From the NCBI GenBank assembly GCA_019745975.1, contig JAIESQ010000006.1, positions 1 to 48,432 on the forward strand: DNA of 48,432 nucleotides. Direction: 5' to 3'. Numbering within the stretch: the stretch's first letter is position 1; each line of letters starts with the position of its first letter. The DNA is from Pirellulales bacterium (GTDB lineage Bacteria; Planctomycetota; Planctomycetia; Pirellulales; JAEUIK01). Below are positions 1-48,432 of this stretch, piece by piece. The notes beneath the pieces were generated by a model. The model ran no database searches. It worked only from the letters and a program-made list of their open reading frames with translations, and had not been told where the DNA came from. The position numbers and the translations under genes were made by a program.

Positions 1-49
1 GTCTTGCAACCGCAGCTTGAGGGAAGAGCCGTTTTTCATGGAATACCAG

Positions 50-493
50 TTACCGACGATTTCTCAGAAAGTGCAGGCCGTGAAACTGGACAACGGTTTC
101 GCCCTTAAGCCAGACGAAATGCTTCATGCCGGCGCCCCAGTAACCATACGTGCCGGCCGGCATCGGCTTGGCCTTCGCTGCGTCGAACTCGGCACCCATA
201 CCAATGTTGAACGTTCCTGAGATCACAGTGATTCGTTCCGTTTTGGGATGAGTATGAGGCGGGATGCGGTAGCCATCCGGCGCCTTCACGCGAAACACGA
301 ACGGCCCCTCCTTGCTCGGATCGCCTTCCAGGACCGCAATCTTCGCCCCCGGCGGAAGCGACGGAGGCCCCTTCTTCCATTCCGTTTTGTCCGCGGGATA
401 CAACTGGAACTCATCCTTCGTGTGCTCGTCGGCTGAAAGCGATGAGCTTGCCAGGATTGCGACAAGGGCGACAGCAAGTGTTAGGTGTTTCAT
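50..493 (-). CDS. exported cupin-domain protein
   Basis: A protein of about 147 residues that begins with a Sec-type signal peptide (MKHLTLAVALVAILASSSLSA) and continues into a single cupin barrel with the metal-binding-type motif PPHTHPKTERITVISGTF. It probably binds a metal in the periplasm; the substrate is unknown. I chose ATG 493 because a GGTGGAAT-like ribosome site precedes it and the signal peptide starts there; an ATG at 505 is also in frame. It is the last gene of the arsR-led operon. The barrel ends abruptly after VVQFHG with a short basic tail, whereas relatives I remember continue about 15 residues, so the 3' end may be frameshifted or truncated. Confidence 0.8.
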   Translation of the reverse strand: MKHLTLAVALVAILASSSLSADEHTKDEFQLYPADKTEWKKGPPSLPPGAKIAVLEGDPSKEGPFVFRVKAPDGYRIPPHTHPKTERITVISGTFNIGMGAEFDAAKAKPMPAGTYGYWGAGMKHFVWLKGETVVQFHGLHFLRNRR

Positions 494-520
494 GGTTAAT
501 TCCACCCAGTCAAATGAGAA

Positions 521-1276
521 TCATGGCTTTTCGGCTCGAATCACCGCACATATGGACAGCTCATGACCGGTCCGCGCATTGCGACCCGACCATAGGACCT
601 GCCCGTTTACCAGGCCATTCGCTTGTAATCGACTAAGGAAGTCCTGCTGGACCAACGCACCGCCGATGCAACGGAACCAGTCATTGAGCTCGCGGCGCAC
701 TTCGTGTGGCAGATCGCTTTTGAGCACGATTTCGGCAAAGACCGTGCGACCACCCGGCTTCAGCAGGCGGGTGACTTCGCGCATCATCGCATCCTTATTC
801 GGCGACAGGTTGAAGATGCCATTGGCCGTGACGATGTCCACCGAACTGTCCGGAAGTGGTACTGCGTCCGCCGGCGCATGAAACCATTCGATGTTTGAAA
901 CGCCAACCGTTGCCAGATTGCGGCGGGCTTTCTCCAACATCGCTTCCGACAAGTCGACGCCGAACAGTTTTCCAGTCGGTCCAATCCGTTGGGAATACAG
1001 GTACAGGTCGAGACCGGCCCCACAACCAAGATCGAGCAAGGTTTCACCTGGCTTGGCATCGACAAACGCCTGTGGATTGCCTGCGCCGGTGAAGGATTCC
1101 GAGAGACCGATCGGCAACCGATCAAGGAGATCGGGCGAGTAACCTACGCTTTCCGCGAATTTGCGGCCGACCGGAAAATTGAATTTCTGTAAGGGAGAAG
1201 TAGCCACGAGTCCGTAGCGCTCTGCAACAGCCGACTTGATCTCGTCCGGAGCATATTCGGCAAGTGGCTTCAGCAT
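521..1276 (-). CDS. class I SAM methyltransferase, ArsM-like
   Basis: A 251-residue cytoplasmic SAM-dependent methyltransferase. Motif I is LLDLGCGAGLD at about residue 80, followed by a post-I acidic strand (FGVDLSEAML) and LKPGGR about 80 residues later, as in the Methyltransf_11/ArsM group. The N-terminal segment (VAERYGLVATSP) also resembles arsenite methyltransferase-like proteins. Family members methylate arsenite or small metabolites. An arsenic role would fit the ArsR regulator upstream, but the conserved cysteines of true ArsM are not obvious: the visible ones are in LGCGAG, FRCIGG and SICAV. Start 1276 has GAGG upstream. It lies between the rhodanese and cupin genes on the same strand. 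Confidence 0.8.
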   Translation of the reverse strand: MLKPLAEYAPDEIKSAVAERYGLVATSPLQKFNFPVGRKFAESVGYSPDLLDRLPIGLSESFTGAGNPQAFVDAKPGETLLDLGCGAGLDLYLYSQRIGPTGKLFGVDLSEAMLEKARRNLATVGVSNIEWFHAPADAVPLPDSSVDIVTANGIFNLSPNKDAMMREVTRLLKPGGRTVFAEIVLKSDLPHEVRRELNDWFRCIGGALVQQDFLSRLQANGLVNGQVLWSGRNARTGHELSICAVIRAEKP

Positions 1277-1305
1277 CGTTTGTGGCCTCGCAATCTCCTC
1301 GGTGC

Positions 1306-1713
1306 CTATTTGCTCGCGTTCGGAAAACCCGCCTTGAGCAGGTCTTCGTAGCCGGGCTTCAGGGCGCGCACCTCATAACCCTGTTTCTTGAGCAGTTCCG
1401 CCGCCTTTAGTGAACGCATCCCAACCACGCAGTAGGTGTAGAGGACACGATCCCCCGGCAAATTCTTGGTCATCTCGGCCGTCTTGTTGCGAAGTCGAAA
1501 CTCGCTCAACGGCAAAAAGATCGCGCCGTCAATATGGCCCTTGTTCCACTCTTCCTTGTCGCGCACATCGACGAGCACCGCCTTCTTTTCTGCCACCTTT
1601 GCCTTCACGGCTTCGAGCGATTCCTTCGTGTGCTCAAGATCGGCGGCGAGCGAAGCAGCGGCGCCGCCAACGGCCATCGCGCATAACGTCGCCAACAAAC
1701 AGAACGATCGCAT
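1306..1713 (-). CDS. exported rhodanese-like protein
   Basis: A small single-domain rhodanese with a cleavable signal peptide (MRSFCLLATLCAMAVGGAAA region). The domain shows the CH2A-like VLVDVRDKEEWNKGHI and the active-site loop YCVVGMRS, with the catalytic cysteine present. Rhodaneses carry sulfane sulfur as a Cys persulfide. With a cysteine desulfurase in the same operon, a sulfur-handling role is a reasonable inference. The start at 1713 is supported by AAAGGA nine bases upstream; an ATG at 1731 is the alternative. It sits 18 bases after the DUF1501 gene's stop if the longer form is used. Confidence 0.85.
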   Translation of the reverse strand: MRSFCLLATLCAMAVGGAAASLAADLEHTKESLEAVKAKVAEKKAVLVDVRDKEEWNKGHIDGAIFLPLSEFRLRNKTAEMTKNLPGDRVLYTYCVVGMRSLKAAELLKKQGYEVRALKPGYEDLLKAGFPNASK

Positions 1714-1746
1714 CTTCGATAGTCCTTTCATGGATTGCGCTCGGGG

Positions 1747-3213
1747 TCAAGCGAGGATGTCTTGAATCACGTGGCCATGCACGTCGGTTAGCCGTCGATC
1801 GGTTCCGTTGTGCCGGAACGTCAACTTCGTGTGATCAATCCCTAGTAGCTGCAGCGCCGTTGCGTGCACGTCGTGGCAGTACACGGGGTCCTTGACGGTC
1901 TTGTAGGCAAACTCGTCACTTTCTCCATACGCAATGCCCCCCTTAATTCCGCCGCCGGCCAGCCAGGACGTGAAGGCGAACGGATTGTGATCGCGTCCTT
2001 TACCTCCCTGCGAGCAGCACATGCGCCCAAACTCCGACGTGCAGATCACCAGCGTTTCATCGAGCATTCCTTGAGACTTCAGGTCCTTGAGGAGCGCTGC
2101 AATGGGTTGATCGAGCCGTTTCGCTTCGCGGCCGTGATTGTTAACCACATCCTCGTGACTATCCCAGTTCTGACGAGGAAAGCCGGCGTTCAATGCGCCA
2201 GACCACACTTGGACGAAGCGAACACCTCGTTCCAAGAGACGCCTCGCCATCAGACATTGCCGACCTGCAGGGGCAGTCGTGGGATCATTAAGACCATAAA
2301 GCCGATGAATCGTTTCACTCTCCCTTGAAAGGTCCACCGCTTCCGGCGCGGAAAGCTGCAACCGCGCGGCCAACTCATAGGCATTGATTCGCGCTTCCAA
2401 GTCGCTGTCACCAGGCCGCTGCCTCAGGTGCTCACCATTCAGCATTCGCAGGAAGTCGAACGTATCGCGGTCGCTTGCAGCGTTAAGACGCTCGTCCTCC
2501 GGTGGAAACAGATTGTGAATCGGTGGCATCGATTCCCGAGTGGCGAGTGCGGTCCCCTGATAGGTCGCCGGTAAGAATCCGGCTCCCCAGTTGATAGGGC
2601 CGTTCATCGGAAAACCTCGCGGATCGGGAAGAACCACGAAGGCAGGCAGGTTCTTGTTTTCGGTTCCAAGCCCATACGTGACCCACGAACCCATCGACGG
2701 AAAGCCGGGCAAAATGAATCCCGAGTTCATCAGAAAAATCGCCGGGCCATGCACGTTGCTCTTTGAGTTCATTGAGTGGATGAAGCAGATGTCATCCACG
2801 CACTCCGCCAAATGCGGAAAGAGCGCCGAGATCCACCGGCCGCACTGTCCGTGCTGCTGGAAAGGCCAGTAGCTGGGCTGAACACTTCCAGGCAGACTCT
2901 CAAACAACTCGACTTTCCCGCCGGGCTCGAATGCCTTGCCGGCGTACTTGTTGAGCTCCGGCTTGTAGTCGAACGTGTCGATGTGGCTCATCGCGCCGCT
3001 AACAAAAATCTGCACCACCTGCTTCGCCTTCGGCGGATACTCAGGAAACTGCCGCGAAGCGTCGGCCGATTTCGCCTCGGCGCCCATTGCTCGCTGGTCG
3101 TCTGCCAGCAAGGCCGCCAGCGCCATAGCGCCAAACCCACCTCCGACGGACCAAAGGAAGCTGCGCCGGTCGACCAACTGTGGTTGATGATCGCTTAAGC
3201 GAAAGTCGTGCAT
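1747..3213 (-). CDS. DUF1501 sulfatase-like exported protein
   Basis: A 488-residue member of the DUF1501 family, distant relatives of alkaline phosphatase/sulfatase. The N-terminus carries a twin-arginine signal (DRRSFLWSVGGGFGAMALAALLA). Inside are family signatures such as VQIFVSGAMSHIDTFDYKP, CLMARRLLERGVRFVQVW and TSEFGRMCCSQGGKGRDHNP. In planctomycetes these genes almost always follow a DUF1549/DUF1553 cytochrome-type gene, as here; the pair is thought to act in the periplasm on an unknown substrate. The start at 3213 has GGGGAG seven bases upstream. Length is normal for the family. Confidence 0.92.
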   Translation of the reverse strand: MHDFRLSDHQPQLVDRRSFLWSVGGGFGAMALAALLADDQRAMGAEAKSADASRQFPEYPPKAKQVVQIFVSGAMSHIDTFDYKPELNKYAGKAFEPGGKVELFESLPGSVQPSYWPFQQHGQCGRWISALFPHLAECVDDICFIHSMNSKSNVHGPAIFLMNSGFILPGFPSMGSWVTYGLGTENKNLPAFVVLPDPRGFPMNGPINWGAGFLPATYQGTALATRESMPPIHNLFPPEDERLNAASDRDTFDFLRMLNGEHLRQRPGDSDLEARINAYELAARLQLSAPEAVDLSRESETIHRLYGLNDPTTAPAGRQCLMARRLLERGVRFVQVWSGALNAGFPRQNWDSHEDVVNNHGREAKRLDQPIAALLKDLKSQGMLDETLVICTSEFGRMCCSQGGKGRDHNPFAFTSWLAGGGIKGGIAYGESDEFAYKTVKDPVYCHDVHATALQLLGIDHTKLTFRHNGTDRRLTDVHGHVIQDILA

Positions 3214-3255
3214 GGTAAACTCCCCTCGGTGAGGGCTTGCTACGATTGATCGAAA

Positions 3256-5586
3256 TCAGTCCACATACGCGAACTCGTTTGAATTGAGCAGCGCGCGACA
3301 AAAATGAAACAATCTGTGCTTGGCAATGAAGTCCCGGGCAGCCTCCAGTTCTCTGCCGGAGGGCTCCCGCCCGAGTGCCAGACGATAGGCCAACTTTGCC
3401 TGGGACGTATCATCTTGATTTGCGGCCGACAAGCGGCGGGCGAAGTGCTCCGCTTGTGCGATTATGAACGGGTCGTTGAGCAGCGAGAGTGATTGCAGGG
3501 GCGTCGTCGTCGAGTTCCGCGCCGGCGTGCAGGAGGACGGCACCGGGAAATCGAGCACATCCATGAACGGATCGGGTGTGCTGCGGGCGATGAAGTTGTA
3601 AACCGAGCGCCGTGTTTGTTGCGGTCGAGGAGTACGATCGAAGTAATCGTAGAGCGGAGATTTTCTGAACTCGTAGCGAAAGGGCATGAAAGCCGGCCCG
3701 CCCATTGTCAAATCAAGCTGCCCGCTTACGGCGAGCACGGAATCGCGAACGACCTCGGCGTCCATCCGACGACGATTCATCCGCCACACGAGTTGATTGC
3801 CGGCATCAAAAGCGTCGCCTTTTTCATGTCGCTGTGAGGATTGCTGATACGTGCTACTCAGCATGATCAACCGGTGCATCTCCTTGATGGACCATTTGCG
3901 CTGCTGGAATTCGCTCGCCAGCCAATCCAAAAGCTCCGGGTGCGAAGGGCGCTCGCCATTAAAGCCAAAATCCCCAGGGGTGCCCACGATGCCGCGGCCG
4001 AAATGGTAATGCCAGATCCGATTGACCATTACACGCGCCATGAGCGGGTTCTTGGGATCGGTCAGCCAATGAGCCAGTGCCAGGCGGCGCTCCCCTTCGG
4101 GAGCATTGGCATTCGTCAACTCGGCAGGAAGCGCATGAACAGCACTCAGTGCCGCGGGCGCGACCCGCTCACGCGGCGACTCCGTATCACCACGATGCAA
4201 GACGTGCGTCGACGGCGGAGTCTCGGGTACCCCGGAATACGTTAGCTCAACTTCGGGCAGTTTTGCGTACTCGGCTTCCAAGGCGGCGATTTCAGCGATG
4301 AGAGTCGCTCGTGTCTTGGCAGTCTCTTCCGTACGGTCAGCCGCCGCCAGCGCATCGTTCTCCGCCACCCCGATGCGCTTCTTATGGATATCCAGACGAA
4401 GTTGCTCCATCCGGAGCGATTGCTCCGGCGTGACTTGCCCTTTGAGCACACGATCGCCACGCCGGACTCCGGCAAATACAGCTTGCAGGCTGTAGTAGTC
4501 TTTCTGCGGGATCGGATCGAACTTGTGATCGTGGCATTTGGCGCAGCCGACCGTAAGACCGATCGTGGTTGTCGCCACGGTTGTGAGCATGTTGTCCAAG
4601 TCGGTCAGGCGAGTGCCACGACTCGCCGCAGTCCCCTGGATTGCGGTGATAAACCCGGAGTAATCCCACGGGCCGGCAGTGAGAAAGCCAGTAGCGATGA
4701 TTCCTTCGGGATCGCCAGGAGCAATCACATCCCCCGCGATTTGCTCCGTCAGGAATTCGTCGTACGGTGTGTCGTTGTTGAAGGCCTGAATCACATAATC
4801 GCGATAGCGCCAGGCATTGAAGCGCGGATAGTCGAGCTCAAAGCCATGCGAATCCGCGTAGCTTGCCAGATCGAGCCAGTGGCGCCCCCAGCGTTCTCCG
4901 TAACGAGGAGATTTCAACAAGCGATCGACAACCTTAGCGAAGGCGTCGGTCGACTTGTCCGCCACAAATTCATCGACTTCCTCCGGCGTCGGCGGTAAAC
5001 CGTGCAAATCGAACGTGGCTCGACGAATCAGGGTAATGCGATCAGCTTGGGGAGACGGCTCCAGCCCATTCGCGGCAAGTTGGTCGGCGATCAACGCATC
5101 GATCGGCGTTTTCACCCAATCGTTGTTCTGCACAAGCGGCGGCTCTCGGCAAACGATGGGCCGCAGTGACCAAAGTTCCGCACTAACGGTTACGCCGTCG
5201 GGCCAGGATGCACCCTCCTTTATCCATTGCCGAAACCTCGCAATCTGCTCGATTGTGAGCGGCTTGCCGCCTTTGGGCATCGCAGGTTCGTCGCCGCTCA
5301 TCATGTCAAGCAAGACGCTGGCGTCGATATCACCGGGCGCAACCGCCGCCCCGCTGTCACCCCCCTTAAGCAGAGATTCACGGCTGGTCACATCCAGGCC
5401 ACCTTCTTGCTTCTTCGGTCCGTGGCACGAGGCGCAACGCTGTTCAAGAATAGATGCAATGCTTCGAGCGAAGTCGACCTCAGCGGCGACAAGCGGCGCT
5501 GGTGCAAGAGCGATCGCGAAAACACCGATCACCGTCCCTCGCACGCAAGATGCAGCGGCATACGACGCGTTATGCAGATGGCTCAT
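3256..5586 (-). CDS. PSCyt1/DUF1549/DUF1553 cytochrome-type protein
   Basis: A planctomycete-specific exported protein of 776 residues. After a signal peptide (ending LAPAPLVAAE) comes a heme-binding PSCyt1 segment with RCASCHGPKKQEGG, then DUF1549 (with VGCAKCHDHKFDPI) and DUF1553 (MVNRIWHYHFGRGIVGTPGDF). The second CxxCH-like motif is typical of the family. The start at 5586 is chosen because AAGGAG lies seven bases upstream and the signal peptide follows; ATGs at 5628 and 5643 are also in frame. It is paired with the DUF1501 gene. The PA14 or sugar-binding insert found in many relatives is absent, so this is a short version. Confidence 0.92.
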   Translation of the reverse strand: MSHLHNASYAAASCVRGTVIGVFAIALAPAPLVAAEVDFARSIASILEQRCASCHGPKKQEGGLDVTSRESLLKGGDSGAAVAPGDIDASVLLDMMSGDEPAMPKGGKPLTIEQIARFRQWIKEGASWPDGVTVSAELWSLRPIVCREPPLVQNNDWVKTPIDALIADQLAANGLEPSPQADRITLIRRATFDLHGLPPTPEEVDEFVADKSTDAFAKVVDRLLKSPRYGERWGRHWLDLASYADSHGFELDYPRFNAWRYRDYVIQAFNNDTPYDEFLTEQIAGDVIAPGDPEGIIATGFLTAGPWDYSGFITAIQGTAASRGTRLTDLDNMLTTVATTTIGLTVGCAKCHDHKFDPIPQKDYYSLQAVFAGVRRGDRVLKGQVTPEQSLRMEQLRLDIHKKRIGVAENDALAAADRTEETAKTRATLIAEIAALEAEYAKLPEVELTYSGVPETPPSTHVLHRGDTESPRERVAPAALSAVHALPAELTNANAPEGERRLALAHWLTDPKNPLMARVMVNRIWHYHFGRGIVGTPGDFGFNGERPSHPELLDWLASEFQQRKWSIKEMHRLIMLSSTYQQSSQRHEKGDAFDAGNQLVWRMNRRRMDAEVVRDSVLAVSGQLDLTMGGPAFMPFRYEFRKSPLYDYFDRTPRPQQTRRSVYNFIARSTPDPFMDVLDFPVPSSCTPARNSTTTPLQSLSLLNDPFIIAQAEHFARRLSAANQDDTSQAKLAYRLALGREPSGRELEAARDFIAKHRLFHFCRALLNSNEFAYVD

Positions 5587-5624
5587 TGCCGTTCTCCTTG
5601 TGCAGGCTTCGTGATGATCGAGAC

Positions 5625-6770
5625 TCATGGTGGCGCCGTGCAATGCGCTCCGACGCGAAGCAATGAACCGACGACCGCATCGATTTCTTCCGCAGTGGTT
5701 TGGCGTCCAAGACTGAATCGCACGGCCCCCAGAGCGACATCACGAGGCGTCCCCATCGCCGCAAGTACGGGACTAATCTGAGCACTTCCGGCGTGACACG
5801 CCGAACCGGTCGAAGCGGCGACGTGCGGCATGGCGGCGAGCAGATCGCTGCCGACACGGCCGCGGAATCCCACGTTGAGGGTGTTGGGCAGCCGTTCGGT
5901 CGGATGCCCATTCAAGACGACTTGGTCGCCAAACGACACCTGCAGTGTTCGCCAGAAGTAATCTCGCAATTCGGCGATGGCCTCGTCATCGATCCAGTAA
6001 ATCGCCAGCTCACAAGCCGCGCCAAGCCCGACGACCTCCAAGATGTTTTCGGTGCCGGCGCGGCGACCGGCTTCGTGATCAGCGCCATGAAGCAAAGGCT
6101 CCAGCTCGATGCCTTCACGGATAAAAATCGCCCCGCCCCCCTTCGGACCATAGAGCTTGTGCCCTGCGACCGTCAGAAAATCGACGCCCATCGCATCCAC
6201 ATCGACGGCGATCTTTCCGACCGTCTGCGCCGCGTCCGTGTGCATGAGCGCGCCATGTTCGTGAGCAATCGCCGCGATCTCTGCGACCGGCTGGATCGTC
6301 CCGACCTCATTATTGGCGTGCATGATGGAGACGAGCGCGGTTTCAGGACGCATCGCGCGTCGCACGTCGCCAGGAGCGACACGTCCGTGCCGGTCGACTG
6401 GCAACCGCGTTACCTCGGCGCCGAGCCGTTCGATAAAAGCCAGGGGCTCAAGCACGGCGGGGTGCTCAATGACACTAGTCACGACATGAAAAGGCCTTCG
6501 CAGACCGGCCTCCTTAAAAAACAGCCCTTTGATCGCCTGATTGTTGGCCTCGGTCCCGCCCGACGTGAACACAACCTCAGTCGCATCGCACGAGAGTAAT
6601 GCCGCGACTTGTGACCGCGCCTTCTCGACCGCGTCACGCGCCGGCACCCCCGCCCAGTGCAGGCTCGATGGGTTGCCAAACGGCTCCGACAAAATACGAG
6701 ACATCGCCGCTATGACTTCGTCGGCTAGAGGGGTTGTCGCGTTGTAGTCGAGATAGACTCGCGAGCTCAT
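5625..6770 (-). CDS. cysteine desulfurase (NifS/IscS family)
   Basis: A 381-residue PLP-dependent aminotransferase class V enzyme that releases sulfur from cysteine. Visible features are VYLDYNATTPL at the N-terminus, the TEANNQAIKG cofactor site, HTDAAQTVGK, the Schiff-base lysine in AGHKLYGPKGGGAIF, and the catalytic cysteine loop STGSACHAGSAQ. Its start overlaps the arsR stop by four bases (ATGA), so translation is coupled to the repressor. The position in an arsR operon with a rhodanese suggests special sulfur supply rather than general Fe-S assembly; that is inference. Confidence 0.93.
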   Translation of the reverse strand: MSSRVYLDYNATTPLADEVIAAMSRILSEPFGNPSSLHWAGVPARDAVEKARSQVAALLSCDATEVVFTSGGTEANNQAIKGLFFKEAGLRRPFHVVTSVIEHPAVLEPLAFIERLGAEVTRLPVDRHGRVAPGDVRRAMRPETALVSIMHANNEVGTIQPVAEIAAIAHEHGALMHTDAAQTVGKIAVDVDAMGVDFLTVAGHKLYGPKGGGAIFIREGIELEPLLHGADHEAGRRAGTENILEVVGLGAACELAIYWIDDEAIAELRDYFWRTLQVSFGDQVVLNGHPTERLPNTLNVGFRGRVGSDLLAAMPHVAASTGSACHAGSAQISPVLAAMGTPRDVALGAVRFSLGRQTTAEEIDAVVGSLLRVGAHCTAPP

Positions 6771-7162
6771 CGCTTGGCGACCTCGCGGCGCGGGACCTTT
6801 CCAGATGATTTGGCGTCCTTGGCAAGCGCTTTCGCCAACCGTTCCTTATCCGCCTGAATCTCCTCCGGAGTTCGTTTCACGATGGGGTCTTTGCGGCCAA
6901 CGAGCGCAAGCATGTCCTCGACAAGGGCCGGCCGGCAAAGGTAATAGCAGCGCAGCGCCCCGTCTTGGGCATAGTCCACGAGTTGCGCATGCCGCAAAAC
7001 GGCCAGATGCTGCGAAATATTGGCCTGGCGAGCCGGAAGCAACTCCTCCAAGTCCATCACGCACTTCGGACCGGGGAGCAATTCCACCAGAATGGCCAGC
7101 CGGGTAGCGTGCGAAAACGCCTTGAGCAGTTCTGCGGCGGCTTGAGAATCACTTAGTTTCAT
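6767..7162 (-). CDS. ArsR-family winged-helix repressor
   Basis: A 131-residue ArsR/SmtB-type regulator. The winged helix reads FSHATRLAILVELLPGPKCVMDLEELLPARQANISQHLAVLRHAQLV, with the recognition helix at QANISQHLAVLR. Candidate thiol ligands are the Cys in PKCVMD and the two in RCYYLCRP; the CVC pair of classic ArsR is missing. It is the promoter-proximal gene of the seven-gene operon and probably represses it through the inverted repeat just upstream of its start. The C-terminal tail (about 35 residues, Lys-rich) extends beyond the usual fold. Confidence 0.92.
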   Translation of the reverse strand: MKLSDSQAAAELLKAFSHATRLAILVELLPGPKCVMDLEELLPARQANISQHLAVLRHAQLVDYAQDGALRCYYLCRPALVEDMLALVGRKDPIVKRTPEEIQADKERLAKALAKDAKSSGKVPRREVAKR

Positions 7163-7175
7163 AGAAAGAGCCCAG

Positions 7176-7203
7176 ATATTCGGATATTCGACATTCCGAA
7201 TAT
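7176..7203. promoter_or_regulatory. ArsR operator: ATATTCGGA inverted repeat
   Basis: ATATTCGGA (7176-7184) and its exact complement TCCGAATAT (7195-7203) are separated by ten bases, and a third ATATTCG copy sits at 7184-7190. The site lies 14 bases upstream of the arsR start in an A+T-rich patch. Such AT-rich imperfect palindromes are typical ArsR/SmtB operators, so autoregulation of the operon is likely. Confidence 0.75.
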
Positions 7204-7624
7204 ATTATCGACGGCATCGTGTGTCCGTCAACCGGAGATCGAGCGGGGCTGCCCCCCGGGCTGGTCCACTAAGGAAGTCTCCGGCCACTGCCCGCTACGA
7301 GCTGCCTGCCGTCGTGGAACGCAAGACGGGGATAAGTGCGCAAGAGATTTCACCGCTCGACATCGCGTCCTTGCAAATCCGGTTCGCACACGTTCACAGG
7401 ATGTCGCGTCGCAGATCGCTGCGCGTTATTCGACCGACCCAATGAGCGCGAGCATCGCCCGGCGCATCGCGTCGGGAAGGATCGGCCAGGCGAGAATCAC
7501 CCGTCGCAAATCAGCGTCACCCAGTGCCGATTCGAGCCACCCAAGGCGCCCTGAATGCAGCGCATTTGCAGCGCGGCACATTTCGCAATCGACGCAACTG
7601 CAAGAGGCGCAATTGCTTGACGCA
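7204..7624. other. intergenic stretch, no gene seen
   Basis: About 420 bases between the arsR operator and the tRNA-like fragment. Short open frames exist on the plus strand but have no ribosome site or recognisable domain. It may be chromosomal flank or old remnant of the integration site. Confidence 0.5.
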
Positions 7625-7659
7625 GAATGGGGCTCAGGTTCAAATCCTGTCGCCCCGAC
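7625..7659 (+). repeat. tRNA-Pro 3'-end fragment, candidate attachment site
   Basis: The segment contains a T-arm (CAGG TTCAAAT CCTG, 7635-7649) followed by CGCCCCG and discriminator A, the usual 3' acceptor strand of bacterial tRNA-Pro. The matching 5' acceptor strand CGGGGCG is not found in the preceding 120 bases, so this is a fragment, not a functional tRNA. AATGGGG just before the T-arm resembles a proline anticodon loop. The recombinase stop codon (7640-7642) lies inside it, as expected for an attL/attR end. Confidence 0.6.
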
Positions 7660-9130
7660 TATTCCTCGAAATGAGCCCTTCGGCGAGAACGTCGAAGGGC
7701 TTTCTTATTTCCGGGACAAGAGTTGCGCCGTCGAGGCGTGAGTTCAAAAAGACGATTTCGAGGATCCGACGTTTTTCTGAGTAGTCGGCACTAAGCCACT
7801 TCTCGCAAAGAGTTTGCGAAAGTTCAAAAACTTTGGCCGCTAAGTCGGCCATTTCATCGTGCGAGCGGTCGAGCACGTCAAGCTGAAGCTTGATTGACGA
7901 TAAGCGGTCGCGCTGCTCTGTCTGCTTGCGAGCGAAGGTTTCCTCGTCGATCTCTGCCGCAAGCCGCATGTTGAGAAGCCGATCTTGCTGGTTGACGAGG
8001 AGCGTCTCCTGGCGCTGAAGCTCAGCACGCTGAGCTAGCGAGTCCTTTTGGGCATCGCGTGTTTGTGAGCGGAGTACCGTCTGGAACCAGTCTCGAACCT
8101 CATCATCGCCAATGTGCATCCGCTTGAAGACCGCCAGGATTTGGATGTCGAGGTCAGCTTCTGTGACGCGGATTCGCGGATGCCCCTGAACGTTGTAGTA
8201 CGTGCAGCGGTAGTAAGTGTACGCCTTTTCACCCTGGAGGGTCTTTTTGTACTTTCGTTCCCCTGTAATGGGATGGCCGCAATGGCCACAGGTGAACACC
8301 TCGCCCGAATAGGTCATCTCGTGGGAGCGGTAGACGTGATCGCCAAGGAGGGCCTGAACACGGTCCCATGTGCGGCGGTCGATGATCGGCTCGTGCTTTC
8401 CTGCGTACCACTGGCCGCGGTGCTCGATATCGCCGATGTAGGAGCGATCCCTAAGGATAGCGTGCAGTGAGCCGCGGAAGAACTTTGGGGCCGATGGGCG
8501 ATAAGGTCTCCCCTCTTCCGCCATCCGCTCGATAACGCCGTCGAGCGTCAGGTTTTCGTAGGCGTATAGGTGAAAGCAACGCTTGACGTTGGCGGCGGTC
8601 TCCGAGTCGACTTCGATAATCCCTCGGCCATTCTTCCGCACGTTGCGATACCCGTAGGGCGCCCTTCCAATGAACCAGCCTTCTTGAACGCGGCGAGCAA
8701 GGCCTTCCCGGACATCCACCGACTGCTGCTCAGTATAGAAGCTTGCCATGTTGGCAAGCGTCCTCCGCATCATGCGGCCAGCAGGATTGGAGTCGGTCGG
8801 CTGCGATACAGAGATGAACGGTACTTGGTACTCGGACTCAAGTCGTTCAAGCTCGACGTAGTCGAACAGATTGCGAGCGGCCCGATCAACCTTGTAGAAG
8901 AGAAGGCCGTCGAGCTCGGCGGCGTGCTTTTTCGCATAGGCGACGAGTTCGCGAAATGTTTTTCGCTCGTCGACTTTGCTCGCTGTTTCAGCGATGCGGA
9001 AGAATCGAATGATCGTGCCACCGGTCTTCTCAGCGAAGCTTCGAAGGGCATCTTCCTGGACTTCGAGCGAAAAACCTTCCCGTTCTTGCTCGCGGCTGCT
9101 GACCCGAGCGAGTGCAGCGTATTGCTTCAT
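7640..9130 (-). CDS. large serine recombinase
   Basis: A 496-residue serine site-specific recombinase. The N-terminal resolvase domain has the catalytic serine in ALARVSSREQ and LLFYKVDRAARN. The recombinase domain follows (APYGYRNVRKNGRG), then a zinc ribbon (FTCGHCGHPI...YYRCTYY) and a coiled-coil-rich C-terminus. Large serine recombinases integrate and excise phages and conjugative elements. The C-terminal codons and stop are read antisense through a tRNA-Pro-like 3' end, so the gene abuts its probable attachment site. Its start overlaps a small upstream gene by four bases. It is probably the integrase of the mobile element that extends to the right. Confidence 0.92.
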   Translation of the reverse strand: MKQYAALARVSSREQEREGFSLEVQEDALRSFAEKTGGTIIRFFRIAETASKVDERKTFRELVAYAKKHAAELDGLLFYKVDRAARNLFDYVELERLESEYQVPFISVSQPTDSNPAGRMMRRTLANMASFYTEQQSVDVREGLARRVQEGWFIGRAPYGYRNVRKNGRGIIEVDSETAANVKRCFHLYAYENLTLDGVIERMAEEGRPYRPSAPKFFRGSLHAILRDRSYIGDIEHRGQWYAGKHEPIIDRRTWDRVQALLGDHVYRSHEMTYSGEVFTCGHCGHPITGERKYKKTLQGEKAYTYYRCTYYNVQGHPRIRVTEADLDIQILAVFKRMHIGDDEVRDWFQTVLRSQTRDAQKDSLAQRAELQRQETLLVNQQDRLLNMRLAAEIDEETFARKQTEQRDRLSSIKLQLDVLDRSHDEMADLAAKVFELSQTLCEKWLSADYSEKRRILEIVFLNSRLDGATLVPEIRKPFDVLAEGLISRNSRGDRI

Positions 9131-9354
9131 TGGGCCGACTCTCCTTGAAAGACGTCGATCAAGCGACCAACGCTTTGAATGATCGCGAGCGCGTCTTCGG
9201 GAGTCAATGGCTCGGCATAATACGGTTGCCAGACGCGAATCGTCTGGTTGATCAGCTGAGCATTGACCCAGCTCGGAGCGCCGGCCGGCACAGGATTTGC
9301 GCAGGCCGTTTCGCGGGCGGCTTTGCTAGTTGAGGAGCGACGAACCATGTGCAT
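9127..9354 (-). CDS. small recombinase-associated protein
   Basis: A 75-residue protein whose C-terminal part (INQTIRVWQPYYAEPLTPED...IIQSVGRLIDVF) resembles short hypothetical proteins I associate with serine recombinase genes. Its stop overlaps the recombinase ATG (ATGA), pointing to translational coupling. The ATG at 9354 is preceded by GGCAGGT; 9348 is an alternative. A role as a directionality factor or accessory protein is only a guess. The stretch from 9355 to 9627 shows no other gene. Confidence 0.6.
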   Translation of the reverse strand: MHMVRRSSTSKAARETACANPVPAGAPSWVNAQLINQTIRVWQPYYAEPLTPEDALAIIQSVGRLIDVFQGESAQ

Positions 9355-9627
9355 CGAGACCTGCCAGTTCGTTTTGGCCCGCGGCGGCCGGCGCCGCGTG
9401 GGCTCGATATGTAGATCGCAAGGGAGGGGTCCACGCGCACGGGGAGCAAGCCGGTGGGTGCGACCAGAGGCACCGCAGCAAGGGCCAACGTGCATCAGGC
9501 TTGCGGAGCAAGTCCTAGAGCCTGCTGTTGGCCGGGCGAGGATTATGGGGCAGTGCCGCCGGGAGTCGGGTCCCAGCGGGCTGGCGGACGGCCGGATGGT
9601 CAGTCGGACTCACCCGAGCGCCGTTTC

Positions 9628-12600
9628 CTACCGCTGAGCTGGGGCTGTCTCCGCCTGCGTTAGGTCTTTAATCGGCTTGCGCTGCGCAAGCAGGCGTGGG
9701 AGTACTTCGTGTGCTCCATCCTGGATGACGAACCAGCGCCGCTTGTAATGGATGATCTCTTCCGAGAGTCCGTAGCGGAGAAGCTCCTCCCGGTTCGCCG
9801 GCACGCCGTTCAGAATGAGTTCCAGCACGTCGTCGCCCGCGATCCGGGCACTTGCAAGCCTCCACCCGTTGTCGAGTTCGATCAGGGAGCCGCCGGCCAA
9901 GAGGTCGAGGACCTCATCAGTTGTGGCTTCGGCAAGCGGAGTGCCGATGCCGAGTCGTAGCTTAACATTGGGCACGTCCGTGGGACTCAAGTTGAGTCCG
10001 ACCAGCGCCTGGCCGTCCGCGAGCACAGCCCGCGCGATCTTGACGCTCTGAATGCCGGATGAACCCATGACCTTGTCGTAGATGGGGAAGATCGCTCCAC
10101 TCAGAATGTGGAAACGACGCGCCTCCGTGGCGGGCGTGTTGGCGTATTCGGCATCCCACCATGCGCGGGCTTCTGCGGTTTCGACACGCTCGTACTTCTC
10201 TTTGAGCTCCTGCGGTTCCAGTGATCGTCTCGGGCCTTTCACGCCCGTCAAGTTGACCTCGTTGCGCGCCGCATCCCAGTGTTCTGACACGGCGTAGATT
10301 CGGCGGCTCTGCCGGTTACGGTAAAAGCCCAGTTTCGCTCCACGGGCAACTGTCTCAAAGGGGTGTCGCACGACATCGACCTCTCCCTGCAGGTCGTGCA
10401 GCATCGTTCTTGCACCCGAGGCCGGGTCGACAAAGAGGGTCTCAGGCTCCGCGATCCGTTTGAGGTTCCTTGCTCGAATCTCCTCGACTCCAAAATCGAA
10501 CGCACTCTGACGTTTCGCGGCTTCAACTGCCTCCACATAACGCTCGTGGAAGAGTTCAAAGATCCGGTTCTGCATCTCGACACGGAGCACCATGATCCGA
10601 TTTAGAAACTGCTCGACGTTCGAGACGTAGTTGTCACGGACAGCGGTCTTGTCCTTGTCGAGGACACCCATCCGATCCAAAACGCGCATGCCGATCCCAT
10701 CCTCACTGTGCTGGCCCGACTGAATCTGTCGGTAGAGCCGCGCCAGCGCCGCTTTGCCGAACTCGTCCGTCACATCTTCGGGTCGAAACAGGTCGCTCGA
10801 AAGCGAGTGCCGCTCTCCTTTGGTGAGGGCACCTAGCGCTGCCAAGCGCTTGGAGACTGCGTTGACGAGCCGCTTCTGGCCGGCCAGGTCGAGTAGCACA
10901 AGGCGTATGACTGGCGCGGAGCTTTGGTTTGAGCGATGGACGCGGCCAAAGGCCTGCATCTGCTGATCTGCCGACCAGGACAACTGGAACGCATAGAAGA
11001 CACGCCGGTCTTGGTTCTTCGCGGCAACATCCGCGTGGACGCTGATCCCTGTGGAACCGGCCCCGGAGATGACGGCCAGGTGTTTTCGGCCTTGCTGGAA
11101 GAGCCTAGTCTCGTACTCGTTCAGTTCCCGACGCGGGATCCCTTCGAGTTTGCGACGGACATACTTGCCGTTCTCGAAACGATGCATTCGGCCGCTGATC
11201 TCAGCTACATTGCTGACGCCGAACCTTGCGACTAGCGCGTCCAGCGGGTTTTGCGGGAAGTCGAGGTCGGCCACTTTGTCGAGCAGTTCCTTCTGGCGCC
11301 TTTGGTTCTCGCGGTTGATCTCAGGGTTCCCGGCCGCATCCTCAATCCGCACGCGGACCACATTACCGGTCACTGGGTCAGTCTGTTCTTGGTACTGATA
11401 CAGGGGGAACTGCTTCTCGATGAGCTGCACTATCATTTCGCGTGGCGTGGCATCGAGTTCGGATAGTTCAGCTCCTTCAGCTCTCGCGTCCCGGACCTTG
11501 CGGTCGGACTGGGCCTCGCCAGTATTAAAGAGGCTGAGCACCACGGAGCGGCCCTGGCTGAGGTCTTGCTCAATGGATGGGATCACGTCAGGGAGCGTGT
11601 AGGCCATCATCAGTTGCAGGAAGAACCGCTGCTGCGCCGAGTAGAACTGCGCATAACGGTTGGCGTTTCGACCTTGGCAGACATTCTGTTCCGCCGATTC
11701 GAACGCCACGAGGAGTTCCGACCAGAGGTCGGCGATCTGGTCATACTGCTGCGTCTCGCCCTCAGTCAGCCGATGCAAGAGCGGCTCGTACTCGACGGCG
11801 CTATCGGGCACAAAGGTCCCATCCGGCCTGCGCGTCGCGCCGTAGCTGATCGTCCGTGAGAGATATGTGCCGACGCTCTTGAGGTCGCGGCACAGCATCT
11901 CCATCGCGGCGACTCCACCGCGCTCCATCGCTACCAGGAACGCTGGGAAATCTGCGAACGGTGCGCCTGCGCCCCACAGCCCTAGTCGTTCATACGGGGC
12001 CATGTGCCGGGCTTCGGTCGCCCCAGTTGCACTGAAGTAACGCACCCGAGCCTCTGGAAAGAGCCGCTGAAGCGTGATCCCCATGTTCCCACGGAGCGTG
12101 CCGTGGTCCACAGTGGCCTTGCCGCCGTGCGGCGTAGCGGCGGCGTTCTTCATGAGGTGCGCCTCATCGAACGCAATGACGCCATCGAAGTTCTCTCCGA
12201 GCCAGTCCGTCAACTGTTTGAACCGCGGGCGCTCGCCCGCGAAATCGGTGCTCAGCATCGTGTAGGTCGTAAACAGGACGCCGGCATTGGCGGAGATCGC
12301 CTCGTTCGGCTTGAACCTTGCCTGATGGACGATGGGAAGCGGGAGACCCACCGCGTCGCGATCACGCTCGGCGTCGGCGCAGAGTTGATGTGAAGCCGAG
12401 ATATGCACGTGCCGTCTTCGGCCCTGCTCGAGCTCGTTGTAGATGAAGGCATAGATTTCGCGTCCCTTACCGATCCCGGTGCCGTCTCCGTTCCAATGGC
12501 CTTTACGCGACCCGTCGGGCAATAGCGCATTGGTTGCCTGACCGGCATAGATCACATCCTCTAGTTGCAGGTTGGAGACACGACCTTCTGCGATCACATC

Positions 12601-14196
12601 GGTCGGTAGATGGTGGCGGTAGGTGATATCTGGCGGTTCGACGCAGGCCATCGCTGTTGACTCGACCACATTGGCTGGATGCGGCTGCGCGCCCCGCACT
12701 ACAGCCTTCTGCACTCGGTATGCGGCGAAGACGGTCCCCTCCTCAATATCCACCGCCTGTGGGCCGACGAGGAGTTCGAGGCCGCCTACAGCATCTCCAT
12801 CTGATCGAGAGTCGCGAGCATGAGAGACGCCGCCCAGTTCCGCATCGCTTCCACCTCCATTGGGAGTTCCACTCCCTCGCGTTCCAGGATCAAAGTAATC
12901 GTTCTGAGGAGCCTGTCCCCTTGCTCCATCACTACTCGATTCCAAATCAGCCACTGGTCGGTCGTAATCGAAACCTCGCTGGGCGAGAGGACTCCCCCCG
13001 CTCCGTCCTCCAAGAGAGAACCGATCAATTCGACGATCGGTCCCATTTCGGATGTCGGTCCCTGCGAATACCTCGACCGCAGCACCTCGGCTGCGCGCTC
13101 TTTCGTCTTGTCTGCAAACTCGCCCATATACGTCCTCCTTTGATAAGCCTCCAAGTAGATCAAGCGCCGCACGAACCGAGAGTCCGCTCGCGGTAACCAT
13201 GGCCGATCTGTTCGTAGTCGGCCCGTCGCGGTCGATCACGATAATCTGGTTGTCGAACGTCGTGCCAAACTGCGCGTACTCGCGTCCGTCCATACCGACG
13301 TTAGCTCGCACGCTATAGCGTTGGGCGATGTCGGACCACCATTCGCGGAACGCCGGGCGGTCCAGAGCCATCCCACATCCGACGATGGCCACTAGGCGAC
13401 CGCCGGGCTTGAGCCGTAAGAGCGCCTGCTCGATATGCCTCGCGCCAAACGCCGTCCGGTGGCCATTCACTCGGCCGCCTGTCGCCGAGAACGGCGGGTT
13501 CATAACAACGGCGTCGTAGAACTTCTCGGGTGGGAGGAGGTTGTCCAGCCGCTCTGCATCGACCGCGTACGGCTGGAATCCAAGTAGCGTCAGGAGTGAT
13601 CTCCTTCGCTCGTCGATCTCGTTCGTATCTACATCGGCACCAGCCAGCCGTGCCAGGGTCGCGAGGTTGCCCGTCCCCGCACTCGGTTCTAGGACCTTCA
13701 TGCCGGCACAGAGCGAGGCAGCCTTAATGACAGTCAGCGCTTGGGCCGGCGGTGTGCTGAACTGTTGGAAGTCGACTTGGCTCTGGTCGCGCCTGGTCTG
13801 AAGCGGCAGTCGCTCCTGCCCAGTGAGGAGCCGATCGATTGCGGCTTGCGGATTCTTGAGGTCCAGGCCGACGCGGTTCAGATAAATATTGAAGCCCGCC
13901 TCGGCCGCATCGTACGCATCGCGGGCATGACCCGCGGAGCTGCCGAAGATGTCACGGGCCAGCTGTGAAACGGCCGTGTTGTTGAAGCTGGCTGCGGGGT
14001 CTCCTTCCAACCGGGCAGCGAACTCAAGCGCAAAACGCGATGTCGGGTGCTGGTCCGGAGAGACGAGCGTCGCCGGCGGCACTGTCAGGCCACCGAAGTC
14101 GAAACTCAATTGGTGTTGCGACCCCCCAACCGACCCCCGTGGCGGTGTATTGCTCGCTGGTCGGGGGGCTGATGGGTCGCTAGGGTGTTTCACCAT
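9628..14196 (-). CDS. methyltransferase-strawberry notch helicase fusion
   Basis: A 1522-residue protein. Residues about 145-325 form an N6-adenine-type methyltransferase: FSTPP, VLEPSAGTGN (168-177) and the catalytic VMNPPFS (around 232). A low-complexity linker (about 360-480) leads to a strawberry-notch SF2 ATPase with GDGTGIGKGR (571-580) and AFDEAHLMKN (675-684). A C-terminal helicase half has SGAGSTGISVHAD and FGRVHRSNQ. Such fusions occur on plasmids and phages and resemble the layout of phage P1 DarB, an antirestriction protein; that function is inferred. ATG 14196 begins the conserved part; a longer frame to 14328 looks unlikely. It is the last gene of the mobilization cluster. Confidence 0.85.
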   Translation of the reverse strand: MVKHPSDPSAPRPASNTPPRGSVGGSQHQLSFDFGGLTVPPATLVSPDQHPTSRFALEFAARLEGDPAASFNNTAVSQLARDIFGSSAGHARDAYDAAEAGFNIYLNRVGLDLKNPQAAIDRLLTGQERLPLQTRRDQSQVDFQQFSTPPAQALTVIKAASLCAGMKVLEPSAGTGNLATLARLAGADVDTNEIDERRRSLLTLLGFQPYAVDAERLDNLLPPEKFYDAVVMNPPFSATGGRVNGHRTAFGARHIEQALLRLKPGGRLVAIVGCGMALDRPAFREWWSDIAQRYSVRANVGMDGREYAQFGTTFDNQIIVIDRDGPTTNRSAMVTASGLSVRAALDLLGGLSKEDVYGRVCRQDERARSRGAAVEVFAGTDIRNGTDRRIDRFSLGGRSGGSPLAQRGFDYDRPVADLESSSDGARGQAPQNDYFDPGTRGSGTPNGGGSDAELGGVSHARDSRSDGDAVGGLELLVGPQAVDIEEGTVFAAYRVQKAVVRGAQPHPANVVESTAMACVEPPDITYRHHLPTDVIAEGRVSNLQLEDVIYAGQATNALLPDGSRKGHWNGDGTGIGKGREIYAFIYNELEQGRRRHVHISASHQLCADAERDRDAVGLPLPIVHQARFKPNEAISANAGVLFTTYTMLSTDFAGERPRFKQLTDWLGENFDGVIAFDEAHLMKNAAATPHGGKATVDHGTLRGNMGITLQRLFPEARVRYFSATGATEARHMAPYERLGLWGAGAPFADFPAFLVAMERGGVAAMEMLCRDLKSVGTYLSRTISYGATRRPDGTFVPDSAVEYEPLLHRLTEGETQQYDQIADLWSELLVAFESAEQNVCQGRNANRYAQFYSAQQRFFLQLMMAYTLPDVIPSIEQDLSQGRSVVLSLFNTGEAQSDRKVRDARAEGAELSELDATPREMIVQLIEKQFPLYQYQEQTDPVTGNVVRVRIEDAAGNPEINRENQRRQKELLDKVADLDFPQNPLDALVARFGVSNVAEISGRMHRFENGKYVRRKLEGIPRRELNEYETRLFQQGRKHLAVISGAGSTGISVHADVAAKNQDRRVFYAFQLSWSADQQMQAFGRVHRSNQSSAPVIRLVLLDLAGQKRLVNAVSKRLAALGALTKGERHSLSSDLFRPEDVTDEFGKAALARLYRQIQSGQHSEDGIGMRVLDRMGVLDKDKTAVRDNYVSNVEQFLNRIMVLRVEMQNRIFELFHERYVEAVEAAKRQSAFDFGVEEIRARNLKRIAEPETLFVDPASGARTMLHDLQGEVDVVRHPFETVARGAKLGFYRNRQSRRIYAVSEHWDAARNEVNLTGVKGPRRSLEPQELKEKYERVETAEARAWWDAEYANTPATEARRFHILSGAIFPIYDKVMGSSGIQSVKIARAVLADGQALVGLNLSPTDVPNVKLRLGIGTPLAEATTDEVLDLLAGGSLIELDNGWRLASARIAGDDVLELILNGVPANREELLRYGLSEEIIHYKRRWFVIQDGAHEVLPRLLAQRKPIKDLTQAETAPAQR

Positions 14197-14288
14197 AGTC
14201 TTCGTGGTTTTAGCTGTCTGGGTAGTGATGAGATAGCCAGCATTCACTAGAGATATGAGGGAAACACGTACAAGAGTTGCGTAACGGC

Positions 14289-14322
14289 GCGGGACGCTGC
14301 GCCAGGAGCGGTAACGTCCCGC
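14289..14322. terminator. 8-bp inverted repeat between genes
   Basis: GCGGGACG (14289-14296) and CGTCCCGC (14315-14322) are exact complements with an 18-base loop. The repeat lies in the 290-base gap between the DUF2000 gene and the helicase fusion. It could end the DUF2000 transcript or act as an operator. No T-run follows. A GCGGTAAC motif inside the loop also occurs next to the relaxase start. Confidence 0.35.
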
Positions 14323-14485
14323 TATCATTGACCAGAGTTGGCCAGGGTGCAGGTGCTACGGATCTCCAGCGGTTCCTACGCCCGATCGTCCGAGGCTTTC
14401 AGCGCTAGCCCTGGGGGCGGCTAGGGTGACAGTGTCTTTCGCGCCGCTCCGTGTTCACTGATCGCCTTGAGTCCGTCACAGCCGC

Positions 14486-14953
14486 CTAAAGTGAATCGGT
14501 TCCCTTTGGGTTGCCGACAGCGTTTGGCTGAGTGAAGAGCGAGAACTTCTTCGTCAGACCTTGCATATCTTCCTGTCTGCCAAAAAGGAAAACCGCGACG
14601 TACTCGACGTCGTCTTCCGGTGTGGTCTTCGTCTTCTGTATCTGTGCCTCTGCCGATGGGCCGAGCATCGTGTCGGTGAACGCTTGGCATGTGAGACCGA
14701 CGGCAAGTGCTGCGGACCGCAGCGTGCGAAGTTGGTTGGTGTTCTTCGCCTGTAGGACGATTACTGGCCAATGACTGATGGTGGCCAGCAGCCTCTGGTC
14801 GGGACCCTGGTAATCGTGGAACTGGCTGGCTGTCACTTCATGACACTGCCGCGGCATGCCGAGGGCAAGATGCGCCATAGCGTTGAGCAACTGCGGCAGC
14901 GGTGTCGTGCGGTTGAGTACAGCGACCCATTTGTATTCGTTGTCCGTGTACAT
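14486..14953 (-). CDS. DUF2000 (peptidyl-tRNA hydrolase-fold) protein
   Basis: A 155-residue protein that matches DUF2000 by its pattern: YKWVAVLNRTTPLPQLLNAMAHLALG at the start and EYVAVFLFGRQEDMQGLTKKFSLF at the end. The family shares the PTH2 fold but its activity is unknown. I prefer ATG 14953 (MYTDNEYKW) over 14974. It sits between the desaturase and helicase-fusion genes on the same strand. DUF2000 is not a known mobilization component, so its presence here is odd. Confidence 0.65.
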   Translation of the reverse strand: MYTDNEYKWVAVLNRTTPLPQLLNAMAHLALGMPRQCHEVTASQFHDYQGPDQRLLATISHWPVIVLQAKNTNQLRTLRSAALAVGLTCQAFTDTMLGPSAEAQIQKTKTTPEDDVEYVAVFLFGRQEDMQGLTKKFSLFTQPNAVGNPKGTDSL

Positions 14954-15037
14954 TACTCGATCGACCTTTCTCATATCTGAGGGGGGTAGGCAAGGAGAGG
15001 CCGGAATGGTGACGGCCTCCCCTGCCGGTTAAACAGT

Positions 15038-16303
15038 TCACATGCCGTTCGCCACCTTCACCGCCTGGCTCAATGTGATCGGCTCAGTGGCATCGGCTGC
15101 CGAGTCTTCGACTTCATTGAACGATTCGAGCATGCGGTGCAGGATGCGGCGGTAACCTCCCACGTAGTGGATAGGCGATGTACCCCGCTCCGCCGCGAGT
15201 GCTTGGAACGTAAAGAAGGGCTCGGTCCAGCGCTTCTCAAGTGGCCATAGATGGTGGCTGCCATGCACCGGGAGGTCTCCGACGAGGATCGCCAGGCGGA
15301 AGGGGGCATGGTAGAAATAGAGCCGCGCCCACCAGAGGGTCCACGCGGACAGCCACTCGAGCCCGCTCAAGCCGCACGCCGGGAGGGGATCGCCCAGATG
15401 CCGGTTGACGAGCATCGAAAAGTAATGCTGCTTGGCAGACTGACCAGGCTGACGTCGACGCGTCCAGAAGTGTTCCGTGACGAATTGGCACATGGCTGAC
15501 ATGTGATACAGAACGGTCATTGGAAAGACGCAGCCGATAAAGAAAGGCAGCCACGTCTGGGTTGCTGTTACGGCAAGGGCGACGATGGACCACCATGCCA
15601 ATGTCATCGCACGTCGGTATGCAGGGCAGCTGACGACGTTTGCCCTGACTCGGGCCAGCAGGAACACCGCGTGGACCCTGGGGGAGAGCAAGGCCCGTAC
15701 GACCAGTCTCCTGTTCACCTCGGCATCGACACCCTGCTCAAGTCTCATCACCTCGATGATGAACTTCCGGTCTACGTCGGCGTCTGAGGCGAGTTGCGGG
15801 TGATGGAGCTCTTTGTGATCTTCTTGATAGCCGTCGAAGTTCTGCACGACGAGTACGGTGGAGATTACTTCTACCAGGGCACGGTCGACAGCGGGGTCGC
15901 CGCTGAGGTTGTCGTGGACTCCTTGGTGGCAGATGAACACCTGAAAGGTGCGGGCTGTGCCGACGACTAGTAGCCACGCGATCGGTAGACCGAACCAGGT
16001 GTATCCGCCCTGACTGACAATTACGAATGACGAGCAGAGCCCGACGCCGAGGAGCGCCGTCGTTAGCAAGACGACGACCCACCAAGGCTTTGTGGGGAAG
16101 AAGGGCTTCTGGCCAGCGTATGGGTAGCCGCTGAGCCAAGTGAGGAATGGCTGCATCAAGCGAGGAAGGCGAACGTGCCAGTCGGTCCGGATGACGGCGA
16201 TGTCAGGTTCACACTGCCCTGCGACGCGACCAGGCTGGTCGAGCAGGACGTGGTGGGTTGTAGGTCCAACCTCGCCGAAGTCCCGTTTGTTGGAAGTGGA
16301 CAT
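15038..16303 (-). CDS. fatty-acid-desaturase-like membrane protein
   Basis: A 421-residue integral membrane protein with the three histidine clusters of the membrane di-iron desaturase/hydroxylase superfamily: HQGVHD, HKELHHPQ and GSHHLWP, plus a possible fourth at YHMSAMCQFVTEHF. Hydrophobic pairs lie near residues 75-120 and 225-270. The family inserts double bonds or hydroxyls in lipid chains using O2. The gene sits directly downstream of the MobF relaxase on the same strand (245-base gap), so it may adjust membrane lipids during transfer or be cargo; both are inference. The substrate is unknown. Confidence 0.75.
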   Translation of the reverse strand: MSTSNKRDFGEVGPTTHHVLLDQPGRVAGQCEPDIAVIRTDWHVRLPRLMQPFLTWLSGYPYAGQKPFFPTKPWWVVVLLTTALLGVGLCSSFVIVSQGGYTWFGLPIAWLLVVGTARTFQVFICHQGVHDNLSGDPAVDRALVEVISTVLVVQNFDGYQEDHKELHHPQLASDADVDRKFIIEVMRLEQGVDAEVNRRLVVRALLSPRVHAVFLLARVRANVVSCPAYRRAMTLAWWSIVALAVTATQTWLPFFIGCVFPMTVLYHMSAMCQFVTEHFWTRRRQPGQSAKQHYFSMLVNRHLGDPLPACGLSGLEWLSAWTLWWARLYFYHAPFRLAILVGDLPVHGSHHLWPLEKRWTEPFFTFQALAAERGTSPIHYVGGYRRILHRMLESFNEVEDSAADATEPITLSQAVKVANGM

Positions 16304-16547
16304 GTTTGTCCCTCACATAGAAATGGGGCGAACGGAGCGACACGCGCGGCAGAAAGAGGAAGCCGACCTGCTGCGTCACAGGCGGATGCCGCACGCCCCC
16401 CGCGCAGATAGATCGCAGGGGCGGGTAAGACGCGCAGAGGGCGGTCGATGAGATGTCCGCGGAGAGATACGAGAGCTGTAGGTGCGCCTCGGTTGGCTGG
16501 CAGCCAGCTCTACCGCTCTTCGCTGCGCCTTTGAGCGAGCATGTCCT

Positions 16548-19500
16548 CTAGGCAGTTTTCTCCAGGTCGAGGAGGAACAACCCTGCCTGGGGGTTCTTGG
16601 TCCGATGCTGGCGCATCTGGTCGTAGAGATCCTTGACGGTGCGGCCGCGGGCTTTGAGCTCGTGTGCGAGGAGGAGTGCGGTCTTGGAGGCTTCGCTCGC
16701 TGAGGAAGACGCGTGAGCTCTTAGGAACTGTGCCCACCAGTCTGGGAGGTCATGCGGCAAGAACGTTGAGAACAGTTTACGTAGACCGGTCTTCTCGCGG
16801 GGGATCAAGAAGTCGAACCGCTCCACGTCTCTACGCACTGGTGTGAAGAGCTTGGTGAGGTTCGCGGGAGTCTCGTAGTCGAGGAGCTCGTGGCTGGCGA
16901 CGAACGGGTTGTCGCGGTGAAGGAAGCGCGTCGAGAACGAGGTGGCCGGCAGGTGAGCTAGCCGCTCGACAAGGAGTCTCGACAAGACCCTGTTGGCCTC
17001 ATCCGTGCGGTGGGCCGCGAAAGTGGTCAAGTAGTCTTGTATTGGAAGGTCAAAGCGCTGTAGCTCCTGGCATAGCGACAGGACGGTCCGGTGCGAGTGT
17101 CTGTCTCTAAGCTTGAGCCACAAGTCAGCGTATGGCCCAGTAAGGTCTGCGGTGTTGAGCTGTCGTTCACGTTCGAAGATGTCGCGCGGGTCGCGGGGGC
17201 GTGCCTTGACCATCGCGAGGACAGAGAACGGCAGGATCGTCGAGGGATCGGCGGCTCGGACCTTCGCGAGCTCGGGCACGGGGTCGAAGTTGGAGTGGAG
17301 GTAACTCCTGGCCTCAAGCCAGCGACACCGCGTGGGCGAGTTCTGGCTCATCACCTCGGCTGAACCGCAGAGTCGCATCGCCTTGTTCAGATAGGCTACC
17401 CGGTCTTCTGATGGGCAACCGGGATCGCATGCGGCTTCAATGCACGCTTCGATGAGCGTGTCGTGGCAGGATTCTCTTATCCTCTCCTCAAGGTGAGGTA
17501 ACGCCTGACTCAGAACCCGGTACTCGTTCTGGAACGTTTGCGTCTGGAGTCGAGCGATGCACTTGAGTGCGTGTTGCTTGCACGTCGAGAAGGTGGTGAA
17601 GTCACCCGCCTGTGCAGCGTAACGGAGGCCGACCGTCGTCGCCATGAGGCCGTCGAACCACGTCGACTCAGTGCGGGAGAGCTTGCGTGCCGTATCCACC
17701 GCCAGCGTCACGAAGTCCTTGCTGCGGAGCGTGTAGTTGTACTGCGGGAGTGGCTGACGTTGCCGTCTGGCTACTAGGCTGCGGACATGGTCGCTCGATG
17801 ACAGGGTCGCCTTCGCGGCCTTCGCAGCCCGGAGGAGAGACACCAGCTCGGCGTAGGCGATTGTCCGAGCGATGGACGGCTCGGCGCGGGCATGTTCACC
17901 GAAATGGCGCGCCATCGCTTGGACAGCTTGGTGGATCAAGGGGAAATACTTGGTGACGGGGAGCAACTGGTTCGTCACGAGTGCGCCTCCCCAAGTTGTG
18001 ATAGCGAGCGCCGCAGTGACCTTGGTCGAGGTCACCGAGACTAGGTCAGGCTTGGTCTCAGCGAAGCGCGTGTCGCTCACGGTGAGGAACAACTGTGGCA
18101 GGATCTCGTTCATGTAGTTGAAGAAGAGCCGCTCCGTGCCCACCTTGAGCAGCGATTGCTCGGTCTCTTCGACGAACGGGTTGCGGTGATCAGGGCCGGG
18201 TCGTCTGCCGAGGTTGTATTGTGAGTCGTAACCGTAGGCGACAGCCCCGAGCGAGTTGTCTGCCTTCAGCATGGTCACACCGACTTCAGTGTCGGTGTCG
18301 ATACCGATCGTCTTGCGTTGTGAGAGCGCGCCGAAGTCTGTCGTAGCTTGTCCGGTGTCCAAGACAGCATGCCAGATCAACGCGACCTCCTCAGCAGACA
18401 GCCCAGTGTCAAAGGTCTTAGAGCCGTTGATTAGCAAGGAGCTGGGCTGTCGAGGATCGATACCGAGTGAGCGGATCTGCACAAGGCACTGTGCGCTGCC
18501 CTCAACGACGATGCCACCTGGCACGGCCCCGTACCGTTTCACCGCCGCTCGCAGGAAGTCGGCGTCGGTCGTGGTGACGACATTGACGTGAGTCAGGTCC
18601 AAGATATCGCGGGGACGCAAGGCCGGGATCAGAAGATCGGCCACGACCGGTATCTGAGAGCGCACTGGGGTTCGCGTTGGAATGACTTTGCATGGAGGTG
18701 TGGCCGCGACGGTCTTCGGCTTCCGCGACTCTGGAGGAGCTGGTTGCGGGCTATCGTGGCGCGTATCCGAGCCATGCACTGGCGCCGCATGGGTCTGACC
18801 GCCATGGGAGCCGCTCGCCTTCGATTGATCAGCGGCCACGGGCGGGCGCCCGACTGTCTTGGGACTTCGTGGAGGCTTCGCCGGTGGGCTGGCGATCGAG
18901 GGTGTGTTACGGGCGCCATCGGTTGGGACCTGAAAGTCGCGTCCCTTAGTTAATTGTTGGTCGCGGACCCCGGCCGGCTCCTGGTGTACAGTCGGGGTCG
19001 CCGCTGCTTTACCGGCCCCGGCGCTGTCCGCTGACGTCGCGGACGACTTCCGTCGCTTCTTGGCGCGGCGCGACTCCTGACTGTTGGAGGACGTCGGTGT
19101 AGTTGACGTGGGAGCCGATGTGTCCGGTGGCCGACCGCCATCCGGTCCACTGCTTGAAGCGATGTCGTGAGCTAACTTCTTCGGCCGTGGCCTCTCCATG
19201 TGCTTCAGCAAGTGCTTGAGATCAGGACCGGCGTGCGACTTGTCAACGTAGAGGCGTGTGCTCTCGCAGGCTCGGGTCGTCTGCACGTAGCTCAGATGGC
19301 GATCCTGCATCGGGCCTCCCAGGAGCACATAGACGCTGGGGACGGTGGCGCCCTGCGCCTTGTGCGTAGTCATCGCGTACCCGAGCTGTACCTCCTTGTA
19401 GTTCCGATACGGGAGGTAGACGGTCTTCTTCGACTGGTGCAGACGGACTGCCATCGTCTTGTTGAGGCGGTTGAAGCCGAGCACTTGGCCACGGTCACCG

Positions 19501-21683
19501 TTCTTGACCTGGTACAGACGCGAGTTCTTGGTGAAGAGGACGATGTCCCCCGTGTGGAGCTTGACGTCGCCGGTGATGCAGTGCTCCGTGCCGAGTGCCC
19601 CAGCTTGGAGACGAGACGATTGACACATGGTGTTCAGTTCACTGACCTCGGCGCGAGTCGCGGCCAACACGATGTGGTCACTGGGGTCTGCGATCCCCTG
19701 GACGGACCAGTCGCGGACTATCGAGAGCATCGTCTGGTCCCGTTCCGGCAGGACGCTCAGCCGGCCGCGTTCCGCGAACAGCTTGATTGCCTTGGACACG
19801 GCGCCGGCGGCGATCAGTTTGCCAGCCTCACGGTGCCAGCTCGGTTTCGGGTCGTCCGGTTCGACGGCCTGTCGCACGACGTGCTGTAGGTCCGCGCGCT
19901 TCGTGGCTCGCGCGATAGGGGCGAATGCTCCACCGGCTTCGACAGGTTGCAGTTGACGACGGTCACCGACTAAGACGAGCTTGGCCCCCGCCTTCCGCAC
20001 GTGCTTGAGCAACTTGACCATCTGTCGAGTCCCGACCATCCCGGCCTCATCGACGACAACGATTGTCTTCCGGTCCAGCCGGAACCGGCTGCCGTCATAG
20101 GCATAAGTCCGCTTACCCGTGAGGAGCCGCTTCAGCTGTAGTTTATGATGCCGCGCGAAGTCTCGGCGGCCGTCGAGTTGAAGCAACCTCATTGCGATGG
20201 TGTCGCTCTGGATGCCTGAACCTTCCTGGAGGTTGGCGGCGGCGACCGCCGAGAGAGCCATCCCTGTGACTCGGTAACCCGCCTTCTCCCAGGCTTGGCG
20301 CGCGACCTTGAGCGTGAACGTCTTACCCGTCCCTGCCATACCTTCCATCACGTGGACATCGCCCGGTGTAGTGACGAGTCCTATCACGGCGCTGCGCTGT
20401 TCTGTGTTGCGCCTGGACTCGTCGTCCGTGAGCGTAGGGCCGAGAGGGAGCTCACGGTCTAAGATCCGCCCGACGACGCGTGTGCCGACGACGTGCGCCG
20501 AGTCGGCCTCGCCCTGGGCGATCGCCGCGAAGAGCTCCTTTTCGAGTGCCCACATCTCACGGGTTGTGAACACGGTCTCGTCGTGATGCGGGCCGAGCGT
20601 GAGTATCTCGGGGTTTACCGCGAGATACCCTCTGACTTGATCGATGACGTCGGTCGCCGGGACTCCGTAGGCGACGACATCGATCGCCACGCCACGGACC
20701 AGTTGCTGTTCGGAGAAGTAGCTCTCGGTTTCAAGTAATTCCGCGATGACGCGAGTGATGTGATCGTCGAGTACGGGGACTCTGTTGTCGGGTACGACCC
20801 GTCCGAGCAGCCGCTCTGCCATCGCTTCGGAGAACCCGAAGTTGCTGTTGGTCGCTTGCCACCGCCGGAAGAGTTCGCCCCTTGGCGGTGGGGACTTGCG
20901 TTTAGTCTTCCGAGTGTCGAGGGCGGCCATCGCTGCGGCCTTCGAGGAGTGGCTCCGCTTCGACCCGAGCTTGGTCTCGATCTGTCTCCTCCGTGTCGAG
21001 TAGTGGTCCACCAGTTTCTTCGGCACTCCCCGGACGGCAAAAGCCTTCTCCTGACTTTCGATCTCCAGGCCGAGTCCGTTTCGTAGGAGGTACGCGAGCT
21101 GCGCGCGGTAGATCGCTCCGGCGGTCAGTTTGTGTCGGTAGAACGGGTCGCTGAGTATCGTGCCGAACGTGCCATCGGCACGCCCGGCAGCGTTGACCAA
21201 GAGGCAGTGACTGTGTAACTGGGGTTCGAGTTCGCGGCTGCTCCCATGTTCGAAGATGGCCACGACAGGGTGAGCGCGCTCGCGGACCTTGCCTCCTTTA
21301 CCGCGTCGCGTAAGGAGAGCGGTGTCTGCAAGGTAGTCCAGGGCTGCCTTGACGGCCTTATGGTGGAACTTCCTGATCTTCAACCGGACCGCGCGCGGGG
21401 CCTGGGTCCACAGGACGCTCACCGATTTTGGGGCGGAGAAAGTCAGGTCCCACGCCTGTTGGTGGTCTTTGGCGCCGGCGTTCTGGATGAGGACTCTGCC
21501 GTCCGGCGAGAACCCTTTGCATAAGGCTTTGAGCTGCTGCGCTGTCACGGTGCCAGTCAGCCCGAGCGATCTCGCGCCTCGTCCCCACCACTGACCGGGT
21601 GGCTCGCCCGGGCGGAAGTAATAGTCGGCCGTGGCCTGGTCGAGGTAGTAGTCGACGTCTTGGATCCAGTGGATCGAGAGCAT
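16548..21683 (-). CDS. MobF (TrwC/TraI-type) relaxase-helicase
   Basis: A 1711-residue conjugative relaxase. The N-terminal TrwC domain has catalytic tyrosines at 12-13 and 21-22 (DYYLDQATADYY), DLTFSAPKSVSVLW near 79-92 and the metal-binding H157-x-H159 (EPQLHSHCLLVN). A RecD/TraI-type SF1 helicase follows, with GMAGTGKT (448-455), VVVDEAGM (542-549) and a late YAMTTHKAQGATV motif. It nicks oriT and unwinds the transferred strand. After a Pro/Ser-rich linker (about 840-1000) come some 700 residues I cannot assign. The accessory gene upstream and the repeat-rich gap fit a relaxosome. No coupling protein or secretion genes are in the window, so the element may be mobilizable only. Confidence 0.93.
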   Translation of the reverse strand: MLSIHWIQDVDYYLDQATADYYFRPGEPPGQWWGRGARSLGLTGTVTAQQLKALCKGFSPDGRVLIQNAGAKDHQQAWDLTFSAPKSVSVLWTQAPRAVRLKIRKFHHKAVKAALDYLADTALLTRRGKGGKVRERAHPVVAIFEHGSSRELEPQLHSHCLLVNAAGRADGTFGTILSDPFYRHKLTAGAIYRAQLAYLLRNGLGLEIESQEKAFAVRGVPKKLVDHYSTRRRQIETKLGSKRSHSSKAAAMAALDTRKTKRKSPPPRGELFRRWQATNSNFGFSEAMAERLLGRVVPDNRVPVLDDHITRVIAELLETESYFSEQQLVRGVAIDVVAYGVPATDVIDQVRGYLAVNPEILTLGPHHDETVFTTREMWALEKELFAAIAQGEADSAHVVGTRVVGRILDRELPLGPTLTDDESRRNTEQRSAVIGLVTTPGDVHVMEGMAGTGKTFTLKVARQAWEKAGYRVTGMALSAVAAANLQEGSGIQSDTIAMRLLQLDGRRDFARHHKLQLKRLLTGKRTYAYDGSRFRLDRKTIVVVDEAGMVGTRQMVKLLKHVRKAGAKLVLVGDRRQLQPVEAGGAFAPIARATKRADLQHVVRQAVEPDDPKPSWHREAGKLIAAGAVSKAIKLFAERGRLSVLPERDQTMLSIVRDWSVQGIADPSDHIVLAATRAEVSELNTMCQSSRLQAGALGTEHCITGDVKLHTGDIVLFTKNSRLYQVKNGDRGQVLGFNRLNKTMAVRLHQSKKTVYLPYRNYKEVQLGYAMTTHKAQGATVPSVYVLLGGPMQDRHLSYVQTTRACESTRLYVDKSHAGPDLKHLLKHMERPRPKKLAHDIASSSGPDGGRPPDTSAPTSTTPTSSNSQESRRAKKRRKSSATSADSAGAGKAAATPTVHQEPAGVRDQQLTKGRDFQVPTDGARNTPSIASPPAKPPRSPKTVGRPPVAADQSKASGSHGGQTHAAPVHGSDTRHDSPQPAPPESRKPKTVAATPPCKVIPTRTPVRSQIPVVADLLIPALRPRDILDLTHVNVVTTTDADFLRAAVKRYGAVPGGIVVEGSAQCLVQIRSLGIDPRQPSSLLINGSKTFDTGLSAEEVALIWHAVLDTGQATTDFGALSQRKTIGIDTDTEVGVTMLKADNSLGAVAYGYDSQYNLGRRPGPDHRNPFVEETEQSLLKVGTERLFFNYMNEILPQLFLTVSDTRFAETKPDLVSVTSTKVTAALAITTWGGALVTNQLLPVTKYFPLIHQAVQAMARHFGEHARAEPSIARTIAYAELVSLLRAAKAAKATLSSSDHVRSLVARRQRQPLPQYNYTLRSKDFVTLAVDTARKLSRTESTWFDGLMATTVGLRYAAQAGDFTTFSTCKQHALKCIARLQTQTFQNEYRVLSQALPHLEERIRESCHDTLIEACIEAACDPGCPSEDRVAYLNKAMRLCGSAEVMSQNSPTRCRWLEARSYLHSNFDPVPELAKVRAADPSTILPFSVLAMVKARPRDPRDIFERERQLNTADLTGPYADLWLKLRDRHSHRTVLSLCQELQRFDLPIQDYLTTFAAHRTDEANRVLSRLLVERLAHLPATSFSTRFLHRDNPFVASHELLDYETPANLTKLFTPVRRDVERFDFLIPREKTGLRKLFSTFLPHDLPDWWAQFLRAHASSSASEASKTALLLAHELKARGRTVKDLYDQMRQHRTKNPQAGLFLLDLEKTA

Positions 21684-21691
21684 GGTACTCC

Positions 21692-21709
21692 TCTAGCGTT
21701 ACCGCTAGA
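21692..21709. promoter_or_regulatory. inverted repeat TCTAGCG-TTAC-CGCTAGA
   Basis: A perfect 7-bp inverted repeat with a 4-base spacer, nine bases upstream of the relaxase ATG and just after the accessory gene stop. It may be an operator or a translation-control hairpin for the relaxase. The core GTTACCGC recurs inverted at 14309-14316 ahead of the helicase fusion. Confidence 0.45.
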
Positions 21710-21722
21710 TGACAATGGAGGT

Positions 21723-22208
21723 CTAGTATCTGCCTGGTGTCGTCCGCCGAGACTGGTCGATGGCTCGGAGGAGCGTGTCCTTGTGCGAGCGTTGCGACTG
21801 CTTCAGCCGCTCGATGCCGTCCAGCACGTCTGTCCAGTCAGTCTCCATCCGCTTTTCGATCGACTCTTCGACGTTGAGGCCCACCTGAGCCATCGTGCAC
21901 AAGTCGCCACGGAGGGTCTTGACGGCATCAGCGACGGCGGACTTGATGGACTGGATCTCCTTTCGGAAACGCTCTTCCATGTCGCGGAGCTTGGCTTCCA
22001 TTGCGACCATCACTGCTGATTCTGCGGCGGGGTCGACCGACTGCTTCGTGTCAGCCGGGGGCTGTGCGACGGCGGCGTGGAGCGCTTGCATGACCTGGTC
22101 GCGGACCCATTCGCTCTTGCTTTGACCACTGGCTTTAGCCATCTCATGGGTCTGTTCTTCGATAGCCTGCGAGACTCGGAACGCTATGGTCTTCGTGGCG
22201 TCGGGCAT
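21723..22208 (-). CDS. RHH-like relaxosome accessory protein
   Basis: A 161-residue protein starting with a ribbon-helix-helix-like segment (TKTIAFRVSQAIEEQTHEMAKASGQSKSEWVRDQVMQAL), followed by a charged, probably coiled-coil region (EAKLRDMEERFRKEIQSIKSAV). Small RHH proteins encoded just upstream of MobF relaxases (TrwA-type) bind oriT and control the operon. Gene order here, with repeats upstream and the relaxase 39 bases downstream, fits that role. The assignment rests on position and helix pattern, not on a strong motif. Confidence 0.7.
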   Translation of the reverse strand: MPDATKTIAFRVSQAIEEQTHEMAKASGQSKSEWVRDQVMQALHAAVAQPPADTKQSVDPAAESAVMVAMEAKLRDMEERFRKEIQSIKSAVADAVKTLRGDLCTMAQVGLNVEESIEKRMETDWTDVLDGIERLKQSQRSHKDTLLRAIDQSRRTTPGRY

Positions 22209-22232
22209 ATCAACCTCAGGTCTTGGTTAGCA

Positions 22233-22417
22233 GTTTGCACCGTAAACAACAGCGGCGGACCGCTGTAAAACACGGCCGTTTGCAGACGGTTTGCCAGCCG
22301 TTTGCAGCCACCTGACAATGCCGTTTGCACCCGTTTGCGTTGGGGTGCATGTCAGGTGTGCATCCATGCTCGGAAATGAAAGCCGCCCATCCGTGGGCGG
22401 CTTGGAGTCCGTTTGCA
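22233..22417. other. candidate oriT: phased GTTTGC repeats with inverted repeats
   Basis: Seven GTTTGC copies start at 22233, 22278, 22289, 22300, 22323, 22333 and 22411, spaced 45, 11, 11, 23, 10 and 78, close to whole helical turns. Five are CCGTTTGC. A 9-bp inverted repeat CACCTGACA (22309-22317)/TGTCAGGTG (22350-22358) brackets two copies. A 9-bp hairpin with loop TCCG lies at 22381-22402. The site is directly upstream of the accessory protein and relaxase, the usual place for oriT. The nic site is not identified. Confidence 0.6.
22381..22402. terminator. 9-bp hairpin AGCCGCCCA/TGGGCGGCT
   Basis: A perfect 9-bp stem with loop TCCG, 32 bases beyond the stop of the Dam-like gene read on the minus strand. 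No T-run follows in that direction, so it could equally be part of oriT. Confidence 0.4.
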
Positions 22418-22433
22418 CTGAGGGCAAGAAAGC

Positions 22434-22856
22434 TCATCGTCTCTTCTCCCACCACCGGTCACGGAAGATGACGATGGCCGACGGGAACGGTGCGGCCGAC
22501 TTGGCTTCACCGAAGCGGAGCCGGCCCCTTACGAATCGGACCTCGCCCCGAGTGGCATAGTCTTGCCACCATGCCGTATCGGTACGGGCAGGGACTAGAC
22601 AGACGACCGTCGCGCCTTGTAGCGACGACTCGTACGCCTTCTTCATCCAACTCCCGATCTCGCGACCGTATGGGGGGTTCATCCAGCAAGTCCCCTTCCA
22701 CTCCTGCTTCAGGCCGTCTTGAGTCGGCGAGAAGTAGCTGTGGCACTTGGCGTTGGCGGGGAGGGCGCAGACGTCAAGCTCGAACCGGAACTCGGCATCC
22801 AAGCGGTCAAAGACCTCCTGGGGTGTTGCCCATTGGTCGGTTAGGCTTGACAGCAT
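22434..22856 (-). CDS. Dam-like DNA N6-adenine methyltransferase
   Basis: A 140-residue phage/plasmid-type adenine methyltransferase. It begins DQWATPQEVFDRLDAEFRFELDVCA, has the catalytic MNPPYGREI (NPPY) and a VVCLVPARTDTAWWQDY segment, all hallmarks of the short 'phage N-6-adenine-methyltransferase' group. The frame is open upstream to 23198, but the part beyond 22856 has no homology signal and overlaps the divergent sigma gene, so I start at ATG 22856. It lies between the candidate oriT and the sigma factor. Such orphan enzymes often protect element DNA from host nucleases. Confidence 0.85.
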   Translation of the reverse strand: MLSSLTDQWATPQEVFDRLDAEFRFELDVCALPANAKCHSYFSPTQDGLKQEWKGTCWMNPPYGREIGSWMKKAYESSLQGATVVCLVPARTDTAWWQDYATRGEVRFVRGRLRFGEAKSAAPFPSAIVIFRDRWWEKRR

Positions 22857-23037
22857 TCCGCGATTGATTGGCACGGCGTGGCTCCGGCAGATAGGCCGGT
22901 CGCTTGTGTCCAGGTAGTGGGGACCAAGGAGCGCCCGGCTATAATCAGATCGCACCTCCGCTGGGATGGCGCATGGATCCTGAGCAGCCACAACGGATAC
23001 GCACTGCGGAGCCTTCAAGAAGCGAGGGGCCCTGGCA

Positions 23038-23820
23038 ATGGTTGACGAACGGCCGATCACAGAACTGCTGAAGAAGGTCCAGTCGGGCGAGCGCGACGCG
23101 GCAGACGCGATCGTGCAGCACTTCTGGGAGGTGGCCAGACGACACGCCGAGCGGCATTTAAGCGCCCGCGTCCGCCGACTCAAGGGAGGGAGCGACATCG
23201 CGAACGCTGCACTCCGAAGTGCGCTGAGCTACCTGAGTAAACCGAAGGCAGTGGTCAGGAGCCGCGACGACTTTGAGGACCTTGTCCTCGACATTGTGCG
23301 GAAGAAGTCGAAGGACGCAGGTCGACGGAGCAGCGCGGGTAAGCGCGACGTCCGGAGAGAGCAACAGCTGTCTGGGCTTGATGTACTCCCAGGAGCGGCC
23401 GAGCTCGCCGATGAACTGGCCATGGCAGAGGAACTGGCGGAGCGCATTGAGGAGATCTTGATGCGAGAACCGAGCGAGAAGAGGCAGGTGATCAGTCGCC
23501 TGGGGATCATCGTTCACCTGGACCCAGCGCAGGTCCAAGAAGCCCTCACCACCCCGGGTTCAAAGGGAGAGGTGCCGGCCCTCAGGACGATCCAAGAGTA
23601 TGTCAAGGACGCTAAGGAGCGGCTGGCGGACGCGCTCCGCGAGGAGTACGAGAACTTCGTGCCTGAGAAGAAAGAGAAAAAGAAGAAGGGCTCGACGGCA
23701 TCGAAGCTGGCTGATCCGATCAAGGGCAGCGATGAGGCGCCGAAGAAGGGGTCGAAAGAAGCATCGAAGAAGGCAGGCGGACACGGGGCCAAAGGCCGTG
23801 GGAAGCGATCTAAGGGCTAG
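23038..23820 (+). CDS. ECF-type sigma factor with Lys-rich tail
   Basis: A 260-residue protein of the planctomycete ECF type. Region 2-like helices read ITELLKKVQSGERDAADAIVQHFWEVARRHAERHL...DIANAALRSAL, and a region 4-like helical part follows (AEELAERIEEILMREP...RTIQEYVKDAKERLADAL). The last 50 residues are an unusual Lys/Gly-rich tail (KKEKKKKGS..., KKGSKEASKKAGGHGAKG) that could bind nucleic acid. The kinase gene starts inside its 3' end. Planctomycetes often pair such sigma factors with a Ser/Thr kinase; here the pair rides on a mobile element. Confidence 0.75.
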   Translation: MVDERPITELLKKVQSGERDAADAIVQHFWEVARRHAERHLSARVRRLKGGSDIANAALRSALSYLSKPKAVVRSRDDFEDLVLDIVRKKSKDAGRRSSAGKRDVRREQQLSGLDVLPGAAELADELAMAEELAERIEEILMREPSEKRQVISRLGIIVHLDPAQVQEALTTPGSKGEVPALRTIQEYVKDAKERLADALREEYENFVPEKKEKKKKGSTASKLADPIKGSDEAPKKGSKEASKKAGGHGAKGRGKRSKG

Positions 23821-25039
23821 AGCCAGAGCGGCTAATTGCTCGACTGCGGATCTCCTCTGGGAGTTCGATTGTGAGCTCGGTCGAGGCAGATCTCCGGACT
23901 GGGATCGGTACTTGTCGCAGTGCCGCTCGTCGACGGAGCGGGCGAAGCTCATTGCTGACATGACAAGTACAGAGGTCGAGCGCGTCGGCTGGAAGACCGA
24001 GCGGGTCAAACACCGGCTTGGGCTGTTCACTAAGTACAGCCGCTCAAGACCGAAGCTTGCGGCGGTAGTCCGCGGTCTCTATGCCGATCGGTTGAAAGCG
24101 GGCGGTTACCCTCGACTGGAGGAGTTTCAGCCGCTCGGGATCCCCATGGATCGGCTCCGACTCCGTGCGGAAAACGAACCTGTGTTTCTCGGGTACGTCG
24201 TTTCCGGGCGATATCGGTTGGACAGGCTGCTTGGCGTAGGAGGCTTCGGGGTCGTGTACCGCGCTCGGGATCGTCGTCAAGCTGGGGCTGTTGCGGTCAA
24301 GACGATCCACGGTGCGGATACATCCACAAAGCGCCTGGCCCGCAGGCTCTTGGAAGCGGAAGGCAACGCGCTGTGTACGCTGGCTCACGAGGGGATCCCG
24401 AAGCTGGTCGATCGCATCGCCGATGGCCGTCTACTCTGCTTGGTGCTTGAGTACGTTGACGGTGGGACCCTCTTCGACCTCTTCAAACAAGGATGCGTCA
24501 CAGTAGGACGGGCAGCGAGGCTTGTCGCTGCGATTGCCGGCACGCTCGATTTCGCGCACCGCAGAGGCTACATCCATCGCGATCTGAAGCTCACCAACGT
24601 CTTGCTCAGCAAAGACGACCGACCGTACCTCGCTGATTTCGGGCTCGCCTTGACGAGCGACGACCAGTTCGACCGTGACGGAGAATGGGTCAGCTCGCCA
24701 GGGTACACGGCTGTAGAGAGTCAGTTGGGCATGACTCGCGAGATCGACGGCCGGGCCGATGTCTTCTCGGCCGGGGTCATCCTCTACGAGTTGTTGACTG
24801 GTAGTGCACTCATGTCGCGCGAGTGTCGAGAGGGCTCGCTTGTAGAGGGTATCTTGTTGGAGAGAAGACGGCTCTGGTTCCCGAAGCACGTCCCCCACGA
24901 ACTGAGACGCATCTGCAAGAAGTGCCTGCCCCGGGATCCGAACAACCGTTATCACACCGCGGGACACTTACACTCCGACCTTAACGCCTTTTTGGCTGAG
25001 GGACGCTATGGCCAAGAGAAAAGCACTTCCACTCGATGA
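23798..25039 (+). CDS. soluble Ser/Thr protein kinase
   Basis: A 413-residue Hanks-type kinase. The domain starts near residue 140: glycine loop GVGGFGVVYRARD, ATP lysine in AVAVKTIH (K168), catalytic loop HRDLKLTNVLL (D262), ADFGLAL (280-282) and a C-lobe (RADVFSAGVILYELLTG). No membrane segment is seen, unlike most planctomycete kinases. I start at GTG 23798, overlapping the sigma gene by 23 bases; the frame is open further upstream, but that part is shadow of the sigma tail. The N-terminal 130 residues (LLWEFDCELGRGRSPDWDRYL) resemble the linker often found before planctomycete kinases. It may phosphorylate the neighbouring sigma factor (inference). Confidence 0.9.
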   Translation: MGSDLRARARAANCSTADLLWEFDCELGRGRSPDWDRYLSQCRSSTERAKLIADMTSTEVERVGWKTERVKHRLGLFTKYSRSRPKLAAVVRGLYADRLKAGGYPRLEEFQPLGIPMDRLRLRAENEPVFLGYVVSGRYRLDRLLGVGGFGVVYRARDRRQAGAVAVKTIHGADTSTKRLARRLLEAEGNALCTLAHEGIPKLVDRIADGRLLCLVLEYVDGGTLFDLFKQGCVTVGRAARLVAAIAGTLDFAHRRGYIHRDLKLTNVLLSKDDRPYLADFGLALTSDDQFDRDGEWVSSPGYTAVESQLGMTREIDGRADVFSAGVILYELLTGSALMSRECREGSLVEGILLERRRLWFPKHVPHELRRICKKCLPRDPNNRYHTAGHLHSDLNAFLAEGRYGQEKSTSTR

Positions 25040-25667
25040 ACTGAAGCTCTTCGCATGGCGAGTCGGGATGAAGCTTGGCTCGGCTATCGATCGCCACCGG
25101 CATGCACACTGGCACCTCAAACAAATGGAGGGTGCTCCTGACAGTGGCGCCGCGAAGCCCGACGTTGGTCTGCCTTACGCGCTGGCCAACGAGGTGGGGA
25201 TGATGCAAGACTTCGAGGCTTGCATCGGACTGGCCAAGTCGCTTGGGTACAAGTTGGCTCCGTTAGAAGGGAGTGACGAGTGCCGGAAGCTCTTCTACCG
25301 GGCCAATAAACTTACGCCGAAGGAGGTGGAGTGGATCCCCGGCTTTCTTGGAGCCGTCGACAAACGTGTCGAGGCCGCGTATGACGAGATAAAGGAGCGT
25401 CTCAAAAAACAAGGGCAGCCGATCACGTCGCTCTTCGACCTCGCGGTGCATGTCTCGATGACCATCACTTCACCCGATGAGCCAGCCAACATTTCCCGGC
25501 TCGCCTCAGAGGCTCGCGTCCCGCCGGATTGTCTGCAGCCCTTCCTTACGGCGCTCTCCGAAAAAGTCGACGCCGACGAGATGCGCAAGGAGCTTGCGCG
25601 CCTCGACAAGTGTGTCGAACGGAGCATGCTCTACGACGACTCCGCAGGGAGCGGCAAGACTGGCTGA
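25008..25667 (+). CDS. unknown protein, third gene of sigma-kinase operon
   Basis: A 219-residue, mostly helical soluble protein I do not recognise. It overlaps the kinase gene by 32 bases, so it is co-translated. There are no signal, membrane or catalytic motifs; charged helices (KLTPKEVEWIPGFLGAVDKRVEAAYDEIKERL) dominate. Being tied to the kinase it might be a substrate or adaptor. Confidence 0.7.
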   Translation: MAKRKALPLDELKLFAWRVGMKLGSAIDRHRHAHWHLKQMEGAPDSGAAKPDVGLPYALANEVGMMQDFEACIGLAKSLGYKLAPLEGSDECRKLFYRANKLTPKEVEWIPGFLGAVDKRVEAAYDEIKERLKKQGQPITSLFDLAVHVSMTITSPDEPANISRLASEARVPPDCLQPFLTALSEKVDADEMRKELARLDKCVERSMLYDDSAGSGKTG

Positions 25668-25706
25668 TCCGGATGTCGAGGACGTCCTGCAGGATTGCGG
25701 GCCGCC

Positions 25707-26207
25707 TCAACGTCGTCCGCGAGTGAGAGAGGCCTCGATCGTCCTAGCAAGTGACTCCGCATCGTATCTTGCCGCCGCTTGGAACCGTAGTAGAACAATC
25801 CCGGCGGCCGATAGAGCTTGGTCCAAGAAGGCGTCCCTCCGCTTGCGGTGGTCCAACTGATGCGACCGGTCGTCGAGCTCGATCGCTAAGAGGATATTGG
25901 TCGATCGCCAGTCACACAGGACGAAGTCTAAGTGCTGCCGCGCGATCAAATGGCCGAAGCCTTCCTTCCAAGCAGTCTCGCCGCACGTGACGAGGTCAGC
26001 TAGTCGGACCTTGAAGGCGATGAGGTAGCGGCCGCGGACTGCTGCTCGGAGTGCAAAGTAGAACGCGGACTCGCCGCGGCTCAAAAGGGTATGGCGCGGC
26101 TTGTATGGTAGGCGTCTTCGGACCCTCGGCCGACGGATGGCTGAGCTGTTTGACCGGTTCGCTCGTCGCATACATCTGTTATGGAGCGATCTAGGCGGGC
26201 GTGACAT
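25707..26207 (-). CDS. DUF2726 nuclease-fold protein
   Basis: A 166-residue protein matching the DUF2726 pattern: YKPRHTLLSRGESAFYFALRAAV near residue 35, then HLDFVLCDWRSTNILLAIELDDRSHQ, and a late KRRDAFLDQALSAAGIVLLRF. The D...E-x-D layout suggests a PD-(D/E)XK-like fold related to very-short-patch repair nucleases; activity is unproven. The start is uncertain (26207 or 26171). It lies convergent to the sigma-kinase operon, 39 bases from its end. Confidence 0.75.
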   Translation of the reverse strand: MSRPPRSLHNRCMRRANRSNSSAIRRPRVRRRLPYKPRHTLLSRGESAFYFALRAAVRGRYLIAFKVRLADLVTCGETAWKEGFGHLIARQHLDFVLCDWRSTNILLAIELDDRSHQLDHRKRRDAFLDQALSAAGIVLLRFQAAARYDAESLARTIEASLTRGRR

Positions 26208-26220
26208 GAGCGCGCGCTCA
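26207..26220. repeat. 14-bp palindrome TGAGCGCGCGCTCA
   Basis: A perfect palindrome just upstream of the DUF2726 gene and 52 bases after the par operon. It could be a centromere site or operator, but a palindrome of this size can occur by chance in a window this long. Confidence 0.3.
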
Positions 26221-26271
26221 GATGATCCCGAGCCGCCATGTCTACGGTCGGGGAGCGACTGGCCAAGCTGG

Positions 26272-26676
26272 TTAGACGCCGCGGTAGCCGTTGGCGTGAA
26301 GCCATTCTTGAACAGCGACCTCGATTATGTCCTGGCGCGTGGCGGGTGTAAGCTTCTTGAGACGCTGGTGCAACGAGGCCTCAGTGAGTAGTTCGTTCGT
26401 TTCTCGGTGAAGTCGCGTGGTCACGTTTTCGAGAACGGCCCGTGCCTCGGGCTCTGCAGGTGGCGTGGACCGGATACGGCGTTGGCGCTCTGCCTTTGGC
26501 CGCTCGGGGATCGTGATTTGAGCCTCCTGCGGCCGTTCCGGATCTTGCATTTGGTCGGGGCGGGTTGCTTTCGATGCCTTCTTTGCTCTGACGGCGTCGA
26601 TGATCCCGCCGACGTCGGCGGCGACTTCTGAGTGAACAGCTGCAAGATCGGAAGCAAAATCGGATCGTCTATCCAT
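26272..26676 (-). CDS. small ParA-partner (centromere-binding) protein
   Basis: A 134-residue protein that overlaps the end of parA by eight bases. The N-terminal half is charged and disordered-looking (KASKATRPDQMQDPERPQEA); the C-terminus (ASLHQRLKKLTPATRQDIIEVAVQEWLHANGY) looks like an RHH-type dimerization/DNA-binding helix pair, as in ParG-like partners of small ParA proteins. It presumably binds parS and regulates the operon. The call relies on gene order and helix pattern. Confidence 0.7.
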   Translation of the reverse strand: MDRRSDFASDLAAVHSEVAADVGGIIDAVRAKKASKATRPDQMQDPERPQEAQITIPERPKAERQRRIRSTPPAEPEARAVLENVTTRLHRETNELLTEASLHQRLKKLTPATRQDIIEVAVQEWLHANGYRGV

Positions 26677-27361
26677 TTGCTGCTTGCTCCATCGATTCAG
26701 GTGGCTCCCCTCGCCTCTTGGGGATTGCGGCCAAACACTCCCCGAAGAGTTCGTTGTACAACGATTCCAAGTCGCCGGCTGCTTCTCTTCCGTCTCGCGA
26801 AATGTTGCGCGTCACAGCGGTGTCGCAGGCGTCGCGGAAGGCGTTGAGCCGGCGGACTTCGGCCTTTGCAACAGACATTCCGAGTTGCTCAAGTTGAGAG
26901 CGGAGTCGACGCGTCTGTACATCCGCCTTGGCAGTGAAGGTGAGGACGAGCGACAACACGGGGCGCGCTCCAGCGTTCATCTCTTGAGCCAGGCGGACGA
27001 ACTTCAGTGCGTCCTTGATGGCTCGGACGTCGGGCTTGGACGGCTGGAGCGGGACTACGGCGAAGTCGGCCAAGAGCGTGATCGTCTGCGACGCGTCTCC
27101 CCCGCTCCCTGGGCTGTCGGCCACGACGATTTCATGGCTCGCGAAGAGTTCAGAGCGTGCCGTGCGGATGTCGTCCATTTCATGGGCTGAAACGACCGTG
27201 ATGGCCGGTTCGGCTACGGTAACCCATTGAGCCGACGTTTGCTGTTCGTCCGTATCAAGCAATGCGACCCGAAACCCTAAGTCGAAGAGCCAGATTGCAA
27301 GGTGCGAAGCGAGGGTCGATTTTCCCACGCCGCCTTTTGTGTTCGTAAAGACAATAAGCAT
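26669..27361 (-). CDS. parA: ParA-family partition ATPase
   Basis: A 230-residue ParA/MinD ATPase of the short plasmid type (no N-terminal HTH). The deviant Walker A is NTKGGVGKSTLASHLA (residues 7-22), Walker A' is VALLDTDEQQTSAQW, and VVADSPGSGGDAS is the Walker B region. It drives plasmid segregation on the nucleoid. With the small partner downstream, the palindrome upstream and the iteron/Rep module beyond, it completes a plasmid maintenance cassette. Confidence 0.93.
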   Translation of the reverse strand: MLIVFTNTKGGVGKSTLASHLAIWLFDLGFRVALLDTDEQQTSAQWVTVAEPAITVVSAHEMDDIRTARSELFASHEIVVADSPGSGGDASQTITLLADFAVVPLQPSKPDVRAIKDALKFVRLAQEMNAGARPVLSLVLTFTAKADVQTRRLRSQLEQLGMSVAKAEVRRLNAFRDACDTAVTRNISRDGREAAGDLESLYNELFGECLAAIPKRRGEPPESMEQAANG

Positions 27362-27445
27362 CTCGCCATAACGCTAGCGCATGACTGTCCAACCTGGCAA
27401 GGCATTATTTTCTGGGCAGGAAAGCGTTCTCGACAAGCGAAACAA

Positions 27446-27488
27446 GCCTTGCTGGCTTGGCTGGCAATGCCAGCCAAGCCAGCAAGGC
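27446..27488. repeat. 43-bp perfect palindrome upstream of parA
   Basis: Two 21-base arms (27446-27466 and 27468-27488) are exact reverse complements around a single A at 27467. Each arm contains nested GCTGGC/TTGGC repeats. It lies 85 bases upstream of parA between the par and rep modules. It may be parS, a ParA-partner operator or an origin dyad; it is too long and exact to be chance. Confidence 0.8.
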
Positions 27489-27616
27489 CACGGCGACATG
27501 CTGACGACGGTGAAAGGACATTTCTGTTGCGACGAGATCCCGAAGCGCGATAGGGTCGGTTCAACTCGCTTGAAGTTGTTTTCTGCATAGGGCAGTCGGC
27601 TCTTCAGTAACGCTCC

Positions 27617-27804
27617 ATGAGTCAACCGGGCGAGATTTCCAGTGACGCGTCAATGAGTGCCGAGGCGCGGGGACGCGATAAGTCATTGAGGCGAGAAAAG
27701 TCTTTTGCGATGAGGCAACCGGGCGAGGGAAGATGAGTCATTCGGGCGAGGGTTATGAGGCATTTGGGCGAGCGAATCAGCGAGTGATGAGGCATTGCGG
27801 CGAG
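27617..27804 (+). repeat. six replication iterons (ATGAGKCAWYNGGGCGAG)
   Basis: Six 18-bp direct repeats start at 27617, 27678, 27710, 27733, 27755 and 27787. Typical copies are ATGAGTCAACCGGGCGAG and ATGAGGCATTTGGGCGAG; the second is the most divergent. Spacings of 61, 32, 23, 22 and 32 keep most copies on one helix face. An A+T-rich stretch (about 27841-27880) follows, then the rep gene. This is the classic layout of an iteron-controlled plasmid origin. Confidence 0.9.
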
Positions 27805-27875
27805 AATTTCCACCGCAACGGCCCGAATCGACACGTGAATCCTTCCTATAACTCTTGTATTAACTATGAATAACT

Positions 27876-27899
27876 AACAACAACACTGGTGCTGTTGTT
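27876..27899. promoter_or_regulatory. rep operator, 11-bp inverted repeat
   Basis: AACAACAACAC (27876-27886) and GTGCTGTTGTT (27889-27899) pair with one mismatch around a TG centre. It lies between the A+T-rich region and the ribosome site of the rep gene, where Rep proteins usually bind to repress themselves. Confidence 0.55.
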
Positions 27900-27915
27900 C
27901 ACTTTGAAAGGAGAG

Positions 27916-29352
27916 ATGGGAAGAGGGGCAAAACTCAAGAAGAAACTCGACACGCGGCTAGCCGATTTTCGTGACGGAAGGGACGAGAACAACTTGGCGG
28001 AGTTTCCGCTTGCGCTTTTGGCCGACCGAGTGCCCGAAGGGCAGAAGTCAGTCGAGTACCAGGACACGATTACTGATTGGAAGACGGGGCAGGTCGTCCA
28101 CCGGCGAGTCTGCATCACGGGGAGCGACAAGTTCGGGCTCCCGACCTCGAAAGACGAAGATGTGCTCTTGGCCCTGGTGCAGCTCACCAAGATTCGTAAT
28201 GACTTTTCAAGTTCCGAGGTCTTCTTCACCAAACATCAGGTCATCGAAGTGCTGGGTTGGCAGAACCGCGGCTGGGCGTACGAACGGGTCGAGGAGTCGC
28301 TGCACCGCTGGAAGGGCGTTTCGGTGCACTACTGGAATGCTTGGCGGGACAATGCGAAGGAAACGTGGAATGACAGCGAGGCGATAGGCATCCTTGAGTA
28401 CGTGAGGATCTCCGACGGGCGACGTACGAAGGGCGGGCGCACAAATCACGCAGACGGTGGATCCCAGATAGTCTGGAACAAGATGTTCTTCGAGAGCTTC
28501 CGCGCCGGCTACCTGAAGAAGCTCGATTTCCAGACCTACCGCTCCCTGAAGCGGCCGGCAGCCCGTCGCGCGTACCGATTCTTGGACAAGCGGTTCCACC
28601 ACTCGGACGTTTGGGAGTTCGATCTGCGTGTGTTCGCCTGTGAGAAGCTTGGGTTTAGCCGAGGCTATGATACGGGACAACTGAAGGAGCGAGTGCAGCC
28701 GGCGCTCGACGAATTGGTCGCGGTGGGCTTCATGGAGTCGCCACGTTACGAAAAGCAAGCTCCTGGTGTTTGGAAGATTCACGTCCGAAGAACGGATCCC
28801 GTCGATCGATCGGTGCCCGGGGTCGGTGCCTGCGACATAACACGAGTGCTTATGGCGCGAGGGATAGGTGCCAGCATCGCTGCACGGCTGGCCAAAGATT
28901 ATTCGCGTGAGCAAATCGAGGAGAAGGTTCGCTTCTTCGACGCGTTGATCTGTAAGAACGATTCGCGGGCCCTTCAGAATCCAGCAGGGTTTCTTGTCTC
29001 GGCGATTCGCGACGACTATGCCGTGGCAAAGGGCCGACTTGGGCCGGGCGCGAATCGGAAGCCAGGCAACACAAAGGGCAGAGTTTCATCCGCCCCAAGC
29101 GAGCCCGTGACAGTCAGCACCATCAGCGCCGGCAAACCGGGCGACGTTGACGATGTAACACGGCTTCGTGCCTATGAGCAAGAAATGACAGCCGAGCATC
29201 GCGTTGAACTCGAGAAACGCGCCCTCGCTGAAGCGACGGCATTCGAGCATCGAACGCTCGAGCGTCTGCAAGCGACAAATCCGGTCCTGTGGGCCCAGCT
29301 TCGCGACAAGCTGGTAATGGCCTGCCTTGAGCGCGACGGCATCTGCCTCTGA
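27916..29352 (+). CDS. RepA-type plasmid replication initiator
   Basis: A 478-residue replication initiator of the RPA (replication initiator protein A) family. The signature start is GRDENNLAEFPLALLADRVPEGQKSVEY, followed by winged-helix segments (VFFTKHQVIEVLGW, YRSLKRPAARRAYRFLDKRF). A C-terminal Rep extension of about 170 residues (from GACDITRVLMARGIG) contains a helical LEKRALAEATAFEHRTLERLQ tail. ATG 27916 has AAAGGAG just upstream; a GTG at 27889 would put the start inside the operator repeat. It binds the iterons and opens the A+T-rich segment. Its presence shows that the element has, or had, autonomous replication. Confidence 0.9.
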   Translation: MGRGAKLKKKLDTRLADFRDGRDENNLAEFPLALLADRVPEGQKSVEYQDTITDWKTGQVVHRRVCITGSDKFGLPTSKDEDVLLALVQLTKIRNDFSSSEVFFTKHQVIEVLGWQNRGWAYERVEESLHRWKGVSVHYWNAWRDNAKETWNDSEAIGILEYVRISDGRRTKGGRTNHADGGSQIVWNKMFFESFRAGYLKKLDFQTYRSLKRPAARRAYRFLDKRFHHSDVWEFDLRVFACEKLGFSRGYDTGQLKERVQPALDELVAVGFMESPRYEKQAPGVWKIHVRRTDPVDRSVPGVGACDITRVLMARGIGASIAARLAKDYSREQIEEKVRFFDALICKNDSRALQNPAGFLVSAIRDDYAVAKGRLGPGANRKPGNTKGRVSSAPSEPVTVSTISAGKPGDVDDVTRLRAYEQEMTAEHRVELEKRALAEATAFEHRTLERLQATNPVLWAQLRDKLVMACLERDGICL

Positions 29353-29418
29353 GAAAAAGTCCTAGGATATGGAGACTTCACACGGTGTCCGTTCGCAGGA
29401 CCGAGAACCGTCGCTAAA

Positions 29419-29550
29419 CTAAACGGCAGCGTCGGCCGGTTCGGTCTCTCCAAGTGCCCATGTTGCATGGTAGCGCATGTCCACGTCAGGATCTTTAAGT
29501 GCTTTGGTGAGAGCCGACTCTGCGCCTCGCTGTTTTGAAAACGATGGCAT
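29419..29550 (-). CDS. 43-residue HEAT-repeat-like microprotein
   Basis: A short gene with an excellent ribosome site (GGAGGTG seven bases before ATG 29550). The product contains one HEAT-like unit, ALTKALKDPDVDMRYHATWALGE. It may be a real small protein or the surviving end of a HEAT-repeat gene cut by insertion. It lies antisense between the rep gene and the candidate RNA. Confidence 0.5.
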   Translation of the reverse strand: MPSFSKQRGAESALTKALKDPDVDMRYHATWALGETEPADAAV

Positions 29551-29821
29551 AAATGACACCTCCGGTCAGTCCATAGTCAGCAGCGTTATGCTCTGAGGTC
29601 ATAAACCTGTGACTTATCGCGAATGCGCATACCGTGCGTGGGCATTCATGGGTCACTTGGCCCATAACTCTTATTGAGTGGGACGTGGATAGGTCCTGCC
29701 ATCGTCAAGCTTTTAAACGCTTTGATGTTGATCTTCCAACATGGGCAGCACGCCCGGTAAACCTGGCTACCAACCAGGCTAAGGGGATGGGGTTAACCTC
29801 CCGTCACGTGCTGTGCCGGTA

Positions 29822-29856
29822 GAGCCGGATGCCACGAGAGTGGCTTGTCCGTGCTC
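29822..29856 (+). ncRNA. group II intron domain V-like hairpin
   Basis: A 35-nt hairpin begins GAGC (containing the AGC triad), has a 9-bp lower stem with one extra T bulge (29852), a 2-nt 3'-side bulge (29845-29846), and a 5-bp upper stem GCCAC/GTGGC with GAGA loop. That is almost the layout of domain V. The dinucleotide bulge is TT rather than the usual AY, and no reverse transcriptase gene is near. Confidence 0.4.
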
Positions 29857-29866
29857 GATGGAGGCT

Positions 29867-29917
29867 CCTCAGAGTAATCCTTTCACCCTTTGTTTCGGTG
29901 AAAGAGTAATCCTGAGG
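29867..29917 (+). ncRNA. hairpin with duplicated AGTAATC internal loop
   Basis: Outer stem CCTCAG/CTGAGG and inner stem CTTTCACC/GGTGAAAG enclose an internal loop whose two strands are identical (AGTAATC at 29873-29879 and 29905-29911). Such symmetric purine-rich loops commonly form ordered non-canonical pairs. Confidence 0.6.
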
Positions 29918-30309
29918 TTCTATCCAATGGCGAGAGATCGCCTCTTCGGAATGAGGGCGATGCGGAAAGACCTTGGCTTCGGCCAGGGCCGTCATGGCTC
30001 AAAGACGGTGAATGGTCATTCTGACCAGTAATCCGCCCACGGGGTTCGTGGCCCGAAAGGGCTCGTTCAACGTTGGCCGGCGTAGGGAGCCAGCAGGTTG
30101 GTGACAACCGCTGTCGGACGGTGACTCGTCCGGGTACCAAGCGAAAAACTTGGACGTAAAGAGCTCAACTACGAAAGGCCCGAAAGGGCTTGCCGGTAAG
30201 TTCTCCAAGAGACGTTGCCGAGATTGTCGTTTTTAGGCCAGTAATTGGCCTCGGCGACGGCGAATAGCGTTGGTCCATGGGTAAGGGAGGAGCTTCTGTG
30301 TTCTACCCC

Positions 30310-30344
30310 CTGAAATCGAACGTCGTCCTTTCAGATGGCGTTCG
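30310..30344 (+). ncRNA. probable H-type pseudoknot
   Basis: Stem 1 is CTGAAA (30310-30315) with TTTCAG (30329-30334); stem 2 is CGAACG (30317-30322) with CGTTCG (30339-30344). The strands interleave with loops of 1, 6 and 4 nt, which suit a classical pseudoknot. Confidence 0.55.
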
Positions 30345-30940
30345 GAAACTATGCCGCGGCGGGAGCCCGGACATAGGACCAATGGCCCTCGGGATAACAC
30401 CCGATAGCCACGTGACTCGGAGAACGGAGAGCATGACTAACGCAGGAAGGACTTAAGCTACCGGGTTGGTTACTCGGTGCTTGGCTTGTCAGCCAAGTGA
30501 TTGAAACGCTTGAGTCTGGGAGTGTGGCCCAAGTAGAAAGCCCGGCTCCTTGAAGGCGTAAGCCTTTCAAGGAGCCTGGACGGTGTGCGCGGCAAGGCAG
30601 TCGCGACCCGCTGGCGTGTCAACGGGTGGTGCCGGACACAAATAGCCACGACGAAAGGGCTGACCGGTGTTCATAACCGGTTGGAAGATCAAGGCGGTCG
30701 AGGACTTCTTCAAATTTGAAGGAGTCTCTCGACAGCCGGTTTCCTTGGTTGGACGTAAGGCGGCCTCAAGAGACCGGTCCTGGCGGACAAGTCTCCTGTG
30801 GCAGTGGATTGACGGTGAACATTCGTTGTGTCCCTTCGGACACAGCAGTTCGCTTTTTTGGAGGTTTTGGAAAGCGGTACGCCTATAAATTTGGCGGCGT
30901 GCAACTGGGAATACAGTTCGCATGCCGCCAGGAGGAAGGC

Positions 30941-31258
30941 GTTTCGCGACGAGGTTTCGCAGGAAGGTCGAGGTTTTTGAGGAAAGGTTCCTTAACTTCG
31001 TCCGTTAAATGCGATGCTCCGATCGATGGTCAAGGCCGGGCACGATGCTGGCTGCGACTGTCGTTCTGATCCGCTTTAAGTGGACTGAACGAACGGCGCG
31101 GGGTTGGCCGAACAATCAACCCCATCTTCTCGGCCACTTATCGGTCAACCGGTTGAAAACACTTCTCTGCCGGCGTTCTGTCGCTACACACACACTCGCG
31201 CCTAGAGCCTTGGCAGTTCGCCCTGAAGCATTTGTACGTGTTTCCCGGACAAGTGGGC
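30941..31258 (+). other. leader between structured RNA and gene
   Basis: About 320 bases without a credible gene. Stems continue: GGGGTT (31100-31105)/AACCCC (31118-31123) interleaves with GGCCGA (31106-31111)/TCGGCC (31130-31135), a second possible pseudoknot, and TCAACCGGTTGA at 31145-31156 is a perfect palindrome. It may be the 3' domain of the RNA or a regulatory leader. Confidence 0.45.
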
Positions 31259-32032
31259 ATGGCCAGCTACCGCTACTCTGCATGCTCGGTTCGGGGTTTC
31301 GTTCAGCAGCTTGCGAGCAACTACTTGCCGCATGGCTACTGGTTCTACGTCTCAGGCGTCGTGCCGGAGGGGAAGGATCCAACGAAGGTCGACCGGAAGC
31401 TCATTCGGAAGTACGGCGTTGACAGGTCGAGGCAATCACGCGCACGAAGAAAACAAGCGGGATTTGCCAACCTTCATTACCTTCGCTTTGACCGGTACTG
31501 GGTCCTCTTGGCCACCCATGGAGCACACGAGTTCTTTGAGCTGGAAGCCAGGAACATCCGCGATGTCAGAAGGGTCGGCATCCAGTTTAAGGGCTATTCC
31601 ATCGGTGTGAAGAAAGGCGGGTTCGTTCGAAAAAAGGACCGAAAGGAGCCGGCGCACCCTGACAACAAATACCGAGTCCGCGTTCAAATCGCGGCCAAAC
31701 GATACCGAGAGATGAAGGCGTACTTCGTCGATATTGCGACGCACCGGTCTGTAGACGCTCTCGCTTCAGAACTTTACAACGTGCCGTTTGAGCCCTACGC
31801 CCCGGTCCGCCAGCAGATGCTCAACATCCTCCGACTGGTCAATCGAGTTCGAAAGGAGGCGAGCTACGAGCTTGTGCCGCCGACAGTCCTCAGGTACCTC
31901 CGGCGAATAGTGAAGCCATTTCAGTCCGGACTCGATAGGGAGCGCCTTCCGGTTAGTCCAAGTGTGGAATGCGCCTCGTCGACGGCTTCCGGTACGGATT
32001 CTGAAACAGGCGTTCGTTTGGGGGAGGAATGA
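31259..32032 (+). CDS. unknown basic protein next to structured RNA
   Basis: A 257-residue protein with many Arg/Lys and aromatic residues, beginning MASYRYSACSVRGFVQQLAS. Notable blocks are GYWFYVSGVVPEGKDPTKVD, RSRQSRARRKQAGFANLHYLRFDRYWVLLATHG and VGIQFKGYSIGVKKGGFVRKKD. It resembles, from memory only, hypothetical proteins seen in several planctomycetes; no function is known to me. The basic, aromatic surface would suit RNA binding. ATG 31259 starts the conserved block; a TTG at 31232 is in frame. It follows the large RNA on the same strand and overlaps the next gene by four bases. Confidence 0.75.
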   Translation: MASYRYSACSVRGFVQQLASNYLPHGYWFYVSGVVPEGKDPTKVDRKLIRKYGVDRSRQSRARRKQAGFANLHYLRFDRYWVLLATHGAHEFFELEARNIRDVRRVGIQFKGYSIGVKKGGFVRKKDRKEPAHPDNKYRVRVQIAAKRYREMKAYFVDIATHRSVDALASELYNVPFEPYAPVRQQMLNILRLVNRVRKEASYELVPPTVLRYLRRIVKPFQSGLDRERLPVSPSVECASSTASGTDSETGVRLGEE

Positions 32033-32547
32033 AGGAGGTATCTCAAAAGAACTTTGGGCTATTGATTGCCTACGTCGTTCCGGGGCTCGTGGTCCTTTGG
32101 GGTGTGAGCTATTCCTCCGAGACGGTGAGGATGTGGATTACTACCGCAAACGAGGCATCGCCGTCCGTGGCAGGCTTCTTGTATGTGACTCTAGCCTCCC
32201 TCGCGGCCGGTCTCGCTTTAGATGCGGTCAGGTCAGTTACGATTGATCATTTCCACCATCTGACGGGCGTCCGAGCGCCGAAGTTGGACTTCTCTGACTT
32301 CCAGGCGAAGTTCTGGGCGTTCAACCAGATTGTGGAAAGCCACTACAGGCACTATCAAGCCTATGCGCACATGGCGATCGCCGTGCCGTTCGCCGTCGTC
32401 GCTTGCGACCTCGCAGGTGGTGATCACACACGTCACCTCTGGACGGGGGCCGCGCTATGCCTGCTTGAGGCTATCCTCCTTGTGAGCTCCAGGGATGCGC
32501 TACGCAAGTTCTACGCGCGGGCGGGCGACCTCTTGAGGAGTAGATAG
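32029..32547 (+). CDS. four-helix membrane protein
   Basis: A 172-residue membrane protein. Hydrophobic segments lie near residues 9-27 (FGLLIAYVVPGLVVLWGVSY), 46-68, 112-128 and 135-152. A cytoplasmic-looking His-rich middle (DHFHHLTGVRAPKLDFSDFQ) lies between the second and third. Its ATG overlaps the previous stop (ATGA), so the two are translated together. Function unknown. A small membrane protein next to a large ornate RNA recalls the OLE RNA/OapA pairing, by analogy only. Its 3' end overlaps a convergent gene. Confidence 0.75.
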   Translation: MKEVSQKNFGLLIAYVVPGLVVLWGVSYSSETVRMWITTANEASPSVAGFLYVTLASLAAGLALDAVRSVTIDHFHHLTGVRAPKLDFSDFQAKFWAFNQIVESHYRHYQAYAHMAIAVPFAVVACDLAGGDHTRHLWTGAALCLLEAILLVSSRDALRKFYARAGDLLRSR

Positions 32548-33020
32548 ACCGCGGACGTATCTCGCTGGGACGGACGCGACGATGGACTCAACCTCGGCGG
32601 CACCAGCCAGGAGAGCACCTGGTGCCGTCCGATTCGATCCATGCGGGGGCCGAATAGCTGGATCTGAGAGTCGACCGCAAGGTCGCGGACCATCCTCGCC
32701 CAATGGAGTGGTGGATAGTCACTACCGGTGCAGAGGCATACGATCGCCGAACCCGACGTCCGCCTGAAAGCCGCGACCCATTTGGTGTAAATGAGGAACC
32801 GAGCCTGAGTGGCAAGGGAGCCGGGTGATTCGGTGTGCTTCGCTTCTCCAACGAACAGAGTCGAACTCTCGATGGCCAATCGGAGCACATCGGGTCGGCA
32901 GCCATCCGGCAGGGACGTAGCCAGAGACAGGTGACAGCCGACCGAGTCGGCGAGCGTCTCTAGGAGCCGGACCCTGGCCTGATGCACTGAACACCGTGAA
33001 GGAGTACTCACTGGCGACAC
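32511..33020 (-). CDS. PD-(D/E)XK nuclease-like protein
   Basis: A 169-residue protein with a restriction-endonuclease-type core: GCRPDVLRLAIESSTLFVGEAKHTE gives D44, E59 and K61 in the right order (PDV...ExK). A long hydrophobic strand, SAIVCLCTG, follows. The start overlaps the SNF2 helicase stop by 13 bases, so the two are an operon. A helicase plus nuclease pair fits a DNA-degrading defence complex (inference). The 3' end overlaps the convergent membrane-protein gene by 37 bases. Confidence 0.7.
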   Translation of the reverse strand: MSPVSTPSRCSVHQARVRLLETLADSVGCHLSLATSLPDGCRPDVLRLAIESSTLFVGEAKHTESPGSLATQARFLIYTKWVAAFRRTSGSAIVCLCTGSDYPPLHWARMVRDLAVDSQIQLFGPRMDRIGRHQVLSWLVPPRLSPSSRPSQRDTSAVYLLLKRSPARA

Positions 33021-34789
33021 GGCTCGACCCCGATCATGCGAGCGGCAGCCATCAACTCCGACAACAACGTGCTGCGGGTGACGCTGGGCGTCGGTTCGTC
33101 ACCCAGCAACTGCTGCGCGGCCCGCTCCTTCTCCAAGAGGCGACCGTACTCCTCTACCTCGATGGTCCCGTCGCAGACCAACACGAAGTATTCGACATCT
33201 CGCGTCTGGCCGCGACGATGGATCCGGTCGAGGCTCTGGAGGTAGTGTGCGGCCTGGTTCGACATCGACTCGTAGATCGCAATCCGTGCTCGATGGAGGG
33301 TAAGCCCGGCCCCTGCCGCGGCTGGGTTCGCGACGAAGAGCATCGTCTCGCCGTCACTCTGGAACCGTTGGATCCGCTCCCGTCGCACGGTAACGTCTCC
33401 GACAGTGCCGTCATAGCGAGCGGGTCCGTACCGCATGTAACGCGCCATGATGGCGTCGATCGCGGCCGTGAAGAAGGACCAGACTATCACCTTCTCGCCT
33501 TCGCTGTCGATGAACCGGGAGAGCAAGGAGTCGAGGGCCAGTAACTTGGCCGGTGTCTCGCTGTAGCCGGGGACAAGTCCCGCTGGGTTCGAGCAGATCT
33601 GTAGCAGGGCCGAGCGACGCGCCAGGAAACTCATGAGCTGGCGCTGGAACGTAGCGTCATCGGTGGCACGGATGTCATGGATCAACCCTAACAGCGCGCC
33701 CTGATAAAGGTCGGACTGCACCGGTTGGAGTGGTAGCAAGACCTGGTTGAAGGTCTTCTGCGGCAAGTCAGGCAGGACCTCGCGCTTGCAGTGACGGACG
33801 AAGAGACCGCGGTCGTTGATCGCCCTCTGGATGACCGTACGCGCCTCGTCGCTGTCGTCCGGGACCTCGACGCCGAGGAACGTGAGACCGAAATCAACAG
33901 TATTGAACTGCTGAACCAAGTCTTGGGGGGCGTTCGGGGCGGGTGTGCCACAGAGGACGTATGCCCTCCCACACCACTCTCTCAGGCGGCGGAGCGCAGC
34001 GGTGCGCAGTGCGTCCAGGTTCTTCGCGAGGAACGACTCGTCTATCACCAGGACCGCCCTGTCGCCGTAGCGTGTGAGGACGTTGCGGAGCTCGGTCTCC
34101 AACGCGACGGCGGTCTCGTAGTTGGTGACGAACACGTCAGCACCCTGTGACAACGTATGCCGTTTCTGACGCTTCGTGCCGGCGACGATCCGCACGTCGT
34201 ACCGATCAGGGGCGAAACGGCTGAAGTCGTTCGGCCATTCGGCGATCATGCTCTTAGGGGCGACGATCAGTGCGAAGTCGGCCTGGTCACGGGCAACGAG
34301 CGTGTCGTAGGCAAAGATCGTGGTGACTGTCTTCCCTGCGCCCTGCTCATCGAACAGACAGAGGCCGTAGCTGTCCTCTAGGGTCATGCAGGCGACGTTG
34401 ACCCACTGGTGGTCGTCGAGGACGGTCAGGTCAGGGTTGTCTTCGAGGAGGGCTGCCGCCGCTGCCCGACCGCCGGCCACCACTGAGTCAACGAGGGCCT
34501 TGAGGCGGTCGTGGTTCGCCCGCGCCCGCGTGCGGTTCAGCAACATCCGAGCCGTGTCTGGCGGGAGTCGGACGTCGAGCTCTGTCGAACAGTCGTAGAG
34601 ACAGCCCGCGGCGAGCGTGTCTACCGACACCCCGTGCGGTTCAAGTCGCCAACGGACACTCGGATGCAGGCTACGTAGACGGGCGAAGAGACGGTGCCGT
34701 TGTTCGGGGTCTCCAGGTGCAACGAGGAGGCGGTCTGGCACGCTACATGCCCGGACTGTTACAGAGACGCGGTCGTTAGGTGTCGCCAT
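33008..34789 (-). CDS. SNF2-family helicase/translocase
   Basis: A 593-residue SF2 ATPase of the SNF2/RapA type. Motif I is DEQGAGKTVTT (residues 148-158), Ia is LIVAPKSMIAEW, motif II is VLVIDESF (D250-E251-S), motif III is YVLCGTPAPN, and motif VI is QSLDRIHRRGQT. The N-terminal 120 residues are of unknown type. I start at ATG 34789 because GGAGG precedes it; the open frame continues upstream to 35272 only as a shadow of the ParB-like gene. It overlaps both neighbours, as in a tightly coupled operon. Such proteins move along dsDNA in several defence and repair systems. Confidence 0.88.
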   Translation of the reverse strand: MATPNDRVSVTVRACSVPDRLLVAPGDPEQRHRLFARLRSLHPSVRWRLEPHGVSVDTLAAGCLYDCSTELDVRLPPDTARMLLNRTRARANHDRLKALVDSVVAGGRAAAAALLEDNPDLTVLDDHQWVNVACMTLEDSYGLCLFDEQGAGKTVTTIFAYDTLVARDQADFALIVAPKSMIAEWPNDFSRFAPDRYDVRIVAGTKRQKRHTLSQGADVFVTNYETAVALETELRNVLTRYGDRAVLVIDESFLAKNLDALRTAALRRLREWCGRAYVLCGTPAPNAPQDLVQQFNTVDFGLTFLGVEVPDDSDEARTVIQRAINDRGLFVRHCKREVLPDLPQKTFNQVLLPLQPVQSDLYQGALLGLIHDIRATDDATFQRQLMSFLARRSALLQICSNPAGLVPGYSETPAKLLALDSLLSRFIDSEGEKVIVWSFFTAAIDAIMARYMRYGPARYDGTVGDVTVRRERIQRFQSDGETMLFVANPAAAGAGLTLHRARIAIYESMSNQAAHYLQSLDRIHRRGQTRDVEYFVLVCDGTIEVEEYGRLLEKERAAQQLLGDEPTPSVTRSTLLSELMAAARMIGVEPCRQ

Positions 34790-36293
34790 CCTCGCCTCCG
34801 GTTTCCAGCGAGTCCCTGACGACTGTCTCAACGCGCTGGAGTGCAGTGAGGAGACGCTCAAGGTTGGTCTTCTTGATCGTGCCGTCAGAGAACGCTCCGA
34901 CAGGGACGTCCATGAGCCACTTGACGAAGGCCTCGATACGGGTGTTGGCACCGATCTTGCGCTCCTCTGCCCGACGCGCCTTAGCGATCCGGATGCTCTG
35001 TTCGAGGTACTCCTCTGCCTTGTCGGCGTCGGGCTCGTTCCGCGCTTTGAAGAGCAGCTCGCGTGCGTCTTCGTCAGACGCCACGTGCTTAAGGTCGCGT
35101 ATCTGCCGCCAGTTGACGAACCGACCGTCGAACAACAGGTCGAACACTGCGTGCCGTAGGGCATCGTCCTGGCCGAGCGCGAACGCGACGCCCCCCTCGG
35201 ACTGGCCCTTGGAGAGTTCGTCGAAGTACTGGAACGCCTCGCTGGAGCGGTGTTGTACCTCAAACGTGTCACGGTGCTTCTCTTCGACCTGGTAGGCCTC
35301 GAACTGGTCGGCCCAGTCCATCATCTTGAGGTAGCGGTTCACGACGTTCGTCGTCGGCCCGAGCGCGAACCGCATCGACAGCTCTTTCTTCAGCTGCGCC
35401 TGACGGCGGTTGTTCGGCGCCGACCCCTCGAGCGCCAGCACCGACTCCCACTCTTGATAGACCTTACGGGCCTTGATGTAGTCGGGCCACTCCTCCTTGT
35501 AGTCGGGTTCGAAGTTCAGTGAGACGACCACACGGTCACGGTCATCGTCGGTAGCATGCTCTGTGAGCTGCCAGACGTACAGCCACTCGGCGCGCCGTTT
35601 CTGCTCTGCCGTGAACTCATCGTTGTTGAGGATGAAGTTGCAGGCGGTGACCCGCCGGTTGCCATCGAGCAAGGTCCCGTCAAGGTCAATGATCGGTGGC
35701 TTGCGTACACCGTTCGTGGCGATCGAGCGGGCGAGCGAGAGGATCTCGAACTGGTCGGCGTTCGTGATCCCAGGCAGAGACGCCTTGCTCATCATGAGGT
35801 CGAGCAGCTCTTGCGGGTTCGGCTGTCGTCCGTATCGCTGGGCGAACTGCGCGACGTGGATCTCAAGGCGTTCGTTGTTCTCCCAGAGCTCGATGTCGGT
35901 GATCCGGACCCACCCGCCGTTCATCGGCACCTCCTTGCCATGGAACATTGGGAGCGGGAACACGGGCGAGGGGCCGATGCCGTCGCGCGCCTGGAGTGTC
36001 ACGCGCGCGGCGCCTCTCGTGTCGCGCGCTGACCTACCACTGGCTTCGAGGATCTGTTCGACGACCCTGTCGAGGTCGTCGTCTAGGCAGATCGGGATCC
36101 CCCTGGACAACGCCCGCTCACGGAGGAGAGTGACGGCCCGTTGTAGGAGGGAGCGGAGTTCGGCGTCGGAGAGAGGCTGTGCTCGGCCTTGGGCGAGGAC
36201 CGCCTCGAGCTCGGCCCCCACGTCCTCTGACAGCCTATAGGCTGCCTCGATCACTGCGCCTACTTCGCCGTTGAGTTCTTTGCCGACGGTCAT
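34776..36293 (-). CDS. ParB/sulfiredoxin-domain protein
   Basis: A 505-residue protein. In its middle lies a ParB-like nucleotide-binding motif: FEILSLARSIATNGVRKPP, then DLDGTLLDGNRRVTACNFIL. Later helical parts (LKKELSMRFALGPTTNVVNRYLKMM) resemble a ParB helix-turn-helix region, and the C-terminus is charged. In defence operons such domains act as CTP/ATP-dependent DNA clamps or nucleases. I start at ATG 36293 (AGGG upstream); ATG 36344, overlapping the sigma-like gene, is equally possible. It overlaps the helicase start by 14 bases. Confidence 0.8.
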   Translation of the reverse strand: MTVGKELNGEVGAVIEAAYRLSEDVGAELEAVLAQGRAQPLSDAELRSLLQRAVTLLRERALSRGIPICLDDDLDRVVEQILEASGRSARDTRGAARVTLQARDGIGPSPVFPLPMFHGKEVPMNGGWVRITDIELWENNERLEIHVAQFAQRYGRQPNPQELLDLMMSKASLPGITNADQFEILSLARSIATNGVRKPPIIDLDGTLLDGNRRVTACNFILNNDEFTAEQKRRAEWLYVWQLTEHATDDDRDRVVVSLNFEPDYKEEWPDYIKARKVYQEWESVLALEGSAPNNRRQAQLKKELSMRFALGPTTNVVNRYLKMMDWADQFEAYQVEEKHRDTFEVQHRSSEAFQYFDELSKGQSEGGVAFALGQDDALRHAVFDLLFDGRFVNWRQIRDLKHVASDEDARELLFKARNEPDADKAEEYLEQSIRIAKARRAEERKIGANTRIEAFVKWLMDVPVGAFSDGTIKKTNLERLLTALQRVETVVRDSLETGGEDGDT

Positions 36294-36336
36294 TGGTACT
36301 ACCCTGGGCTGTTGGTGAAGACGGGGTTCGGAGCGC

Positions 36337-37086
36337 TCAGTCATCGCCGTCGGCCTCGTCCTGGTAGCCGACGCTCTCAAGGATCTGGATCCCCAGTCCT
36401 TCATCGTTCGCAATCCGCTGCAGGCGCTGGAAGCCGCGCTGGCGGGCCTTCTTGGCGGCGTCACGGGTGATCCCAAGGGTCTCAGCGACGACCGCGTCAG
36501 GGAGGTCGGCAAGGTTCCGCTGAGCTGCGTCAAGGATCAAGGCCATCACTTGCTGCACCCTCACTTGCCCCAACCGAGGCAGCAGGTCGCGTACCAGCTG
36601 GAAAGCGCGCATGCGCCGCCGGTCGTAGTCGATCTGGCGGTGTTCGCGGCCGACGAGCTCATCGAGCACGGAGCCGTGTCCGTCGACTATCTCGTCGACC
36701 TCAGCGGAACACCCCTCACGCTGTCGCACACGGAAAATGTCGGTGAGCTTATTGGTCGCCACCTTCATCAGGAAACTGGGTACATCACGTATCGCGACGC
36801 CACGGCTCGACTGATCGTAGAAGGCATCGATAGCCTCCGAGACAGCTTGGTCAACATCCAGGTCGACGCCGGCGCCGCGCGCGGTGCCTGACGAGCGGCC
36901 GCCGTCACGGTCAGCCTTGACCTGGAGCCGGCGTTTCAAGCCATCCAGGAACCGGCTGGCCGCGAGGGCTTCCAGCATGCCGGTCGCATCGCCCGCGGCG
37001 GCTGCTAGCCGGGCCCTGTCGAGCAATTGGCGTTGCTCGATCGCGTCGGCCGCGGCCGTGGCTTCCTGCGAGGTGGGGTCTGGCAT
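36337..37086 (-). CDS. sigma-70-like (ECF) regulator
   Basis: A 249-residue protein with sigma-70 region 2 features (DQAVSEAIDAFYDQ...DVPSFLMKVATNKLTDIFRVRQRE) and a region 4 helix-turn-helix (DLPDAVVAETLGITRDAAKKARQRGFQRL). It is the first gene of the sigma/ParB/helicase/nuclease operon and could control it or recruit RNA polymerase to element promoters. The 245 bases upstream (37087-37330) contain no gene and probably the operon promoter, though I see no clear boxes. Confidence 0.78.
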   Translation of the reverse strand: MPDPTSQEATAAADAIEQRQLLDRARLAAAAGDATGMLEALAASRFLDGLKRRLQVKADRDGGRSSGTARGAGVDLDVDQAVSEAIDAFYDQSSRGVAIRDVPSFLMKVATNKLTDIFRVRQREGCSAEVDEIVDGHGSVLDELVGREHRQIDYDRRRMRAFQLVRDLLPRLGQVRVQQVMALILDAAQRNLADLPDAVVAETLGITRDAAKKARQRGFQRLQRIANDEGLGIQILESVGYQDEADGDD

Positions 37087-37330
37087 CGGAACGATCCCTC
37101 AAGCCCGACCGCACTACTCAGCGTCGCCTGGGACGGCGGTCTGTGATTAGTCGTTGGCGGGGACAGCCCGGACCGAAGTACCTCCCGGGGCCACGACCTC
37201 CCTCGTGCCAATGAGCGGCTAGATTCGGGGGATGAGATCGAACGCGATCCGCCGTGTCAAGGGGCTCGCCAGACGTCTTGGCCCGCGCGGAGCCATGCCT
37301 GCGGAGTGCCGGGTGAGTTCGGCGATGCTT

Positions 37331-38044
37331 TTAGAGCGACCGAGAAGGGCAGGCCCGTTTGAGTGGGCACTGATGGCAGCGAGGGCTCGTGGCGACGCAG
37401 ACCGTGCGGCCGTGCACGATCGCGTTGACGTGCAGCGAGTACCGGATCGAAGGCGGGACGATCGCTTCGAGCGCGTCGTGGATGGAATAGGTGGTGGTGT
37501 CGCTCGCGAGGAGGCCCAGGCGAGACGTGAGACGGGCTACGTGGGTGTCAACCGGCAGGACGTCGCGCCCCAGCGAATACATGAGGACGCACTTGGCGGA
37601 CTTAGTGCCGACTCCCGGTAACGATATCAGGTACTCGTGCGCCGCCTGGTCGTCCATGCCCCGTAGTGCATCCAGGTTGACGACACCGAAGTCGGCGCGC
37701 AAACGCCTCATGATGGCCTTCAGCTTCGGCGCCTTCTGGTTACTTAGCCCGGCATCCTTAATGATCGATTTCAGCCGCCGCACGGGCATATCGACAAGCT
37801 GATCCCAGCTAGTCACAGCGCGTTTCAGGCGGTCGAACACTCGACCGAAGCTCTTACTGGTCGTCATCTGAGAGAGGACGATGAAGACGAGCTCGTCGAG
37901 CGGGTCCTCCTTGTTCCCTAAGTCCGGTGTGCCGTGGAGGTCCTCTAGGACGCGAGTAACACGCTCAGCCCTCCTGGTCTTTGAAGCACGAGTTCGACAG
38001 CCATCGACGCCGGCCGCAGCCGGTCGGTTAGCGGTGAGAACCAT
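37331..38044 (-). CDS. EndoIII/MutY-family DNA glycosylase
   Basis: A 237-residue HhH-GPD glycosylase. The helix-hairpin-helix is SLPGVGTKSAKCVLMYSLG with catalytic K148, and VLPVDTHVARL supplies the catalytic Asp (D166). The C-terminal CVATSPRCHQCPLKRAC holds an iron-sulfur cluster (C-x6-C-x2-C-x5-C). It overlaps the cytosine methyltransferase gene by 17 bases. A known precedent is the thymine-mismatch glycosylase linked to a cytosine methyltransferase on a methanogen plasmid, which repairs deaminated 5-methylcytosine; this pair may do the same. Alternatively it could cut modified DNA. Confidence 0.88.
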   Translation of the reverse strand: MVLTANRPAAAGVDGCRTRASKTRRAERVTRVLEDLHGTPDLGNKEDPLDELVFIVLSQMTTSKSFGRVFDRLKRAVTSWDQLVDMPVRRLKSIIKDAGLSNQKAPKLKAIMRRLRADFGVVNLDALRGMDDQAAHEYLISLPGVGTKSAKCVLMYSLGRDVLPVDTHVARLTSRLGLLASDTTTYSIHDALEAIVPPSIRYSLHVNAIVHGRTVCVATSPRCHQCPLKRACPSRSL

Positions 38045-39335
38045 TGCGCTGCGAGTCGGTGAACTCGTCCTTTTCGATCCTTCTCCGTGCGATCCCGTTC
38101 AGCCAGTTTAAGGCACTCCGAGCGGATTTGATACGACGCATGCGGACGGGGTTGAGGATCGTGCGTGGCCTGTCCGCAATACGTTTCAGTAGGTCGCTAT
38201 TCAGGCACACGACGCGGCCGCGCTTGCGGCCCTTGTTCCGGCGACGCATGATCTTCCGCAGAGTCCGTCCGATGGCTTCTCCGAGACCAACGGGCACAGC
38301 GTTGCCGATCTGTTTGTACTGTTGTGGCGGCCCGCCCGCGAACACCCAAGTGTCCGGGAACTGCTGGATGCGTGCGTACTCGCGCACGCTCAGCGGTCGA
38401 AGCTTTGTTGGGTGGCACAAGAGGGTCGCTTTACTCGACGGCCGCGTCGTCAACGATGGTGCCGGGCGATCCCAATCGAGTCGACGATAGAACCCGGAGC
38501 GACCTCCCCATGACTTATATGCTGCTCCCATGGCGAAACGTTGCGACCGTTTGGGGATGTCGCGCCAGTTCCCTCCGGCCGGCACCACCTTGAGATACTT
38601 GAGCCAGGCGGGCGGGATGTTGATGTAAACGGGCTTCTTTTCGTCCAGCCCCTCCAACGCGTTCGAGAGGCTGACCCATGCTGCTTCCTTGTCCGTCGCC
38701 TCTTTTGCGTGCGTCGCGGATGGCATCGTGACTTGTTCGCCATCTCGCGAGCCGATGAAAAGCAACCGTTCGCGCACCTGAGGCACACCGAAGTCCGCGG
38801 CGTTCACTCGGTCGAACACTGTGTAGTACTGGAGCCTTCGGAGCTGGTCGATAACGAACTTGAACCCAGAACCCAGTTCTTCCTCGGCTGTCAGGGGTGG
38901 GAAACCAGGTCCTCGTTTGTTGAGGGGCCGGTGTTTGATCGCCGCCGACAGCATCCCACTCACGTTCTCGATCACGAAGAACCGCGGTCGTGTATCGCGG
39001 ACGACGCGTAAGTACTCATGGATCAACATCCCTCGCGGGTCGGCTAAGGAGGCTCTCTGTCCAGCCGTACTGAAAGACTGGCAGCACAGGCCGCCGACGA
39101 CGACGACCGGCTCTCCTTTCTTGAGGCCGGCGGCGCTGAGGATCTCGCGGCTCGTGATGTCCTCTAACTTCCGTTCGATGAGCGGGAGTTTGGGGCGGTT
39201 GAGCCGGATGGTCGCGGCAGCGAACCGGTCGCACTCGACGGCGACGCGGATATCGAAGCCAGCACGTTCTAGTCCGAGATCGAGACCGAGTGAGCCTGAG
39301 AAGAGCGAGATGACAGGGAGCCCACGCCTAGCCAT
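38028..39335 (-). CDS. DNA (cytosine-5) methyltransferase
   Basis: A 435-residue C5 methyltransferase with all main motifs: I (LFSGSLGLDLGLERAGFD), IV (GGLCCQSFSTAGQR), VI (FVIENVSGML), VIII (ADFGVPQVRERLLFIG), IX (SLTTRPSSKATL) and X (KQIGNAVPVGLGEAIG). The usual Pro before the catalytic Cys is replaced by another Cys (C84-C85), which is rare. A basic C-terminal tail of about 65 residues follows the core. It overlaps the RHH gene upstream and the glycosylase downstream. No cognate restriction enzyme is adjacent, unless the nuclease at 32511-33020 serves. Confidence 0.92.
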   Translation of the reverse strand: MARRGLPVISLFSGSLGLDLGLERAGFDIRVAVECDRFAAATIRLNRPKLPLIERKLEDITSREILSAAGLKKGEPVVVVGGLCCQSFSTAGQRASLADPRGMLIHEYLRVVRDTRPRFFVIENVSGMLSAAIKHRPLNKRGPGFPPLTAEEELGSGFKFVIDQLRRLQYYTVFDRVNAADFGVPQVRERLLFIGSRDGEQVTMPSATHAKEATDKEAAWVSLSNALEGLDEKKPVYINIPPAWLKYLKVVPAGGNWRDIPKRSQRFAMGAAYKSWGGRSGFYRRLDWDRPAPSLTTRPSSKATLLCHPTKLRPLSVREYARIQQFPDTWVFAGGPPQQYKQIGNAVPVGLGEAIGRTLRKIMRRRNKGRKRGRVVCLNSDLLKRIADRPRTILNPVRMRRIKSARSALNWLNGIARRRIEKDEFTDSQRNGSHR

Positions 39336-39555
39336 CTTCGGTGTCCCGTTGGGTTTGCTCCTTGAACTCTAGGAGTCGCTGCGGATCGTCGAGGCGCTTG
39401 AGGAAGAGTTTGACCGCGTACTGAGCCACGTAGGTCAGCGAGAGGGGTGGGTCGTGTCCTTCAGCAACGGTCTTCAGTCGCTCGTACGCGGCCACATCGA
39501 GCGTCACGGTGAATCGTTTGGTCTCCGTAACGGATCGTCGCGCCCGTCTCACCAT
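39328..39555 (-). CDS. ribbon-helix-helix regulator
   Basis: A 75-residue protein with a CopG-like RHH core: KRFTVTLDVAAYERLKTVAEGHD, then TYVAQYAVKLFLKRL. The start is placed at ATG 39555; an upstream in-frame ATG at 39597 lies beyond the operator repeats. It overlaps the methyltransferase start by eight bases and probably represses the RHH/methyltransferase/glycosylase operon. Confidence 0.75.
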   Translation of the reverse strand: MVRRARRSVTETKRFTVTLDVAAYERLKTVAEGHDPPLSLTYVAQYAVKLFLKRLDDPQRLLEFKEQTQRDTEDG

Positions 39556-39560
39556 GATGC

Positions 39561-39583
39561 ACCAAATTGAACCAATTTGAACC
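39561..39583. promoter_or_regulatory. tandem ACCAAATTGA/ACCAATTTGA operator
   Basis: Two 10-bp direct repeats followed by ACC, immediately upstream of the RHH gene start. Short tandem repeats one helical turn apart are typical RHH binding sites, consistent with autoregulation. Confidence 0.55.
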
Positions 39584-39766
39584 GCCTTGTCAATCACAGC
39601 GGCCCTGGTGGGGCCAGCGGCTGTCCGTAAGTCTAGCTTTTTTAACGGGATGCGGCCGTTCGTCGCGGCTCGTGGTTAGAGGGCGGCATTGACCTATAGG
39701 GACCCGCGAGCCCGATGAAGTTGGGCTGTCCCCCATATCGTCTTCTCTTGTCTAGGCCAGGCCGGA

Positions 39767-39818
39767 CGTGTTACAAATTGTCGGTAGATGTCAATATTTA
39801 CCTACGTTTAGTAACACG
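39767..39818. promoter_or_regulatory. AbiE operator inverted repeat
   Basis: CGTGTTAC (39767-39774) and GTAACACG (39811-39818) are exact complements with a 36-base, A+T-rich centre that also contains GGTA/TACC. The right arm ends nine bases before the antitoxin ATG. AbiEi antitoxins are known to bind inverted repeats ahead of their own gene. Confidence 0.6.
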
Positions 39819-39826
39819 GTCCCGCC

Positions 39827-40435
39827 ATGACAGACGCTACATCCAAGAAAGAGCGCGTGCTGGCCCTCGTTAAGAAGGCTGGGGTCCTACGTCCCCGAGA
39901 CCTGGCGGCCCACTCGCTCCCGAGAGAATACCTGAGGCGACTCCATACGGAAGGAGTGCTCGAACGACCAGGGCGGGGACTCTACACCATTGCCAACACG
40001 AGGCCGACGCAGCACCACAGCCTAGCGGAAGTGGCCAAGAGAATACCTAAGGGGGTGATTTGCCTCCTATCCGCCCTCCAGTTCCATGACCTGACGACCC
40101 AGGCGCCGTTCGAGGTTTGGCTGGCGATCTCGGTCAAAGCACGCCTGCCTAAGCCCGACTACCCGCCGATCCGGGTCGTCCGCTCATCAGGGACTGCGCT
40201 GAACGAGAACATCCAGGAACATCGGATCGAAGGGGTACCTGTCAGGATATACGACCCTGCAAAGACGGTCGCCGACTGCTTCAAGTACCGTAACAAGATC
40301 GGCCTCGATGTGGCGCTCGAAGCGCTCCGCGATTGCCGCCGCCAACGGAAGGCCACAGTGGACCAACTCTGGAGAGCAGCTCGCATCTGTCGAGTCTCGA
40401 ATGTGATGCGGCCTTACCTGGAAGCGATCGAGTGA
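39827..40435 (+). CDS. abiEi: AbiEi-type antitoxin
   Basis: A 202-residue antitoxin of the type IV AbiE system. The N-terminal winged helix reads VLALVKKAGVLRPRDLAAHSLPREYLRRLHTEGVLERPGRGLYTI; the C-terminal domain contains RIYDPAKTVADCFKYRNKIGLDVALEALRD, a family signature. It represses its own operon and counteracts the toxin. Its stop overlaps the toxin start (GTGA). Confidence 0.92.
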   Translation: MTDATSKKERVLALVKKAGVLRPRDLAAHSLPREYLRRLHTEGVLERPGRGLYTIANTRPTQHHSLAEVAKRIPKGVICLLSALQFHDLTTQAPFEVWLAISVKARLPKPDYPPIRVVRSSGTALNENIQEHRIEGVPVRIYDPAKTVADCFKYRNKIGLDVALEALRDCRRQRKATVDQLWRAARICRVSNVMRPYLEAIE

Positions 40436-41349
40436 CGAAACACAGTCCAAGGAACGTCGCCGCCTCCGTCCGCCAGCGTCTGTTGAACCTCGCTCGCAGC
40501 CAGGGCGAAGACTTCCAGCTGGTGTTAACTCGCTACGGCGTCGAGCGGCTCCTCTATCGGTTGAGCCAGTCTCGATACCGCGGACAGTTCATCTTGAAGG
40601 GGGCAATGCTCTTCCAGTTATGGGGCGGGGGGATGCACCGGCCGACTCGCGACCTCGACCTCTTGGGCCAAGGACTCAACAGCCCGCCCACCTTGGCCGG
40701 CATCTTCACGGAACTCTGCACCCTAACAGTGACGGACGACGGCCTGCGGTTCCTCGCGGAAACAGTTACGGCCGAACAGATCAAGCCTGACGAAGAGTAC
40801 CAAGGGATCCGCGTACAGCTCGAGTGCCGATTGGAGAACGCCCGCATCCGTCTGCAGGTCGACATCGGCTACGGCGATGTGGTGACGCCGCAGGCCGGCG
40901 AGATAACTTTCCCTACCGCCCTTGACTTTCCGGCCCCGGTGCTCAGGGCATACCCAAGGGAGTCCGTCGTCGCGGAGAAACTACAGGCGATGGTCTCCCT
41001 TGGGATCGCCAACAGCCGTATGAAAGACTTCTACGACATCTGGTACCTGGCCGGTCACTTCATCTTCGAGGGCGCGCTTCTATCAGAGGCGATCGCGAAG
41101 ACATTCGAACGGCGCCAAACGCCCATCAGCGACGAGCTGCCACTCGCTCTCAGCAAGGAGTTCGCTGACGACCAGGCGAAGCAGACACAGTGGCTGGCAT
41201 TTATCCGAAAGGCGAAGCTTGCCCCCATTGATGTCGCACTGCACGAAGTCGTTGCCGAGATACGCGCCTTCCTGTTCCCCGTACTGCATGCACTCGCGAA
41301 GGCAGAGAAGTTCGGCCGATCATGGGATCCCAGCGGTCAGTGGACATAG
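40432..41349 (+). CDS. abiEii: AbiEii-type nucleotidyltransferase toxin
   Basis: A 305-residue toxin of the DNA polymerase beta-like nucleotidyltransferase fold. The motif FILKGAMLFQLWG is followed by the metal site HRPTRDLDLLGQG (D74, D76), and VVAEKLQAMVSLGIANSRMKDFYDIW is the conserved middle motif. Homologues stop growth during phage infection. The start is GTG 40432, overlapping the antitoxin stop; the open frame begins upstream only by chance. The system also stabilises mobile elements. Confidence 0.92.
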   Translation: MTKHSPRNVAASVRQRLLNLARSQGEDFQLVLTRYGVERLLYRLSQSRYRGQFILKGAMLFQLWGGGMHRPTRDLDLLGQGLNSPPTLAGIFTELCTLTVTDDGLRFLAETVTAEQIKPDEEYQGIRVQLECRLENARIRLQVDIGYGDVVTPQAGEITFPTALDFPAPVLRAYPRESVVAEKLQAMVSLGIANSRMKDFYDIWYLAGHFIFEGALLSEAIAKTFERRQTPISDELPLALSKEFADDQAKQTQWLAFIRKAKLAPIDVALHEVVAEIRAFLFPVLHALAKAEKFGRSWDPSGQWT

Positions 41350-41421
41350 TGATCCGAAAGAGATCGCCGGGTCTGGCGGGTTCCGGATGTGCCGAATCTA
41401 CGGGGATTTACGCAAGGTTGC

Positions 41422-41450
41422 TTGACCCTTTCGCCGATAACCGCCATGAT
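41422..41450 (+). promoter_or_regulatory. sigma70-like promoter of metal operon
   Basis: TTGACC (41422-41427) and CATGAT (41445-41450) are separated by 17 bases and lie about 20 bases before the ATG of the first metal-operon gene. The match to consensus is moderate. No metalloregulator gene is adjacent. Confidence 0.4.
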
Positions 41451-41471
41451 AGGCATAGGCAGGAGCACTGT

Positions 41472-41882
41472 ATGCGCGCGTTTTCCTCAATCCTCATGGC
41501 GGGTTTGCTGACCATCCAGGCGGTCTCTGGATGGTGCTGGCACTCCGCGCGCGACTGCGCTGGTCTCGAAACATCCGCGGCCCCCGCAGCGTGGATCGTC
41601 AAGTGTTGCGACGGCGATTGCGAGGGCGCTCACGACGGACAGCCTTCGCAGGATCCGTGCAAGTGTCGGCTGGAGTGCAGCGGCATTTGCACGTTCGTAC
41701 CTCCCGAGAAGACGCAAATCGATGCGCCGCAACTGGCGGTTTGCTTCGACTATCTAGCTGTGTTTCCCACACTGGCTGACAGCCAGGCTGTGTCCACCAA
41801 TTGGACCAAAGTCGCCTATGGCGCCTCCGAACTGGAGCCGCCGCTCCGACTTCACCTCTTGCATCAAACCCTCTTGATTTGA
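41472..41882 (+). CDS. exported Cys-rich protein of metal operon
   Basis: A 136-residue protein with a signal peptide (MRAFSSILMAGLLTIQAVSG) and a Cys-dense middle (VKCCDGDCEGAHDG...DPCKCRLECSGICTF). Such clusters suggest periplasmic metal binding or disulfide-rich folding. AGGAG lies seven bases before ATG 41472. It is the first gene of the efflux operon; similar small Cys-rich exported proteins often precede CzcCBA-type genes. The function is not established. Confidence 0.7.
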   Translation: MRAFSSILMAGLLTIQAVSGWCWHSARDCAGLETSAAPAAWIVKCCDGDCEGAHDGQPSQDPCKCRLECSGICTFVPPEKTQIDAPQLAVCFDYLAVFPTLADSQAVSTNWTKVAYGASELEPPLRLHLLHQTLLI

Positions 41883-42020
41883 TGCTCTCCGCCCACGACT
41901 GACCCTCTGCGGTTGGTGCTGCGCGCTCTTTGACGAGAGCTCGGCATTTCTTCGGGCCCAAAAACCAATTTGCTGCGTCTGATCCGTTCACGCTGGGATT
42001 GATTCCTCGGAGCATTAATT

Positions 42021-43667
42021 ATGTCTCAGTCTGCATCCACGCACCGCAGCCTCCTGATGCCGTCACCAGCAACCAAACCGTCAGCAAACCCAACAACTCC
42101 GCCTCGCCGACGGGCCGTCCTTTGGCCGTGGCTCATAAAGATGATTCCCACGACAGCCGTGGTCGGTGGATTGACGGCCCTCGCGGTTTGGGGTCATAGC
42201 ACCGACTGGAAGCTCCCGAAGTTTTCCGCACTCATCGGGAGTGCCGACTCGGTCCAACGGGACTGGTGCGAAGAGCATGCTGTCCCCGAGTCGCAGTGCG
42301 TGGAGTGCAACCCAGCCCTGCTGCCGAAGGGGCCAGACTACGGCTGGTGTACCGAGCACGGAGTCCATAACTGCCCGCTCCACCATCCGGACGTCGCCCA
42401 ATTGAAAGAGACGCCGACCATCACTCCTGCTGACATGGAGCGGGCAAAGCGCGCCTTGGAACTGGGAGACAGGCCGCAAAACAACACTGCCTGCAAAGTG
42501 TACCAGCGGCGGGTTCAGTTCGCATCGGTCGAGGCCGTGCAGCAGGCCGGCCTGGACGTTGAACTAGTCGAACGCCGAGCGGTCAGTGAATGGATCGCCG
42601 GGAACGGCGAGGTTACGTATGACCAAACGCGATTCGCCAACCTTTCACCACGTGCAGCGGGGACGATTTGGCGCGTCGAGAAGAAGGTTGGCGACCGCGT
42701 ACGCGCGGGCGAGGTAATGGCAATCCTCGACTCGTTGGTGATCGGACAGGCGAAGAGCGAGCTGGTCGACGCGCTCGTTCAGGAAGAACTTCAACGGAAG
42801 ACGCTGCAACGGTTGCAGGCTCTTCCCGAGGGCGCGGTCGCCGGCCGGCAAGTACGGGAAGCTGAAGCGGCATTCGAGAAAGCGCGCGTTGCCGTGCTCA
42901 AGACGCAGCAAACGTTTGCCAACCTGGGGATCCCTGTCGACCTAGAAATGCTCAAAGGTCTCTCGAACGAAGAACAGATGGCTCGTCTGCGGCACCTTGG
43001 TTTGGAAGATGCCGTTTCACCCGGACAGCTTGCGACCGTCGCGACAGCCAACCTCTTGCCGATCCGCTCGCCGATGGACGGACTGATTGTGGAGCGGCGC
43101 GTCGTTGCGGGCGAAGTCGTCGATTCAGCGGCGATCCTGTTTCAGATCGCAGACACAAGTCGGATGTGGCTGGACTTAAGCATCCCACTCGAAGAGGCCC
43201 GGAAATTATCCGTCGGGCAGCCGGTCCGATTTCGGCCAGATGGAAGCCAGCAAGAGCTCACCGGTACGCTGAACTGGATCAGCACCACCGCGGACCAGAA
43301 GACGCGGATGATCAAAGTCCGAGCGGAATTGCCGAACGCCGACGGCCGGCTCCGCAACGAGACTTTCGGGGCCGGCAGAATCATCCTGCGTGAGGAACCG
43401 GAGGCGATTATGGTCCCCAATGAGTCCGTTCATTGGGAAGGCTGTTGTCATGTCGTGTTCGTGCGCGACAAGCATTACTTCGACAGTCCGGAAAGTTTCA
43501 AGGTCTTTCATGTCCGCTCGGTCCGGCTCGGGGCGAAGGAGGGCGGTTTCACTGAGATCATTGCAGGTGTGTTGCCAGGCGAAGTCGTCGCAACGAAGGG
43601 GAGCGGTGTGATTAGCGCCCAGCTCTTGAAGAACAACCTGGGTGAAGGTTGCACCTGCGTCGAGTAA
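42021..43667 (+). CDS. CzcB-like periplasmic adaptor
   Basis: A 548-residue HlyD/CusB-type membrane fusion protein. A single membrane anchor (about 41-58) is followed by an N-terminal Cys module: C83, C93, C96 (WCEEHAVPESQCVECNP) and a degenerate second copy with C110 and C118. The adaptor core comes next: a lipoyl half (SPRAAGTIWRVEKKVGDRVRAGEVMAILD), a coiled-coil hairpin (330-430 region less certain) and a beta-barrel (LPIRSPMDGLIVERRVVAGEVV). It links the RND pump to the outer membrane. The Cys module is a likely metal sensor or chaperone site. It precedes the pump gene by 17 bases. Confidence 0.9.
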   Translation: MSQSASTHRSLLMPSPATKPSANPTTPPRRRAVLWPWLIKMIPTTAVVGGLTALAVWGHSTDWKLPKFSALIGSADSVQRDWCEEHAVPESQCVECNPALLPKGPDYGWCTEHGVHNCPLHHPDVAQLKETPTITPADMERAKRALELGDRPQNNTACKVYQRRVQFASVEAVQQAGLDVELVERRAVSEWIAGNGEVTYDQTRFANLSPRAAGTIWRVEKKVGDRVRAGEVMAILDSLVIGQAKSELVDALVQEELQRKTLQRLQALPEGAVAGRQVREAEAAFEKARVAVLKTQQTFANLGIPVDLEMLKGLSNEEQMARLRHLGLEDAVSPGQLATVATANLLPIRSPMDGLIVERRVVAGEVVDSAAILFQIADTSRMWLDLSIPLEEARKLSVGQPVRFRPDGSQQELTGTLNWISTTADQKTRMIKVRAELPNADGRLRNETFGAGRIILREEPEAIMVPNESVHWEGCCHVVFVRDKHYFDSPESFKVFHVRSVRLGAKEGGFTEIIAGVLPGEVVATKGSGVISAQLLKNNLGEGCTCVE

Positions 43668-43684
43668 GGAGGCTCTGTCCGACC

Positions 43685-46600
43685 ATGCTAAATTCGATCA
43701 TCGATTTCTCGCTCCGACACCGCGCTCTCGTGATCGTGGCGGTCATCGTGTTCGCCGCCGCAGGCGTCGTCTCGTTGCAGCATTTGGACATCGACGCATT
43801 CCCGGATACGACGCCGGTCCAGGTGCAGATCAACACGGTAGCCCCCTCCCTATCGCCGGAAGAAGTCGAGCGCCAGATAACCTTCCCCGTCGAGCAGGCG
43901 ATCAGCGGCCTCCCGGGTCTAGAGATGCTGCGTTCGATCTCAAAGTTCGGGCTATCCCAGGTGGTAGTGACGTTCGAGGATGGCATCGACATCTACTTCG
44001 CGCGACAGCTGATCAACGAGCGGCTCAACACGGTCGTGCTGCCGGACGGTATTAACCGTCCTCAGATGGGACCGGTGTCAACGGGCCTTGGCGAGGTCTT
44101 TCACTACGTGCTCACGTACGCGGGTGTGGATGTCTCCAAGCTGCCCGAGTCGAAACGGATCGAGCTTTTGACGGAGCTGCGGACGACGCACGACTGGGTC
44201 GTCAAGCCGCAGCTGCGTTCTGTGCGCGGTGTCGCTGAAGTCAACAGTTGGGGCGGCTATGAGAAACAGTACCAGGTCCGCATTGACCCAGACCGATTGA
44301 TCAAGCACGAGTTGACCTTTGACCAGGTCGTCACCGCCCTTGCCGAGAACAACCGCAACGTCGGTGGTGGGACGATCACGGAAGAAAAACGCCTACAGCT
44401 CGTCCACGGCGTGGGCCGCACCGTGAACGCGCAGCAGATCGAGAACATTGTAATTACCTCTGAAGACGGCGTGCCTGTGCGCGTGCGCGATGTGGCGGGC
44501 GTGCAAGTCGGCCACGAGATCCGCCGTGGAACCGTCACTGCAAACGGTCGCGGTGAAGCCGTACTCGGCCTAGGTTTCATGCTCATGCACGAGAACAGCC
44601 ATGATGTGACGTTGGCTCTCAAGCAGAAACTTGAAGAGATCAAGAGCACGCTTCCGACCGGCATGCAGATCCAGACAGCGTACGACCGGACGGAACTGAT
44701 CGACCACGTAATCGAGACCGTCAAGAAGAACCTGTTGGAAGGTGGCCTCTTGGTGGTTGCGGTGCTGTTCATTTTCCTCGGCAACCTGCGAGCCGGGTTG
44801 ATCGTGGCGCTGGCAATACCGCTTTCGATGTTGTTCGCATTCTCGGGCATGCTGCAGTTCGGGATCTCAGCCAGCCTCTTGAGCCTGGGGGCGATCGACT
44901 TTGGGCTCGTCGTCGATAGTTCGGTCGTGATGGTCGAGAACTGTGTGCGTCATATTGCACACGGGGACAACCGCAGACGGAGCATGCTCGACGTCGTCCG
45001 CGACGCGGCTGTCGAGGTCCGCAAGCCGACCATGTTCGGCGAGCTGATCATCATGATTGTCTACTTGCCGATCCTGACGCTGGAAGGGGTCGAGGGGAAG
45101 TTGTTCCGGCCAATGGCGTTGACCGTGATCTTCGCCCTGGCCGGGTCAATGGTCCTGTCGCTTACGCTAATGCCCGTGCTGGCGAGCTTGGCTCTTCCCA
45201 GGCGTATCGACGAACGGGAACCATTGCTTATCCGCGGCTTGAAGCGGATGTATAGACCAGTCCTGCATTTCACGATGACTCACAAGCTCGGCGTCATCGT
45301 CTTTGCCGTTGGAGCACTGGTCGTCGCATTCGGTCTGATTGCTCCGCAGCTCGGGTCTGAGTTTGTACCGAAGCTCTCGGAAGGGGCCATCGTCGTGAAC
45401 GTGGTTCGACTGGCGGGCACCGACCTCGAAGAGACGAACCGCTACAACACGCAGATGGAACGGACACTGTTGGAGAAGTTCCCCGCGGAGGTCTCCCAGG
45501 TGTGGAGCCGTGTCGGCACGGCCGAGGTCGCAACCGACCCGATGGGCGTCGAGCTTACTGATCTGTTCATCACGTTACGGCCGCGCGACCAGTGGAAGCG
45601 AGCCAGGACTCAAGACGAGTTGACGGTTCAAATTCAGGAGGAGCTTCGCGACCTGCTCGGCCCACGCCTTGCGATGACCCAGCCGATTGAAATGCGGATG
45701 AACGAGATGATCTCCGGCGTCCGCTCAGACGTTGCGGCGATCCTCTACGGGGATGACTTCGACATCCTCGTCGGTAAGGCCAGTGAGATTGAGCGCGTGC
45801 TCCGCTCCATCGACGGGGCAGCCGACGTGAGTACGGAGCAGATGACCGGGCAGCCGGTCCTGCAAGTCCGGATCAAGCAGGAGGAGATCGCCCGGTACGG
45901 CATCCCTGCAAAGACCGTGCTCAGCCTCATTGAATCCTTAGGAAGCAACCATGTCGGCGAGGTGTACGAGGGTCAGTTGCGGTTCCCATTGGTAGTCCGA
46001 CTTCCCGAGAACGTCAGGGCAAATTCCGATGCCATCAAGTCGATCCTCGTCGCCACGCCGTCGGGCGAGAACATCCCGCTGTCGCGGCTTGCGACTGTAG
46101 AGACAGTCGAGGGACCGAACACTATCAAACGGGAGTGGTACCAGCGTCGTATTACAGTCTCTGCCAATGTGCGTGGTCGCGACATGGGGAGCTTTGTGGC
46201 CGAGGCCCGTGAGAAAGTCGCTCAACAAGTGCAGTTGCCACCGGGCCGGTACCGCGTCGAATGGGGAGGTCAATTCGAGAACCTGCAACGCGCTCAGTCG
46301 CGCTTAATGCTCGTGGTCCCCATTGCACTGGTCATGATCTTCGCGTTGCTTTACATGACGTACCGCAACCTGATCGACTCGGTGAGAGTCTTTACCGGTG
46401 TCCCGTTCGCATGGATCGGGGGCATCGTCGCTCTCTGGGTCCGCGACATGCCGTTCTCGATCTCGGCCGCGGTCGGCTTCATTGCGCTGTCCGGCGTGGC
46501 AGTGCTGGACGACATGCTTCTGGTCTCAACGATCCGCCAGTTGCGAAGCCGAGGGCGCTCATTGGACGAGGCGGTCGAGGAAGCCGCGATGACTCGGTTG

Positions 46601-46876
46601 CGGCCGATCCTCATGACGACTCTCGTTGCGAGTCTGGGTTTCGTGCCTATGGCGTTTAGCACGGGGATGGGGGCGGAGGTCCAACGTCCGCTAGCCACGG
46701 TCGTCATCGGCGGCGTGTGCAGCGCGATGATCATGAGTCTGCTCGTGCTGCGCGTCCTGTACATGATCTTCAACCGACCTGTCCGCTCGCTCGACGACGA
46801 GGAGGCAAGCGAGGGAACACAGGGATCGTTCGACGCTCAGCGGGAATCGGAGGTTGTTTCGGCAGGGTTACCTTAG
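43685..46876 (+). CDS. CzcA-like heavy-metal RND efflux pump
   Basis: A 1063-residue HME-type RND transporter. It begins MLNSIIDFSLRHRALVIVAV and contains HLDIDAFPDTTPVQVQI. The proton relay in TM4 is AIDFGLVVDSSVVMVEN, giving the D-x5-D-x6-E pattern typical of divalent-cation (CzcA) pumps rather than the Cu/Ag pump CusA. The full 12-helix layout with two large periplasmic loops is present. ATG 43685 is preceded by AAGGAGG. No outer-membrane factor gene is visible in the window. Confidence 0.93.
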   Translation: MLNSIIDFSLRHRALVIVAVIVFAAAGVVSLQHLDIDAFPDTTPVQVQINTVAPSLSPEEVERQITFPVEQAISGLPGLEMLRSISKFGLSQVVVTFEDGIDIYFARQLINERLNTVVLPDGINRPQMGPVSTGLGEVFHYVLTYAGVDVSKLPESKRIELLTELRTTHDWVVKPQLRSVRGVAEVNSWGGYEKQYQVRIDPDRLIKHELTFDQVVTALAENNRNVGGGTITEEKRLQLVHGVGRTVNAQQIENIVITSEDGVPVRVRDVAGVQVGHEIRRGTVTANGRGEAVLGLGFMLMHENSHDVTLALKQKLEEIKSTLPTGMQIQTAYDRTELIDHVIETVKKNLLEGGLLVVAVLFIFLGNLRAGLIVALAIPLSMLFAFSGMLQFGISASLLSLGAIDFGLVVDSSVVMVENCVRHIAHGDNRRRSMLDVVRDAAVEVRKPTMFGELIIMIVYLPILTLEGVEGKLFRPMALTVIFALAGSMVLSLTLMPVLASLALPRRIDEREPLLIRGLKRMYRPVLHFTMTHKLGVIVFAVGALVVAFGLIAPQLGSEFVPKLSEGAIVVNVVRLAGTDLEETNRYNTQMERTLLEKFPAEVSQVWSRVGTAEVATDPMGVELTDLFITLRPRDQWKRARTQDELTVQIQEELRDLLGPRLAMTQPIEMRMNEMISGVRSDVAAILYGDDFDILVGKASEIERVLRSIDGAADVSTEQMTGQPVLQVRIKQEEIARYGIPAKTVLSLIESLGSNHVGEVYEGQLRFPLVVRLPENVRANSDAIKSILVATPSGENIPLSRLATVETVEGPNTIKREWYQRRITVSANVRGRDMGSFVAEAREKVAQQVQLPPGRYRVEWGGQFENLQRAQSRLMLVVPIALVMIFALLYMTYRNLIDSVRVFTGVPFAWIGGIVALWVRDMPFSISAAVGFIALSGVAVLDDMLLVSTIRQLRSRGRSLDEAVEEAAMTRLRPILMTTLVASLGFVPMAFSTGMGAEVQRPLATVVIGGVCSAMIMSLLVLRVLYMIFNRPVRSLDDEEASEGTQGSFDAQRESEVVSAGLP

Positions 46877-46907
46877 CGAAGGGGCAACTGCCCCCAAAGG
46901 AGAGACG

Positions 46908-47270
46908 ATGTCTTTCAATGTGAATTGGATTGGGTCTGCACTGGTACTGGCAATCGTCGCAATTTTCCTGAGCGGCTGCGGAGCGAACCGAACAGACCAA
47001 GGCGACGCGAACGTTAATCCTATGCAAGGGGCGGCGGCGCAGGCCCCAGACCAGAGCGGTTGGTGGTGCAAGGAGCACGGCATCCCTGAAGGGATATGTG
47101 CCCAATGTAGCACACAACTGGCGGCCGATTTCCAGAAGAAAGGGGACTGGTGCAAAGAACACAACCGCCCCGAGTCACAGTGCTTCATCTGCCATCCAGA
47201 ACTGGAAGCCAAGTTCGCCGCTCAGTACGAAGCCAAGTTCGGTAGCAAGCCTCCGGCGCGGACGGAGTGA
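46908..47270 (+). CDS. lipoprotein with two WCxEH Cys modules
   Basis: A 120-residue lipoprotein: signal peptide with lipobox LSGC (C24), then two copies of W-C-K-E-H-x5-x-C-x2-C (C54/C64/C67 and C82/C92/C95). The same module is in the N-terminus of the adaptor gene upstream. AAAGGAG precedes ATG 46908. It probably binds metal at the outer membrane or passes it to the adaptor. Its stop overlaps a GTG that could start the next gene. Confidence 0.8.
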   Translation: MSFNVNWIGSALVLAIVAIFLSGCGANRTDQGDANVNPMQGAAAQAPDQSGWWCKEHGIPEGICAQCSTQLAADFQKKGDWCKEHNRPESQCFICHPELEAKFAAQYEAKFGSKPPARTE

Positions 47271-47377
47271 CGGACAGAAACCCTATAACCAAAAGTGAAT
47301 CTGATTCACTCGTTCAGTCTCCCGACCTGGGTGACGCAAGCAACGCATGTCCATTCGAATTGAAAAGGCGGATAGAT

Positions 47378-47581
47378 ATGGCACGGAAGAGACGACGTGG
47401 ACGGCCAATGACCTATAAGTTTGCCGAGCGCAAGCGATTGGCGGGACTTGTCCGCTTGCACGGTGCAAGCGGGACGCGCGAGATCCTGCAACGGTCTGTC
47501 TGTGATTCGACACTGCTAAAGATCGCTAAGGAATTCGGGATCGAGCTCAGAAAAGGGCGTCGGCCCCGAGAAGCCGCCTAG
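47378..47581 (+). CDS. small basic DNA-binding-like protein
   Basis: A 67-residue protein starting MARKRRRGRPMTYKFAERKR (AT-hook-like RGRP) and ending with a helix-turn-helix-like STLLKIAKEFGIELRKGRR. AAGGCGG precedes ATG 47378; a longer 104-residue form could start at GTG 47267, overlapping the lipoprotein stop. It may regulate the metal operon. Confidence 0.6.
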   Translation: MARKRRRGRPMTYKFAERKRLAGLVRLHGASGTREILQRSVCDSTLLKIAKEFGIELRKGRRPREAA

Positions 47582-47712
47582 GTCGCGGCCATAATGCCAG
47601 CGGCTCAAGGAGGTGGCAGCGCGCCACCCGATCGAGCAGTCGAAGCATTGAAGCAAGTTCAGTGGTGCGATTTAGGCATGTGTTCCTTCATCTTTTCAAA
47701 GGGAGTACGAGA

Positions 47713-48057
47713 ATGGATTCTCAAAAGGTAGCGACAAGATGGTTTTTGGCAGCGCTGATCGCGGTTGCTCTTCAATTCCCCCAGGCTGTCTGGGCGGCGG
47801 AACCAAGCACGAAGACAGTGATCACGACAAGAAAGCTGTGCCCCGTCTGCGGCAAGAAGATTACTGAGGAGTTGCGTCAAATTAAGGGCGTCGCCGACGC
47901 GCGCATGGACATTAACTCAAAAACGTTTGTGGTCCTGCCGATCAGGGCCGTCAACCTCTCGCCACGATTGCTTTGGGAAACCGTCGAACGGGGCGGTGAG
48001 CAACCGATCCGGTTAATCGGGCCCAGCGGAACGTTCGAAGAAAAGCCGAAGGCTTAG
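47713..48057 (+). CDS. exported HMA-like metal-binding protein
   Basis: A 114-residue protein with a signal peptide (ending AVWAAE) and a heavy-metal-associated ferredoxin-like domain: LCPVCGKKITEELRQIKGVADARMDINSKTFVVLP. The metal site is CPVC in place of the usual CxxC of MerP (GMTCxxC). AAAGGGAG lies before ATG 47713. It is a probable periplasmic metal carrier of the same operon. Confidence 0.8.
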   Translation: MDSQKVATRWFLAALIAVALQFPQAVWAAEPSTKTVITTRKLCPVCGKKITEELRQIKGVADARMDINSKTFVVLPIRAVNLSPRLLWETVERGGEQPIRLIGPSGTFEEKPKA

Positions 48058-48204
48058 GGAGGCGAGTGGGGAGCTGTGAAGGCCTAACTCGGACGAGTGC
48101 TGCGCCGTTATGGCTGCGAGAGACGCTCGCCGGTCAGGGTGTCGTCCAGGCGGTTTGACAAATGAAGTTGGGAACGAGCGTCAACTAAGAAGGAGAAATA
48201 AGCC

Positions 48205-48432
48205 ATGACAAATCAGAGTAGTGCCCGCAGCGCCGGCCAACAACCTAGCAGCTCGCGAAACTGGTCCATCCTCATCGGTCGAGTCGCATTGGTTTGGGCC
48301 TTGGGTGAGGCGCTCCTTGCAGGGCTGGCAAACCTGTCGAATGGGTCACTCCTCGGGGTCAGCGAGCAACATTTCTCGCTCGACGCTATCGTCGCTGCTT
48401 TGGTTGGGATTGGATTCATCCTCGACGGTTCC
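48205..48432 (+). CDS. membrane protein, cut by window end
   Basis: The first 76 residues of a gene that continues beyond the window. AAGGAG precedes ATG 48205. After a polar start there are two hydrophobic segments (SILIGRVALVWALGEALLAGLA and LDAIVAALVGIGFIL). It is the last visible gene of the metal operon; the function is unknown. Confidence 0.65.
   Translation, partial: MTNQSSARSAGQQPSSSRNWSILIGRVALVWALGEALLAGLANLSNGSLLGVSEQHFSLDAIVAALVGIGFILDGS

What the first reader, a model, noticed from the sequence alone, without database searches (positions are those of the whole stretch)
29590..30940. Large ornate structured RNA candidate
About 1.35 kb has no believable gene yet contains more than fifteen strong stems, six of them closed by GNRA or UUCG tetraloops that only make sense on the plus strand (GAGA 29934, GAAA 30055, GTGA 30101, GAAA 30182, GTAA 30558, UUCG 29978). 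Stems reach 14-15 bp with single bulges. This density resembles large ornate RNAs such as OLE, GOLLD and ROOL, but I cannot match it to one.
Basis: partly seen in the sequence, partly recalled or inferred. Interest (0 to 1): 0.92.

Follow-up and report, generated by a model that had tools for sequence, protein, structure and literature searches.

The report
Circularly permuted group II ribozyme
The stretch encodes a large self-processing RNA, a group II intron ribozyme with its parts in rotated order that should cut out a tiny RNA circle, and the gene beside it looks like a shrunken, inactive reverse transcriptase that may help the RNA fold.

Summary
About 1.27 kb (29680-30950, + strand) is a conserved structured RNA with massive covariation. 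It is not a new ornate class. It is a circularly permuted (CP) group II ribozyme (Roth et al. 2021, PMC8637638), here on plasmid-like DNA of Pirellulales (Planctomycetota), a phylum that paper's text does not name.

The order is P2-D5-D6-linker-D1-D2-D3-D4. The published splice sites (NU, GGGCG) are present, with a branch A (29922) and a predicted 26-nt circle (29929-29954). A covariance model built only from planctomycete sequences finds the experimentally active Polaromonas ribozyme (E 1.5e-11) and, there, the published 32-nt linker. The 5' splice site pairs with an EBS1 loop in D1; only the expected register beats shuffles.

The gene just downstream (31259-32032) belongs to the unexplained AcpG family. 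RNA and gene co-occur in 17 of 57 genomes, with none carrying one alone. Two predicted AcpG-family structures align best with group II intron reverse transcriptases/maturases (Z 9.8, 9.5), but the catalytic aspartates are missing. AcpG may be a degenerate, Prp8-like maturase. Sequence profiles alone do not show this link. The RNA is a new member of a known kind; the reading of AcpG appears new.

The parts
29743..29817 (+). 5' domain: closing stem with the P2 hairpin (stem 29762-29766/29774-29778). P2 loop ACCAA (29769-29773) is complementary to the D2 loop UUGGU (30466-30470), the P2-D2 pseudoknot of CP group II RNAs
   Evidence: fold; loops compared in 23 sequences, ACCA/UGGU in most; the pseudoknot is described
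29822..29856 (+). Domain 5 (catalytic hairpin): AGC triad, GAGA loop, UN bulge
   Evidence: Rfam RF00029 34.9 bits E 1.2e-4 here (gathering 40); 44.8 to 49.4 bits in relatives; 14-pair helix, 97.2% of cells paired, 9 pairs with double changes
29859..29926 (+). Domain 6, with bulged branch-point A29922 (invariant), 7 nt from the 3' splice site
29929..29954 (+). Linker between the reversed splice sites = predicted 26-nt RNA circle (3' splice site after ..UCUAUCCAAU29928; contains the GAGA hairpin 29930-29941 and IBS1 GGAAUG 29948-29953)
   Evidence: the same reading gives 32 nt in pPNAP05, as published
29955..30438 (+). Domain 1, opening with the 5' splice site GGGCGA (invariant in the alignment); EBS1 loop UGUUCU at 30299-30304 pairs with IBS1
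   Evidence: EBS1-IBS1 register test; GGGCG as 5' splice site
30449..30517 (+). Domain 2 (loop 30466-30472 contacts P2)
30518..30526 (+). J2/3, purine-rich GGGAGUGUG, nearly invariant
30527..30661 (+). Domain 3, with an AGUA/GAA-type internal loop (E-loop) at its base and a variable apical arm
   Evidence: for the E-loop in CP group II
30662..30873 (+). Variable stem-rich region between D3 and D4, least conserved part
30874..30947 (+). Domain 4-position terminal stem-loop; 3' end of the RNA
   Evidence: fold z -7.65; conserved segment
31259..32032 (+). acpG homologue (257 aa; ORF listed from a TTG at 31232): predicted reverse-transcriptase-like palm and thumb without the catalytic aspartates
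27889..29352 (+). Plasmid replication initiator RepA (PF10134), upstream neighbour of the RNA
   Evidence: homologue in 24 loci including this one
26669..27361 (-). ParA partition ATPase, divergent neighbour of repA

Best explanation
The stretch encodes a circularly permuted group II ribozyme. Domains 5 and 6 precede domains 1-4, so the two splice sites lie inside the RNA in reverse order. Shown here: domain order, covarying structure, splice-site sequences, branch A, EBS1-IBS1 pairing, and detection of a known active member by the family model. Inferred from the tested relatives: the 2'-OH of A29922 attacks the phosphate 5' of G29955, and the freed 3' end at 29954 attacks the junction after 29928. 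This releases a 26-nt RNA circle and leaves a branched RNA in which the D5-D6 arm is joined 2'-5' to D1-D4. Inferred from structure and gene linkage: the gene just downstream makes AcpG, a shrunken and catalytically dead relative of the group II intron reverse transcriptase/maturase, which binds this RNA and helps it fold, as maturases and Prp8 do. The gene sits where an intron-encoded protein would fall if an ORF-bearing group II intron were opened inside domain 4. The biological use of the reaction is unknown; the setting is a plasmid replication/partition module.
For: D5/D6 match to group II introns in the window and relatives. 116 of 155 predicted pairs carry compensatory double changes (22/31, 68/89, 26/35), with controls. 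CM R1, from 18 Planctomycetota sequences only, finds the Polaromonas pPNAP05 ribozyme at 47 bits, E 1.5e-11, cyanobacterial and Planococcus plasmid copies, and weakly the exact place on Thermus pTT8 (12.9 bits, E 0.08). The splice-site reading reproduces the published 32-nt pPNAP05 linker, and the paper gives GGGCG and NU as the sites. EBS1-IBS1: the register abutting the 5' splice site is the only one beating all 500 shuffles, 0.772 paired vs mean 0.681, max 0.754. P2-D2 loop complementarity. Downstream ORF is homologous to Thermus AcpG: hhalign score 49.0, E 1.5e-6, best of 150 shuffles 22.5. RNA and AcpG co-occur in 17 of 57 order genomes with no exception. Two AlphaFold models (pLDDT 86 and 92): best VIA-align matches are group II intron RTs (8h2h_D Z 9.8, 197 residues, 4.3 A; Z 9.5 for the second), ranks 1-7 in both are group II intron RTs and the other top rows are other RTs and Prp8; Foldseek ranks 1, 3 and 4 for the second model are group II intron RNP proteins.
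Against: No activity was measured for this RNA. The Thermus hit of the model is weak. Circle formation in vivo has not been shown for any member. Roth et al. report CP RNAs without a nearby acpG.
Confidence: 0.88

Rival explanations
1. A non-catalytic ornate RNA (OLE/GOLLD/ROOL-like) that acts as a scaffold or oligomer and only borrowed a D5-like hairpin.
For: Size, density of GNRA loops and stems; role unknown; mobile-element setting as for ROOL and GOLLD (own knowledge).
Against: All group II parts are kept together: D5, D6 with bulged A, reversed splice sites, EBS1-IBS1 pairing, J2/3, E-loop, and the model finds a proven ribozyme. No Rfam match to OLE, GOLLD or ROOL, even with the permissive threshold.
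Confidence: 0.02
2. A decayed or accidentally rearranged group II intron without function.
For: The own genome holds no reverse transcriptase hit and no maturase-domain hit; no retromobility is evident.
Against: Strong purifying selection on structure across families and phyla, invariant splice-site and J2/3 positions, conserved neighbour acpG. Roth et al. found all five tested members active.
Confidence: 0.03
3. The RNA is a CP group II ribozyme, but AcpG is not an RT descendant: its palm-like fold is convergent and it serves plasmid replication or partition.
Against: In both models group II RTs fill ranks 1-7 and Z is above the stated background of 7-8; alignments span palm and thumb; an invariant Arg followed by a mostly aromatic residue sits at the hairpin where RTs have (R)YADD; AcpG follows the RNA also where repA is absent.
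Confidence: 0.22
4. Ordinary order after all: D5-D6 end one intron and D1-D4 begin another in tandem or trans-splicing halves.
For: Group II introns split in trans are known in organelles (own knowledge; mentioned).
Against: No D1-D4 upstream of D5: conservation starts near 29681. The linker is 12-103 nt in 40 copies and its end pairs with EBS1 of the downstream D1.
Confidence: 0.02

Closest known systems
Circularly permuted (CP) group II ribozymes, 'T-large' RNA (Roth et al. 2021, PMC8637638)
   Same: Domain order D5-D6-linker-D1-D2-D3-D4, UN bulge in D5, GGGCG 5' splice site, NU 3' splice site, short linker, EBS1-IBS1, P2-D2 loop complementarity, E-loop at D3, no ORF inside, plasmid setting near rep genes, acpG nearby
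   Different: Planctomycetota host (the paper's text names Deinococcus-Thermus, Firmicutes, Proteobacteria); about 1.27 kb against about 900 nt; acpG downstream on the same strand in the loci examined, whereas elsewhere its place and orientation vary; repA-RNA-acpG cassette in many loci
Canonical group II introns (Rfam RF00029, D5-D6)
   Same: D5, D6, branch A, J2/3, EBS1-IBS1
   Different: Permuted domain order, splice sites inside the RNA, UN instead of AY bulge, no internal ORF
Group II intron reverse transcriptase/maturase (e.g. PDB 8h2h, 8t2s, 6me0) and Prp8
   Same: Predicted palm and thumb fold over nearly the whole AcpG homologue; partner of a group II-type RNA
   Different: About 220 ordered residues, no room for a full fingers domain, no catalytic Asp triad, no detectable sequence-profile similarity
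OLE, GOLLD, ROOL ornate RNAs
   Same: Large, stem-rich, conserved bacterial noncoding RNA
   Different: No Rfam match; group II catalytic parts present

Membership tests
CP group II ribozyme | D5 and D6 located 5' of D1-D4 | tested here: met
   D5 29822-29856, D6 29859-29926, then GGGCGA and D1; nothing conserved upstream that could be D1-D4
CP group II ribozyme | Reversed splice sites NU / GGGCG with a short linker | tested here: met
   26 nt here, 12-103 nt in 40 copies; published range 15-86
CP group II ribozyme | Bulged branch-point A in D6 | tested here: met
   A29922, invariant in 18 sequences
CP group II ribozyme | EBS1-IBS1 pairing at the 5' splice site | tested here: met
CP group II ribozyme | P2-D2 loop-loop pseudoknot | tested here: met
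   ACCAA/UUGGU complementary here and in most relatives; few covarying changes
CP group II ribozyme | Homology to experimentally active members | tested here: met
   R1 finds pPNAP05 at E 1.5e-11; pTT8 only 12.9 bits
CP group II ribozyme | Self-processing to a circle and a branched RNA | not testable with these tools
   needs in-vitro transcription
AcpG (TTHC007 family) | Sequence homology to Thermus AcpG | tested here: met
   hhalign E 1.5e-6 over 169 collinear columns; score 49.0 vs best shuffle 22.5 of 150; pairwise BLASTP negative. That L010:6164-6940 is TTHC007 follows from its size and divergent position, not from a locus tag
AcpG (TTHC007 family) | Genetic linkage to CP group II RNA | tested here: met
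   38 of 39 loci with enough upstream sequence carry D5-D6 upstream on the same strand; the other three carry the 3' part
Group II intron RT/maturase | RT palm and thumb fold | tested here: met
   predicted models only; VIA-align Z 9.8 and 9.5 to 8h2h_D
Group II intron RT/maturase | Catalytic Asp of motif A and YADD of motif C | tested here: not met
   inferred equivalents are Gly32 (21/24) and position 78 Arg (16/24), position 79 never acidic
Group II intron RT/maturase | Sequence-profile similarity to group II RTs | tested here: not met
   hhalign score 16.65, shuffles up to 23.5
OLE / GOLLD / ROOL | Match to the Rfam covariance models | tested here: not met
   no match at gathering threshold or at E up to 5

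The most novel reading that the evidence does not exclude
AcpG, the unexplained protein linked to CP group II ribozymes, is a miniaturised, catalytically dead descendant of the intron-encoded reverse transcriptase that became a dedicated maturase of the permuted ribozyme: a bacterial parallel to Prp8 and the spliceosome. The planctomycete order D5-D6-D1-D2-D3-D4-acpG would then keep the ancestral layout of an ORF-bearing intron opened inside domain 4.
Probability: 0.62. Interest if true: 0.85.

Novelty: new member of a known kind. Interest (0 to 1): 0.64.

Why it matters
CP group II ribozymes have been described in one paper in the library searched, with no known role and a linked protein of unknown nature. 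These planctomycete loci give a large, covarying set in another phylum, a fixed repA-ribozyme-acpG cassette in many of them, and a testable identity for AcpG as a dead reverse transcriptase serving a group II RNA. That would be an independent instance of the step proposed for Prp8 and the spliceosome, and it makes the in-vivo cofactor and the origin of the permuted ribozyme directly testable.

Tried and rejected
Rfam at gathering threshold: no match in the window. A relative search with RepA in genome contigs found nothing. Alignment A4 was too diverse for a pattern search. Pfam, NCBIfam, PHROGs and PDB sequence searches with AcpG: nothing convincing. BLASTP of AcpG against the Thermus protein: nothing, rescued by profiles. 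hhalign of AcpG against 12 group II RTs: not significant; the best alignment puts HYLRFDRYWVLL over VRYADDFVIL and GYSI over FLGYSF, but shuffles score higher, so this is not used as evidence. Viral contigs: no AcpG relatives. Weak R1 hits of 25-32 bits in one other planctomycete family, several covering only D5-D6, are probably canonical introns and were not counted as CP RNAs. A nearby protein on pPNAP05 is not AcpG-like. The supplementary Data S1 of Roth et al. could not be read, so Planctomycetota may be listed there. Strand from folding energy rejected: both strands fold equally well.

Full report
Check of the observation. The stretch folds far better than shuffled sequence on both strands, so strand must come from elsewhere. 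A whole-genome search found DNA homologues in 16 of 57 genomes of the same order, including a second copy in the same genome at 79% identity (G000:C108:21816-23102); the conserved part runs from about 29681 to 30930. Alignments of 18-23 homologues show compensatory changes in 22 of 31, 68 of 89 and 26 of 35 predicted pairs. Counts against shuffles and slid partners leave no doubt.

What it is. Rfam gives nothing at its gathering threshold, but a permissive scan found group II intron D5-D6 at 29820-29928 (34.9 bits, E 1.2e-4), with matches at the corresponding place in relatives, over the threshold in three of them. D5-D6 sits at the 5' end of the conserved RNA, not the 3' end. That is the signature of circularly permuted group II ribozymes (Roth et al. 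2021, PMC8637638). That paper describes an RNA of about 900 nt ordered D5-D6-D1-D2-D3-D4, with splice sites NU and GGGCG, a short linker released as a circle, a P2-D2 pseudoknot, plasmid residence and a linked protein called AcpG.

Membership tests. A covariance model (R1) built only from 18 Planctomycetota sequences over D5-D6-linker-5' splice site was run on other loci. It found the experimentally active ribozyme of Polaromonas plasmid pPNAP05 (47 bits, E 1.5e-11), plasmid copies in Leptolyngbya and Calothrix (Cyanobacteria) and Planococcus (Firmicutes), and, weakly (12.9 bits, E 0.08), a place on Thermus plasmid pTT8 where the splice-site sequences can also be read by eye. Reading the splice sites the same way gives a 32-nt linker on pPNAP05, which is the published value. 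In the window it gives a 26-nt circle, 29929-29954. Linkers in 40 copies are 12-103 nt. The end of the linker (IBS1) pairs with a D1 loop (EBS1, 30299-30304): of ten registers tested, only the one abutting the 5' splice site exceeds all 500 shuffles. The P2 and D2 loops are complementary. [quoted passage not shown]

The neighbour gene. Directly downstream on the same strand lies an ORF of 257 aa (31259-32032). In the 57 genomes, RNA and ORF occur in the same 17 and are both absent from the other 40 (the seventeenth RNA was found by R1). Over 41 distinct loci including named organisms (Pirellulales, Phycisphaerales, MAGs labelled Hydrogenedentes and Calditrichota, Cyanobacteria, Planococcus), 38 of the 39 with enough sequence have D5-D6 upstream of the ORF on the same strand; two more are cut by contig ends but show the 3' part, and L065 has only the 3' part. 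The family has no Pfam, NCBIfam or PHROG match. It is homologous to Thermus AcpG by profile comparison (score 49.0, E 1.5e-6; best of 150 shuffles 22.5). The Thermus protein L010:6164-6940 is taken to be TTHC007 from its size and divergent position. RepA (PF10134) lies near the RNA in 24 loci including this one, often with ParA, and planctomycete plasmid pK2D_1 carries repA, the RNA and acpG.

AcpG fold. AlphaFold models of the window protein (pLDDT 86, pTM 0.79) and of a 47%-identical homologue (pLDDT 92, pTM 0.83) were compared with the PDB. VIA-align ranked group II intron reverse transcriptases first in both: 8h2h_D at Z 9.8 (197 residues, 4.3 A) and Z 9.5 (189 residues, 4.4 A), followed by further group II RTs, DRT and retron RTs and Prp8. 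The strand-helix order fits palm plus thumb. At the hairpin where RTs carry YADD, AcpG has an invariant Arg, mostly an aromatic residue, then mostly Arg, and never an acidic residue at the second Asp place; the motif A Asp is mostly Gly. That mapping is inferred, not read from a residue-level structural alignment. Sequence profiles alone do not support RT homology, so the maturase reading rests on predicted structure, linkage and gene position.

Mechanism. Shown: architecture, conservation, pairing, linkage. Inferred: two transesterifications as in tested relatives, giving a 26-nt circle and a branched RNA; AcpG as a folding cofactor; origin by opening an ORF-bearing group II intron within D4, which places the ORF after D4. 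The own genome shows no reverse transcriptase or maturase-domain hit that could act in trans. The benefit to plasmid or host is unknown. Roth et al. note that most of the ribozyme can be deleted from pTT8 without loss of replication, though a chromosomal copy might compensate.

Novelty. The RNA is a new member of a known kind, in a phylum not named in the text of the only paper found on the class. The RT-like nature of AcpG was not found in the library searched; there AcpG is stated to have no homology to any known class.

Noticed in passing
L014 (G000:C108:16000-26779): A second ParA-RepA-CP RNA-AcpG cassette in the same genome, on another contig, with a gene 71% identical to the window's large helicase.
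   Followed up: partly
L065:4313-4785: Only the 3' part of the RNA is present upstream of acpG, although 5 kb of upstream sequence is available: a truncated copy or a diverged 5' half.
   Followed up: no
L030:6543-6993: D5-D6 and the rest of the RNA are separated by roughly 200 extra bases; the splice sites could not be read, so the linker may be unusually long or carry an insertion.
   Followed up: no
L013:1633-1792 and 3784-3934: A Calothrix plasmid carries two CP group II D5-D6 matches 2 kb apart with 15-nt linkers; only the second is followed directly by acpG.
   Followed up: no
window 27370-27560: Repeated palindromic GCCTTG/CAAGGC-type sequence between the divergent parA and repA genes (seen as repeated peptides on both strands), a possible plasmid origin or parS region.
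   Followed up: no
window 9628-14328 and 16548-21683: A large strawberry-notch type helicase gene (PF13872/PF13871) and a TrwC relaxase: the contig looks like a mobilizable plasmid, but its ends do not overlap.
   Followed up: partly
window 37331-39335: A C5 DNA methylase next to an HhH-GPD base-excision glycosylase, possibly a modification/repair or defence pair.
   Followed up: no
L020 and L021 (G030:C498 and C154): In this assembly the contigs break inside the CP RNA; loci L061 and L063 also end inside it.
   Followed up: no
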